Position numbers and translations under genes: made by a program. 43,883 nucleotides of DNA from Lachnospiraceae bacterium (lineage in GTDB: Bacteria; Bacillota; Clostridia; Lachnospirales; Lachnospiraceae), in NCBI GenBank assembly GCA_021202635.1, contig JAJQCQ010000040.1, forward strand, positions 1 through 43,883, read 5' to 3'. The number at the start of each line of letters is the position of its first letter. The first letter of the stretch is position 1. The notes under the pieces are model-generated. The model did not search any database, was not told where the DNA came from, and saw nothing but the letters and a program-made list of their open reading frames with translations. Positions 1-43,883 of the stretch are shown here, one piece after another.

Positions 1-2
1 TC

Positions 3-1370
3 ACCAACACGCATGAACCGGAGACTACCGAGGTGAATGTGAAGAAAATCTGGGATGACGATGACAACCGTGACGGTGTCCGCGCGGATTTCCTGCATAT
101 TACTTTAAGCGGCTCGGATGGGAAAAGTTACGAAGCCGACCTGACCGAGGAAACCGGCTGGGCGGCTGTGATTACCAACCTGCCTGTGTATTTTAACCAC
201 GGGGAAGAGATCATCTATACCATTGCAGAGGATTACACGGCGCACTACGAGGCGGACCTTGTAACCACAGGGGACGGATATGGTTTTACCTTCATCAACA
301 CGCATGAGATTACAAAAACCAGCATCACGGTCACGAAGACCTGGGAGGATGCAGAAAACCAGGATGGCGTCCGCCCGGATGAGGTGGAAGTGGTTCTGAC
401 CGGTTCAGACGGCAGCCGCTATAGTGCGGTGCTTACGGAAGAAACTGGTTGGACTTATACATTCACAGATTTGCCAGTCTATTGGAATAAAGGCGATACG
501 ATTGATTATTCCCTGCAGGAGACTGCGGTGGACGGTTATTCCGATGAAGTGGTAAAGGGCGAGGATGGCTACAGCTTTACCGTAACCAACAACCATATTC
601 CGGCGGAGACGGATGTCGTGATCCGGAAGGTATGGGATGACGATGATAACCGCGACGGTATCCGCCCGAACAGCGTCCATGTGGTGCTGAACGGCTCGGA
701 CGGGAGCAGCTTCGAGGCAGACCTGACAAGGGAAAATGGTTTTGTAGCAGTTTTCACTGGCCTGCCGGTCTATTTCAACGAGGGCGAACAGATTGCATAT
801 ACCATCGAGGAAGAGGAAGTATCCGGGTATGAGTGTACGGTTGAGGCGGATGCGGATGGCTATACCTTTGTCATTACCAATAGCTATACCCCGCAGACGA
901 AGGATCTTACCGTCATTAAGCTCTGGGACGATGCGGAGGATAAGGACGGAATCCGCGCAGATGTTTCCCTTACCCTGCTCGGCTCCGATGGCATTGCGTA
1001 CGAGGGGACGATTGAAAAAGACGCAGAAGACCAGTCCTTTGTTTTCAGCGGGCTTCCGGTCTATTACAACGGCGGGCAGGAAATCATCTACACCCTGTTC
1101 GAAGCACCGATGGAGGGCTATACAAGCCTTATTGAAAAAGAGGAATCCGGCTTTATCGTGACCAACACGCATGAACCGGAGAAGACCCCGGAAACAGAAC
1201 CCGGTACGCCAGGATCCGGTACACCGGAAACTACAACGGCAGACAGTGTAGAGACCGGTGATAACACCAACCTCTGGCTTCCGGCCATGCTGGCGATCCT
1301 TTCCCTGGCGTGTGGCATGATTGCCGGGGTGAGTTTTTTCACAAGACGGAAGAACCGGCTGAAACGCTGA
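3..1370 (+). CDS. Cna-B repeat surface protein, C-terminal part (5' end outside window)
   Basis: This is the C-terminal 455 residues of a cell-wall-anchored adhesin; the frame is open to the window edge, so the first in-frame GTG at 33 is not the start. Four Cna-B domains follow each other, each opening with a K-x-W-x-D-x-x-x-x-x-D-G-x-R segment (near nt 33, 318, 616 and 904) and closing with a TNTH/TNSY/TNNH-like strand. A Pro/Thr/Glu spacer follows. The end is a sorting signal: VETGDN, a hydrophobic membrane segment and a basic RRKNRLKR tail. Cna-B domains form stalks that hold the ligand-binding region away from the cell. The class B-type sortase gene just downstream is the obvious partner. 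Family assignment is firm; ligand unknown. Confidence 0.9.
   Translation, partial: TNTHEPETTEVNVKKIWDDDDNRDGVRADFLHITLSGSDGKSYEADLTEETGWAAVITNLPVYFNHGEEIIYTIAEDYTAHYEADLVTTGDGYGFTFINTHEITKTSITVTKTWEDAENQDGVRPDEVEVVLTGSDGSRYSAVLTEETGWTYTFTDLPVYWNKGDTIDYSLQETAVDGYSDEVVKGEDGYSFTVTNNHIPAETDVVIRKVWDDDDNRDGIRPNSVHVVLNGSDGSSFEADLTRENGFVAVFTGLPVYFNEGEQIAYTIEEEEVSGYECTVEADADGYTFVITNSYTPQTKDLTVIKLWDDAEDKDGIRADVSLTLLGSDGIAYEGTIEKDAEDQSFVFSGLPVYYNGGQEIIYTLFEAPMEGYTSLIEKEESGFIVTNTHEPEKTPETEPGTPGSGTPETTTADSVETGDNTNLWLPAMLAILSLACGMIAGVSFFTRRKNRLKR
30..1178 (+). repeat. Four tandem Cna-B coding repeats (about 285-300 bp each)
   Basis: Four in-frame units begin near 33, 318, 616 and 904. Units 1 and 3 are the closest pair at DNA level (both have GGGATGACGATGA after the first Trp codon region). 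Such repeats can expand or contract by recombination, so repeat number may differ between strains. Confidence 0.8.
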
Positions 1371-1497
1371 TCCGGCATCTGCTCCAGATGTCTATGTTCC
1401 GGATGTCTGGGGCAGAGAAAACAGGTGATACCGACAAAAGGGGGAGTGAACCGTAAAGAAGCGGAAAGACATTCTGGTACTTGCAGTCTGCGTTATC

Positions 1498-2322
1498 GTG
1501 TTTTGCTTTTCCATCTGCATCCTGTTTGGATTCTGGCTGATGTACAAAAAAGCAAGGGATGAATACGCAGGCTTGAAAAGTTATACAGCAGAGGAAACGG
1601 AACTGCTTCCGGACAGCGAAGAAACCGAATGGGAAAATGAATCAGGAAACGGTGCCGGACGGGATACTATCACCGTGGATTTTGAAGCCCTGCGGGCAAT
1701 CAACCCGGATATCGTAGCCTGGATACGGATTGCCGGAACAGAAGTAGATTACCCGGTCGTACAGGGAGAAGACAACGGGTATTATCTGACGCATACCTTC
1801 ACCGGTGCGGAAAACTCCGCAGGCACCTTGTTCCTGGATTACCGGAACGCAGGGGATTTCACCGATTCGATCAGCATGATTTACGGTCATAACCGGAAAG
1901 ACGGCAGTATGTTCGGGAACCTGAAAGCGTTTCTGGATGAGGCGTACTTTAGCGAGCATGGGGAGATACAGCTGTATCTTCCCTCCGGGCTGCGGATTTA
2001 TCAGATCACTGCCTGCGAAAAAATTAGTGCGAGCGACGGACTTTATCAGTTTTATGGCAGTGATTTTGCGGAGAATGGTGAAAACTCAGAAAGTAACATT
2101 ATCGTAGAGCAGGATACAGGGCAGGAAGTGGAATCCGGGTGGCAGGAGAATACAGAGGACGGTGATGCGGAAAAAACGTTGGAAAACAGTTCGGAGCAGG
2201 AGGTTAGGCTGGCTGAAGATAGCGGGCAGGAGCAGAAAACGAAGGAACTGATTTTATCCACCTGTACTTCGGATTCGGATACCAGGCTTATCATAAGAGG
2301 GGAGCTGACAGGAGCGGAATAA
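1498..2322 (+). CDS. srtB: Class B sortase (membrane-anchored transpeptidase)
   Basis: The enzyme would cleave sorting signals and link proteins to peptidoglycan at the outer face of the membrane. The N-terminus is one membrane segment. His131 lies in IYGHN, Cys256 in LSTCTSD and Arg263 in TRLIIRG, the sortase B triad. Residues about 185-248 are a Glu/Ser/Gln-rich insertion where the family normally has ordered core just before the Cys strand. The listed start is a GTG inside the hydrophobic segment. The frame is open upstream to a TGA at 1447, and an ideal ribosome site (GGGGGAG, 1440-1446) points to codon 1453, which is GTA rather than ATG or GTG. The gene follows the Cna-B gene, its probable substrate. 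Family certain, start uncertain. Confidence 0.88.
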   Translation: MFCFSICILFGFWLMYKKARDEYAGLKSYTAEETELLPDSEETEWENESGNGAGRDTITVDFEALRAINPDIVAWIRIAGTEVDYPVVQGEDNGYYLTHTFTGAENSAGTLFLDYRNAGDFTDSISMIYGHNRKDGSMFGNLKAFLDEAYFSEHGEIQLYLPSGLRIYQITACEKISASDGLYQFYGSDFAENGENSESNIIVEQDTGQEVESGWQENTEDGDAEKTLENSSEQEVRLAEDSGQEQKTKELILSTCTSDSDTRLIIRGELTGAE

Positions 2323-2364
2323 GAAAACAGAAATATTTTTAAAATGAAAAAAAGGTTTTACTGT

Positions 2365-2445
2365 AATCCCTCCCTACCGTTTACGCTATAGACAGATAAG
2401 CGAAATATAGTTTTCTAGTCAGATAGAGTAAACGGAGGAGGGATT
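2365..2445. repeat. Long inverted repeat, about 80 nt
   Basis: Arms 2365-2384 and 2428-2445 are complementary with a 2-nt bulge (AATCCCTCC and CCGTTTAC against GTAAACGG and GGAGGGATT), and weaker pairing continues inward through GCTATAGACAG/AGTCAGATAG. There is no long T tract after it. It could be a transcript hairpin, a tiny mobile element or a recombination site. Confidence 0.55.
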
Positions 2446-2649
2446 TACGCGATGCTTAAAAATTTGGATGACTTTCCAGAATGACATGGGTAAGATGAGC
2501 TTATTTCATTGACAAAGATATTAAGGAAAAAATAAGCTTTGTTAAGAAAAAGATGTGAGAAATTTAAAACAGCTGCTTATATAATTGAAAATTAGTATAG
2601 GCAAAATTATTTTATAGCGCTTGCAAGGAAGTACGGAGAAAGGCGGAGC

Positions 2650-2790
2650 ATGATGAGAAAGCACAGAAAGAGAAGCGAAAGATATTACCAAATCCTTGAA
2701 CGGATATTTGATACACTGCTTTGGATTATCGCTTTTTTGCAAGGCCTGGATGCTTTATGCTTGTTTGGGAATTATGTTATCAGGTGGTAA
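2650..2790 (+). CDS. Small membrane protein, 46 aa, unrecognised
   Basis: A short ORF starts at ATG 2650 behind a good ribosome site (GGAGAAAGGCGGAGC). It has a strongly basic N-terminus (MMRKHRKRSERYY) and a hydrophobic, Trp/Leu-rich stretch of about 20 residues, which fits a single-pass small membrane protein. It lies between the sortase gene and the next hypothetical gene, in an AT-rich gap. I do not recognise a family. A random ORF is possible, but the ribosome site and the basic-plus-hydrophobic layout favour a real gene. Confidence 0.4.
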   Translation: MMRKHRKRSERYYQILERIFDTLLWIIAFLQGLDALCLFGNYVIRW

Positions 2791-2853
2791 AACATATTGT
2801 TCAGAAAGGTATGATCTGAACGTATAGTAAACGGCACAGAAAGCGGGCAATGT

Positions 2854-3411
2854 ATGAAAAGAGAGAATTCTAAAATACGGATCGTACTTACGGCATTAGT
2901 GACGATGGTTGTGATAGGATGTATTATGTATATTATATTGGCGGCAGGTGATCCGACAGCAAGGGTTATCACGCTGAAAGATGGAGCGGAGATGGCAGAT
3001 TTTGTATATTACAACGTTTACGGCAATGGAAAAGTGAGAAAAACGGGCGAATTCAAGGCGGATGATACTGCAAGGTTTTACACGGCAGACATTGATTGCT
3101 TTTCATCGGACGTAGTGGATGGAAAGGTAAAGAACACGCTGATGAATATTGTTCTAACGGATGAATCTGGTGATATCACGGAGGCAGACACAGCTATGGC
3201 TTCACTTATGCAGCTGCTGGCGGGTGAGATTGATCACGATATATTATCAGCTGTAATTATTGAAGACAAAGGGCAGTATTTTGTCTGGGTGGAACTAAAT
3301 ACAAACTGGTCATCTCCCTGTGAGTTATATCAGTATAATGAGGAAGAAAACACCATAGAAATGATTGGGAAATGGGATGGTGTGGATTTGATTGGAATTT
3401 CAGTTGCATAA
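2854..3411 (+). CDS. Hypothetical membrane-anchored extracytoplasmic protein, 185 aa
   Basis: Residues 8-31 form a hydrophobic signal-anchor after a basic start (MKRENSKIR). The remaining 155 residues are polar and acidic with alternating strand-like segments and would lie outside the membrane. No catalytic motif or family is recognised. The ribosome site before ATG 2854 is weak (AAGCGGGCAATGT), but no better start keeps the signal-anchor. A rho-independent terminator follows closely (3437-3476), so this gene probably ends the surface-protein transcription unit that includes the sortase. It may be a cell-envelope accessory of the adhesin/sortase module; this is inference from position only. 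Confidence 0.6.
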   Translation: MKRENSKIRIVLTALVTMVVIGCIMYIILAAGDPTARVITLKDGAEMADFVYYNVYGNGKVRKTGEFKADDTARFYTADIDCFSSDVVDGKVKNTLMNIVLTDESGDITEADTAMASLMQLLAGEIDHDILSAVIIEDKGQYFVWVELNTNWSSPCELYQYNEEENTIEMIGKWDGVDLIGISVA

Positions 3412-3436
3412 TTGGTCTTGATAAAACCTGGTGTGG

Positions 3437-3476
3437 CGGACAGAGCGAAAAGAAGCTTTTGTCCGTCTTTTTTTAT
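3437..3476 (+). terminator. Rho-independent terminator
   Basis: A stem of CGGACAGAGC against GCTTTTGTCCG (one bulged base) is followed by TCTTTTTTT. It closes the unit ending at 3411. Confidence 0.75.
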
Positions 3477-3588
3477 TTATATAGTAAGGTGAAGGTGTAT
3501 GATTTGATTGGATATGCAAAAAGGTATAAGGAAAGATAGCGCGGATGAAGCAAATGAACAGAAAAGCGTAAGGCAAACAACAGAGAAA

Positions 3589-3801
3589 CAATATATAGAA
3601 GAAAATCAGTTGACGTCAACAAAATCTTGCGTTACTATACCCTCGAAAGCTGATTTGATTCATCCCAAACGGATGGATGAGGGGATTTTATCCCGGCGGT
3701 TCTGGCCGGGAGAGAAATTTGGAAATCGTTTTGTGTTTCATGAAAAGTAAAGAGAGATTTCGGTAAAGCATTCAGGAAGGTGGTTTCTGAGTGCTTTTTT
3801 C
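3589..3801 (+). promoter_or_regulatory. Leader element copy 1: promoter, two hairpins and attenuator before ssb
   Basis: CAATATATAG lies at 3589-3598, a -35 TTGACG at 3610-3615 and, after 17 bp, a -10 TACTAT at 3633-3638. The expected transcript has hairpin P1 (TTCATCC near 3659, closed by GGATGGA at 3671-3677, with CGG at the loop edge), a conserved GATTTTAT, hairpin P2 (3691-3711, TCCCGGC paired with GCCGGGA) and a terminator at 3765-3801 (11-bp stem AAAGCATTCAG/CTGAGTGCTTT, then T6). The ssb start is 122 nt after the terminator, so ssb expression should need read-through. Copies 2 and 3 have the same order, spacing and box sequences. Confidence 0.75.
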
Positions 3802-3922
3802 TTTGCCCAAAATCAGGGAACACGGGAAAATCAGGAAGGAAGGCTGCAGGCATTTACAGGCTTTCAGAAAATTTGGTTATGGGATATAGCCGTTGTTCAG
3901 ACAGGAAAAGGAGGAGACACAG

Positions 3923-4555
3923 ATGAATAAGGTGATCTTAATGGGACGTCTGGTGGACGACCCGGAAATTTATGATTCAGCCGATGGAGATGCGATAGGC
4001 CTGGCAAAATTCCGCCTGGCTGTGGACCGCAGGTTTAAAAAGAGGAATGATGATGTGACGGCGGATTTTTTCAACTGCGTGGCGTTTGGACGCTGCGCGG
4101 AATTTACCGACCAGTACCTTCGCAAAGCAGTCAAAATTGTCCTTGTCGGCAGGATTGAGAACTACAGCTACACCAACAACGATGGGAAAAAGGTCTATGG
4201 GACCCAGATTATTGCGGAGGAGTTTGACTTTGCTGAGAGTAAGGCCGCCTCGCAGAGCAGCCAGGGAAACCAGGATGACCCAGGTTACCGCGCCCCGGAC
4301 ACTGGCAGCGGACGTCAGCAGCTCAGACAGTCTGCCGGAAAGACAGCGTCTGCAGACGGTGCTTCCGCGTCGCGGAGGTCTTCTGCCGGGGCAAGCCGGA
4401 AGGGCAGTGTGCAGGCGGATGCTTCAAATGGTAACGGAAGTGGACGGAACAGGCGGCAGGGCAGCGGACGCCGGTCAGCAGCGAATGAGAACCGGACGCC
4501 GATTGATGACCGTTTCGATGATGTGGATGAGCTGGATGAACTGCCGTTCCAGTAA
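3923..4555 (+). CDS. ssb: Single-stranded DNA-binding protein (element-encoded)
   Basis: It coats single-stranded DNA during replication, repair or conjugal transfer of the element. Residues 1 to about 105 are the OB fold, starting MNKVILMGRL and including FFNCVAFG and KIVLVGRIENYSY. A long disordered Ser/Gly/Arg/Gln tail follows, and the protein ends DELDELPF-Q, the acidic tip that recruits partner enzymes. At 210 aa it is longer than many chromosomal SSBs because of the tail. ATG 3923 is chosen because AAAAGGAGGA precedes it and the OB fold starts there; an upstream in-frame ATG at 3893 adds ten unsupported residues. It is the first gene behind leader copy 1 and is followed by the genes at 4609 and 5304. 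Confidence 0.92.
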   Translation: MNKVILMGRLVDDPEIYDSADGDAIGLAKFRLAVDRRFKKRNDDVTADFFNCVAFGRCAEFTDQYLRKAVKIVLVGRIENYSYTNNDGKKVYGTQIIAEEFDFAESKAASQSSQGNQDDPGYRAPDTGSGRQQLRQSAGKTASADGASASRRSSAGASRKGSVQADASNGNGSGRNRRQGSGRRSAANENRTPIDDRFDDVDELDELPFQ

Positions 4556-4608
4556 GCACGGTATGGCTGGGGCAGCACTGTACCAGCCAGGCGTAAGAAA
4601 AGGAGAAC

Positions 4609-5307
4609 ATGATGGATGATGTAAAAAAATGGGTCAGGAATAACAGGAAAATTTTTGTGGCGTCGGTACTGGCTGGATTCATACTGACGCCTCTTTTATG
4701 GCCATTTTTTCTGGGGATTATTTACAATACGCTGTCCCTGGCCGGGCCGGTGTTCCTTATCCTTGCCGGCCTGAAGATGCCGTGGGCTGCTTTTCAGGCG
4801 CAGCGGCAGGAGACAGGCGGCGCAGGAGATGCAGGAACCAAGCAGAACGGACGGGAAGCAGATATGGATATAGAGACGGCTGATAACAATAACAGGAAAG
4901 GAGCGGGAGACTTTGAACAGGAAGAGACAGCAGGGCAGACAACCCGCCGTGCGGATGGGGCGGAAGCGGATGTGTCAGGACATCCGGAAAGCACATCCGG
5001 CGGCGAAAGGGGCCGGGAGAAGGCGGACACATTCTGGAATGAGGATGGGGAAGGCCGCATAATCGGGCTTCTTGGAAAGGCTTTGAAAGAAGGCGGCTAT
5101 GGCATCTCAGTTACGCCCGACGGGATGTGTTACAAGATTACGCCGGATGGCACGGCGCGGATTGGCGCGCTTAAGGGTTATCCGGGCAGCCATGCGGCAG
5201 TCGTGGAGCGGCTGAAAACGGCGGGCTATGCCATAAAATGCAGCGTGAAAGGGAAATACCTCCATATCTTCCCCGGTCGGGGAAAGCATGCGGGGGTGTC
5301 TCTATGA
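4609..5307 (+). CDS. Hypothetical two-pass membrane protein, 232 aa
   Basis: Two hydrophobic segments lie at about residues 14-36 and 39-58, joined by a short turn. Then comes a Gln/Glu/Asp/Gly-rich disordered region (residues 65-145). A small C-terminal domain follows (about 150-225; GLLGKALKEGGYGISVTPDG, then TARIGALKGYPG). ATG 4609 (or the next codon, 4612) follows AAAGGAGA. The stop overlaps the start of the helicase gene (ATGA at 5304-5307), so the two are translationally coupled. I do not recognise the family. Being between ssb and a helicase suggests a part in element DNA processing at the membrane, but that is inference. Confidence 0.7.
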   Translation: MMDDVKKWVRNNRKIFVASVLAGFILTPLLWPFFLGIIYNTLSLAGPVFLILAGLKMPWAAFQAQRQETGGAGDAGTKQNGREADMDIETADNNNRKGAGDFEQEETAGQTTRRADGAEADVSGHPESTSGGERGREKADTFWNEDGEGRIIGLLGKALKEGGYGISVTPDGMCYKITPDGTARIGALKGYPGSHAAVVERLKTAGYAIKCSVKGKYLHIFPGRGKHAGVSL

Positions 5308-7529
5308 GCAGGATTGAATGCACACCGACCGGCAGGATTTATTACAATGCGGAGAACGGCTACACGGTGGCTGCTTTCCTGACGGAGGAGGAACTTCCGG
5401 AGAAAGTAAGGAGATCCGGGGATATGCCCGGCTCCCTCAAAGCGGTCGGCGAGGAACTCCCGGGCGAGGCCGGCATCACGCTGGAACTGGAAGGGGTCTG
5501 GAAAAATACCGGTTATGGGATGCAGTTTGCCGTGAAAAGCTTCCAGGTCAAACTGCCGACCACATCTGAGGGCATCTGTAAATACCTGTCCTCCGGCCTG
5601 ATCAAAGGGATTGGCCCGGTGACGGCCGGGCGGATCGTGGAGCGGTTTGGGGAAGACACGTTCCGGGTTTTTGAAGAGGAGCCGGAACGCCTGCTTGAAG
5701 TCCGCGGCATCACACAGACGAAGCTTTCGGAGATGGCAGATGGTTATAAGAAAAGCATAGCGGTGCGGGAACTGATGGTTTACCTGGCGCCGATGGGGGC
5801 GACGCCGAGGATGGTGTCGCTTATCCAGGAACGTTTTGGCAGCGCAGCGGTGGGCATCGTGAAAACAGACCCTTACCGCCTTTGCGAGGTGAAAGGGTTC
5901 GGCTTTCTGACGGTTGACCCGATTGCGGTGAAAAGCCGGGATTTCCGGGCGGACGACCCGGGGCGTATCCGGGCGGCCATCCGTTACGTGTTAAGCGAGG
6001 CAGAAGGGGAAGGCCATCTGTTTCTGTATGCCACGGAGATTGTGGAGCGGGTCAGCCTCCTGCTGAACCACAAAAACCGCTATGGGACTGTCACGGACAA
6101 GGCAATTAAGGACGCCGGAAATGAGATGGTGTATCAGGACAGGGAGCTGGTTGCAGGCGGCGGGAGCAGTGTCTATGCCAAAAAGGCGTATGAGGCTGAG
6201 GCAGAGGCGGCGCGCCACCTGGCGCGACTTGCCCGCTTCCAGCCGAAGCCGGTAGAGATTGAACCTTATCTGAAACGGGCGGAGAAAAAGACGGGGATTG
6301 TGCCGGATGAGAAACAGCGGGAAGCCGTCCGCATGGTTTTCCGGAATGGCGTCAGTATCATTACCGGAGGCCCCGGCCGCGGGAAGACGACGGTCATTAA
6401 GCTGATCATTGAAGTGCAGGAGGCAATCTGCCATGATGCGTTGATCCTCCTCTGTGCACCGACCGGGAGGGCACGCCGGAAAATGTTTGAAAGTACGGGC
6501 TACCCGGCACTGACAATCCATAAAGCCCTGAACCTGACCGGTGAGGCGGGGGAGGAAGCGTGGAATGAAAGAGGGATGCTCTCCGACGACCTGGTCGTGG
6601 CGGATGAATCCAGTATGCTTGACATGCACCTGGCCTGCCAGCTGTTCCGTTCGGTCAAAGCAGGGGCACGCCTGGTACTGGTAGGCGACCAGGACCAGAT
6701 CCAGTCCGTGGGGCCGGGAGCTGTCTTCCGGGAGCTGATTGCGTCCGGAGTGATCCCGGTGGTTACGCTGGATACCTGTTTCCGCCAGGGGGAACACTCG
6801 ACAATCAGCGGAAATGCGGACCGGATCAACCAGGGCGATACGCATTTAAAGCAGGATGATTCCTTCCGTATTTATACGGTGACGGATGATGAGGCTGCTG
6901 CGGAAAAGATCAGTGAGGTATATAGGGCGGAATGGGCTGCGCACGGGAAGAACGCGGATGAAATCCAGGTTCTGTCGCCTTTAAAAAAAGACACGCTTGC
7001 CGGGGCGGACGCGCTGAACCAGGTTTTGCGGGAGATCGTCAACCCGGTATCACCAGGGAAACAGCAGGTGAAGCACGGCGGAAGAATTTTCCAGGTGGGC
7101 GATAAGGTGATGCAGCTGCAAAATGCGGACGACGTCGCCAACGGTGACACGGGGACGGTGACGCGGATCACGCGCGATGGCGGGAAGTACAGCATGGAAG
7201 TGGATTTTGGCGACGGGCGCAGGATTGCCTATAAACCGGACGACAGCTGGCCGCTGACACACGCCTATGCGATGACCGTCCACAAAGCGCAGGGCTCGGA
7301 GTACGACACAGTCATCCTGCCGATGCTGCCCTGTTTCCGCCGGATGCTCCGGAGGAATATTTTCTACACCGCCGTCACGCGGGCAAAGAAAAAAGTGATA
7401 CTCATCGGCAGCCGGAAAGCTATCTATATGGCAATCAAAATCAACGACACCCAGAAAAGGAATACAATGCTTAGCTATAGAGTGCGCGATGCGTTCCAGA
7501 AAATGGAAAAATACCGCGATGCGGCGTAA
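5304..7529 (+). CDS. recD2: RecD2-type ATP-dependent DNA helicase (SF1B)
   Basis: A 5'-3' DNA helicase of the RecD2/TraA-helicase type, 741 aa. The N-terminal region has helix-hairpin-helix motifs (GIGPVTAGRIVERFG and VRGITQTKLSEMA). Walker A is GGPGRGKT at residues 355-362, followed by the DESSMLD Walker B segment, LVGDQDQIQSVGPG (motif III), and near the C-terminus YAMTVHKAQGSEYDTV and FYTAVTRAKKKV (motifs V/VI). The Walker A has Arg where GTGKT is usual. ATG 5304 is chosen because it overlaps the previous stop and the conserved N-terminus begins there; a longer frame from 5238 runs through the preceding gene. It sits with ssb behind leader copy 1 and probably serves element replication or transfer. 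Confidence 0.9.
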   Translation: MSRIECTPTGRIYYNAENGYTVAAFLTEEELPEKVRRSGDMPGSLKAVGEELPGEAGITLELEGVWKNTGYGMQFAVKSFQVKLPTTSEGICKYLSSGLIKGIGPVTAGRIVERFGEDTFRVFEEEPERLLEVRGITQTKLSEMADGYKKSIAVRELMVYLAPMGATPRMVSLIQERFGSAAVGIVKTDPYRLCEVKGFGFLTVDPIAVKSRDFRADDPGRIRAAIRYVLSEAEGEGHLFLYATEIVERVSLLLNHKNRYGTVTDKAIKDAGNEMVYQDRELVAGGGSSVYAKKAYEAEAEAARHLARLARFQPKPVEIEPYLKRAEKKTGIVPDEKQREAVRMVFRNGVSIITGGPGRGKTTVIKLIIEVQEAICHDALILLCAPTGRARRKMFESTGYPALTIHKALNLTGEAGEEAWNERGMLSDDLVVADESSMLDMHLACQLFRSVKAGARLVLVGDQDQIQSVGPGAVFRELIASGVIPVVTLDTCFRQGEHSTISGNADRINQGDTHLKQDDSFRIYTVTDDEAAAEKISEVYRAEWAAHGKNADEIQVLSPLKKDTLAGADALNQVLREIVNPVSPGKQQVKHGGRIFQVGDKVMQLQNADDVANGDTGTVTRITRDGGKYSMEVDFGDGRRIAYKPDDSWPLTHAYAMTVHKAQGSEYDTVILPMLPCFRRMLRRNIFYTAVTRAKKKVILIGSRKAIYMAIKINDTQKRNTMLSYRVRDAFQKMEKYRDAA

Positions 7530-7591
7530 GACGGTTAGCAGAGAAGGATGTGGGCCAGGACTGGCCTGGAACAAAGGAAAAGGAGAAAAAG

Positions 7592-7687
7592 ATGTTTACG
7601 ATTATTTCAAAGAAAAAATATGACCGGGAGAAGAGACGTCTGGAACTGAGCCAGATGGTGCTGAAGGATAAGGAAAAGGCACTGTAA
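7592..7687 (+). pseudogene. N-terminal piece of an interrupted coiled-coil protein
   Basis: ATG 7592 follows a good ribosome site (AAAGGAGAAAAAG) and encodes 31 charged, helical residues (MFTIISKKKYDREKRRLELS) before a TAA at 7685. The same frame continues open after the TAA straight into the ORF at 7766 with further coiled-coil sequence (EEAASRLFLETENLELKRQL). This looks like one gene (7592-8080) split by a single stop codon. Confidence 0.6.
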
Positions 7688-7765
7688 GAGGAAGCGGCAT
7701 CACGGCTGTTCCTTGAGACAGAGAACCTGGAACTGAAACGGCAGCTTTCCGAGCAGGAGCGGCGT

Positions 7766-8080
7766 ATGGACTGCCTGGAGGACCGGGTGCGCGCGGAACT
7801 CTGGCAGAAGATACATGCGATCCTGACGGAGCCGGGAAAAGATGGGAAAAAGTATCCGGAGCGCTGCGGCTGCTACCGGAACCCGGATACAGGGAACTGG
7901 GAAGTGGTGCTCGGCTGCAGCTTTTATGACGGGGAAGATGCAGAGCGGGTGGTATTTACAAATCAGAAGGACGCGCACCTTTATTATTCGCTGCTCCGTG
8001 CATTTGAGCAGTACCCCTGGACCCCGGCCGGCTCAGATGATTTTTGGGATGGTGCGCCGGAACTGGAGGATGCGGCATGA
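7766..8080 (+). CDS. Hypothetical protein, C-terminal part of an interrupted gene, 104 aa
   Basis: The product starts with the tail of a coiled coil (MDCLEDRVRAELWQKIHAIL), then a compact domain with a CGCYRNPDTGNWEVVLGCSFYDG core and an acidic C-terminus. It is in frame with the piece at 7592 after one TAA. However, AGGAG at 7755-7759 lies six bases before ATG 7766, so it could also be made alone by internal initiation. Its stop overlaps the start of the next gene (ATGA, 8077-8080). The family is not recognised. It belongs to the unit led by ssb. Confidence 0.6.
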   Translation: MDCLEDRVRAELWQKIHAILTEPGKDGKKYPERCGCYRNPDTGNWEVVLGCSFYDGEDAERVVFTNQKDAHLYYSLLRAFEQYPWTPAGSDDFWDGAPELEDAA

Positions 8081-8388
8081 AGAAAGCAATATCGCCTGAG
8101 ACGGCAGATGCCTTTACTGACAGCATGAATATGAGCGCTTTCTTTGAAAAAGCTGCAGGAGAATTTTGCCTTCCGGTAAGCAGAGATACCATATTTGACT
8201 GCCGGAAGATCACAGTTGCGTCGGATATCATAAGGCGCTGGTACGGCACAGTGGAGCATAAGCACGGCAAAGCGTACCTTGCGGAACTGACGCGCTATCT
8301 GCTGCTGTGCGGGCCAAAAGAAAACAAAGAACTGAAAGACGGGGAGATAGAGATTACCAAGGGATTTTTGGTAAATCCAGTGAAATAG
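8077..8388 (+). CDS. Hypothetical protein, 103 aa
   Basis: A small soluble protein, MKKAISPETADAFTDSMNMS onward, probably mainly helical, with no membrane segment and no recognised motif. The start at 8077 overlaps the previous stop by ATGA, which indicates translational coupling; a longer frame from 8044 lies inside the upstream gene. A terminator and a block of strong hairpins (8403-8603) come directly after it, so it may end the ssb-led transcription unit. Confidence 0.6.
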   Translation: MKKAISPETADAFTDSMNMSAFFEKAAGEFCLPVSRDTIFDCRKITVASDIIRRWYGTVEHKHGKAYLAELTRYLLLCGPKENKELKDGEIEITKGFLVNPVK

Positions 8389-8421
8389 GTTTGCAGCGTA
8401 TGGCCACGGAATCTGCGTGGC

Positions 8422-8466
8422 GGGCTCTGGAGTATGTTCCTACAGGACATCTTCAGAGCCTTTTTA
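8422..8466 (+). terminator. Rho-independent terminator
   Basis: GGCTCTG (8423-8429) pairs with CAGAGCC (8454-8460), with further inner pairing, and TTTTT follows. A 6-bp hairpin GCCACG/CGTGGC (8403-8421) lies just ahead of it. Confidence 0.7.
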
Positions 8467-8603
8467 TCCAATAGGAAAGTTTTTCGAACTTCCCTGTTGG
8501 ATAAAAACCCTCCGGGGGATGCACATGCCGCGCTAGAGGGAACTGTCTGCTTACGCAGACGCGCGGCAGCGCGAGAATCCCGCAAAACGGGATTCTATTT
8601 TAA
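8461..8603 (+). other. Multi-hairpin noncoding block
   Basis: Three strong structures follow each other in 143 nt. The first is an inverted repeat at 8461-8507 (TTTTTATCCAA with TTGGATAAAAA, inner AGGAAAGT with ACTTCCCT). The second is a nested stem at 8527-8567 (GCCGCGC/GCGCGGC around GTCTGC-TTAC-GCAGAC). The third is a perfect 9-bp hairpin at 8574-8596 (AGAATCCCG/CGGGATTCT). A ribosome site for the gene at 8624 follows. No coding potential is seen. It may be a 5' leader, a processed RNA or a DNA-level element. Confidence 0.55.
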
Positions 8604-8623
8604 AGAAAGGAGAAGTCAAACTT

Positions 8624-8821
8624 ATGAGTGGAACAGATGGGATGACCTGCAATAAATGCCTGTGCCGGTTAAATTCCTGGGACCGCCGCCTCTCAAAGAC
8701 GCTTGCTTACCGGTATCCGCTTTGCGAGAAGTGTATCGCAGATGAATACGGTATGGAAGTGGATTTCCTGCGGGCGAGGATGGAGACGTATTTTGGTATG
8801 CGCCCCTGCCTTGGAATATGA
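8624..8821 (+). CDS. Small zinc-ribbon-like protein, 65 aa
   Basis: Cys9/Cys12 and Cys34/Cys37 form a CxxC-x21-CxxC pattern typical of small zinc knuckles; Cys14 is also near. The start is well supported by AAAGAAAGGAGAAG upstream. It precedes another cysteine-rich protein at 8838 with only 16 nt between, so they are likely co-transcribed. The metal-binding role follows from the cysteine spacing. The biological role is unknown. Confidence 0.65.
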   Translation: MSGTDGMTCNKCLCRLNSWDRRLSKTLAYRYPLCEKCIADEYGMEVDFLRARMETYFGMRPCLGI

Positions 8822-8837
8822 GAGAAAGGAAGAAAAA

Positions 8838-9989
8838 ATGGCGGAATACAATCGGCTGACAAGCGATCTGCTTGCGAAAGGGTTTGATGAGACGCGCTAT
8901 CCTTCTTATGTAAAAATCGCAGGCGGAAGCTTTGGGGTACATCCGCTGGACAATGGTTACGGCGGGTTTGAATACAAACGCGATTTTATATGGAAGCAGG
9001 CGTTTTGCACCGGCTGCGGGCTGTCCGTAAAAGGCCAGAACTGCATCACGGGTTTATTTTACATGGGTGAGAACTGGTGTTATGAAAACAACAATCCTGT
9101 GATCCTCTGTCCTTACCAGAATGGGCACTGCCTGAGAAACGACGGGCGGCTGTGGACGGATAAGGATGCTGACGGGACCTTGTTTTTCTGCGTCTGCCAC
9201 AGGGCAGAGACCTATGACTATAAAAACAGCCTGGAAAAGGTAAGGAAAGAAGCAGAGACAGAGAAACAGAAGAAATACGAAGTATTCAAAGAACAGCATG
9301 GCGGGAAAATCTGCCGCGTGCATATGGCTTATTCTGGGAAAAAACGCGAATGGAAACTGTGTTATGATCCTGTAAGATGCGCCAGGGAATGTTACTCCGA
9401 TTTCTGCCCGATTCGGGGCAGGATGCTTTCCGGTAAAAAAGGAAATGTATTTTATGACTTGAAAATCTCCACTATCCGGAAAGACGATACGTTTTTCAAT
9501 GGTGAACCGGTTGTGCGGATTGAAAAAGGGAAGCGTTTTCTGGATAAACCGGTGTCCCTGGATATCTGCACTGCCATAGCGGCCACGGGAAGCAGGGAGA
9601 TTTACCGGAAAGAATGGTGGAACCGCTACTCCATGCAGCATATGACAGATCCGGATTTGCAGATAGAGATATTAAACCTGCGTGCAGAATCCAGGGAGAG
9701 CCGGGACCTGATGCAGGATCTGGAAGATATCCGGAACGGCATCACAGTCGTGCATGCGTCCGACCAGAAAAAGGCGGCAATGCAGAATAAAAAAGAGCGG
9801 CGGCAGCAGAGAAAACAGAAAAAGATTCAGTCGTTGGAGAACAGGATCCGGAAACAGGGATTTGACAGCTTGTCCGATATGGAACGGGTATATGCCGGAA
9901 AACTGCTGGGTGAGGAACGGGTGAACGAGCTGAAAGCGGAACAGAGAGACGCACCACGTCAGCTTTCGCTGTTTGCAGATGCAGGATAG
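8838..9989 (+). CDS. Cysteine-rich hypothetical protein with basic coiled-coil C-terminus, 383 aa
   Basis: The N-terminal half has several paired cysteines (from Cys57 in CTGCGLSVKGQNC, then CYENNNPVILCPYQNGHC and FFCVCHR), which suggests one or two zinc sites. A middle region repeats the pattern (CYDPVRCARECYSDFCPIRG). The end, from about residue 310, is a Lys/Arg/Gln-rich coiled coil (MQNKKERRQQRKQKKIQ) and finishes RQLSLFADAG, a QLSLF-type motif resembling clamp- or partner-binding tails. Start ATG 8838 follows AGAAAGGAAGAA; a longer frame from 8703 overlaps the preceding gene and is not credible. The family is not recognised. It is likely an element-specific nucleic-acid-associated protein, by inference. 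Confidence 0.7.
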   Translation: MAEYNRLTSDLLAKGFDETRYPSYVKIAGGSFGVHPLDNGYGGFEYKRDFIWKQAFCTGCGLSVKGQNCITGLFYMGENWCYENNNPVILCPYQNGHCLRNDGRLWTDKDADGTLFFCVCHRAETYDYKNSLEKVRKEAETEKQKKYEVFKEQHGGKICRVHMAYSGKKREWKLCYDPVRCARECYSDFCPIRGRMLSGKKGNVFYDLKISTIRKDDTFFNGEPVVRIEKGKRFLDKPVSLDICTAIAATGSREIYRKEWWNRYSMQHMTDPDLQIEILNLRAESRESRDLMQDLEDIRNGITVVHASDQKKAAMQNKKERRQQRKQKKIQSLENRIRKQGFDSLSDMERVYAGKLLGEERVNELKAEQRDAPRQLSLFADAG

Positions 9990-10053
9990 TATCTGCTTCC
10001 ATATGAATTAGATGTGATGGGAGAAAAATTTCCCGATAAAGAATAAAAAACAC

Positions 10054-10090
10054 TTGGCGGACAACTGATTCAACGGTATAATGGAATCAG
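10054..10090 (+). promoter_or_regulatory. Promoter with inverted-repeat operator for the gene at 10115
   Basis: A -35 TTGGCG (10054-10059), a 17-bp spacer and a -10 TATAAT (10077-10082). A perfect 7-bp inverted repeat CTGATTC/GAATCAG (10065-10071 and 10084-10090) brackets the -10, which is the arrangement expected for autoregulation. Confidence 0.6.
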
Positions 10091-10114
10091 GTCTTCACAA
10101 GGAGGTGCCAGAAA

Positions 10115-10381
10115 ATGACATATACGGATGTGAAAATATCAGTACCCAGGGAAATGAAAACATATGTAACTTATTACAACAAGGATATGGAATTGGAAAG
10201 GAACGCACTCCTTTTATATCCTTATATAAAGAATCTGACGATCTCACACGGAAAAGCAGCAGAGATCCTGGGAATCTATAAGACGGATCTGATTGATCTT
10301 TATGAAAAAATCGGTCTGCCATATCTTGACCTGGATATGAAAGAAGTAGAAGAGGAAGTTTCAAACTATCAAAAATTATAA
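10115..10381 (+). CDS. UPF0175-like antitoxin/DNA-binding protein, 88 aa
   Basis: The central part, ISHGKAAEILGIYKTDLIDLYEKIGLPYLDLD, matches the helix-turn-helix and tail of UPF0175 proteins, which often act as antitoxins or small regulators beside PIN-domain toxins. The N-terminal ten residues look like a beta strand (TYTDVKISVP). A strong ribosome site (AAGGAGGTGCC) precedes ATG 10115. An overlapping frame starting at 10081 is a shadow. It has its own promoter with a bracketing inverted repeat. No PIN or other toxin gene is adjacent: the next feature is leader copy 2, so it may be an orphan transcription factor of the element. Confidence 0.65.
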   Translation: MTYTDVKISVPREMKTYVTYYNKDMELERNALLLYPYIKNLTISHGKAAEILGIYKTDLIDLYEKIGLPYLDLDMKEVEEEVSNYQKL

Positions 10382-10403
10382 GGAGCAGCGGTGCGACAAA
10401 ACA

Positions 10404-10613
10404 CAATATATAGAATAAAATAGATTGACCAATACAGGAAATTGTGCTACGATACCAGATGAAAGCTATTTTTATTCATTCGGTATGAATGGATTGTCAG
10501 ATTTTATTCCGGCGGCATGGCCGGAAGTGTTTTTTTTAACCGTAGGTTTTCTATAAAACAGGATGAAGTTGTGCGAAAAGCGTTCAGAAAGAATATTTCT
10601 GGATGCTTTTTTT
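10404..10613 (+). promoter_or_regulatory. Leader element copy 2: promoter, two hairpins and attenuator
   Basis: CAATATATAG at 10404-10413, -35 TTGACC at 10425-10430, 17-bp spacer, -10 TACGAT at 10448-10453. P1 is ATTCAT/ATGAAT (10474-10490, CGG in the loop). GATTTTAT follows, then P2 at 10507-10526 (TTCCGGC/GCCGGAA). A T8 run comes right after P2 in this copy only. The terminator is at 10576-10613, a 15-bp stem AAAAGCGTTCAGAAA/TTTCTGGATGCTTTT with two wobble pairs, then a T tract. It precedes the operon that begins at 10690/10756 and runs to 16908. Confidence 0.75.
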
Positions 10614-10755
10614 CGTGATACAGCCAAAAGTGTGTGGCTGTGGCCTGGATTACAGGAATACAGCAGGTAATCCGCAAAGGAAGGAGGGTATGATCATAGC
10701 TTTCAGGATTAATAGCAGTAATCAGAGAAAATCAGAAAAGAAGGAGAATTGGATT

Positions 10756-11085
10756 ATGAGCATGATGGACAGTATTTTTGACGGCAGGTTATATCCGGGG
10801 GAGCAGATTCTTTCAAAGGAACCGGAATATACAAATGCGAACCAGGAAGTGGACAGGATTATGGTGGAGCTGGAAACGAAGCTTGAAAAGGCAGAGTACG
10901 ACCTTGTGGATAAGGCGATGGACTGCCTCTCTGCAGCGCAGGATGTGCAGAATAAGGAGTTTTTCCGGTGCGGTTTCGCAACCGGGCTCCTGCTGATGAA
11001 GGAGGCAGGGGAATGCAGTTCTGTATCGGATGCATTACTCCAGGAATGCCGGGCAAAGGTGGAGAAGTATTATGGAACGGATTGA
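10756..11085 (+). CDS. Small hypothetical protein, possibly DUF6809-like, 109 aa
   Basis: The protein opens MSMMDSIFDGRLYPGEQILS and continues as a helical domain (VELETKLEKAEYDLVDKAMDCL, then FATGLLLMKEA). The 'D/NGxxYPxEQI' opening resembles small Firmicutes proteins grouped as DUF6809; I recall this family only approximately. Two starts have ribosome sites: ATG 10756 (AGAAGGAGAATTGG) and ATG 10690 (AAGGAAGGAGGGT), the latter adding 22 residues. I chose 10756 because the family-like sequence starts there. It is the first gene behind leader copy 2. Function unknown. Confidence 0.6.
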   Translation: MSMMDSIFDGRLYPGEQILSKEPEYTNANQEVDRIMVELETKLEKAEYDLVDKAMDCLSAAQDVQNKEFFRCGFATGLLLMKEAGECSSVSDALLQECRAKVEKYYGTD

Positions 11086-11135
11086 CAGGAAAGAATTTGT
11101 GTAAGCCGTAAGGCTTACGGAACAATCAGAACAGC

Positions 11136-11175
11136 GGACAGGCAGGGTACAAAGACAGGCGTACCCTGCCTGTTC
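11136..11175 (+). other. Strong intercistronic hairpin before the AAA+ ATPase gene
   Basis: GACAGGCAGGGTAC (from 11137) pairs with GTACCCTGCCTGTTC (11161-11175) almost perfectly over a 10-nt loop, without a U tract, 24 nt before the ATG at 11200. A smaller hairpin GTAAGCC-GTAA-GGCTTAC lies at 11101-11118. They could set transcript stability or translation of the ATPase rather than terminate. Confidence 0.55.
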
Positions 11176-11199
11176 CCGTTTAGAAGGGAGGACAGGAAG

Positions 11200-13008
11200 A
11201 TGGGATGGGATTCACATCTTTTTGAGACGTGGCAGCTGAATACGCAGTTGCCGCCGCGTTTTGAGCAGGTTTTTTCAGGGGAACGAAAGGCGTTTTACTC
11301 GACGAAACCGGAGGACTGTTCTGCGTATAACAGCAGAAAAACCGGGAAAATGGCGACGCTGTACCCGCACGTGCTGCGTGCACTGGAGGCTTTGGTCCGT
11401 GGGGAGTCAGGCGAAGGTGATGTCGCAGCCGGGGTACAGGTTGGTGCAGATGGACGGCTCTGTTATTACTGTATGGAATATACGAAGCCGGGGAACCACA
11501 AAGAGCTGCTGGTATATAAGCCGACGACAGGGACGTTCCTGGCGGGGCTTCTGGTTGGACCGGAGAAAACCGGCAGGGTTCCTATGGTAAGGCAGGATGG
11601 CAACGACGGGGAGGAATTCATTGCCCTGCTCTCTTATGCGAGTCTGGTAAAAAACGGGCCTGCCTATGACAGGGAATTCTGCAGCGCCTATGACATCCTG
11701 AAAAAGGAATACCAGTCGGGCGCCCCAGATGCCGGGCAGATGATCCATGCTGCGTATCTTTGCTGTGACAACCTCAGGTGGCGGATTGAGGACCTGGATG
11801 TTTCGGAAGAAGGGGTGCTGCCTCTTGGACGCACGAAAGCGCAGGGGCTGGACGTGGAAATGCTGAGTTATCAGGCACTTTTCATGGGACTTTACGCACC
11901 GACTGAGACTACGGTCGGCCATTTTACGGTGTTTGAGCCCCAGGGGGAGAGCCAGGGATACGGGATTGAAGAATTGCGGAAGCTTTACGCAAAGGAATGG
12001 GAGTTCCCGGAAAACGTAAGGCAGCGGATCCCGCGGCTCCCGGATTCTTACCGGGTAAGCGCTTCTGCGGAGCGGATCCTGTGTGCGATTGAAAAGACTC
12101 CGGCCCGCGTTTTCATGATGACCGGGAGTGCCGGGGTCGGGAAGACAACGGATGCGCAGCTGATCGCGCAGGTGCGTGGCGTTCCCTACTATAAGTTTAC
12201 CTGTGGGCCGAATACGGATGAGATTGAGCTGATCGCTTCCATGGTGCCAAACACGGAAACGCATACGGAAAATGTGCCGGATGTCCCGGATTATGAAGAC
12301 CTTCAGATGGACCCTGCGACGGCACTGATGAAGGTATGCGGGGAGTACCAGGATGGGATCAGTGAGAAGGAGGCGTTCCGGATAATAACGGAACTTTTGT
12401 TCCAGAAAGGATATCAGGCAGCGAAAGCAGAGCGGGATTTCCGCATGGTGGAGTCACCAATCATAGAGGGGTGCAAAGTCCCGTCCGTGGTTGAGATTCA
12501 GGAGCCCCTGCTGATCGAACGCCCGGCGACGCTGGCAAAATTTAACGCTTTGCTGGATGAATGCGCTTCGATTGAGCTTTTAAACGGCGAGGTAGTCCGC
12601 CGGCATCCGGATACAGTTATCATCCTGACGACGAACATGGATTATATTGGCTGCCGCCAGATGAATGAGTCCGTTTTGTCGCGCATCCGTTTTGTTGACC
12701 ACAGGCCGGACCTGACTGAGAAGGAAATGGTGCAGCGGGCTATGCGGAAAACCGGGATGGCCGACTGTGAAATCCTCCAGAAGATGGCACAGGCAGTTGT
12801 GAAAATCCGCCGCTATCTGAAAGAAGAGGAGCTGCGCGGCGGTGTCTGTGAATACCGGGAATACGAGGACTGGGTCTGGGCGTACCTTTCCGGCGGGAAC
12901 CTTTTGAAGGCGGCGGAGCATACGGTTATCGCAAAAGCTTCCATGGACGCGGAGGAGCGGCAGGAGATGATGACACTCTTCATCCGGCCGGTTTTTGAGG
13001 AACTTTAG
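11200..13008 (+). CDS. MoxR/CbbQ-type AAA+ ATPase, 602 aa
   Basis: A AAA+ chaperone-like ATPase. The first ~295 residues are an element-specific N-terminal region. Walker A is GSAGVGKTT (residues 309-317). The Walker B position reads VVEIQEP, followed by a long helix and LNGEVVRRHPDTVIILTTN (sensor 1) and NESVLSRIRFVDHRP (arginine finger region), the CbbQ-like arrangement. Such ATPases work in pairs with a VWA-domain protein to insert metals or remodel protein complexes. The next gene, 35 nt downstream, encodes exactly such a VWA protein. The start follows AAGGGAGGACAGG. The AAA+ call is firm; the client is unknown. Confidence 0.88.
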   Translation: MGWDSHLFETWQLNTQLPPRFEQVFSGERKAFYSTKPEDCSAYNSRKTGKMATLYPHVLRALEALVRGESGEGDVAAGVQVGADGRLCYYCMEYTKPGNHKELLVYKPTTGTFLAGLLVGPEKTGRVPMVRQDGNDGEEFIALLSYASLVKNGPAYDREFCSAYDILKKEYQSGAPDAGQMIHAAYLCCDNLRWRIEDLDVSEEGVLPLGRTKAQGLDVEMLSYQALFMGLYAPTETTVGHFTVFEPQGESQGYGIEELRKLYAKEWEFPENVRQRIPRLPDSYRVSASAERILCAIEKTPARVFMMTGSAGVGKTTDAQLIAQVRGVPYYKFTCGPNTDEIELIASMVPNTETHTENVPDVPDYEDLQMDPATALMKVCGEYQDGISEKEAFRIITELLFQKGYQAAKAERDFRMVESPIIEGCKVPSVVEIQEPLLIERPATLAKFNALLDECASIELLNGEVVRRHPDTVIILTTNMDYIGCRQMNESVLSRIRFVDHRPDLTEKEMVQRAMRKTGMADCEILQKMAQAVVKIRRYLKEEELRGGVCEYREYEDWVWAYLSGGNLLKAAEHTVIAKASMDAEERQEMMTLFIRPVFEEL

Positions 13009-13043
13009 ATGCCGGATGGCAGGGAAAAGAGGCAGGGAAAGGA

Positions 13044-15521
13044 ATGAAAAAGGAGCAGAAAGAAATCCGGAAAAGGATCCGGGAAATGAAAGGACGGATG
13101 ACGCCGGAGCAGGTATTTTTATCTCCCCGTTACCAGGAGCTGGTCAGGAAACTCACGAGGGAGATTACGGATGGGAAATTTTCGAATGTCTCCATCCGGT
13201 GCCTGGGCGGTGATACGCCTGCCGGGACATATGACGGGGAGCGGATTGTGGTAAACCTGGACTACGAGCTGCTCCGGAGTTATGCCAGCAAAGAAATGAT
13301 GAACCTGGGGATTATCGGCATAGTCGGGCATGAGTGCGGCCATAAGAATTACTCCGATATTTATTTAAGGGGGAAATACCTGCAGGGCATCCGGATGGAG
13401 CATAAGCTTTATCCGCATGCGCCTGTCCCCCGGACCGGCGCAGATAAAAAAGCGCTTCAGGACATAAAGGAATGTTTTCAGGACGGGGATACGGTTGTTA
13501 TTTCGTATGTGCATCAAATTGCGGCTTTCCTTGGAAACCTGCTGGAAGACCGCTATATAGAAGAAAAAATGTGCCGGGACTATCCGGGCAGTATCCGCAG
13601 CGGTATCCGGATGAATCGGATGCGTATGCTTGACCTGTTCCCGAGCGTGAAGACGATGGAAGCAGATGGGCAGCCTATGGCCTGCATTATGCTCAATGTA
13701 ATTGCACAATACCTGTTTGCAGAAAAATATAATGCCTGGGACGGCGTGGCCGCCTGTTATGTGGAATGCCTGGAAGCATGCAGGCCGCTGCTTGGAGCCG
13801 CAGTGTTGAAAGACGGGGAGAGCGTCAGGTATGAATTGACCAACCAGATTCTGCTAAAGCTGTGGCAGTTTATCCGGGCGGACACCGATAAAATCAGGGA
13901 AGAAATCGCAGGAAATGAGAAAGAGCATGAGAGGGGGAGTGATGGGAATCCAGAGAAATTGAACTCTTCTATGGAAAACTCAGATTCTGTGAATGCCCCG
14001 GCTCCTTTCAATGAATTGAATTCTGCAGATGAAGCAGATTCTTCAAATGAAAGGGAACCAGAAAGTGGGGCTGGCTCATCTGGGTTTCAGGAACAGGGGA
14101 AATTGTCCGAGAAGCAGGACGAGGATGTTATGCCTGATGAAGAAAGTCAGAAGCCAGGTGCTCTAAATCAAAAATTATCTAAAAAAGATTTTTCAGAAGC
14201 GGCGGAGCAGGCAGCAGAAAAACGGATGCAGTGCCTGCCATCATATTCGCATGAACCGGAAGCGGCGCCAGATAATGGCTATCCAGATGTATCTGAGGTA
14301 ACAGCGGGTGATGCGGACTGGGATGGGTGCTGGAATGATGGTGATGGACAGAACAATAGTGAAGATACGGAAAGCAGAAATGGAGATGCTGATGATTTAG
14401 AAAACACGGAGTTTGATAATGATGGGTCTGCTGCCGGAAAGTCGGATATCTCGAATGGTCTGGAATCTATGTCGCAGGAAAATGCTGGTTTGCAAGCCGG
14501 TTTCGCAGATGATTATACTCAGAATCCGGACGATGTTACGGGTACAACAGCATCAATCCCACCGCAGTCCGACGCCAGCCTGCTGTCTTTTTTGTCGGAT
14601 GTGGCGAAAGAACTGGTGGAACAGGAGGACGAAGAAAGGCTGCACCAGAAGCTTTCAGAGGTTCTGAAGCGGACGGATTTTGGAAGCAGCCATGAATCCG
14701 TGAGGAAGGCGATTTTCCGTAACGCAGAGGTTAGTGATGAGGCGGTGCAGCGGTATCTGGAGGCTCAGAAGGAAGTGCGGAAGATCCGGAGAAAACTGGA
14801 GACGGATCTGCTTCCTTATCTGGAAAAGCGGCGTGACCATGCGGAGAACGGGCTGCTGCTTGGCAGGCGGATGGATATCCATTCCCTTTACCGGCCAGAT
14901 CAGAAGGCATTTGAAAAGAAAATCCGTCCGGGGTGTGAGAATGACACCGTAGTTGCCCTATTGCTGGATCTGTCAGCTTCCATGAAATCTGGAAACAGGA
15001 TTGCGCAGGCGCGTTTCGCGGCGCTTTGCCTGTACGAATTCTGCCAGGAAGCGGATATCCCGGTCACTGTTTACGGGCATTATACCGGCCGCATATCGGA
15101 TCAGGACAGTGCTATTTCTTCAGAAGAGGTTGTGTGTCTGGAATCCATGGCGGAGTTTGACTTTACAGACGGGAAGGACGGGTTACGCATTATGGATGCG
15201 TCCCCGAAAGGGGCAAACCGGGATGGCGCGGCGATCCGTTTTATGGGTAGGATGCTCCTGGAGCGCCCGGAAAGGAAGAAAATCCTTGCGCTGGTGAGTG
15301 ACGGGCTTCCGAACGCGGAGAACTATTCCGGGGAGTCAGCCAGGAAAGATTTGATGGAAATCAAAGAAAAGTTGACAGCAGAAGGGATTACCTTCCTGGC
15401 GGCCGCAATTGCAGATGACCGTGAGGCGATCCGCGGGATTTACGGGGATGCGTATGTCGATATCAGCGATATCCGGAAGCTTCCGCAAAAGCTGATGAAA
15501 CAGATCATTAAAATACTATGA
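13044..15521 (+). CDS. VWA-domain protein with N-terminal zincin motif, 825 aa
   Basis: This is the partner of the preceding MoxR-type ATPase. Residues 96-100 are HECGH in a IIGIVGHECGHKN helix, an HExxH zinc-peptidase signature, with a possible third ligand in LLEDRYIEEK. Residues ~290-510 are a disordered, very acidic linker rich in Asp, Glu, Ser and Asn. The C-terminal VWA domain has the MIDAS motif DLSASMKSG (from about residue 640), then GRISDQDS and ALVSDGLPNAENYSG. It resembles CobT-type VWA proteins. MoxR-VWA pairs usually activate metal enzymes, but the HExxH raises the option of a peptidase. The stop overlaps the next unit's first ATG (15518). Confidence 0.85.
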   Translation: MKKEQKEIRKRIREMKGRMTPEQVFLSPRYQELVRKLTREITDGKFSNVSIRCLGGDTPAGTYDGERIVVNLDYELLRSYASKEMMNLGIIGIVGHECGHKNYSDIYLRGKYLQGIRMEHKLYPHAPVPRTGADKKALQDIKECFQDGDTVVISYVHQIAAFLGNLLEDRYIEEKMCRDYPGSIRSGIRMNRMRMLDLFPSVKTMEADGQPMACIMLNVIAQYLFAEKYNAWDGVAACYVECLEACRPLLGAAVLKDGESVRYELTNQILLKLWQFIRADTDKIREEIAGNEKEHERGSDGNPEKLNSSMENSDSVNAPAPFNELNSADEADSSNEREPESGAGSSGFQEQGKLSEKQDEDVMPDEESQKPGALNQKLSKKDFSEAAEQAAEKRMQCLPSYSHEPEAAPDNGYPDVSEVTAGDADWDGCWNDGDGQNNSEDTESRNGDADDLENTEFDNDGSAAGKSDISNGLESMSQENAGLQAGFADDYTQNPDDVTGTTASIPPQSDASLLSFLSDVAKELVEQEDEERLHQKLSEVLKRTDFGSSHESVRKAIFRNAEVSDEAVQRYLEAQKEVRKIRRKLETDLLPYLEKRRDHAENGLLLGRRMDIHSLYRPDQKAFEKKIRPGCENDTVVALLLDLSASMKSGNRIAQARFAALCLYEFCQEADIPVTVYGHYTGRISDQDSAISSEEVVCLESMAEFDFTDGKDGLRIMDASPKGANRDGAAIRFMGRMLLERPERKKILALVSDGLPNAENYSGESARKDLMEIKEKLTAEGITFLAAAIADDREAIRGIYGDAYVDISDIRKLPQKLMKQIIKIL

Positions 15522-15535
15522 TGGGAGAGGATCAA

Positions 15536-16450
15536 ATGGCGAATATACCAAAGGCTTCAAAACAGATCTGTGTCTATAAAACCGATAAGGGCCTGCTGGA
15601 AATGAACAATAAGCTGCTCCCGGCACCGAACGGGACACCCTGGCATATCCATGCGGAAGGAAAGGAGGAAGGGTATTCCCTGATTCAGATGGTTGCGCTG
15701 GATTACAGCCGGGGAAAAGGTGAAAAATCGGTCAGTGTGTACGCCAATGTAAAGCCGGAGGATATCAAATTTCTGTTCATGAAGCTCTGCTTTGGGTTTG
15801 AGTCAGTGAAATATTCTGAACAGAAGATTTTTAAGGACGGGGATGGCGGATTTGTGACATCGCTGCAGATTGAGCGCGCGGAGTATAACGAAAAAGGCGA
15901 CAGGATGCGCCTGCCCTGGAGTGTCCGGATTGGGAATGGTTCCGGCACGGTTGCCTATAACCGCAACGGCGGGCAGTATTACGAAAGGGATTCCTATGAT
16001 GAGAAGCGGGTGGTGAAAGTGCACCTGGATGACCGTTCTTTTTTCCGGCTCTTAAGCCGTACCTGCGCTGTGATTGATGCATTCGAGCAGAAACAGCTCT
16101 ACCGCGAGAAGGACGTCCAGAATTTCCAGACCTTGTTCAATCTCATCTGTGGGAGACTGGAAGCGTATTTTGGCGGCGGACTGAAAAGCGGCGGGCTGCA
16201 AAACAGGCAAGCGATAAGCGGTTACGGCGGACTCTCCCGTAAGAATGGGATTGGTGCGGACAATGGTACGTCAGAGAAAAAACGTATCAGCGGTTATGCG
16301 AATCAGTTCCAGGACGATGGGGATGAGGATTACGGAACCGCGTTTTATGATGACGACCATGAAAGCGATAATGAGAGAGATTATGATGGTCCATTTCATG
16401 AGGATGGCTGCGACAGTGACGACATGGATGTCTTTGAGGATGCGGCATAG
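15536..16450 (+). CDS. Hypothetical protein following the MoxR/VWA pair, 304 aa
   Basis: A soluble protein with a well-packed N-terminal region (SKQICVYKTDKGLLEMNNKL, then VSVYANVKPEDIKFLFMKLC) and a low-complexity C-terminus rich in Asp, Gly, Arg and Tyr, ending in DDMDVFEDAA. No family is recognised. ATG 15536 is chosen because GGGAGAGG lies just upstream; ATG 15518 overlaps the stop of the VWA gene and would add six residues. Its position directly behind the ATPase/VWA genes suggests it is a substrate or accessory of that complex, by inference only. Confidence 0.65.
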   Translation: MANIPKASKQICVYKTDKGLLEMNNKLLPAPNGTPWHIHAEGKEEGYSLIQMVALDYSRGKGEKSVSVYANVKPEDIKFLFMKLCFGFESVKYSEQKIFKDGDGGFVTSLQIERAEYNEKGDRMRLPWSVRIGNGSGTVAYNRNGGQYYERDSYDEKRVVKVHLDDRSFFRLLSRTCAVIDAFEQKQLYREKDVQNFQTLFNLICGRLEAYFGGGLKSGGLQNRQAISGYGGLSRKNGIGADNGTSEKKRISGYANQFQDDGDEDYGTAFYDDDHESDNERDYDGPFHEDGCDSDDMDVFEDAA

Positions 16451-16464
16451 CTGGAGGAAAACCT

Positions 16465-16908
16465 ATGCGTAATATAAGAAAAAAAGAACAGGAAGAACTG
16501 CTGAAAGAAACGGAAAAAGATTTTCTTGTTTTCCAAACAGGCTTTGTGATTGAGCTTGGCCGGGGAGAATATTTCCGGTGCATCAGGAATGGCAGTATAA
16601 GCTGCGGCACCCTGCCATATGCGAGACGATTCCAGAGCCAGGGTGAAGCGGAACGGTATGTATTTTTGAAACTGCATTATTATGGCCTGGAAGCGCATAT
16701 CTGCCGGACAGCCTGGTATCTTGGCTCTTGGGATGAAGCCGGGAAAGGCTGGGATGGGAGCAGGTTTACAGATGAAATAGAAAAGGCAGTTTTATTCGAA
16801 AGCATCAGAGAAGCAGAAAAATATCAGAAAAGCAGGCATCTGGAAATGGAATCGTATATAGAAGGGACAGCAGTACGGATGCAGTGCGTGGCAGTGAGAA
16901 CAGCGTAA
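16465..16908 (+). CDS. Hypothetical protein, 147 aa
   Basis: A charged N-terminal helix (MRNIRKKEQEELLKETEK) is followed by a small alpha/beta domain with aromatic residues (GRGEYFRCIRNGS, AERYVFLKLHYYGLEAHICR). There is no membrane segment and no known motif. GGAGG lies six bases before ATG 16465. It lies 14 nt after the previous gene and is the last gene before leader copy 3, so it should end the unit driven by copy 2. Function not inferable. Confidence 0.6.
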   Translation: MRNIRKKEQEELLKETEKDFLVFQTGFVIELGRGEYFRCIRNGSISCGTLPYARRFQSQGEAERYVFLKLHYYGLEAHICRTAWYLGSWDEAGKGWDGSRFTDEIEKAVLFESIREAEKYQKSRHLEMESYIEGTAVRMQCVAVRTA

Positions 16909-16953
16909 AAAAATCGGGCAAAAGGCGGCCCTGGCAATGGGAATGATAAAATA

Positions 16954-17189
16954 CAATATATAGTGGAAAAAGATTGACGAAAACACTATATTATGCTAAA
17001 CTGGACACGATTTAAGGTTTTGCCTGAACGGTCTGAAACATTTGGGCATAAGAGTTTTATTCCGGCGGATGGCCGGGAGGACAAATTTGGGCATGACCTG
17101 GAAATTTCCCTGTTAGCAGTTTAATTTTTGTGTATGGAAGTGCCGCGCAAGGCACCAGAATTCAGCGATGGATTTTGGTGCCTTTTTTT
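16954..17189 (+). promoter_or_regulatory. Leader element copy 3: promoter, two hairpins and attenuator with possible antiterminator
   Basis: CAATATATAG at 16954-16963, -35 TTGACG at 16974-16979, 17-bp spacer, -10 TAAACT at 16997-17002. P1 is TGCCTGAA/TTTGGGCA (17021-17048, CGG in the loop), then GTTTTAT, then P2 at 17060-17078 (TTCCGGC/GCCGGGA). The terminator is at 17149-17189 (AAGGCACCA/TGGTGCCTT plus T7). GTGCC at 17140-17144 can instead pair with GGCAC at 17151-17155, which would break the terminator stem, a classic attenuation switch. The DUF5688 gene at 17501 is the first clear gene downstream. Confidence 0.75.
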
Positions 17190-17500
17190 CGTTGCCCGGA
17201 TTTTTATTATCCGGGATTTGTTGCCAGTGGCACAGGGAGAATGAAACTCTGTGGTGCAAAGGGAATGGAACTGTGGTACAGGCTGGTATCCGCAGCAGCA
17301 GTTCAGGGCGGACTGCTGCTATGGAGAATATTTTTCAAGTATATTTATGAAGAAAGAATGTGTTGGAGATGGGTTAAAAGCGGATGGAGCAGTCGGCTTT
17401 TATATGCAGCGGTTTGGAGAAAAGCGCTGCGCAATGATTTACAGGTAAACTGAAATAAAGACAAAAAAGAAAAAGAAAAAAGAACAGGAGAGAAAGACAA
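17190..17500 (+). other. Leader-to-gene gap without a convincing gene
   Basis: Between the attenuator and the DUF5688 gene lie overlapping short frames. One from ATG 17267 encodes about 62 residues rich in Trp, Arg and Leu (MELWYRLVSAAAVQGGLLLW onward), but there is no ribosome site, and an alternative frame is equally open. An A/G-rich stretch at 17458-17500 contains the ribosome site (ACAGGAGAGAAAG) for the next gene. I see no certain feature. Confidence 0.4.
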
Positions 17501-18502
17501 ATGTATATGGGATATGAGAAATTTAAGGAAAACATCGTTGCTGAGACAGGTAAATATTTTAACGCTTCCACATCAATCCGCCTGGAGAAAACCGTCCGTC
17601 TGAACCATCCAGAGGAGGATGCAGTCCTCATTCTTGAGCCTGGGAGTAATAGTTCCCCGGTGATATATCTTGATGGCTATTATGATGATTACCGTTCTGG
17701 AAAAAGCATAGGGAATATCGTGAAAGCGATCGTCACTTTTTATAAAGAGAACGCTTCTGGTTCCGGGCCGGTACCGCTGGATTTTTATCTGGATTTTAGC
17801 CAGGCGAGAGAACATATCCGCTGCCGTCTTGTCAATTATGAATGGAATAAGGCGGCGCTGGAAGGGATCCCGCATAAAAGATTTTTTGACCTTGCGATCG
17901 TTTATTACTACAAGATGGAAACCCCGGATCCAGGTAAATCCGGCATTGTAGTGAGAAACAGCCATCTGGACGTATGGGGGATATCTGCGGAGCAGCTGCA
18001 TGAAATTGCCCTCAGGAACACAAGGGAGCAGATGGAGATCCAGATTATGACTGTTGGGTTAAAGCCCGGGGAGGACGGGGAAAGTGAAGAAACAGCAGAA
18101 CCGGGAAATGGCGGCAGCCCCCAAAGCGGGACGGAAGCAGAGAAAGAGGATGAACCGGGAAAACTGGAATTTGATTACAAGCTGCTATCCGAATTTGAAC
18201 CCTGCGGGCGTGTTATGTATGTCATTACGAATGAGGAATTGTATAATGGTGCAGTTTCGATTATTTTTGAGGATGTGCTGCGGGAAATCAGCAGTCGCTT
18301 CCGGGATAATTATTATATTCTGCCGAGCAGTGTCCATGAATGCATCCTGGTACCGGAAGGGATTCTGCCAAATACATCGGCGCAGAATTTTAAAGAGATT
18401 GTAACCTGTATGAATAGCCGGTACGTTGCCCCAGAGGATATCCTTGCTGATAGCGTTTACCGCTATGATTTACAAAAGCAGAGGCTTCAGCGGGCTGCGT
18501 AG
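17501..18502 (+). CDS. DUF5688 family protein, 333 aa
   Basis: The sequence fits the DUF5688 family found repeatedly in Lachnospiraceae mobile elements. The N-terminal part starts with YEKFKENIVAETGKYF, then YLDGYYDDYRSGKSIGNIV and VNYEWNKAALEGIPHKRFFD. A low-complexity acidic linker (about residues 190-225) follows. The C-terminal domain includes MYVITNEELYNGAVSIIFED and a late ASSVHEC-like segment (PSSVHECILVPEG). No enzymatic motif is obvious. Start ATG 17501 (or ATG 17507) follows ACAGGAGAGAAAG. The function of DUF5688 is unknown. It heads the unit behind leader copy 3. Confidence 0.78.
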   Translation: MYMGYEKFKENIVAETGKYFNASTSIRLEKTVRLNHPEEDAVLILEPGSNSSPVIYLDGYYDDYRSGKSIGNIVKAIVTFYKENASGSGPVPLDFYLDFSQAREHIRCRLVNYEWNKAALEGIPHKRFFDLAIVYYYKMETPDPGKSGIVVRNSHLDVWGISAEQLHEIALRNTREQMEIQIMTVGLKPGEDGESEETAEPGNGGSPQSGTEAEKEDEPGKLEFDYKLLSEFEPCGRVMYVITNEELYNGAVSIIFEDVLREISSRFRDNYYILPSSVHECILVPEGILPNTSAQNFKEIVTCMNSRYVAPEDILADSVYRYDLQKQRLQRAA

Positions 18503-18602
18503 GTTTTTGGAAGGCTTCCTGATAAAAAAAGTGGCAGGCAGCTTTGGCCAAATGATGAAACCGGATACTGGCATATCGGTGCCGTGAGAAAGGAGAGAAG
18601 GG

Positions 18603-18993
18603 ATGACTGATTATAAAACGGTATGCGCAATCCTGAATGATTTTTTGTGCCTCTATTATGGAAAGAAACAGCTCAGCATCCAGGGACTGGAAATACGGGG
18701 ACAATTCCCTGTTCCTGTCGCTGATGCGCGACATGAATGAGACGCCGAAGATTCCTGTGAAGAAGGCAATGATGGACGTCTACGAAAGCTTTAAGCCATA
18801 CCGGCAGAAAAACCTGCTGGATAAGGACTGGGAGGAAATCCTGGGGATAGCCAGAGAACTTGCGGAAAAGTATGGCGATAACCGCTGGCTGAAGCATATG
18901 ATCCTGGAAATGCTGGATGATCTGGAGGTGGATGATATGGAGAACAGAAAAGGCATGATGGAAAACGGGGGTGAAGGAAAAAAAGCAGCATAA
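18603..18993 (+). pseudogene. Hypothetical gene apparently interrupted by a frameshift
   Basis: ATG 18603 has a strong ribosome site (AAAGGAGAGAAGGG) and encodes MTDYKTVCAILNDFLCLYYG before running into a TGA at about 18738. The frame open to 18993 (from ATG 18637 if read alone) carries the better protein-like sequence: SLFLSLMRDMNETPKIPVKK, then LLDKDWEEILGIARELAEKYG and an acidic end. Joining the first part to the second by a single-base shift near 18660-18700 gives one plausible protein of about 130 residues. Read as two pieces, the second lacks a ribosome site. The family is not recognised with confidence. It is the last gene of the element before the junction. Confidence 0.5.
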
Positions 18994-19108
18994 GATTGCG
19001 AAAGTGAGATACGAACGCTTCGTATTGACGCAAAAGAAGTAATCGTGATTTATGGAAAAGATGCATGGAAATACAGGAAATTTTTTTGGAATTTAGTTGA
19101 CAGAGTGA
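18994..19108. other. Terminal noncoding segment of the element with a small palindrome
   Basis: This stretch lies between the last element gene and the truncated ABC gene. ATACGAA-CGC-TTCGTAT (19009-19025) is a perfect 7-bp inverted repeat around three bases, the layout of a tyrosine recombinase core-binding site. Two outward TTGAC sequences lie at 19025 and 19098. None is proven functional. Confidence 0.4.
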
Positions 19109-19888
19109 GGAAAGACTACGACCATTCGCCATATGATGGGCTTTCTGAAGCCGGATTCCGGCGAGGTGCTGGTGAACGGGCTGAACCCATGGAAACAGGC
19201 GCCGGAGGTGATGAAGGATGTCAGCTACATTCCAGGGGAGATTGCTTTCCCGGATCTGCCCACCGGCACGGACTTTTTTAAAGTGCAGGCGCAGTTCCTG
19301 GGCGTGAAGGATTTTACCTATATGAATCATCTGATTGATATTCTGGGTCTGGACCCGTCCGCCAATCTGAAACGCATGAGCAAAGGAATGAAGCAGAAGA
19401 CGGCGATTGTAGCCGCACTGATGGGTGATAAGAAAATATTGATCATGGACGAACCGACCACCGGCCTCGATCCGCTGATGCGCGAGACTTTCCTGGAGCT
19501 GGTCCGTGAGGAAAAGAAAAAGGGAAGAACCATCTTCATGTCCAGCCATATTTTTGAGGAAATCGAGGATGTCTGCGACCGGGTTGCCATCATAGGGAAC
19601 GGTAAAATTAAGGATGTACTGAGCCTTTATAAGCTGCGCCACGACACGCCGAGAATGTTTCGGATCACGTTTGCCAGTGAAGCAGCTGCGCAGGAATATG
19701 CAAAGAGAGTTCCGGAGGCAGCCGTGGATGAACAGGAAAAGAAAGTGTTATCATTTGCTATTCCTGCTGCAGAGACCGACCGCGCGATTAAAGCGACAAA
19801 AGGACTGCCGGTGATTGCAGTTGATGAGACGCATGAGGATCTTGAAGAATACTTCATGAATATATATCGGAAGGAGATCAGACAATAA
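19109..19888 (+). pseudogene. ABC-2 transporter ATPase, truncated inside Walker A
   Basis: The frame reads stop-GKTTTIRHMMGFLKPDSGE, so it begins at the last residues of Walker A (normally GPNGAGKTTT). The first ~40 residues of the ATPase, including the A-loop and P-loop glycines, are absent. The rest is well preserved: RMSKGMKQKTAIVAALM (signature), KILIMDEPTTGLDP (Walker B), MSSHIFEEIEDVCDR (H-loop), plus a C-terminal domain. ATG 19133 has no ribosome site. Its stop overlaps the permease start (TAATG at 19886-19890). Family and truncation are clear from the sequence. That the mobile element caused it is inference. Confidence 0.82.
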
Positions 19889-21072
19889 TGAAAGTTACAA
19901 AAATATTTTCCTGGCCGCTGATAAAGCAGAGCCTGAAATCGAATCGAGTTCTGGTCGTCGCCTGCACGCTTGTTTTGTGCCTGATGACCGTAGTCACGAC
20001 CTATGCAGGTAACCTGATTGGTTCCATGGAGGAGAGTCAGGATTATACAGATGCACAGACAGATTTTTACAGTCATCTGTATGTGCTGGTTTCCTATAAT
20101 GAAATGATGGGAACCGAACTGAGCTATGAGGATTTTGCAGAGGCGGAAGACCGCACCATGTATGGTACGGCGTTTGAGATGGCATCCGCGCAGTCGAATG
20201 ACCTGAATCTTTCCAGTGAAAATTTTGAGACATCTGCGGAAATACTTGCGGAATCCGATGCCGGTCTGGATGCCTATATTTCGGAGTTTGAGTATGTCTA
20301 TGCTCTTGGTTCCGTACAGGGTTGCTTCTCCGGAGATGATCTGGATATTGAATCCATGATGACGATGATGCTGGAGATGATGGGCATCCCATCGGATATG
20401 CTGGAAGCGATGACCGATATGGATCCTTCCGTCATGCTCAACCAGATGTATTTCACGATCATGAGCCTGCTGCCGATCATTCTGTTCCTTGTATTTGCGG
20501 GGAACGCACTGGTGGTCGATCAGGTGGATAAAGGGTCTATGGCTTATATTCTTTCCACGCCGACGAAGCGCAGCGCGGTGGTCATTACGCAGGCCGTTTA
20601 TATGATAGTTGAACCGTTCATTATGGTCGGATGCGGTTTCCTTGTAAGGCTGGCTGCTACTCAGGCATTTGTCGGGGAAGTGGATGTTGCCAAATATGCA
20701 GCACTCTATGGAGGACTGTATGTGCTGACAGAGGCCATGGCGGGCATTTGCTATCTCGCGAGCTGCCTGTTTAACCTCAGCAAATATGCGCTGGGGCTGG
20801 GCGGCGGCCTGAATGTATGGTTTTTCCTCTGCTCCCTGCTTGGTATGTTTGGTTCAGAGACCATGGTCAGTATGGGCATCGGTGTAGAGATGCTGGATAA
20901 TTTCAACCGTCTCACACTGGTTGGTCTGTTTGATATCGAAGCGTTGGAGACGGTTGGCTCCGGCAGTGTAGATTATGCGTTTGTACCGAAGCTGGTTATT
21001 CTGGCAGTGATCGCGGTAGCCTGCTATGTGATTGGTATGATTCGGTTCCAGAAAAAGGATCTGCCGCTGTAA
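19888..21072 (+). CDS. ABC-2 type transporter permease, 394 aa
   Basis: The integral membrane partner of the preceding ATPase. It has an N-terminal membrane segment (VLVVACTLVLCLMTVVTTYA), a large acidic extracellular loop (about residues 45-190, rich in Glu, Met and Ser), then about five more segments (ILFLVFAGNALVV, IMVGCGFLVRLAA, YVLTEAMAGICYLASCLFNL, VWFFLCSLLGMFG, LVILAVIAVACYVIGMI). The pattern is that of ABC-2 permeases that export drugs, peptides or lipids. It starts within the ATPase stop. The gene is intact but its ATPase is truncated, so it is probably not functional here unless another ATPase serves it. The convergent TetR gene lies downstream. Confidence 0.85.
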   Translation: MKVTKIFSWPLIKQSLKSNRVLVVACTLVLCLMTVVTTYAGNLIGSMEESQDYTDAQTDFYSHLYVLVSYNEMMGTELSYEDFAEAEDRTMYGTAFEMASAQSNDLNLSSENFETSAEILAESDAGLDAYISEFEYVYALGSVQGCFSGDDLDIESMMTMMLEMMGIPSDMLEAMTDMDPSVMLNQMYFTIMSLLPIILFLVFAGNALVVDQVDKGSMAYILSTPTKRSAVVITQAVYMIVEPFIMVGCGFLVRLAATQAFVGEVDVAKYAALYGGLYVLTEAMAGICYLASCLFNLSKYALGLGGGLNVWFFLCSLLGMFGSETMVSMGIGVEMLDNFNRLTLVGLFDIEALETVGSGSVDYAFVPKLVILAVIAVACYVIGMIRFQKKDLPL

Positions 21073-21109
21073 CACAGGCATTGGAAAATGTATTGATTAG
21101 ATAATGGTA

Positions 21110-21159
21110 CCCCGATACGATGGTCACAAGTAAAATTTGGCTTTCGTGCCGGGGCTTTT
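21110..21159. terminator. Terminator between convergent genes
   Basis: CCCCGATACGA (21110-21120) pairs with TCGTGCCGGGG (21144-21154) with one mismatch and one wobble, and CTTTTT follows on the plus strand. It serves the permease unit. Confidence 0.65.
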
Positions 21160-21184
21160 TGGAAATTTGGGCAATCGATCTTAG

Positions 21185-21796
21185 CTATAGCAATTTCTCC
21201 TTTAGTTTCTCCAGAATCTCAGCAATCTTTGCTGCCGGTTCAGGATTTTCATTGTCCAGCCAGTCATAGAGAATGGCAAAAGTGCCCTGAAAGATAAACT
21301 GGCGGATGTATTTTTCTTCTGTTTCTGAATAACTGCTTTCTTCGGCCACACCTTGAAAAATATCGCGGATACTTGGAATTGAAGACAGGTGTGATGCAAA
21401 ATCCTGCATGGGAAGGGTATGCACCAGGAGACAGAACAGTTCCCGCTGTTCATATAAATAATGCAGAACTGGCAGGAGTGAGTTTGCATTTGCCTCATCT
21501 TCTGCGCTGCGGTTTTGTGTTGTTGAATTGCCTTGCTGGCGATTTTTTTGAGGGAGCGCTTCTGCCTGTGTACGGACAGGCCGTATCTCATTGTCCAGCT
21601 GTTTCAGAAAATCGGTTTCGATTTCATTTAGAAGCTCTTCTGGGCTGCCATAGTATTTATAAAAAGTCGTGCGGTTGATCTGCGACACCTTGCACAGCTC
21701 ATAGACGGTAATCTGACTCAGTGTTTTTTCTTTCAAAAGTGTTATCATGCCGGACTTGAGCATGGTCTTACTGATGCGGATTCTCTGATTTTCCAT
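21185..21796 (-). CDS. TetR family transcriptional regulator, 203 aa
   Basis: The N-terminal DNA-binding domain is typical (ISKTMLKSGMITLLKEKTLSQITVYELCKVSQINRTTFYKYYGS; helix-turn-helix about residues 24-50, ending FYKYYG). The C-terminal ligand domain is unassigned; it contains a polar Gln/Asn/Arg linker around residues 100-125 and ends in lysine-rich helices. It is transcribed away from the HXXEE/flavodoxin operon that begins at 22008, and the intergenic region carries repeated TTGAC blocks. It most likely represses that operon and itself; it might also control the convergent ABC permease. The inducer is unknown. Confidence 0.88.
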   Translation of the reverse strand: MENQRIRISKTMLKSGMITLLKEKTLSQITVYELCKVSQINRTTFYKYYGSPEELLNEIETDFLKQLDNEIRPVRTQAEALPQKNRQQGNSTTQNRSAEDEANANSLLPVLHYLYEQRELFCLLVHTLPMQDFASHLSSIPSIRDIFQGVAEESSYSETEEKYIRQFIFQGTFAILYDWLDNENPEPAAKIAEILEKLKEKLL

Positions 21797-21893
21797 TGCT
21801 TTTACTTCCTCGACTAATTTTCAGATTTTGTTGACTTTAACACAAAAGCAGACAAAATAGTTGACTACAAAACATTTTAGGGTAAACAGTTTG

Positions 21894-21923
21894 TTGACAC
21901 ATAATGTTGCTGATAATTATAAT
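21894..21923 (+). promoter_or_regulatory. Promoter of the HXXEE/flavodoxin operon
   Basis: A consensus -35 TTGACA (21894-21899), an 18-bp spacer and -10 TATAAT (21918-21923). Upstream, GTTGACT occurs near 21832 and TAGTTGACTA near 21859, possible TetR-type operator half-sites. Confidence 0.65.
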
Positions 21924-21961
21924 GAAATTCAGGAAATTTGTCAACGGATTACGCGGGCTGC

Positions 21962-21987
21962 ATCCTGCACCGCAGACGGTGCAGGAT
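21962..21987 (+). other. Perfect 10-bp hairpin in the operon leader
   Basis: ATCCTGCACC (21962-21971) pairs with GGTGCAGGAT (21978-21987) over the loop GCAGAC, 20 nt before ATG 22008 and just ahead of its ribosome site (GAGGGAGGAA). No U tract follows, so it is not a terminator. It could be an operator palindrome or a translational control hairpin. Confidence 0.5.
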
Positions 21988-22007
21988 ATTACGAGGGAGG
22001 AACGGTA

Positions 22008-22706
22008 ATGAGATTTTGGTGGCGAAACTGGTATTACATCGGCGGCATCCTTTTTGTGCTGCTTGCGTTTGTGATGGGGCTATGGGGCTGCGACCACATG
22101 GCGAAGCTGCGGATTATCCTGATTTTCAGCTGGATGGGCATGCTGATGCATCAGTTTGAGGAATACGCGTTTCCCGGAGGGTTCCCCATGATTTCCAACA
22201 TGGCGGGGCTGGGCGAGACGGAGCATCCGGAGCGTTATCCACTGAACGCCCAACAGAGCTTTCTGAGCAATGTCATTTTCTGTTATCTGAGCTACCTCAT
22301 TCCGATCTGCTTTCCGAATCTGATCTGGATGGGCGCCTGCCAGGTTCTGGCCGGGGTCTGGCAGCTTCCGGGGCATGGCATCGCCATGAATGTACGTCTG
22401 GGGAGCAAGTACAATCCGGGTCTGGCGTCTACGGCATTTTTGCAGACCCCGGTGGCAATCTATTATATCTGGTATGTCTGTACGAATATGCCGGAAAAGG
22501 CCGGGCAGCTCTGGTGGGGCATCCCGGGATCAATTCTGATACTGTTTTTGACCTTTATCGTTCCGATTCTGGTCATGAAGGATAAGGAATCGCCGTATCC
22601 GTTTGAAGACCGGGAACTTTACGGCTATGATAAAGAACACGTTATGGAGCTATGGGAGATAAGAAAGGCCGAGAAGGCTGCAAAAACAGTGAAGGAGGGC
22701 AAATGA
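22008..22706 (+). CDS. HXXEE domain membrane protein, 232 aa
   Basis: The HXXEE signature is MHQFEEYAFPGG with His48, Glu51 and Glu52. Six or so hydrophobic segments span the protein (YIGGILFVLLAFVMGLWG, IILIFSWMGMLMH, NVIFCYLSYLIPICFPNLIWMG, QLPGHGIAMN region, TPVAIYYIWYV, IPGSILILFLTFIVPILVM), ending in a charged cytoplasmic tail. HXXEE proteins are integral membrane proteins of unknown function with conserved His/Glu in the membrane. ATG 22008 follows GAGGGAGGAA; a longer frame from 21861 covers the promoter and is not credible. The next HXXEE gene overlaps by ATGA. Confidence 0.82.
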   Translation: MRFWWRNWYYIGGILFVLLAFVMGLWGCDHMAKLRIILIFSWMGMLMHQFEEYAFPGGFPMISNMAGLGETEHPERYPLNAQQSFLSNVIFCYLSYLIPICFPNLIWMGACQVLAGVWQLPGHGIAMNVRLGSKYNPGLASTAFLQTPVAIYYIWYVCTNMPEKAGQLWWGIPGSILILFLTFIVPILVMKDKESPYPFEDRELYGYDKEHVMELWEIRKAEKAAKTVKEGK

Positions 22707-23416
22707 AAATGGTAAAGAAGCTGGATAAATGGTGTGATATCAACTGGATTATTTTCATCTGCGCGACCGGTGTGGTCACTGCGGTATTGTCCGCGATTTT
22801 CTGGGACAGTATGCCGCTGGGGGCGCAGGGAGCGGTCTTTGTCGCACTCATCATGCCGTTCCATGTTCTGGAAGAGTGGAAGTTCCCAGGCGGACTGCAC
22901 ATTTTTTATAATGTTCTGCTGGGACCAAAGGAAAAGAGCAAACGGCAGTTGGACCGGTTCCCCATGAGCCGCCTGACGGATATGATCACAAATGTCGGCC
23001 TGCAGTGGATTCCGCTGATCTATCTTTTCCTGTGCAGCATCTTCACCAGATTGTCAAATGCGGTAGCCCTTTGCATGATGCTGCTGAGTTTTATCGAGGT
23101 ATGCGCGCACACCGGCGGCGGTATCCTCACGTATTTCTGGTTACGGAAGGATGGAAAAAAGACAATCTATCACCCCGGATTTGCGACTTCCTGGATGATG
23201 TTCCTTCCGGCAGGAGTCTATGTCGCCGCTCATCTGGAAGCTGTAACCGGAAAAGACTGGCTCTGGGCGCTGGTTCTGTTTGTGATCATGATGATGATCT
23301 GCATCGTCCTGACAGAAACGCCGCTGAAAAAATGGGTCGCGAAACAGGAAAAAGGCGCGTTTGCGTTCGCGGATGCCAAATATTATGAAAAGTATCCCTC
23401 ATTCTGGAAAAAATAA
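22703..23416 (+). CDS. Second HXXEE domain membrane protein, 237 aa
   Basis: A paralogue of the preceding gene. Its signature is FHVLEEWKFPGG with His54, Glu57 and Glu58. Hydrophobic segments include WIIFICATGVVTAVLSAIFW, AVFVALIMPFHVLEEW, LIYLFLCSIFTRL, MMFLPAGVYVAAHL and ALVLFVIMMMICIVLT. ATG 22703 overlaps the previous stop by four bases (ATGA) and follows GAAGGAGGGC. Two different HXXEE proteins in tandem could form a heteromeric membrane complex. They sit before an iron-sulfur flavodoxin, suggesting a membrane link to electron transfer. Function unknown. Confidence 0.82.
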   Translation: MKMVKKLDKWCDINWIIFICATGVVTAVLSAIFWDSMPLGAQGAVFVALIMPFHVLEEWKFPGGLHIFYNVLLGPKEKSKRQLDRFPMSRLTDMITNVGLQWIPLIYLFLCSIFTRLSNAVALCMMLLSFIEVCAHTGGGILTYFWLRKDGKKTIYHPGFATSWMMFLPAGVYVAAHLEAVTGKDWLWALVLFVIMMMICIVLTETPLKKWVAKQEKGAFAFADAKYYEKYPSFWKK

Positions 23417-23431
23417 GTTGGAGGAAAAAAC

Positions 23432-24271
23432 ATGGCAGATAAGAATATCATTTACTATTATTCCGGCTCCGGCAACAGCCTTTCCGTGGCAAAGCATATT
23501 GGCAGGAAGCTGGGAAACACGGACATTGTGTCAATCTACAAGCTGCGTGACAATGCAAACGTTCCTGCGGATTACGCGCGGGTTGGCATTGTGACTGCTA
23601 CGTGGTTCGTCCGCCCGCCGCGGATCGTGAGAGAAGTCTGTGAAAAGCTTATGCTCTCCCGGTCGCAGAAGGTATTCATCATCGCCACCTGCGGCGGCTA
23701 CGATGGCTATGTCTGCATTGACCTGAAAGCGATTCTGCAGCCCAAAACAGATTATCCGGTTCAGACGTTCATGCTGCCGATGCCGCCTAATCATATCGTA
23801 GGTTTTTCACCGATGCCGGACTGGATTGTCCGCATCTATCTGCGGCATGAGAAAAAAGCATCCGCGAGAATAGCGGAGAAGATAAAAACAGACCAGCCGA
23901 CAAAGAACCGGAAAGGACTCAACCGCAGGGCACTTTCCTGGGTATCGAAAACCTTTAACGGCTGGCTGGGAGTTGACCGCGATTCAACAGAAGGCGGGTT
24001 TTACACAACAGAAGCCTGTACAAAATGCGGTACCTGTGAGAAACTGTGTAAGAACGGAAACATCCTTCTGACGGAAGACGGCGTGGTCTGGGGGCATGAC
24101 TGCCAGCAGTGCATGGCCTGCATCATGTGGTGCCCGAACCATGCCATCCGACATCCCAATGTGCCGGAAAAACGCAGACGTTATCAGAACCCGAATATCC
24201 GGCTGGCGGATATGACGCATTCCAGATTTCATGTGGGTGGCAGTGGAAATGAAGAGGGAAATAAAACGTGA
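23432..24271 (+). CDS. EFR1-type flavodoxin/ferredoxin fusion, 279 aa
   Basis: An electron-transfer protein with an N-terminal flavodoxin-like domain (IIYYYSGSGNSLSVAKHIGRKLG, FMN phosphate loop SGSGNS) and a C-terminal double 4Fe-4S ferredoxin (Cys196/199/202/206 in ACTKCGTCEKLC and Cys224/227/230/234 in DCQQCMACIMWC-P). Such EFRO-type proteins take part in low-potential electron transfer in anaerobes. It starts at ATG 23432 behind TTGGAGGAAAAAAC, 15 nt after the second HXXEE gene. Its neighbours, an iron-sulfur aldo/keto reductase and a nitroreductase, point to a redox module. Confidence 0.9.
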   Translation: MADKNIIYYYSGSGNSLSVAKHIGRKLGNTDIVSIYKLRDNANVPADYARVGIVTATWFVRPPRIVREVCEKLMLSRSQKVFIIATCGGYDGYVCIDLKAILQPKTDYPVQTFMLPMPPNHIVGFSPMPDWIVRIYLRHEKKASARIAEKIKTDQPTKNRKGLNRRALSWVSKTFNGWLGVDRDSTEGGFYTTEACTKCGTCEKLCKNGNILLTEDGVVWGHDCQQCMACIMWCPNHAIRHPNVPEKRRRYQNPNIRLADMTHSRFHVGGSGNEEGNKT

Positions 24272-24352
24272 TGTCTGATAAGAACTGCGCAGCTGAAAGC
24301 ACAGATAACACGAAAGCCGGCAGCAAAGCCGACAGGAACAGGAGGATGACTC

Positions 24353-25561
24353 ATGAAATATAAGATTAATCCCAGAAATGGCGACAAATTATCCGTTCTT
24401 GGCTATGGCTGTATGCGGTTTGCCGGGGACAGCATCGTGACGTCGTTCACCGGCCGCTTTGATGAGAAAAAGGTGGAAAAACTGATTGTCTCCGCAGTGG
24501 AGCAGGGGATCAACTATTTTGACACGGCTTATGTGTATACCGGAAGCGAGGAGATTCTGGGCAGTGTCCTGAAAAAACACAATCTGCGGGATCAGGTTTT
24601 CATTGCTACCAAAATGCCGCTGATCATGTGCCGCAAGGCAGAGGATCTGGATAAGTTTTTCGATAAGCATCTGGAACATTTGCAGACCGATCATATCGAC
24701 TATTATCTGCTGCATATGCTGACGGATATGAAAACGTGGGAAACGCTCTGCAGCTGGGGCATCCGTGAGTGGGCCAAAGAGAAGAAGAAATCCGGACAGA
24801 TCCGGAACTTTGGATTTTCCTTCCACGGAGCGCAAAGTGAATTTCTGGCTTTGCTGGATGCGTATGACTGGGATTTCTGCCAGATTCAGTACAACTATTC
24901 GGATGAAAACTATCAGGCTGGCGTCACCGGATTGAAAGCAGCTGCGGCAAAAGGAATGCCGGTTATGATCATGGAGCCGCTTTTGGGCGGCAAGCTGGCG
25001 AAAAATCTGCCGAAAAAGGCGGTAGAGCGATTCCGGCAGACGAATCCGGACATTTCTCCGGCTGCCTGGGGATTCCGCTGGCTTTATAACCAGCCGGAGG
25101 TCACAGTAGTCTTAAGCGGCATGAATGAACAGGAACAGCTGGATGATAATGTCCGGATTGCGGACACTGCCGCGCCCGGAATGCTGACAGAGGCAGAGCA
25201 GGATGCCATCCGGGATGTCCGGGAGATTTTTAAAGAGTCCTATAAGGTCCATTGTACAGGCTGCCATTACTGCACGCCATGTCCGGCCGGAGTGGATATC
25301 CCGGCGTGTTTTACCGCTTACAATACCCGTTACTCCATCAGCAAAAGCCAGGGACTGATTCAGTATTATATGGGAACCCTGATGAGTGATAAGCCCAGCT
25401 ACGCCAGCCTGTGCAAGGAATGTGGAAAATGCGAGCAGCATTGCCCGCAGTCCCTGCCAATCCGGCAAAATCTGAAGGCGGTAGCAAAAGAATTTGAAGG
25501 CCCGTTATTTAAAGGAGCAAAAGCGGTTCTGCCGTTTTTTGTAAGGAAAAAGAAAACCTGA
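24353..25561 (+). CDS. Aldo/keto reductase with C-terminal double 4Fe-4S domain, 402 aa
   Basis: An AKR barrel (DTAYVYTGSEE with the catalytic Asp and Tyr, IATKM with the catalytic Lys, YYLLHMLTDM with His) followed by a ferredoxin tail. Cys301/304/307/310 form one cluster motif (CTGCHYCTPC) and Cys354/357/360/364 a second (CKECGKCEQHC). This architecture is common in anaerobic Firmicutes; natural substrates are mostly unknown. Electrons for the clusters could come from the preceding flavodoxin/ferredoxin. The start follows AACAGGAGGATGACTC. A short frame from 24271 overlaps the upstream end and runs into the start, perhaps coupling translation. Confidence 0.88.
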   Translation: MKYKINPRNGDKLSVLGYGCMRFAGDSIVTSFTGRFDEKKVEKLIVSAVEQGINYFDTAYVYTGSEEILGSVLKKHNLRDQVFIATKMPLIMCRKAEDLDKFFDKHLEHLQTDHIDYYLLHMLTDMKTWETLCSWGIREWAKEKKKSGQIRNFGFSFHGAQSEFLALLDAYDWDFCQIQYNYSDENYQAGVTGLKAAAAKGMPVMIMEPLLGGKLAKNLPKKAVERFRQTNPDISPAAWGFRWLYNQPEVTVVLSGMNEQEQLDDNVRIADTAAPGMLTEAEQDAIRDVREIFKESYKVHCTGCHYCTPCPAGVDIPACFTAYNTRYSISKSQGLIQYYMGTLMSDKPSYASLCKECGKCEQHCPQSLPIRQNLKAVAKEFEGPLFKGAKAVLPFFVRKKKT

Positions 25562-25635
25562 TGGAACTGCGAAGGTACTGAGCATGAACAGTTATGTCCA
25601 GATGCAGGAAATCACAGCAAAAAAAGGAGGTCATT

Positions 25636-26304
25636 ATGACATTACAGGAAGCAATGAGCGCACGACATAAAGTGAGCAAATACACGGATAAGCCGCTGTC
25701 AGCAAATGATGTTCGGCAGCTGAATGACAGAATCAAGGCTCAAAATCAGAAATATGGTCTGAACATGAAGCTTGTCACGGATAGCAAGGATGCGATGCCG
25801 GGAATTATAGCAGCGCTGATGTCAAAGGGCGTCAAAAACTACATCATTCTGGCGGGTCCGGACACGCCGGGGATTGACGAAAAACTGGGATACAGCAGTG
25901 CCGATCTGATGCTTTATGCGCAAACACTCGGCCTGAATACCTGGTGGATTGGCGGAATGTTCAGCCGTAAGAACGCAAAAAAGAATGTAAATGCGGGGGA
26001 CAACACAAAAATTATCGGAATCGTCGTGGTCGGCTATGGTGAAAATCAGGGCGTTCCACACAAATCTAAGGCGGCATCTGAGGTATCGTCTTATGACGGT
26101 ACCGCTCCGAAATGGTTTAATGAAGGGGTTAAGGCGGTTTTATTAGCTCCGACGGCCATGAACAAACAGGCATTTACCATCAAAGGTAAAGGAAATAAGG
26201 TAAGCATGACCTGCAATAATGGCTCCTATTCCGGTGCTGATCTGGGAATCGGCAAATATCATTTTGAACTCGGTGCCGGTAAGGACAATTTTGAGTGGAT
26301 GTGA
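25636..26304 (+). CDS. Nitroreductase family protein (TM1586-type), 222 aa
   Basis: A flavin enzyme of the nitroreductase superfamily. The N-terminus TLQEAMSARHKVSKYTDKPL matches the family's FMN-binding loop, and LMLYAQTLGLNTWWIGGMF plus GIVVVGYGENQGVPHKSK fit the TM1586-type subgroup, which is smaller than typical NfsB proteins. ATG 25636 follows AAAAAAGGAGGTC; the frame from 25594 is longer but unsupported. It is the last gene of the redox operon; a terminator follows at 26320. Substrate unknown; reduction of quinones or nitro-compounds is a family-level guess. Confidence 0.82.
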   Translation: MTLQEAMSARHKVSKYTDKPLSANDVRQLNDRIKAQNQKYGLNMKLVTDSKDAMPGIIAALMSKGVKNYIILAGPDTPGIDEKLGYSSADLMLYAQTLGLNTWWIGGMFSRKNAKKNVNAGDNTKIIGIVVVGYGENQGVPHKSKAASEVSSYDGTAPKWFNEGVKAVLLAPTAMNKQAFTIKGKGNKVSMTCNNGSYSGADLGIGKYHFELGAGKDNFEWM

Positions 26305-26319
26305 CATGGCGTGTTTTTG

Positions 26320-26352
26320 ACCGTCTCCAGATTTGTCTGGCGGCGGTTTTTC
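26320..26352 (+). terminator. Rho-independent terminator of the redox operon
   Basis: ACCGTCTCCAGA (from 26320) pairs with TCTGGCGGCGGT with two imperfect positions over a TTTG loop, then TTTTTC follows. It ends the operon that began at 22008. Confidence 0.65.
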
Positions 26353-26389
26353 ACATCCTCGCTCATAGGTTGGATCTCGCCTGCGTTCT

Positions 26390-26589
26390 TTAGGGCTGTT
26401 TTAATTTGCAGATGCTATCACTGCAATGCGTCGCTTTGGCAGAGAGGAAAGCGCCGATATATTTACCGGCAGACCGGGTGAGTATGTAGACCAGACCGAT
26501 CAGCACGATGATGCCGCTTGAAAAGACACTCAGCTCCAGCTGTGCGCCTGAGATCATGAAAAAGGCAGCGAAAAGGCAATTCTTCTTCG
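26390..26589 (-). pseudogene. Fragment of a cation:proton antiporter (CPA2-like)
   Basis: Reading the minus strand gives FAAFFMISGAQLELSVFSSG, then IIVLIGLVYILTRSAGKYIG and AFLSAK before the frame ends near 26390. This is a two-helix internal piece of a CPA2-type sodium/proton antiporter. There is no start and no remaining protein on either side, so it is a relic. It abuts the transposase relic, which suggests the two were joined by an insertion and later deletion. Confidence 0.6.
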
Positions 26590-26609
26590 ACCGGCTCCGT
26601 AATTCCATA

Positions 26610-26790
26610 AGGTCTGGAATCCTTTTTACTGTATAATACCGCGTACGGCTGCTCATCAATTTTAGGAAAAATATTTTCCGAAAAATACTTTGCCCATGAC
26701 TTGTTTAGAAATCTTTTTTTCTCTTTCGGTCAAAGTATTGATGGAATCGAAAAAAGAAAGCTGCTCTGTATTATTGGCCACAAATGACAT
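26610..26790 (-). pseudogene. N-terminal relic of an IS1182-like transposase
   Basis: On the minus strand ATG 26788-26790 opens MSFVANNTEQLSFFDSINTL, then TEREKKISKQVMGK, and the frame stops at 26662. A second frame continues with FSENIFPKIDEQPYAVLYSK, then KDSRP, which matches how IS1182-family transposases go on. One frameshift (near 26670-26690) plus loss of everything after about residue 60 make it a relic. The family name is from memory of the N-terminal sequence pattern. Confidence 0.6.
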
Positions 26791-27147
26791 AGGAAAATCT
26801 CCGACTTATCAAGTGCTTTCATTATAACATGAAAGCCCCAAAAAGTCTTTGTTTTATAGCAATATATTCAGTTTTCATAGTGCATTATTGTAGGACTAAA
26901 GGTAACTACCTTTTGTCGCCTGAATCAAAAACATTAAAAAAGGGTCTCATTTCAAAAAAGGGTAAAAAAAGGGTATGCGGCTTCAAAATGTTACACACTG
27001 CTCGTGGAACCCTGCGGATTTCCTGATATTTCACACATTTTTCACCTATTTTTTACAAATCTCTTACATATGTCATTTATACTTTCCGGAAATCGTGATT
27101 TGGAACGAAGGGGTCCCGGGATAAAACGGACACCGGAAAGGAGACAA
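26791..27147 (+). other. AT-rich gap upstream of the VTC operon
   Basis: No credible gene: the frame 26829-27026 has no ribosome site and unlikely composition. The last part, 27050-27140, is the 5' region of the operon at 27148, with TTTACA at 27052 and a TTTATACT sequence near 27076 as a possible promoter, and the ribosome site AAAGGAGA at 27136-27143. Confidence 0.4.
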
Positions 27148-27976
27148 TGACATCTATGGCCGCAGTACAACACTCTTTTCAAAGGTATGAAAAAAATTCC
27201 TTTTGACGCCGGGACAGTATGAAGAAATTCTTCCGGCGCTGCAGATGCGGATGGATGAGGAAGTATATGGCGTACATACGGTTTGCAGCATTTACTATGA
27301 TACACACACCTATGATCTGATTCGTGCTTCGATTGACGCGCCGGTATATAAGGAAAAATTCCGGCTGCGCAGCTATGGGGTACCGGGACGCGAGGATTAC
27401 ATATACGCGGAGATTAAGAAAAAGTGCAATGGGATTGTCTATAAGCGTCGGGTGGAAGGACATCCCGATGAGGTTCAGGAGTTTCTGGACGGAAAACGAT
27501 TGCTGCCGCATGATGAGCAGATTCAGGCGGAAATTCAGTGGTTTCTGCAAAGCTACCGGCCAGTGCCGAAGGTGTTCATCGGATATGAGCGGAGAGCGTT
27601 TCTTGGCAGGCAGGAGGCGGATCTGCGAGTGACCTTTGACTGGAACATTCGCTGGCGGTCGAATGGGCTGAACCTGATGTATGGGGATGAGGGAGCGCCT
27701 GTTCTTCCGGATGAACGGATTGTGATGGAGATAAAGATTGCACATGCGATGCCGTTGTGGCTGTCAGAGCTTTTGAGTGAGCATCGGATTTATCCGAATT
27801 CTTTTTCAAAATATGGAACTTGCTATCAGCGGTACATTGCGCCCGCGGTATTTACAGGAGGAAAAATTTATGCTGAACAGTATTATGACGAGCCCGATCA
27901 CCTTGCAGCCGCTTCTTATCTGTCTGGGAACCGCTATGGTTCTGGGCGTTCTGACCGCGCTGGTGTTCTCGTATAA
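27148..27976 (+). CDS. VTC-domain (polyphosphate polymerase-like) protein, frameshifted near the start
   Basis: The family uses an RYExK/FLL entrance to a triphosphate tunnel. From ATG 27148 (ribosome site AAAGGAGA) the frame reads MTSMAAVQHSFQRYEKNSF and stops. The frame open from 27203 continues exactly with LTPGQYEEILPALQMRMDEE. Adding one A to the A7 run at 27190-27196 restores FQRYEKKFLLTPGQYEEIL. Later parts have the family's tunnel segments (YYDTHTYDLIRASIDAPVYK, KEKFRLRSYG, EIKKKCNGIVYKRR, RVTFDWNIRW, IVMEIKIAHAMPLW, SFSKYGTCYQRYI). The 3' end overlaps the next gene by 107 nt. VTC, DUF4956 and Cthe_2159-like genes commonly sit together. Polyphosphate synthesis is a family-level inference. 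Confidence 0.75.
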
Positions 27977-28532
27977 AAACAGGGAGAGCGCCAGCTTTGC
28001 GCTGACGCTGGCCCTGCTGCCGATGACGGTAGCGACGATTATCATGCTGGTAAATGGCAATATTGGAACCGGCGTTGCTGTGGCGGGGGCGTTTGCCCTG
28101 GTTCGGTTCCGCAGCGCGCCGGGGACGGGAAGAGAGATTGCGGCTATTTTTACTACGATGGCCCTGGGCCTGGCGCTGGGTATGGGATATGTCGGCGTTG
28201 CGGTACTGTTTTTTGTACTGGTTGCAGTATTTACGCTTGTGCTGACGAAGATCGATTTTGGCGCAGTGTCGCGGGCGGAGAAACAGCTGAAAATTACGAT
28301 TCCGGAGAATTTTAATTATGAAGGGCTTTTCGATGATATTTTTCAGAAGTATCAGGTGAATGTACGGCTGGAACGGATTCGCACGACAAATATGGGGACG
28401 CTTTATGAGCTGAGTTATCATGCACAGTTTGCGGATGCGCAGGTGCCGAAGGCGTTTATTGATGAATTGCGGACGCGGAACGGGAATCTGAATATTGTGG
28501 TTGGTGATTTCGCAGAGAAAGAGATGCTCTGA
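27870..28532 (+). CDS. DUF4956 family membrane protein, 220 aa
   Basis: Three to four membrane segments (LLICLGTAMVLGVLTALVFS, FALTLALLPMTVATIIMLVN, GTGVAVAGAFALVRF, MALGLALGMGYVGVAVLFFV, VLVAVFTLVLT) lead into a soluble C-terminal domain (LKITIPENFNYEGLFDDIFQ onward). The GAFALVRFRSAPGTGREIAAIF stretch is characteristic of DUF4956. ATG 27870 is chosen because ACAGGAGGAAAAATTT precedes it; the longer frame from 27777 lies inside the VTC gene. DUF4956 genes pair with VTC genes and probably act as the membrane partner, but the role is unproven. Confidence 0.85.
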   Translation: MLNSIMTSPITLQPLLICLGTAMVLGVLTALVFSYKNRESASFALTLALLPMTVATIIMLVNGNIGTGVAVAGAFALVRFRSAPGTGREIAAIFTTMALGLALGMGYVGVAVLFFVLVAVFTLVLTKIDFGAVSRAEKQLKITIPENFNYEGLFDDIFQKYQVNVRLERIRTTNMGTLYELSYHAQFADAQVPKAFIDELRTRNGNLNIVVGDFAEKEML

Positions 28533-28596
28533 TGGGATGCAATAAATTGGAGAAGGCGTGAAGAAACCGTTTTTTTGTGTGAAAGAGGTGAATGGT

Positions 28597-30813
28597 ATGA
28601 GAAACAGGAACCGTTTGCGCAGAATCAGAGAAGCAGGGAGAAAGGCTGGAATTGTCTGCCTGGCGCTGATTTTTGCGGGAGCATATGTTTTGGAAGGAAA
28701 TGCGGCAGAGAATACTTCGGATACAGTAGAAGAAAGCGCATCGGAAGAAACGGATGCGGGTGAGGCGAGTGCAGCACAGACAGCAAACGAAAAAACAATA
28801 GATACTTATATAGATGAGGACAATGCGGCGGAGATTACGCTCTCGGATGATGGATCGACGGTCTCGGGCAGCGGCGCGTCGGTATCTGAAAATGTAATTA
28901 CAATCAGTGAAGGCGGTTCCTATTGGTTTACGGGGAGCCTGACAGACGGACAGATCCTGGTGGATGTGGATGGGGACGATACCGTGGTGCTGATGCTGGC
29001 GGGCGTGGAGATTACGAATACGACAGATGCGGCGATCTACGTGGAAAATGCGGATCGGGCGATTGTTTACCTGGTGGACGGCACGGAAAATTTGATCGCC
29101 AGCGGAGAGGATACCGGAAATTCAGCAGCGGACGGAGAAGCGGATGATACGGCCGAGGGCGGCGCGATCTGGGCAAAGGATGACCTGCTGATCGGAGGCA
29201 GCGGCGCGCTGATTGTGAAAGGATTTATCAATAACGGGATTCAGACGTCAAATGATCTTACGATCGAGAGCGGAATCATCACGGTGGAGGCTGTGAACAA
29301 TGGGATCAAAGGGAAGGATTCTGTGACGATTCTGGGCGGAACGATTACGGTGACGGCTGGCGGCGATGGCATCAAATCCGATGACACGACGGGGGATGGC
29401 TATGGCGTCGTGACGATTGAGGATGGTGAGATACAGATCGAGAGCGGTGGCGATGGCATTCAGGCGGAGACGGTGCTGACGGTTTCCGGAGGAACGATCC
29501 AGATTACCTCGGGCGGCGGCAGTGCGGAGGCAGGCACGGCAAGCGCGGCTTCTATGTCAGGCGGCTGGAGCGGTTTCTTCAGCGGCTGGGATATGGAGGA
29601 TGAGGACACGGAGAGCATGAAAGGAATCAAGGCCGGAAGTGAAATGCAGATTGCAGGCGGCACGATTCTGGTGGATTCCTGTGATGATTCGCTTCACTCA
29701 AATGGGACAATTACCATTCTGGACGGCAGTATTACGGTTTCCTCCGGTGACGATGGGGTTCACGCAGATACCGGACTGATCATTTCGGATGGAACGATTG
29801 TGGTATCACAGTCTTATGAAGGACTGGAAGGAAATCAGATCCGAATAGAAGGCGGCGAGATCCAGGTGACTGCCACGGATGACGGAATCAATGCCAATGG
29901 CGGCACGGACAGCTGGGGAATGGGCTGGGGTAGGATGGGCACAGGCAGCGGCATGGATTCGGACAGCGATACAGGTACAGATGTCTCGGAAGAAGCTTCA
30001 GAGGGAACGCCGTGGCTTTTAATTACGGGCGGAACGATCTGGGTGAACGCGCAGGGGGATGGTTTGGACTCGAATGCGGATCTGACGATCGAAGGCGGCA
30101 CGATTATTGTGGACGGGCCTTCTGACAGCATGAACGGTTCCATTGACTCTGGAACGGAAAACGGCGGAACCTGCACCATCAGCGGCGGCACGATTCTGGC
30201 AATCGGTGCGTCCGGTATGGCGGAAACATTCAGCAGCAGCTCGACGCAGTGTTCGTTTCTGCTCAGCCTTTCTTCGAATTATGCGGCGGGAAGCGTGATC
30301 ACGATCTGCGACGCGGAGGGGAATGTGCTGCTTGAACATACCTCCGAGAGAGCCTTTTCTTCTATTATATATAGTTCCGCGGACCTGGAAGAGGGCGGCA
30401 CTTATCAGATCATGGTGGACAGTGATGCGACGGAAATCACGCTGACCGCTGTGACGGGGAGCTATTCCTGGTCAGGGGAGAGCAGCGGAACGGTTGGGTT
30501 TGGAAGCTTTGGCGGACAGATGGGCGGTGGCCGGATGAATAATAACTTCAGTGGCCAGATGGGCAGTAATGACGACAGTTCACAGATGGAGGAAAGTATG
30601 GAGGAAGGTCAGTCTCCGGATGCGGGCGAGGGAGAAGATATGCCTGAGGATTCGGATGACGGCGACAAAGGCCGGCAGGCAGGAGATTTCTATAGCGGGG
30701 AGACAGATCAGCAGGAAGATGATTCAAGCGACGATGACAGCCAGGGTTCGGATGCTTCGGGATCCGGAAGCGGCGGAAATAGCAGCAGGTCGGCTTCTGG
30801 AGAGATGATCTGA
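28597..30813 (+). CDS. Secreted carbohydrate-binding-like protein (Cthe_2159 type), 738 aa
   Basis: A signal sequence (basic RNRLRRIREAGRK, then hydrophobic IVCLALIFAGAYVLEG, cleavage near GNAA) is followed by an acidic linker. From about residue 75 come many short repeats with Gly, Asp, Ile and Thr (GGDGIKSDD, SGGDGIQAE, DDGVHADTGL, GDGLDSNADL), which fit a right-handed beta helix as in Cthe_2159, a pectin-binding calcium protein. The C-terminus, from about residue 660, is a low-complexity Ser/Asp/Gly tail without a sorting motif. ATG 28597 follows AAAGAGGTGAATGGT; a GTG at 28558 is a weaker alternative. It is the last gene of the VTC operon, and a terminator follows. Confidence 0.8.
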   Translation: MRNRNRLRRIREAGRKAGIVCLALIFAGAYVLEGNAAENTSDTVEESASEETDAGEASAAQTANEKTIDTYIDEDNAAEITLSDDGSTVSGSGASVSENVITISEGGSYWFTGSLTDGQILVDVDGDDTVVLMLAGVEITNTTDAAIYVENADRAIVYLVDGTENLIASGEDTGNSAADGEADDTAEGGAIWAKDDLLIGGSGALIVKGFINNGIQTSNDLTIESGIITVEAVNNGIKGKDSVTILGGTITVTAGGDGIKSDDTTGDGYGVVTIEDGEIQIESGGDGIQAETVLTVSGGTIQITSGGGSAEAGTASAASMSGGWSGFFSGWDMEDEDTESMKGIKAGSEMQIAGGTILVDSCDDSLHSNGTITILDGSITVSSGDDGVHADTGLIISDGTIVVSQSYEGLEGNQIRIEGGEIQVTATDDGINANGGTDSWGMGWGRMGTGSGMDSDSDTGTDVSEEASEGTPWLLITGGTIWVNAQGDGLDSNADLTIEGGTIIVDGPSDSMNGSIDSGTENGGTCTISGGTILAIGASGMAETFSSSSTQCSFLLSLSSNYAAGSVITICDAEGNVLLEHTSERAFSSIIYSSADLEEGGTYQIMVDSDATEITLTAVTGSYSWSGESSGTVGFGSFGGQMGGGRMNNNFSGQMGSNDDSSQMEESMEEGQSPDAGEGEDMPEDSDDGDKGRQAGDFYSGETDQQEDDSSDDDSQGSDASGSGSGGNSSRSASGEMI

Positions 30814-30825
30814 AGATGCAGAGAC

Positions 30826-30875
30826 AAAAGGTCATGAGGAGAACGTTCACGTTCCGGCGCATGGCCTTTTCTTTG
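30826..30875 (+). terminator. Rho-independent terminator
   Basis: AAAAGGTCATG (30826-30836) pairs with CATGGCCTTTT (30860-30870), and an inner GAACGT/ACGTTC stem stabilises it; TTTTCTTT follows. Confidence 0.75.
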
Positions 30876-30920
30876 CCTTCAGGTTACGCTAATGACTCGC
30901 GTGAGACTTGTAAACGGTGA

Positions 30921-30949
30921 TTGCTTTTTCGAGCTGCTCGTGTTAAGAT
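30921..30949 (+). promoter_or_regulatory. Possible promoter of the beta-galactosidase gene
   Basis: TTGCTT (30921-30926), a 17-bp spacer and TAAGAT (30944-30949) lie about 140 nt before ATG 31091. The intervening leader shows no strong terminator. Confidence 0.4.
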
Positions 30950-31090
30950 GTGACACACTGAGGTTACTGGCTGCAGTTTACAACCCGATCATGCACTGGC
31001 TGGATGGTCATGGCTCCTCCTGCATGAAGTGTGGGATGCCGCATGTTGAGGGTTGAAAGTATAGTAATCCACTGAGAAGGCAGAGGAGGA

Positions 31091-33130
31091 ATGGAAAGGA
31101 TGGACAGATTGCTTTATGGCGCGGCGTATTATGATGAATATATGCCCTGTGAACGGCTTTCGCAGGATGTGGAGATGATGAAAAAAGCGGGGATTAACAC
31201 GGTGCGGATCGCGGAATCCACCTGGAGCACCTGTGAGCCGCAGGAAGGCGTGTTTGATTTTTCACATGTGGAGCGGGTGATGGATGCGATGGAGGAGGCC
31301 GGGATTGGGGTGATAATTGGTACACCGACCTATGCGGTGCCGACCTGGATGGTGAAATCCTACCCGGATGTGCTGGCCGAGACGCGGAAAGGACGCGGAA
31401 TCTATGGTCCGAGGCAGATCATGGATATCGCGCACCCGGCCTACCTTTTTTACGCGGAGCGCGTGATTCGAAAGCTGATGGAGTGCACGGCGCACCGGAA
31501 ATGTGTGATCGGATTTCAGATTGATAATGAGACAAAGCCATACGGAACTGCCGGGAGAAATGTGCAGGAGAAGTTTGTCAAGTATCTTCGGAAAAAATTC
31601 AACAACGATCTGGATGCATTGAACGCGGAGTTCGGACTGGACTATTGGAGCAACCGGATCAATGCCTGGGAGGATTTCCCGGACGTGCGCGGCACCATCA
31701 ATGGGAGCCTCGGGGCGGAGTTTGAGAAATTTCAGCGTTCGCTGGTAACCGATTTTCTGCGGTGGCAGGCGGAGATTGTCAGCGAGTATAAACGGGAGGA
31801 TCAGTTTATCACGCATAATCTGGATCTTTGCTGGAGGGGCTATTCCTATGGCGTTCAGCCGGAGGTGGATCATTACGAGGTGGCAAAGTGCCTGACAATT
31901 GCAGGTGTAGATATCTATCATCCATCGCAGGATCAGCTGACCGGAGAGGAGATCGCGTTCGGCGGAGACCTGATGCGCTCGCTGAAAAAGGATAATTATC
32001 TGGTGATTGAGACGGAGGCGCAGGGCTTTCCGGACTGGACGCCCTATGACGGGCAGCTTCGGCTGCAGGCATTCAGCCACGTTGCGTCCGGGGCGAACAG
32101 CGTGATGTACTGGCACTGGCATTCGCTGCACAATGCGTTCGAGACCTACTGGAAGGGGGTTCTCAGCCATGATTTGCAGGAAAATGCGGTTTATCGGGAG
32201 GTATGCACAATTGGAAACGATTTTAAACGGATCGGCAGCCACCTGGTAAATCTGAAGAAGCAGAACCGGGTCGCGATTCTGGTGAGCAATGAGGCGCTCA
32301 CTGCGTTGAAGTGGTTTTCGATCCAGATGCATGGCGGCTCGGAGGACTACAATGATATCGTAAGGTGGATGTACAATACGCTCTATCATATGAATATTGA
32401 GTGTGATTTCATTTGGCCGGAGACGGAAAGTGCGGATATGGATGCCTATGAGGCGATTCTCGTGCCGGCGCTCTACGCGGCATCCGATGCGGTGCTGGAA
32501 CGGCTGAACCGCTATGTGGAGCAGGGCGGTACGCTGATCGCGACATTCAAGACTGGTTTCGCAAATGAGAAGGTGAAGGTCAGCCACGATGCACAGCCAC
32601 ATATTTTGAATCGCTGCCTCGGAGTCACCTATCAGGAATTTGCCTTTCCGAAACAGGTGAAGCTGACGGGAGAGAGCCTGGCTGCGCTTTCCGATAAAGA
32701 CCGGGAAGCCTCTGTGTTCATGGAGCTTCTGATGCCGCAGGGGGCCGAGGTGCTTGCTTCTTATGAGCATCCGAATTGGGGACGGTATGCGGCTGTGACG
32801 AAAAATACCTGTGGAAAAGGCAGTGCGGTTTATATTGGATGCAAGACGTCGGAGAAAATGCTGGAAAAGATTTTCCGGGAGACGCTGCCGGAGACTATCC
32901 TGGCGGAAGATGCGGAGGAACGCTTCCCGGTCATTGTGCGTAAGGGAGTGAATGATCTGGGGCGGAAGGTATATTATTACCTCAACTATTCCGGGCAGGA
33001 GCAGAACGCCCGGTATGCGGGAACAGAAGGGACAGAGCTGCTTTCGGGGAGACATGTCACGAACGGAGAGGCGCTTATCCTTCCGGCGTGGGGATTTCAG
33101 GTGATAGAAGCGGTTCCTCCAATTGACTGA
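31091..33130 (+). CDS. Glycoside hydrolase family 42 beta-galactosidase, 679 aa
   Basis: A retaining beta-galactosidase of the GH42 type, probably cytoplasmic (no signal peptide). The barrel begins YGAAYYDEYMPCERLSQDVE, the acid/base Glu147 lies in GFQIDNETKPYG, and the nucleophile is in the VIETEAQGFPDW segment (Glu307 or Glu309). The trimerisation/beta-galactosidase middle domain starts near residue 400. GTPTYAVPTW and YGPRQIMDIAHPAYLFYA are family typical. ATG 31091 follows AGAGGAGGA. It stands alone between a terminator and a structured repeat, so it is a single-gene unit. The convergent PTS-like permease (minus strand) could supply sugars, though that is speculative. Confidence 0.9.
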   Translation: MERMDRLLYGAAYYDEYMPCERLSQDVEMMKKAGINTVRIAESTWSTCEPQEGVFDFSHVERVMDAMEEAGIGVIIGTPTYAVPTWMVKSYPDVLAETRKGRGIYGPRQIMDIAHPAYLFYAERVIRKLMECTAHRKCVIGFQIDNETKPYGTAGRNVQEKFVKYLRKKFNNDLDALNAEFGLDYWSNRINAWEDFPDVRGTINGSLGAEFEKFQRSLVTDFLRWQAEIVSEYKREDQFITHNLDLCWRGYSYGVQPEVDHYEVAKCLTIAGVDIYHPSQDQLTGEEIAFGGDLMRSLKKDNYLVIETEAQGFPDWTPYDGQLRLQAFSHVASGANSVMYWHWHSLHNAFETYWKGVLSHDLQENAVYREVCTIGNDFKRIGSHLVNLKKQNRVAILVSNEALTALKWFSIQMHGGSEDYNDIVRWMYNTLYHMNIECDFIWPETESADMDAYEAILVPALYAASDAVLERLNRYVEQGGTLIATFKTGFANEKVKVSHDAQPHILNRCLGVTYQEFAFPKQVKLTGESLAALSDKDREASVFMELLMPQGAEVLASYEHPNWGRYAAVTKNTCGKGSAVYIGCKTSEKMLEKIFRETLPETILAEDAEERFPVIVRKGVNDLGRKVYYYLNYSGQEQNARYAGTEGTELLSGRHVTNGEALILPAWGFQVIEAVPPID

Positions 33131-33181
33131 GCATGGACGGATATGTGGTCCAATTCCCTTTGAATGGATATTTGACTGAAT

Positions 33182-33315
33182 GTAACTATTCAGGACAGTA
33201 CTTCGCACTTGCTGCGAAGTACGTATGAAAATGTATATTATGTGGGGAAAAGCCCCATCGCGAAGCGATTTTAAATGGGTTTTTCCTCGTAACTGTGAAG
33301 GTATTGAACAGTTAC
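33182..33315. repeat. Structured dispersed repeat, copy A (134 nt)
   Basis: The ends are inverted repeats (GTAACTATTCAGGACAGTAC against GTATTGAACAGTTAC). Inside are GTACTTCGCA-CTTGC-TGCGAAGTAC, then GGAAAAGCCC with GGGTTTTTCC around ATCGC-GAA-GCGAT. Copy B is at 39592-39724 with about 90 % identity. Where the two differ in the first hairpin (CTTCG versus CCTCG), the opposite strand of the stem changes to match (CGAAG versus CGAGG). Confidence 0.8.
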
Positions 33316-33340
33316 GACTGAATTTGTGTATGAGACGCGC

Positions 33341-33375
33341 AAAAAGACATCCGCGTATTGTGGATGCCTTTTTTG
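33341..33375. terminator. Bidirectional terminator between GH42 and PTS genes
   Basis: AAAAAG-A-CATCC pairs with GGATG-C-CTTTTTT (one mismatch). A runs on one side and T runs on the other allow termination on both strands. Confidence 0.7.
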
Positions 33376-33398
33376 TATGCACACGGTCAGCGTTTCTC

Positions 33399-34490
33399 TC
33401 AATCGAGTTTCATATCTCCGTCTTTGACCCAGCCAAGCTTTCTGACCACGAGGTTGATCAGCGGGCAGAGGATGGCGGGAAGGAGAAAGCAGATGAGAAG
33501 CATCCCAACCCAGTCAGTGACTGTGACGGCTGATTTGGTTCCCGCAGCGATGTCGCTCATCCAGCCGGTATAGACGCCGATTGGGCCAACGAAGCCGCAG
33601 GTGCCCATGCCGGAGGATACGGCGGTGCCGTTCATTTCCATGTGGAAAACGCAGGTGGCGATTGGTCCGGTGATCGCGGAGGTCAGGATCGGAGCAATCC
33701 AGATGCGGGGATTTTTGACAATGTTACCCATCTGCAGCATGGAGGTGCCGATGCCCTGTGAGATGAGTCCGCCCCAGCGGTTTTCCGGGAAGGACATGAC
33801 AGCGAAGCCGACCATCTGTGCGCAGCAGCCGGCCACGGCGGCGCCTCCCGCCAGGCCGGTCAGGCCGAGTGCGGCGCAGATCGCGGCGGAGGAGATCGGC
33901 AGGGTCAGTGCGATGCCGACGACGACGGATACCAGGATGCCCATCAAAAACGGCTGCAGGTTGGTCGCCCACATGATCAGGTTGCCGACTCTCATCGCGG
34001 CGGAGCCCAGGGCAGGCGCCCACCAGGCGGAAAGCGCGATGCCGACACCGATGGTGACGAGTGGTGTAACAAGGATATCAATCTTCGTCTCTTTGGAGAC
34101 GGCTTTGCCGATCTCGGAAGCGAGTATCGCAATAAACAGAACCGCGAGCGGACCGCCCGCGCCGCCGAGCGCGTTTGCCGCGAAGCCAACGGTGATCAGC
34201 GAAAACAGGACGAGCGGCGGACAGTGCAGCGCGTAGCCGATCGCGACGGCCATCGCCGGGCCGCTCATGGCGGTAGCGAGAGAGCCGACGGTGTAGTCCA
34301 CGCCGCTGACGGTGGCAACGGTCTGCGTCAGAAATGAGATCTGAAACTGTGTCCCGATGGTATTGATGATTGTGCCGATCAGCAAGGAGCAGAACAGACC
34401 CTGCGCCATCGCTCCAAGTGCGTCAATGCCGTAGCGTTTCAGGGAAATTTCGATGTCTTTTCTCTTCAGGAATGCCTTCCATTTCTCCAT
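33399..34490 (-). CDS. PTS_EIIC_2-type sugar permease, 363 aa
   Basis: A polytopic membrane protein with about nine hydrophobic segments, rich in Gly and Ala (GTIINTIGTQFQISFLTQTV, AGGAAVAGCCAQMVGFAVM, GMGTCGFVGPIGVYTGWM). The pattern matches the PTS IIC-like family 2 (uncharacterised 'membrane-only' IIC proteins without fused IIA/IIB). It starts at ATG 34488-34490 on the minus strand behind AAGGAGAAAAATT. No PTS IIA or IIB gene is adjacent, so either general partners act in trans or the protein is a non-PTS permease. It is convergent with the GH42 gene. Confidence 0.8.
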   Translation of the reverse strand: MEKWKAFLKRKDIEISLKRYGIDALGAMAQGLFCSLLIGTIINTIGTQFQISFLTQTVATVSGVDYTVGSLATAMSGPAMAVAIGYALHCPPLVLFSLITVGFAANALGGAGGPLAVLFIAILASEIGKAVSKETKIDILVTPLVTIGVGIALSAWWAPALGSAAMRVGNLIMWATNLQPFLMGILVSVVVGIALTLPISSAAICAALGLTGLAGGAAVAGCCAQMVGFAVMSFPENRWGGLISQGIGTSMLQMGNIVKNPRIWIAPILTSAITGPIATCVFHMEMNGTAVSSGMGTCGFVGPIGVYTGWMSDIAAGTKSAVTVTDWVGMLLICFLLPAILCPLINLVVRKLGWVKDGDMKLD

Positions 34491-34791
34491 AATTTTTCTC
34501 CTTCGTTAAAGTTTTGCCATATTCTACCCCTTTTATTTTTGATTTACAATAGAAGATTTTACTGAAAAATATCAGAACCGGAGGGATGCGATTAGCGGGT
34601 ATAATAAGGAAAAAAAGCTTTTCTTAAATTCTTACAAAAGACGCTACCATACGGGTAAGGAAGTGTGGTAAAATAGGCCGGTTGGATCTCGAGAACATAA
34701 ATTGCCGGGAAATCCTGACATTACAAATAGAGTTTTGGCTTTGTTTCGGTTTTCATAGGAGACAGTACAGCCGGGGAAGTGAGGAGAAAAT
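34491..34791. other. Divergent intergenic region
   Basis: Lies between the minus-strand permease and the plus-strand AAA gene. A possible plus-strand -10 TAAAAT is at 34669-34674 and the ribosome site GTGAGGAGAAAAT is at the right edge. AAAAAAGCTTTTCTT near 34610 is a short A/T palindrome. Nothing else can be supported. Confidence 0.35.
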
Positions 34792-36279
34792 ATGCCAGTT
34801 TTTGATTTCAGCAACAGCGCTCCCAAACAGGAGAAGGCTGCGGAATGTACCTATACTGTTTTTTGCTCAAATGAATCAGAACCTTCTGCTGAGCGTCCGA
34901 TTCTGGTGCTGGATAACAGCCGCCGGGCGTGGAAGCACCATTCGAATGGCATTTTTTCGAAACCCGATCAGAAGACCGCGTTTGAATTTGATGAGGAGGA
35001 CGGTACGCAGTCTGCGGATATCCTGCAGCTGGATGCACGGTTTGTCAGCCTGCTTCGCTGGCTTGGGGAGAGTCATATCCGTGTGCGGCTTTCCGGGGCG
35101 AACCGGGAGGACGGATACGCGGTTTACCGGATTCGGGAGATTGCGTATGGCGGTGGGACGAAGCTTTCCGCGGAGGATGGGTTTCTTCAGTTTATGATTG
35201 AACGGCTGCTCGCGAGCGATGCTCCGCAAAAGGAGCCGGAGGAGGACGAACAGGAGGAGGCCGGCGATGAGATGAAGCTGACCAGCCTGCAGAGTATCAC
35301 GGATTTCCTGAACTGCGCGGGAAGGACGCTGCCGGACAATATTCGTCTGTGGGCGCGGCGGAATCTGGCTGTCGCGCGTTCTCATGAGGTGACTGCGGAG
35401 GAACGGCGCCATGCGCAGAGAGCGCTCTCGATTATGCTGAATATCCACTGGAAGAGCAATTATTTTGAAGCGATTGACCCGCAGGAGGCCAGGCGGATTC
35501 TGGATGAGGAGCTTTACGGGATGGAGCGGGTGAAGCAGAGAATCATCGAGACAATTATTCAGATCAACCGCACTCACACGCTTCCGGCCTATGGTATGCT
35601 GCTTGTCGGTCCGGCCGGGACGGGAAAGTCGCAGATTGCCTACGCGGTGGCGCGCATTCTGAAGCTGCCGTGGACGACGCTGGATATGAGTTCCATCAAC
35701 GACCCGGAGCAGCTTACGGGCAGCTCCCGCATTTATTCGAACGCGAAGCCGGGTATTATTATGGAAGCGTTTGCCGCGGCGGGAGAGTCGAACCTGGTAT
35801 TTATCATCAATGAGCTTGACAAGGCGGCTTCCGGGAAGGGCAATGGCAATCCTGCGGATGTCCTGCTGACGCTGCTGGATAATCTGGGATTTACGGATAA
35901 TTACATCGAATGTACGGTTCCGACCGGCGGTGTCTATCCGATTGCGACCGCGAATGATTTAAGCCAGATCAGCGCGCCGTTGATGTCGCGTTTTGCTGTG
36001 ATTGAACTGCCGGACTACACGCCGGAGGAGAAGAAAATCATTTTTTCCCGGTTTGCGCTGCCGAAGGTTCTGCGGCGTATGAGCATCCGCGAGGAGGAGT
36101 GTGTCATGCCGCCGGAGGCAGTCGATGCCGTGGTCGAAAAATACGCCGACACGACGGGCATCCGTGACCTGGAGCAGGCGGCCGAGCACATCGCCGCGAA
36201 TGCGCTCTATCAGATCGAGGTGAACCGCGTCGCATCGGTGGTGTTTGACGCGGAGGCGGTGCGGGCGCTGTTGGCATAA
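34792..36279 (+). CDS. Lon-like AAA+ ATPase without protease domain, 495 aa
   Basis: The first ~200 residues are a strongly charged N-terminal region (FEFDEEDGTQSADILQLDAR, EPEEDEQEEAGDE). The AAA+ core has Walker A GPAGTGKS at residues 273-280 (TLPAYGMLLVGPAGTGKSQI), DPEQLTGSSRIYSNAKPGII as in Lon pore-loop sequence, and TANDLSQISAPLMSRF (sensor 1/arginine finger). The Walker B position reads VFIINELDKA (Asn340, Glu341), so the usual Asp is Asn. No Lon protease domain follows: the frame ends with a small helical AAA lid. The gene is followed by a terminator. It may be an unfoldase-like or regulatory ATPase; client unknown. Confidence 0.8.
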   Translation: MPVFDFSNSAPKQEKAAECTYTVFCSNESEPSAERPILVLDNSRRAWKHHSNGIFSKPDQKTAFEFDEEDGTQSADILQLDARFVSLLRWLGESHIRVRLSGANREDGYAVYRIREIAYGGGTKLSAEDGFLQFMIERLLASDAPQKEPEEDEQEEAGDEMKLTSLQSITDFLNCAGRTLPDNIRLWARRNLAVARSHEVTAEERRHAQRALSIMLNIHWKSNYFEAIDPQEARRILDEELYGMERVKQRIIETIIQINRTHTLPAYGMLLVGPAGTGKSQIAYAVARILKLPWTTLDMSSINDPEQLTGSSRIYSNAKPGIIMEAFAAAGESNLVFIINELDKAASGKGNGNPADVLLTLLDNLGFTDNYIECTVPTGGVYPIATANDLSQISAPLMSRFAVIELPDYTPEEKKIIFSRFALPKVLRRMSIREEECVMPPEAVDAVVEKYADTTGIRDLEQAAEHIAANALYQIEVNRVASVVFDAEAVRALLA

Positions 36280-36304
36280 ATGCTGGAGATAGGATAGCAT
36301 AATA

Positions 36305-36333
36305 ATTTATCCCCGATACGTGTCGGGGATAAA
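36305..36333. terminator. Hairpin terminator after the AAA gene
   Basis: TTTATCCCCGA pairs with TCGGGGATAAA (36306-36333, near-perfect). Symmetric A/T edges allow it to act on both strands. Confidence 0.7.
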
Positions 36334-36366
36334 TAACAAAAGCTGTTACATAAAGGGTACTTAGAA

Positions 36367-36821
36367 TTAGGATACAGAGTCAGTTTTATCGTTCGATAAT
36401 GATTCTTCAGTATGCTTCGTAATTTGTTCCTCTGTATGAAGAATCTGTTCTTTTAATTCTTCGTACATACTGATTGCTTCTGCGATGTCGCTGCGTACAG
36501 AGACCGGGGAATCGTCATATCTGCTATGCGCTTCCCATCCGGTGATGTCGTTGGCTGCGTTTATTAGTCTTTCTGGTACTGAAAAGTCAGAATGATCAGA
36601 GACAATATTGATTAGCGTCATGATATCATGCGTACGGTAACCTCTGTAAGTTTCATCTAATCCGCAGATTGAATGAAGGGCATATTTCAGAACTTTTTCG
36701 ATGCCTTGTTGTACATGGTAAGCTGCCATGTCGTTAAGAAGTTCATCGTTAGAAGGATTTCCAGTAGAGCTAATCAGCCACTTGCATTGTAGATGTCCCT
36801 GTCGGCTCTGTCAATTAACAT
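36367..36821 (-). CDS. HEPN-domain toxin-like protein, frameshifted
   Basis: On the minus strand ATG 36819-36821 (overlapping the nucleotidyltransferase stop, ATGTTAATTGA) reads MLIDRADRDIYNA and then goes out of frame. The frame continuing downstream reads KWLISSTGNPSNDELLNDMA, then AYHVQQGIEKVLKYAL, typical HEPN sequence. One missing A near 36781-36784 separates the two. The annotated open frame alone (36367-36729, 120 aa) begins at an internal Met. HEPN proteins here act as RNase-like toxins paired with MNT nucleotidyltransferases, which neutralise them by AMPylation. If the shift is real, the pair lacks an active toxin. Confidence 0.7.
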
Positions 36822-37125
36822 ATACTTCTACTCCTTTTGAATCAATTTCTTTTTTTAACTTATCGCCCAGTTTGTGGTAAAATAAAATATCACAGTTGAA
36901 ATCACAGGCTTCATTTAAATCATACATTGGACGGCGTAGTCTTTTATCGCTGGTCTCGCAATTAACATCAAGACATATATCTACATCACTTTCCTCACGG
37001 CATTCATCTGTTACGGTACTTCCAAAAATGATAAGACGCCGTACCACACCAGTTCTTTGGGCGATTTGGATTGCTTTTTCAACTTCTTTCTTTTTTAGAT
37101 GATTTACTTTGGAGGTATCTATCAT
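36811..37125 (-). CDS. mntA: MNT-type nucleotidyltransferase antitoxin, 104 aa
   Basis: The minimal nucleotidyltransferase motif GSTVTDECREESDVDICLD has Gly35, Ser36 and Asp47/Asp49, the NTase GSx10DxD signature, and CDILF supplies the third Asp. MNT proteins transfer AMP to the partner HEPN toxin. The start (ATG 37125 region) follows AAGGCGG weakly; a longer frame from 37215 has no ribosome site. It sits upstream of and overlaps the HEPN gene on the minus strand, an arrangement as in MNT-HEPN pairs. Gene symbol by family only. Confidence 0.78.
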   Translation of the reverse strand: MIDTSKVNHLKKKEVEKAIQIAQRTGVVRRLIIFGSTVTDECREESDVDICLDVNCETSDKRLRRPMYDLNEACDFNCDILFYHKLGDKLKKEIDSKGVEVYVN

Positions 37126-37393
37126 ATTGTGCACCGCCTTTCGTAGAAGGAAATCGTTTATCATTTTTATATAGTTTATCATATCATCTTTGGGGCTGCA
37201 AGGAAAAATTTTCACTATTGTTTTTCCTTATTTTTACAATTGCCTAACTTTTTCTTTAAAAGAGCTTTACTTGACAGTATTTGCAGGGAATTATATCATT
37301 TAACCGTACAAAAGCAATGCTCCATTGGTGTCTGCCGCCCAGATGGCGCATTCTGTCAGTAACAGAAAAACGATTTCAGGAGGAATGGAATCT

Positions 37394-38215
37394 ATGAATC
37401 GAAAGAGATTTACCGCGATGGCGGTGACGGTGAGTGCGGTGCTTGGCTGCTTTCACATGAATGTATGCGCGGCAGATACTATGCTGGAGGAGATTTTGGA
37501 GACGGGTGTTCTTCAGGTGGCGACAGAGCCGTATTTTGCGCCGTATGAATTTATTGATTCGACGCAGGAGGGGCAGGAACAGTACCAGGGAGCAGATATG
37601 CAGCTTGCCAGATACATTGCGGACGAACTGGGGGTTGAGCTGGAGATCGTGGCGATGGATTTTTCTGATGTGCTGGAAAACGTGGCAATCGGAGAATATC
37701 CGCTGGCGATCACCGGACTTGCTTATACGGCAGAGCGTGCGGAGACGTATGAGCTTTCGGATGTTTACTATAGTACGGACTCTGTGAACGGGTTTCTGAT
37801 CCGGGCAGAGGATGCGGATGTATATACCGGTCTGGATTCTCTTGCGGGAAAAACGGTGGCTTGCCAGAGCGGGACGGTGCAGGAGACTTATGCGAGTGAG
37901 CAGATCGAGGATGTGAATGTCGCAGCGTATGACAGTGTAATTACGGCCGTGCGGGCGCTGCTTTCCGGCAGCTGTGACGCAGTGGCTGTGAATGATTCGA
38001 ACGGGGCCACTCTGGCTGAGCTGGATGAGAATCTGATCATGGCGGAGGCGGTATTCGAGGATACAACCGACGATACGGTGATCGCATGTCCGAAGGGACA
38101 GACGGAGCTTGTGGAAAAAATCAATGAGATTCTCGCACAGGTCGCAGAGGAAGAACTGTATGAGCAGTGGTGGGAGGAAGCGCAGGAGCTGTCCGCATCG
38201 CTGAATCTGGATTGA
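37394..38215 (+). CDS. Amino-acid-type ABC substrate-binding protein, 273 aa
   Basis: A periplasmic-binding-protein fold (SBP_bac_3). The signal sequence is MNRKRFTAMAVTVSAVLGCF onward with a Cys in HMNVCAAD (a possible lipobox around LGCF). Then LQVATEPYFAPYEFIDS, GADMQLARYIADELG and LAGKTVACQSGTVQETYASE are family typical. ATG 37394 is set by CAGGAGGA ten bases upstream; ATG 37385 and an upstream frame from 37325 are alternatives. No permease or ATPase of the amino-acid class is adjacent; the next genes form a sugar/glycerol-phosphate type transporter. It is therefore a solitary binding protein. Confidence 0.82.
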   Translation: MNRKRFTAMAVTVSAVLGCFHMNVCAADTMLEEILETGVLQVATEPYFAPYEFIDSTQEGQEQYQGADMQLARYIADELGVELEIVAMDFSDVLENVAIGEYPLAITGLAYTAERAETYELSDVYYSTDSVNGFLIRAEDADVYTGLDSLAGKTVACQSGTVQETYASEQIEDVNVAAYDSVITAVRALLSGSCDAVAVNDSNGATLAELDENLIMAEAVFEDTTDDTVIACPKGQTELVEKINEILAQVAEEELYEQWWEEAQELSASLNLD

Positions 38216-38441
38216 GGAAATTCTTACCTGTTTTTTACAAGGGGATGGATTTGGACTTTACAGGACGGCCTTATAATCCATGCGTCAGAAAGCAGAAGTA
38301 TTCGCCGACACCGCAGCGGCAGATGTGTGTGAACCGGATGGATTCTGTGGCAGGAACGACGTGAGAACGCCGTTCGGTGCAGAGCGGAAAATCAGCCCTG
38401 TGCGTTTACATATCTAGGAAAAGAGAAGAGGAGGAACTGGC

Positions 38442-39584
38442 ATGTCGACATTGGCATTGCGAAATGTCTGCAAGATTTATCCAGGTGACGTCTATGCGGT
38501 AAAGGATTTCAGCATGGATATCAACGATGGGGATTTTATTATTTTTGTAGGTCCGTCCGGCTGCGGGAAATCGACAACGCTTCGCATGATTGCGGGGCTC
38601 GAAGAAATTTCAGAAGGAGAGCTCTGGATTGACGGCGAACTGATGAATTATGTGGAACCGAGGGAACGCAATCTCTCAATGGTATTCCAGAATTACGCGC
38701 TTTACCCGAATATGACGGTATATGACAACATCGCTTATTCGTTGAAAATACGGAAGGTTCCGAAAGCGGAGATTGACCGGCAGGTGAAAGAAGTGGCGAA
38801 GGTGCTTGGCCTTGAAAATCTGCTGAAACGTCGCCCGGCCGCGCTTTCCGGAGGCCAGAAGCAGCGCGTGGCGATCGGCAGCGCGATTGTCCGCAATCCG
38901 AAGATTTTATTGATGGATGAGCCGCTTTCGAACCTGGATGCGAAGCTGCGCGCGCAGATGCGTGTGGAGCTGGGAAGACTGCATGAGCGTCTGGGAGCGA
39001 CCATGATTTATGTCACCCACGATCAGACAGAAGCCATGACGCTTGGCACCAGGATTGTGGTGATGAAGGAAGGCGTGATCCAGCAGGTGGACGAGCCGCA
39101 GGTGCTGTATGATCACCCGGTAAATCTGTTCGTGGCCGGATTCATCGGTTCCCCGGCGATGAATTTCGCGGATGCCGCGGTGCGCGCAAATGCGGACGGA
39201 CATACAGAGCTGGTGCTCGGAAACAATGGCAGCTCCGTCAGCGTACAGTTGGGGAAAGAAGACGCCGCACTCCTGACAGGGAGAAAGGGCAAAAGCGATT
39301 CCAATGTGACCGTGGGAATCCGCCCGGAGGATATTTACACCGAAGCGGATATAAAACTCCGAAATGGAAAACTGCGCACGAATGGAAAGGGAATTCCGGT
39401 TTGCGTCACAACGATTGAAATGCTCGGCGTGGAGACCATGCTCTTTTTCCAGCTGGCTGGAAAACAGTTCTGTGCCCGGGTAGCGCCTGAGAATGAAGTA
39501 CATACAGGCGACACCATACGGATTTATTTTGATCAGGATAAGATGCATCTGTTTGATACGGATACAGGACTGACGCTGAAGTAA
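38442..39584 (+). CDS. ugpC: Sugar/glycerol-phosphate ABC transporter ATPase (UgpC/MsmK-like), 380 aa
   Basis: An ABC ATPase with Walker A GPSGCGKST (from residue 37), signature LSGGQKQRVAIG and Walker B ILLMDEPLSNLD, plus H-loop VTHDQTEAMTLG. The C-terminal ~130 residues form the OB-like regulatory domain of the MalK/UgpC/MsmK class (NVTVGIRPEDIYTEADI, RIYFDQDKMHLFD). ATG 38442 follows AAGAGGAGGAAC. It drives uptake by the two permeases at 39738 and 40607. A 133-nt structured repeat (39592-39724) is inserted between it and the first permease. Substrate inferred as glycerol-3-phosphate or related from the neighbouring phosphodiesterase. Confidence 0.85.
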   Translation: MSTLALRNVCKIYPGDVYAVKDFSMDINDGDFIIFVGPSGCGKSTTLRMIAGLEEISEGELWIDGELMNYVEPRERNLSMVFQNYALYPNMTVYDNIAYSLKIRKVPKAEIDRQVKEVAKVLGLENLLKRRPAALSGGQKQRVAIGSAIVRNPKILLMDEPLSNLDAKLRAQMRVELGRLHERLGATMIYVTHDQTEAMTLGTRIVVMKEGVIQQVDEPQVLYDHPVNLFVAGFIGSPAMNFADAAVRANADGHTELVLGNNGSSVSVQLGKEDAALLTGRKGKSDSNVTVGIRPEDIYTEADIKLRNGKLRTNGKGIPVCVTTIEMLGVETMLFFQLAGKQFCARVAPENEVHTGDTIRIYFDQDKMHLFDTDTGLTLK

Positions 39585-39591
39585 CGGGAGC

Positions 39592-39724
39592 GTAACTATT
39601 CAGGACAGTACCTCGCACTTGCTGCGAGGTACGTATGAAAGTTTATAGCATATGGGAAAAGCCTCATCGCGAAGCGATTTTAAATGGCTTTTCCCTCGTA
39701 ACTGTGAAGGTACTGAACAGTTAC
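39592..39724. repeat. Structured dispersed repeat, copy B (133 nt)
   Basis: Copy of the element at 33182-33315, here between the ATPase stop (39584) and permease start (39738). Its first hairpin is GTACCTCGCA-CTTGC-TGCGAGGTAC, and the second is GGGAAAAGCC with GGCTTTTCCC. The right end GTACTGAACAGTTAC is the reverse complement of the left end GTAACTATTCAGGACAGTAC in imperfect form. It may change relative expression of ATPase and permeases. Confidence 0.8.
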
Positions 39725-39737
39725 ACGGGAGGAAATT

Positions 39738-40607
39738 ATGAAGTCAAAAAATACACTGGCAGGAAAAATTACACCGTACCTGTATCTGGTACCGGCCATG
39801 CTTGTTTTCGCGGTTTTCCTGTTTTATCCATTTGCAAAAACGATTTATCTGAGCTTTTATCTGACGGACAACATGGGGCGGGCAAAAATTTTTGCCGGGA
39901 TCGACAATTATGTATCGCTGCTGACCTCGTCCTCATTCTGGAACAGCCTGAGAGTGACGCTGATTTTCGTGGTGATCGTCGTGGCGGGCGGTATGTTCCT
40001 GGGACTGGTTGGCGCGGTTCTCTGCAACAAGGCGTTTCCGTGCATCCGTTTTTTCAGCACCGCTTACGCACTGCCGATGGCAATCGCGTCCAGCTCGGCG
40101 GCTATGATTTTCAAGATTATGCTGAACCCGACGATTGGTATTGTAAATAAGCTTCTGGGAGTAGACATCAACTGGGTTAATGACCCCAAATATGCGCTGG
40201 TCGTCGTCGCAATTCTGACCGCGTGGCTGAACAGCGGCATCAACTTCCTGTACTTTTCCGCCGGACTGGGAAACATTGATGAGAGCATTTATGAGCGCGC
40301 GTCGGTGGACGGAGCGAGCGGTGTTCAGCAGTTTTTCAGCCTGACCCTTCCGGGCTTAAGCCCCATCATGTTTTACACACTGGTCGTAAATGTCATTCAG
40401 GCGTTCCAGTCTTTCGGACAGGTCAAGATCCTGACCGAAGGCGGCCCCGGCGAATCGACAAACCTGATTGTGTACGCAATCTACCGCAACGCGTTTTTTA
40501 ACTACCGCTTCGGCAGCGCGGCGGCGGAATCCGTGGTACTGTTTGTCATCATCATGATACTGACACTGATTATGTTTAAGGTACAGGGCAAAGGAGTGAA
40601 AGAATAA
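39738..40607 (+). CDS. ugpA: ABC transporter permease, UgpA-like, 289 aa
   Basis: A six-segment binding-protein-dependent permease with the family's EAA loop (ERASVDGASGVQQFFSLTLPGL, normally EAAxxDGAxxxQ). Segments include YLVPAMLVFAVFLFYPFAKTIY and VTLIFVVIVVAGGMFLGLVGAVL. It starts at ATG 39738 behind GGGAGGAAATT, 14 nt after the structured repeat, and its stop overlaps the next gene (TAATGG, 40605-40610). It forms the heterodimeric membrane channel with the product of 40607. Confidence 0.88.
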   Translation: MKSKNTLAGKITPYLYLVPAMLVFAVFLFYPFAKTIYLSFYLTDNMGRAKIFAGIDNYVSLLTSSSFWNSLRVTLIFVVIVVAGGMFLGLVGAVLCNKAFPCIRFFSTAYALPMAIASSSAAMIFKIMLNPTIGIVNKLLGVDINWVNDPKYALVVVAILTAWLNSGINFLYFSAGLGNIDESIYERASVDGASGVQQFFSLTLPGLSPIMFYTLVVNVIQAFQSFGQVKILTEGGPGESTNLIVYAIYRNAFFNYRFGSAAAESVVLFVIIMILTLIMFKVQGKGVKE

Positions 40608-41530
40608 TGGCAGCAATTGCATCAAATCAGGCAACAGTCAATTATGCCGGAAATAAATCAAAATCGGAGCTGGAGCAGCTACATCAGTCAAAAGAGCAGG
40701 AAGCCATGAATCGGAAACGGGTCCGGACGGCCTGCCGGGTCATCCTGAATGTAGCAATGGCGCTTCTGATTCTTTCTCCACTGCTTTACGCGGTGAGTAT
40801 CGCTTTTATGCCTTCGAGTGAGCTGTACTCACAGGAGCTGAATCTGATCCCGAAGAATCCGACCTTGCAGAACTTTATACAGGCCGTCACCACGGTTCCC
40901 CTGTTCCGGTTCGTGCTGAACTCCTTCGGCGTATCCATCGCGATTACGCTCGGTCAGATCGTGACCTGCTCCCTGGCGGCGTTCGCCTTTTCTTTCCTTG
41001 AGTTTAAAGGAAAAGGCGTGCTGTTCATGGTAGTCATGGCGACCATGATGGTTCCCGGTGAGGCGACCATTATCTCAAATTACCTGACCGTCAGCAGCTG
41101 GGGATGGCTAGACAGCTATTACGTACTGATTATCCCATATCTGACCTCAGCGACCGGTATCTTCATGTTCCGCCAGTTCTACTCAGCATTCCCGATTTCC
41201 CTCTATGAGGCGGCAAAGCTGGATGGCTGCAGCAACCTGCGTTTTATCTCAACCATACTGGTGCCGCTGACCAAGCCGGCCATCGGAGCCATGGCAGTGT
41301 ATACCTTTATCAATTCCTGGAATATGTATATGTGGCCCCTGCTGGTTACCGGTTCCCAGGAAAAACGAACCGTGCAGATCGGTATCAGTATGCTGAACAG
41401 CGTCGACGCGCAGTCCATGACTATGATGATCGCAGGTGTTGTAATCGTTATTATCCCGTCCCTTTCCATATTCGTGGTAGGGCAGAAACAGCTCATCCGG
41501 GGAATGTTCTCGGGCGCAGTGAAGGGATGA
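40607..41530 (+). CDS. ugpE: ABC transporter permease, UgpE-like, 307 aa
   Basis: The second permease of the importer. An unusually long N-terminus (~40 residues, Gln/Ser/Lys-rich) precedes six segments (VILNVAMALLILSPLLYAVS, FGVSIAITLGQIVTCSLAAF, VLFMVVMATMMVPGEATIIS). The EAA loop is YEAAKLDGCSNLRF. Its start overlaps the previous stop, so the two permeases are translationally coupled. The gene after it is the binding protein at 41711. Confidence 0.88.
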   Translation: MAAIASNQATVNYAGNKSKSELEQLHQSKEQEAMNRKRVRTACRVILNVAMALLILSPLLYAVSIAFMPSSELYSQELNLIPKNPTLQNFIQAVTTVPLFRFVLNSFGVSIAITLGQIVTCSLAAFAFSFLEFKGKGVLFMVVMATMMVPGEATIISNYLTVSSWGWLDSYYVLIIPYLTSATGIFMFRQFYSAFPISLYEAAKLDGCSNLRFISTILVPLTKPAIGAMAVYTFINSWNMYMWPLLVTGSQEKRTVQIGISMLNSVDAQSMTMMIAGVVIVIIPSLSIFVVGQKQLIRGMFSGAVKG

Positions 41531-41710
41531 TATATATTTTTTACACGCGGCCGGGAGGAAAAACTGTTTTGCAGCCCTCGGTATGCGTGCGTGATGCCCC
41601 TGATTGACTGAAATTCAAAATCAGGGAAATTGCCCGTAATTATGATTTTTATGAGTCAGGACGGACAACAAAGCAAATTGTTCTTTATAAATAAAAGGAG
41701 GATTGAAAAA

Positions 41711-43057
41711 ATGAGAAGAGAAATATCAAGAAGAGACTTTCTGTGTGGCTCCGTAGCGAGCGCTGCAACACTGGCGATGAGTACCGTGCTTGGCACAGCA
41801 ATGACTGCTTCCGCATCAGAGGCAGTGACGATTGAGTTCTGGCATTCCATGGGCGGTGTCAATGGAACCGCGATGGAATATCTGGTAAACAAATTCAATG
41901 AAGAGAATGAGTATGGCATCACCGTAAACGCGACCTATCAGGGAGACTACGATGATACGATCAACAAGCTGAGAAGCTCTCAGATCGGCAGCTTCAGCGC
42001 GGATTTGGTGCAGATCTATGATATCGGTACCAACTTTATGGTAAACTCCGGTTTCATCGTGCCGATGCAGGAGCTGATCGATACCGCTGGCTACGATACA
42101 TCGGTTCTGGAGGAGAACATTCTGGCGTACTATACTGTAAATGATGAGCTGTACTCTATGCCGTTCAATTCTTCTACCCCGCTTCTTTATTATAATGTGG
42201 GAATGTTCGAGGCAGCCGGCATCACAGAGATTCCGACCAGCCTGGAAGGAATCGAGGCGATCGCGGAGCAGCTTCTGAACGAGGGCGGCGCACAGGAAGT
42301 GATTTCTCTGAGCATTTACGGCTGGTTCTTCGAGCAGTTCCTCTGCAAGATGGGTCTGGATTACGCGGACAATGGCAATGGACGTGAGGGTGCGGCAACC
42401 TCTGTCGTATTTGATTCCAACGGCGGTGCAGAAAAAATTCTGACCATGTGGAAGCAGCTCTATGACGAAGGCTATGCTCCAAACGTAGGTACTGGCGGAG
42501 ACGCAGGCCTGACCGACTTCGTAGCCGGAAAATCTGCAATCACGCTCGGCTCCACCGCTTCCCTGAAGCAGATTCTCGAAGACGTAAACGGCACCTTCGA
42601 AGTAGGAACCGCATACTTCCCGAGCATCAGCGACGACGATGAAGGCGGCGTATCCATTGGCGGCGGTTCCCTGTGGGCACTGAATAACGAGGATGAGGTA
42701 AAGCAGGACGCGGTATGGAAATTCGTAGAATTCCTTGTATCCGCAGAATCCCAGGCATACTGGAATGCGCAGACCGGTTACTTCCCGGTAACGACCGAGG
42801 CCGTCAACGAGGAAGTATATCAGGCAAACATGGAAGAATATCCGCAGTTCCAGACGGCGATCGATCAGCTGCATGACTCCGCTCCGGAGTACGCAGGCGC
42901 ACTTTTGAGCGTATTCTCCGACGCACGCGCAACCGTACAGTCCGGCATCGAAGATCTGCTCAACGGCAACCGTGATGTTGCGGGCACCGTGACCTACCTG
43001 GCAGACACAATCAACGATTCGATTACCTATTACAACTTGACAAACGACGTCGAGTAA
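41711..43057 (+). CDS. ugpB: ABC substrate-binding protein (UgpB-like) with Tat-type signal, 448 aa
   Basis: A family 1 extracellular solute-binding protein. The N-terminus MRREISRRDFLCGSV has a twin-arginine SRRDFL motif followed by a hydrophobic stretch (ASAATLAMSTVLGTAMTASA), suggesting Tat export instead of the usual lipoprotein anchor. The mature part starts VTIEFWHSMGGVNGTAMEYL and includes DIGTNFMVNSGFIVPMQELI, as in UgpB proteins for glycerol-3-phosphate. ATG 41711 follows AAAAGGAGGATTG; a longer frame from 41630 lacks support. It is 180 nt after the permease, with the phosphodiesterase just after it. Confidence 0.87.
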   Translation: MRREISRRDFLCGSVASAATLAMSTVLGTAMTASASEAVTIEFWHSMGGVNGTAMEYLVNKFNEENEYGITVNATYQGDYDDTINKLRSSQIGSFSADLVQIYDIGTNFMVNSGFIVPMQELIDTAGYDTSVLEENILAYYTVNDELYSMPFNSSTPLLYYNVGMFEAAGITEIPTSLEGIEAIAEQLLNEGGAQEVISLSIYGWFFEQFLCKMGLDYADNGNGREGAATSVVFDSNGGAEKILTMWKQLYDEGYAPNVGTGGDAGLTDFVAGKSAITLGSTASLKQILEDVNGTFEVGTAYFPSISDDDEGGVSIGGGSLWALNNEDEVKQDAVWKFVEFLVSAESQAYWNAQTGYFPVTTEAVNEEVYQANMEEYPQFQTAIDQLHDSAPEYAGALLSVFSDARATVQSGIEDLLNGNRDVAGTVTYLADTINDSITYYNLTNDVE

Positions 43058-43098
43058 GAGAGAATAAGCGTTAGTACAGAAGCGGAGGCACAAAAAAT

Positions 43099-43827
43099 AT
43101 GACAGAAGTATGGGCACACAGAGGTGCCTCCGGCTATGAGCCGGAAAACACACTGGAGGCATTTGAGCTTGCCGCCAGAATGAGCGCGGACGCAGTAGAA
43201 CTGGACGTGCAGATGAGCCGTGACGGAGAACTGGTCGTGATTCACGACGAGACGACCACAAGAGTCAGCGGTGTGAAGCTGTGGGTAAAGGACTGCTCTT
43301 TGCAGGAGCTGAAAGCGTTAAATGTGAATCAGACCTTCCCGATGCATACGCCTGTTCATATTCCGACGCTCCAGGAGGTATATGATCTCTTAAAACCAAC
43401 CGGCCTGCGGGTCAACGTCGAACTGAAAACCGGCGTTGTCCTTTATCCGCAGATCGAGGAGGCCGTCCTGAAAGCAGCAAAAGACATGGGGATGGAAGAG
43501 CGGGTGATCTATTCCTCCTTCAACCACTACACTTTAAGACGGATCAAAGAATTAAAACCACAGGCAGAGACCGGAATGCTCTACGCCGATGGCATCTGGC
43601 AGTCCGCCGCGTATGGCGTAATACTCGGAGTGGACGCGCTGCACCCGGCGCTCTACAACCTGCAATATCCCGGATTCATGGAACAGGCCAGAGAAAAAGG
43701 ACTGAAAGTGCACGTCTGGACCGTAAACGAGGAAGAACATTTGCGGCAGATGAGGAAAATGAACGTAGATGCCGTGATCACGAACTATCCTGATCGCGCG
43801 CGGAAAATAGTGACCGCCGGAGCGTAG
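43099..43827 (+). CDS. ugpQ: Glycerophosphodiester phosphodiesterase (UgpQ-like), 242 aa
   Basis: A cytoplasmic GDPD barrel with the catalytic pattern AHRGASGYEPENT (His7, Arg8, Glu16), AVELDVQ (Glu34, Asp36) and VVIHDET (His49). The rest, including VYDLLKPTGLRVNVELKTG and GLKVHVWTVNEEEHLRQM, is complete to the usual C-terminus. It hydrolyses glycerophosphodiesters to glycerol-3-phosphate and an alcohol. It starts at ATG 43099 behind AAGCGGAGG, 41 nt after the binding protein. Its position closes the Ugp-like cluster and supports that substrate class. Confidence 0.9.
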   Translation: MTEVWAHRGASGYEPENTLEAFELAARMSADAVELDVQMSRDGELVVIHDETTTRVSGVKLWVKDCSLQELKALNVNQTFPMHTPVHIPTLQEVYDLLKPTGLRVNVELKTGVVLYPQIEEAVLKAAKDMGMEERVIYSSFNHYTLRRIKELKPQAETGMLYADGIWQSAAYGVILGVDALHPALYNLQYPGFMEQAREKGLKVHVWTVNEEEHLRQMRKMNVDAVITNYPDRARKIVTAGA

Positions 43828-43883
43828 AGGTTACAGGTCACACCCTAGCCAGAGTAGATGAATCTAAAAGCCACGCCAAGTAG

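What the first reader, a model, noticed from the sequence alone, without database searches (positions are those of the whole stretch)
3589..17189. Three copies of an undescribed promoter-leader-attenuator element control three operons of the mobile element
At 3589, 10404 and 16954 the same order recurs: CAATATATAG, 10-11 bp, TTGAC[G/C], exactly 17 bp, a TANNNT -10, about 53-58 nt to a GC-rich hairpin preceded by GTTTTAT/GATTTTAT, then a strong U-tract terminator ahead of the first gene. The second hairpin covaries: TCCCGGC/GCCGGGA, TTCCGGC/GCCGGAA and TTCCGGC/GCCGGGA (a G-U pair). The first hairpin also varies in sequence but keeps a stem and a CGG in the loop. Each copy begins a separate unit (ssb-recD2, MoxR-VWA, DUF5688). 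In copy 3 an alternative stem GTGCC/GGCAC competes with the terminator. I infer an element-specific activator site plus an RNA attenuator forming one regulon. I can name no known family with this pattern.
Basis: partly seen in the sequence, partly recalled or inferred. Interest (0 to 1): 0.88.

Follow-up and report, generated by a model that had tools for sequence, protein, structure and literature searches.

The report
NrdR-box promoters with antitermination-like RNA leaders
Large conjugative elements of gut bacteria start several of their operons with what look like binding sites for the host's DNA-building-block sensor NrdR, followed by a folded RNA and a transcription stop signal, so the elements probably take their cue from the cell's nucleotide supply and need the folded RNA to get past the stop.

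Summary
The three repeats are real and belong to a wider family: model R1 matched 8 of 47 genus genomes and 15 of 392 order genomes. The DNA part is not an unknown activator site: CAATATATAG and a second copy in the -35/-10 spacer fit a pair of NrdR boxes (published consensus acaCwAtATaTwGtg, three helical turns apart). A matrix trained only on the leaders finds such pairs upstream of 15 of 21 nrdD loci in leader-bearing genomes and 2 of 2 in the own genome, which has a NrdR gene. The RNA part is conserved structure without an Rfam match: hairpin 2 pairs in 251 of 264 cells with compensatory changes; a second class forms a junction. A terminator follows in 33 of 37 type 1 leaders; no competing helix was found. 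Leaders head recombination, secretion and other operons. Best model: host NrdR represses initiation, and the nascent RNA acts as a put/canT-like antitermination element. The NrdR assignment is strong by sequence; antitermination is inferred. Nothing was tested at the bench.

The parts
3586..3601 (+). copy 1, NrdR-like box 1
   Evidence: pair score 27.4, 31 bp to box 2
3617..3632 (+). copy 1, NrdR-like box 2, inside the -35/-10 spacer
3610..3638 (+). copy 1 promoter, TTGACG-17-TACTAT
3658..3678 (+). copy 1 RNA hairpin 1
   Evidence: fold; alone not better than shuffles (z -0.69), family as a whole is
3691..3711 (+). copy 1 RNA hairpin 2 (TCCCGGC/GCCGGGA)
   Evidence: covariation
3765..3797 (+). 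copy 1 intrinsic terminator, -16.6 kcal/mol, then U tract
3923..4555 (+). ssb, first gene of operon A
   Evidence: PF00436
5238..7529 (+). recD2 of operon A
   Evidence: TIGR01448
10401..10416 (+). copy 2, NrdR-like box 1
   Evidence: pair score 27.7, 31 bp
10432..10447 (+). copy 2, NrdR-like box 2 (degenerate core)
10425..10453 (+). copy 2 promoter, extended -10
10474..10494 (+). copy 2 RNA hairpin 1
   Evidence: fold; z -0.15 alone
10507..10526 (+). copy 2 RNA hairpin 2
10578..10608 (+). copy 2 intrinsic terminator
11200..15521 (+). operon C: AAA-like and VWA proteins
   Evidence: (homologue on L048; the window protein itself had no Pfam match)
16951..16966 (+). copy 3, NrdR-like box 1
   Evidence: pair score 28.5
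16981..16996 (+). copy 3, NrdR-like box 2 (30 bp; a 32-bp register at 16983 scores nearly the same)
16974..17002 (+). copy 3 promoter
17021..17048 (+). copy 3 RNA hairpin 1, weakest of the three
   Evidence: fold of the segment, z -0.66; the longer fold differs
17060..17078 (+). copy 3 RNA hairpin 2 with a G-U pair
17149..17184 (+). copy 3 intrinsic terminator, -23.3 kcal/mol
17501..18502 (+). DUF5688 gene of operon D
   Evidence: PF18941

Best explanation
Each copy is a two-layer switch. Layer 1 (strong by sequence): a sigma-A-type promoter whose -35 is flanked by two NrdR boxes three helical turns apart, so the host's NrdR, a repressor that binds DNA when loaded with ATP and dATP, probably holds the operons off while deoxynucleotides are plentiful and releases them when the pool falls. 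Layer 2 (inferred): the transcript begins with a structured RNA, either two hairpins (type 1, as in the window) or a closing stem around one to three hairpins (type 2), and then meets one or two intrinsic terminators before the first gene. The RNA most likely acts in cis on RNA polymerase, like HK022 put or Tn916 canT, so that complexes starting at this promoter read through and stray complexes stop. Shown here: the box pairs, their spacing and their presence at host nrdD genes; the conserved RNA structures; the terminator-like sites; the repetition at several operons of one element class. Inferred: NrdR occupancy, read-through, processivity, and whether a protein assists.
For: NrdR: published consensus acaCwAtATaTwGtg (PMC4009431, passages) against the pooled symmetric leader consensus ACACAATATATTGTGT with A or T at the w positions; 16-bp boxes, usual spacer 15-16 bp, best binding 15-17 bp (PMC12051234) against box starts 30-32 bp apart in 44 of 50 leaders. 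In 961,217 bp of element and flanking DNA 35 pair hits (34 places) at 30-32 bp, 33 of the 35 at leaders, and 0, 0, 0, 1 and 2 at five other distance windows. The leader-trained matrix finds pairs upstream of 15 of 21 nrdD loci and none inside or downstream, and 2 of 2 in G000. NrdR gene in G000, 203.5 bits. RNA: hairpin 2, 251 of 264 cells paired, 5 of 7 pairs with double changes, 0 of 500 shuffles as high; hairpin 1, mean z -1.77 over 38; type 2, 91.0% of 199 cells, 40 double-change cells. Terminators: type 1, 33 of 37, 8 with two, against 1 antisense and 1 in control stretches; type 2, 18 of 25, 6 with two, against 0 antisense and 2 in control stretches. No competing helix: terminator kept in the predicted fold of 33 of 33 type 1 leaders. 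Put RNA is about 70 nt, two stem-loops, no dedicated protein factor (PMC9378689); [quoted passage not shown]
Against: No expression, binding or read-through data. Box 2 of the window copies is weak (copy 2 keeps 7 of 10 core positions by eye). R1 and R2 contain the promoter, so they favour leaders with boxes. 6 of 50 leaders have no box 1 or another spacing; L046 passes with a poor match; the 50 include three near-identical pairs. A strict pattern found no pair at the G000 nrdD loci; the weighted matrix was needed. 6 of 21 nrdD loci showed no pair, two of them with little upstream sequence. For type 2, one covariation measure (pairs with double changes) was reached by 44 of 500 shuffles. Hairpin 1 of the three window copies is not better than shuffles alone. 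Internal terminators, expected for processivity, are only modestly enriched (13 sense against 3 antisense in about 119 kb; the antisense scan also covered the first 450 nt of each span), some may be operon ends, and the simple scans of L049 and of window 1-20000 show no clear excess over shuffles (11 against 15.1; 23 against 18.9). 5 of 8 leader genomes of the genus do have a LoaP above cut-off, against 11 of the other 39.
Confidence: 0.62

Rival explanations
1. Protein-dependent antitermination (nut/N-like): an element- or host-encoded RNA-binding protein reads the hairpins. Candidates are the S1-domain protein of the secretion operon and a cold-shock-domain protein encoded just before the operon B leader.
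For: S1-domain family in 8 of 10 element sets including Vescimonas (PF00575 for the G005 member). CSD family just before the operon B leader in 5 of 5 loci (PF00313 for the G005 member). U-rich stretches precede both hairpins (alignment A4, by eye).
Against: Hairpin-1 sequence differs strongly between operons of one genome. No linkage beyond shared element membership. S1 family not found in the G060 and G293b sets; CSD family in only 6 of 10 sets; all sets are partial.
Confidence: 0.25
2. LoaP-type antitermination by the chromosomal NusG paralogue.
For: G000 encodes a LoaP (NF033641, 170.4 bits); 5 of 8 leader genomes of the genus have one above cut-off, against 11 of the other 39; LoaP leaders have hairpin-then-terminator anatomy (PMC12691694, passages).
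Against: G016 has 5 leaders but a single NusG-family match at housekeeping level, and G005 and G015 have none above the LoaP cut-off; these genomes are 95-97% complete. The known LoaP hairpin is UNCG-type; no conserved UNCG loop is seen in A4 by eye.
Confidence: 0.1
3. Riboswitch or classical attenuator: ligand or protein shifts the leader between antiterminator and terminator.
For: Structured RNA followed by a terminator; a competing stem can be drawn in copy 3.
Against: For type 1, no complementarity to the terminator arm above shuffles and terminator kept in the predicted fold in 33 of 33 (type 2 was not given to this test); two tandem terminators after 8 of 37 type 1 leaders; Rfam negative.
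Confidence: 0.08
4. The terminators simply insulate the operons and are leaky; the hairpins only stabilise the mRNA.
For: An insulating terminator is described in Tn916 (PMC11658703, passages).
Against: The terminators lie downstream of the operon's own promoter, so they would block it as well.
Confidence: 0.12
5. The boxes are read by an element-encoded factor that mimics NrdR specificity rather than by host NrdR.
For: No binding test; the elements carry uncharacterised genes, e.g. a 193-aa protein found in 3 of 47 genus genomes, all three leader-bearing.
Against: Box sequence and spacing match those at host nrdD loci in the same genomes; a NrdR gene is present in G000.
Confidence: 0.12

Closest known systems
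NrdR regulon (paired NrdR boxes at ribonucleotide reductase promoters)
   Same: box consensus, pairing, three-turn spacing, overlap with the promoter; same pairs at host nrdD
   Different: heads conjugation, recombination and other operons of mobile elements, not RNR genes; PMC12051234 (introduction) says NrdR appears to be specific for RNR
HK022 put RNA
   Same: two stem-loops just after the promoter, about 67-70 nt in the window copies if transcription starts about 7 nt after the -10; repeated at separate operons, upstream of terminators (PMC9378689, passages)
   Different: no sequence comparison with put was run; put's triplex and zinc-domain contact are untested here; a different bacterial phylum; a second, junction-shaped class exists
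canT of Tn916 and conAn of pLS20
   Same: antitermination serving transfer operons of Gram-positive conjugative elements (PMC11658703 and PMC8955417, passages)
   Different: canT activity was shown for a 452-nt sequence; conAn has a protein part, ConAn1; here short leaders sit at several operons with NrdR boxes
LoaP/dfn leaders
   Same: promoter, hairpin, terminator order (PMC12691694, passages)
   Different: UNCG hairpin not seen and LoaP not present in all leader genomes

Membership tests
NrdR regulon | two 16-bp boxes of consensus acaCwAtATaTwGtg | tested here: met
   second boxes of the window copies are weak
NrdR regulon | box spacing of an integral number of helical turns, usually three | tested here: met
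   30-32 bp in 44 of 50; control distances 0, 0, 0, 1, 2 against 35
NrdR regulon | NrdR gene in the host and the same boxes at host RNR genes | tested here: met
   NrdR gene checked in G000 only; nrdD pairs in 15 of 21 loci and 2 of 2 in G000; other RNR genes not checked
NrdR regulon | dATP-dependent binding and repression by NrdR | not testable with these tools
   needs EMSA or reporter
put-type antitermination RNA | compact two-stem-loop RNA near the promoter | tested here: met
   type 1; type 2 differs
put-type antitermination RNA | factor-free read-through of distant terminators via RNA polymerase | not testable with these tools
   internal terminators only modestly enriched
put-type antitermination RNA | sequence or triplex homology to HK022 put | not tested
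   put sequence not fetched
conAn | ConAn1 protein at the operon head | not tested
   ConAn1 sequence not fetched
LoaP/dfn | LoaP in the genomes that carry the leader | tested here: not met
   above cut-off in 5 of 8 leader genomes; not in G005, G015, G016
LoaP/dfn | UNCG hairpin | tested here: not met
   alignment A4 inspected by eye only
riboswitch or RAT/T-box attenuator | helix mutually exclusive with the terminator | tested here: not met
   33 type 1 leaders only
any Rfam 15 family | covariance-model match | tested here: not met
   Searches (window, gathering; 7 loci; 14 loci), E-value threshold; only chance-level hits

The most novel reading that the evidence does not exclude
A widespread class of clostridial conjugative elements has joined the host NrdR regulon and pairs it with a new family of cis-acting antitermination RNAs in two structural classes, so that transfer, recombination and other operons are switched together by the cell's dATP/ATP ratio. 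Some phages have NrdR-box promoters too.
Probability: 0.5. Interest if true: 0.86.

Novelty: new variant of a known kind. Interest (0 to 1): 0.75.

Why it matters
If true, mobile elements listen to the host's DNA-precursor sensor, which would make the question of what triggers these large gut ICEs testable, and would extend NrdR beyond ribonucleotide reductase. The leaders would give Clostridia a compact antitermination RNA with many natural variants for structure-function work. No title or abstract in the listings links NrdR to conjugative elements; the few papers holding the terms were not opened, and the library lacks most subscription journals.

Tried and rejected
LoaP as the general reader of the hairpins: set aside because G016 has five leaders and no LoaP-level match, although 5 of 8 leader genomes have one. 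Riboswitch or base-pair-exchange attenuator: no competing helix in type 1. Unknown activator: replaced by NrdR boxes after the promoter pattern turned up in viral contigs and I recognised the palindrome from memory, then checked it. A 193-aa protein as operator-binding factor: only 3 of 47 genus genomes, absent from G000; weak PHROG hits only. Hairpin-1 loop motif: not kept. Single boxes: not distinctive in the window or in Vescimonas. Strict box pattern at nrdD: no pair. MAFFT alignment of 24 leaders (A3) misaligned the stems and was not used; A2 likewise. A P85-like Pfam hit and low-scoring Rfam hits taken as chance. The named-genome scan with one protein gave 4 loci, all Lachnospiraceae MAGs. 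Two scripts stopped on errors; their questions were answered.

Rows dropped before counts: the C93 copy left out of A1 and A4; of the matches, 13 type 1 ones were added to A4, 12 were set aside by eye as type 2, and one had no locus; L034 (too short) left out; A5 used 6 chosen type 2 leaders; three-hairpin type 2 leaders (L070, L071, L082, L088/L104, L105, L106) and repeats (L074, L076, L101, L102) left out of A6; 6 of 27 nrdD matches (L195-L200) not examined. One search used the 33 of 38 type 1 leaders with a terminator call.
Full report
Observation. The own genome (G000, 106 contigs) holds five copies of the CAATATATAG-gap-TTGAC pattern, none in the reversed control: three in the window, one on C93 with the leader sequence of copy 1 on a contig that shares pieces with the window, and one on C61 before an operon with homologues of an ERF recombinase and of a primase-like protein ('primase-like' is by eye).

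A wider family. From 7 leaders (A1) I built model R1. It matched 8 of 47 genomes of the genus at E<=0.01 and 15 of 392 of the order at E<=0.001, G000 included in both; the 15 all lie in one family. Several genomes carry four or five matches. Two leaders in the Vescimonas fastidiosa record NZ_AP023417.1 lie before ssb and before a lambda-exonuclease/RecD-like pair (R1 E 4.5e-5 and 0.0014). R1 includes the promoter, so it is biased towards leaders with the operator.

What the leaders head. Gene calls and clustering over the fetched stretches, with Pfam and NCBIfam for some members, give recurring operons: A, ssb-unknown-recD2; B, ERF recombinase and a primase-like protein; C, AAA-like and VWA proteins; D, a PcfK-like protein and a protein clustering with the one annotated PcfJ in Vescimonas; E, secretion genes with VirB4- and VirD4-like proteins. 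G005 has one leader for each of the five operons, on two contigs. These are conjugative-element genes; I did not search for the secretion genes in G000 itself.

The operator. Aligning 50 promoters shows a second site inside the 17-bp spacer, before an extended -10. Both sites fit one palindrome; the pooled symmetric consensus is ACACAATATATTGTGT with A/T at positions 5 and 12. The published NrdR box is acaCwAtATaTwGtg, typically in two copies an integral number of turns apart (PMC4009431, passages), as 16-bp boxes usually 15-16 bp apart and binding best at 15-17 bp (PMC12051234, passages and introduction). Leader box starts are 30-32 bp apart in 44 of 50; four have no recognisable box 1 and two have another spacing. 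The register of box 1 was left free within 26 nt upstream. In 961,217 bp the matrix finds 35 pair hits at 30-32 bp (34 places, one counted in two registers) and 0, 0, 0, 1 and 2 at five other distance windows. 33 of the 35 fall at leaders; two on L134 (G016) do not. The independent test is at host genes: the leader-trained matrix finds a pair upstream of nrdD in 15 of 21 loci from 12 leader-bearing genomes and none inside or downstream of the 21, and in 2 of 2 loci of G000. Of the six misses two have little upstream sequence; a strict pattern had found no pair in G000. G000 has a NrdR gene. NrdR is a repressor, and one box sits in the spacer, so repression is the natural reading rather than activation.

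The RNA. Type 1 (window): in 38 leaders aligned to R1 (A4) hairpin 2 pairs in 251 of 264 cells; 5 of 7 pairs have changes on both sides; no shuffle of 500 and no slid version comes near. The alignment was fitted to the model, which favours it. Hairpin 1 varies in sequence; the segment folds better than dinucleotide shuffles (mean z -1.77 over 38; 14 below -2), though the three window copies are individually unremarkable (-0.69, -0.15, -0.66). Type 2: a closing stem around one, two or three hairpins; in 20 sequences 91.0% of 199 cells pair with 40 double-change cells, four of five measures beyond all 500 shuffles and the fifth reached by 44. R2 matched 3 of 393 class genomes and 3 of 294 order genomes at E<=0.001; it also cross-matches some type 1 leaders. 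G293 holds type 1 on two contigs and type 2 on a third. Rfam gave no credible match.

The terminators. Within about 320 nt after the RNA, 33 of 37 type 1 leaders have a terminator and 8 have two; antisense 1, control stretches 1. For type 2, 18 of 25 by the same scan, 6 with two; antisense 0, control stretches 2. In 33 of 33 type 1 leaders the terminator survives in the predicted fold, and the leader has no excess complementarity to its 5' arm, which argues against a competing-helix switch. Inside operons 13 sense and 3 antisense terminator-like sites were found in about 119 kb; simpler scans of L049 and of window 1-20000 show no clear excess. One site, inside a PrgI-like reading frame, is identical over the hairpin in two genomes whose flanks differ; coding constraint could also explain it.

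Mechanism. Structured RNA at the start of the transcript, terminators sometimes in tandem and no competing helix resemble HK022 put, about 70 nt with two stem-loops and no dedicated protein factor (PMC9378689, passages), and Tn916 canT, most likely a cis-acting processive RNA (PMC11658703, passages). LoaP is unlikely as a general partner: G016 has five leaders and only a housekeeping-level NusG match, and G005 and G015 have none above cut-off, though 5 of 8 leader genomes do. A protein partner such as the element's S1-domain protein is not excluded. Host nrdD loci gave no convincing R1 match: ten low-scoring matches up to E 5 over 22 sources (21 nrdD loci and L134), best 25.5 bits at the promoter of L186; R2 was not run on them. 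So the NrdR boxes and the RNA look like separable modules.

Novelty. NrdR boxes are known; their use by conjugative elements I did not find in print (listings only, none of those papers opened). The RNA families are not in Rfam 15 as searched, and literature searches gave relatives in kind but no match. The library holds only open-licence papers, so absence there is weak evidence. The recognition of the NrdR palindrome came from memory and was then tested.

Noticed in passing
L142, L156, L157, L161, L164 (IMG/VR contigs): The NrdR-like promoter pattern occurs in 33 viral contigs; 12 of 33 have a full box pair, some of them repeats of one sequence. In L142, L161 and L164 the next gene is an SPP1-type portal protein, and the short leader holds a terminator-like hairpin. 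L164 has no pair by the scan.
   Followed up: partly
L149, L166 (IMG/VR contigs): Contigs classed as viral carry the type 2 leader (81.7 and 82.0 bits); L166 continues into a YqaJ-type recombinase gene.
   Followed up: partly
L151, L139: A NrdR-like promoter pattern before a helix-turn-helix regulator gene in viral contigs (Pfam on L151 only), without a full pair.
   Followed up: no
L017 (G000 contig C93) about 4516-6218: Remnant of operon A: pieces 95-99.8% identical to the window, leader sequence the same, no match to most of recD2.
   Followed up: partly
L049:19687-19726 and L059:10575-10614: Terminator-like hairpin inside a PrgI-like reading frame, identical in two genomes.
   Followed up: partly
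L134:9583 (G016): A NrdR-like box pair outside the R1 leaders, about 1.2 kb upstream (minus strand) of the 193-aa gene that precedes a ParM-like gene.
   Followed up: no
L091:28436-29284 and L048:14815-15636: The gene before PcfJ is annotated as an AcrIIA9-family Cas9 inhibitor in Vescimonas, while the gene at the like place in G005 matches PcfK.
   Followed up: no
window 33-2322: Cna_B-repeat surface protein and a class B-like sortase beside operon A; the Vescimonas element also carries pilin and sortase genes.
   Followed up: no
window 19130-21072: A stretch 84% identical to contig C61 whose genes have relatives on several leader contigs; they look like ABC-transporter genes by eye.
   Followed up: no
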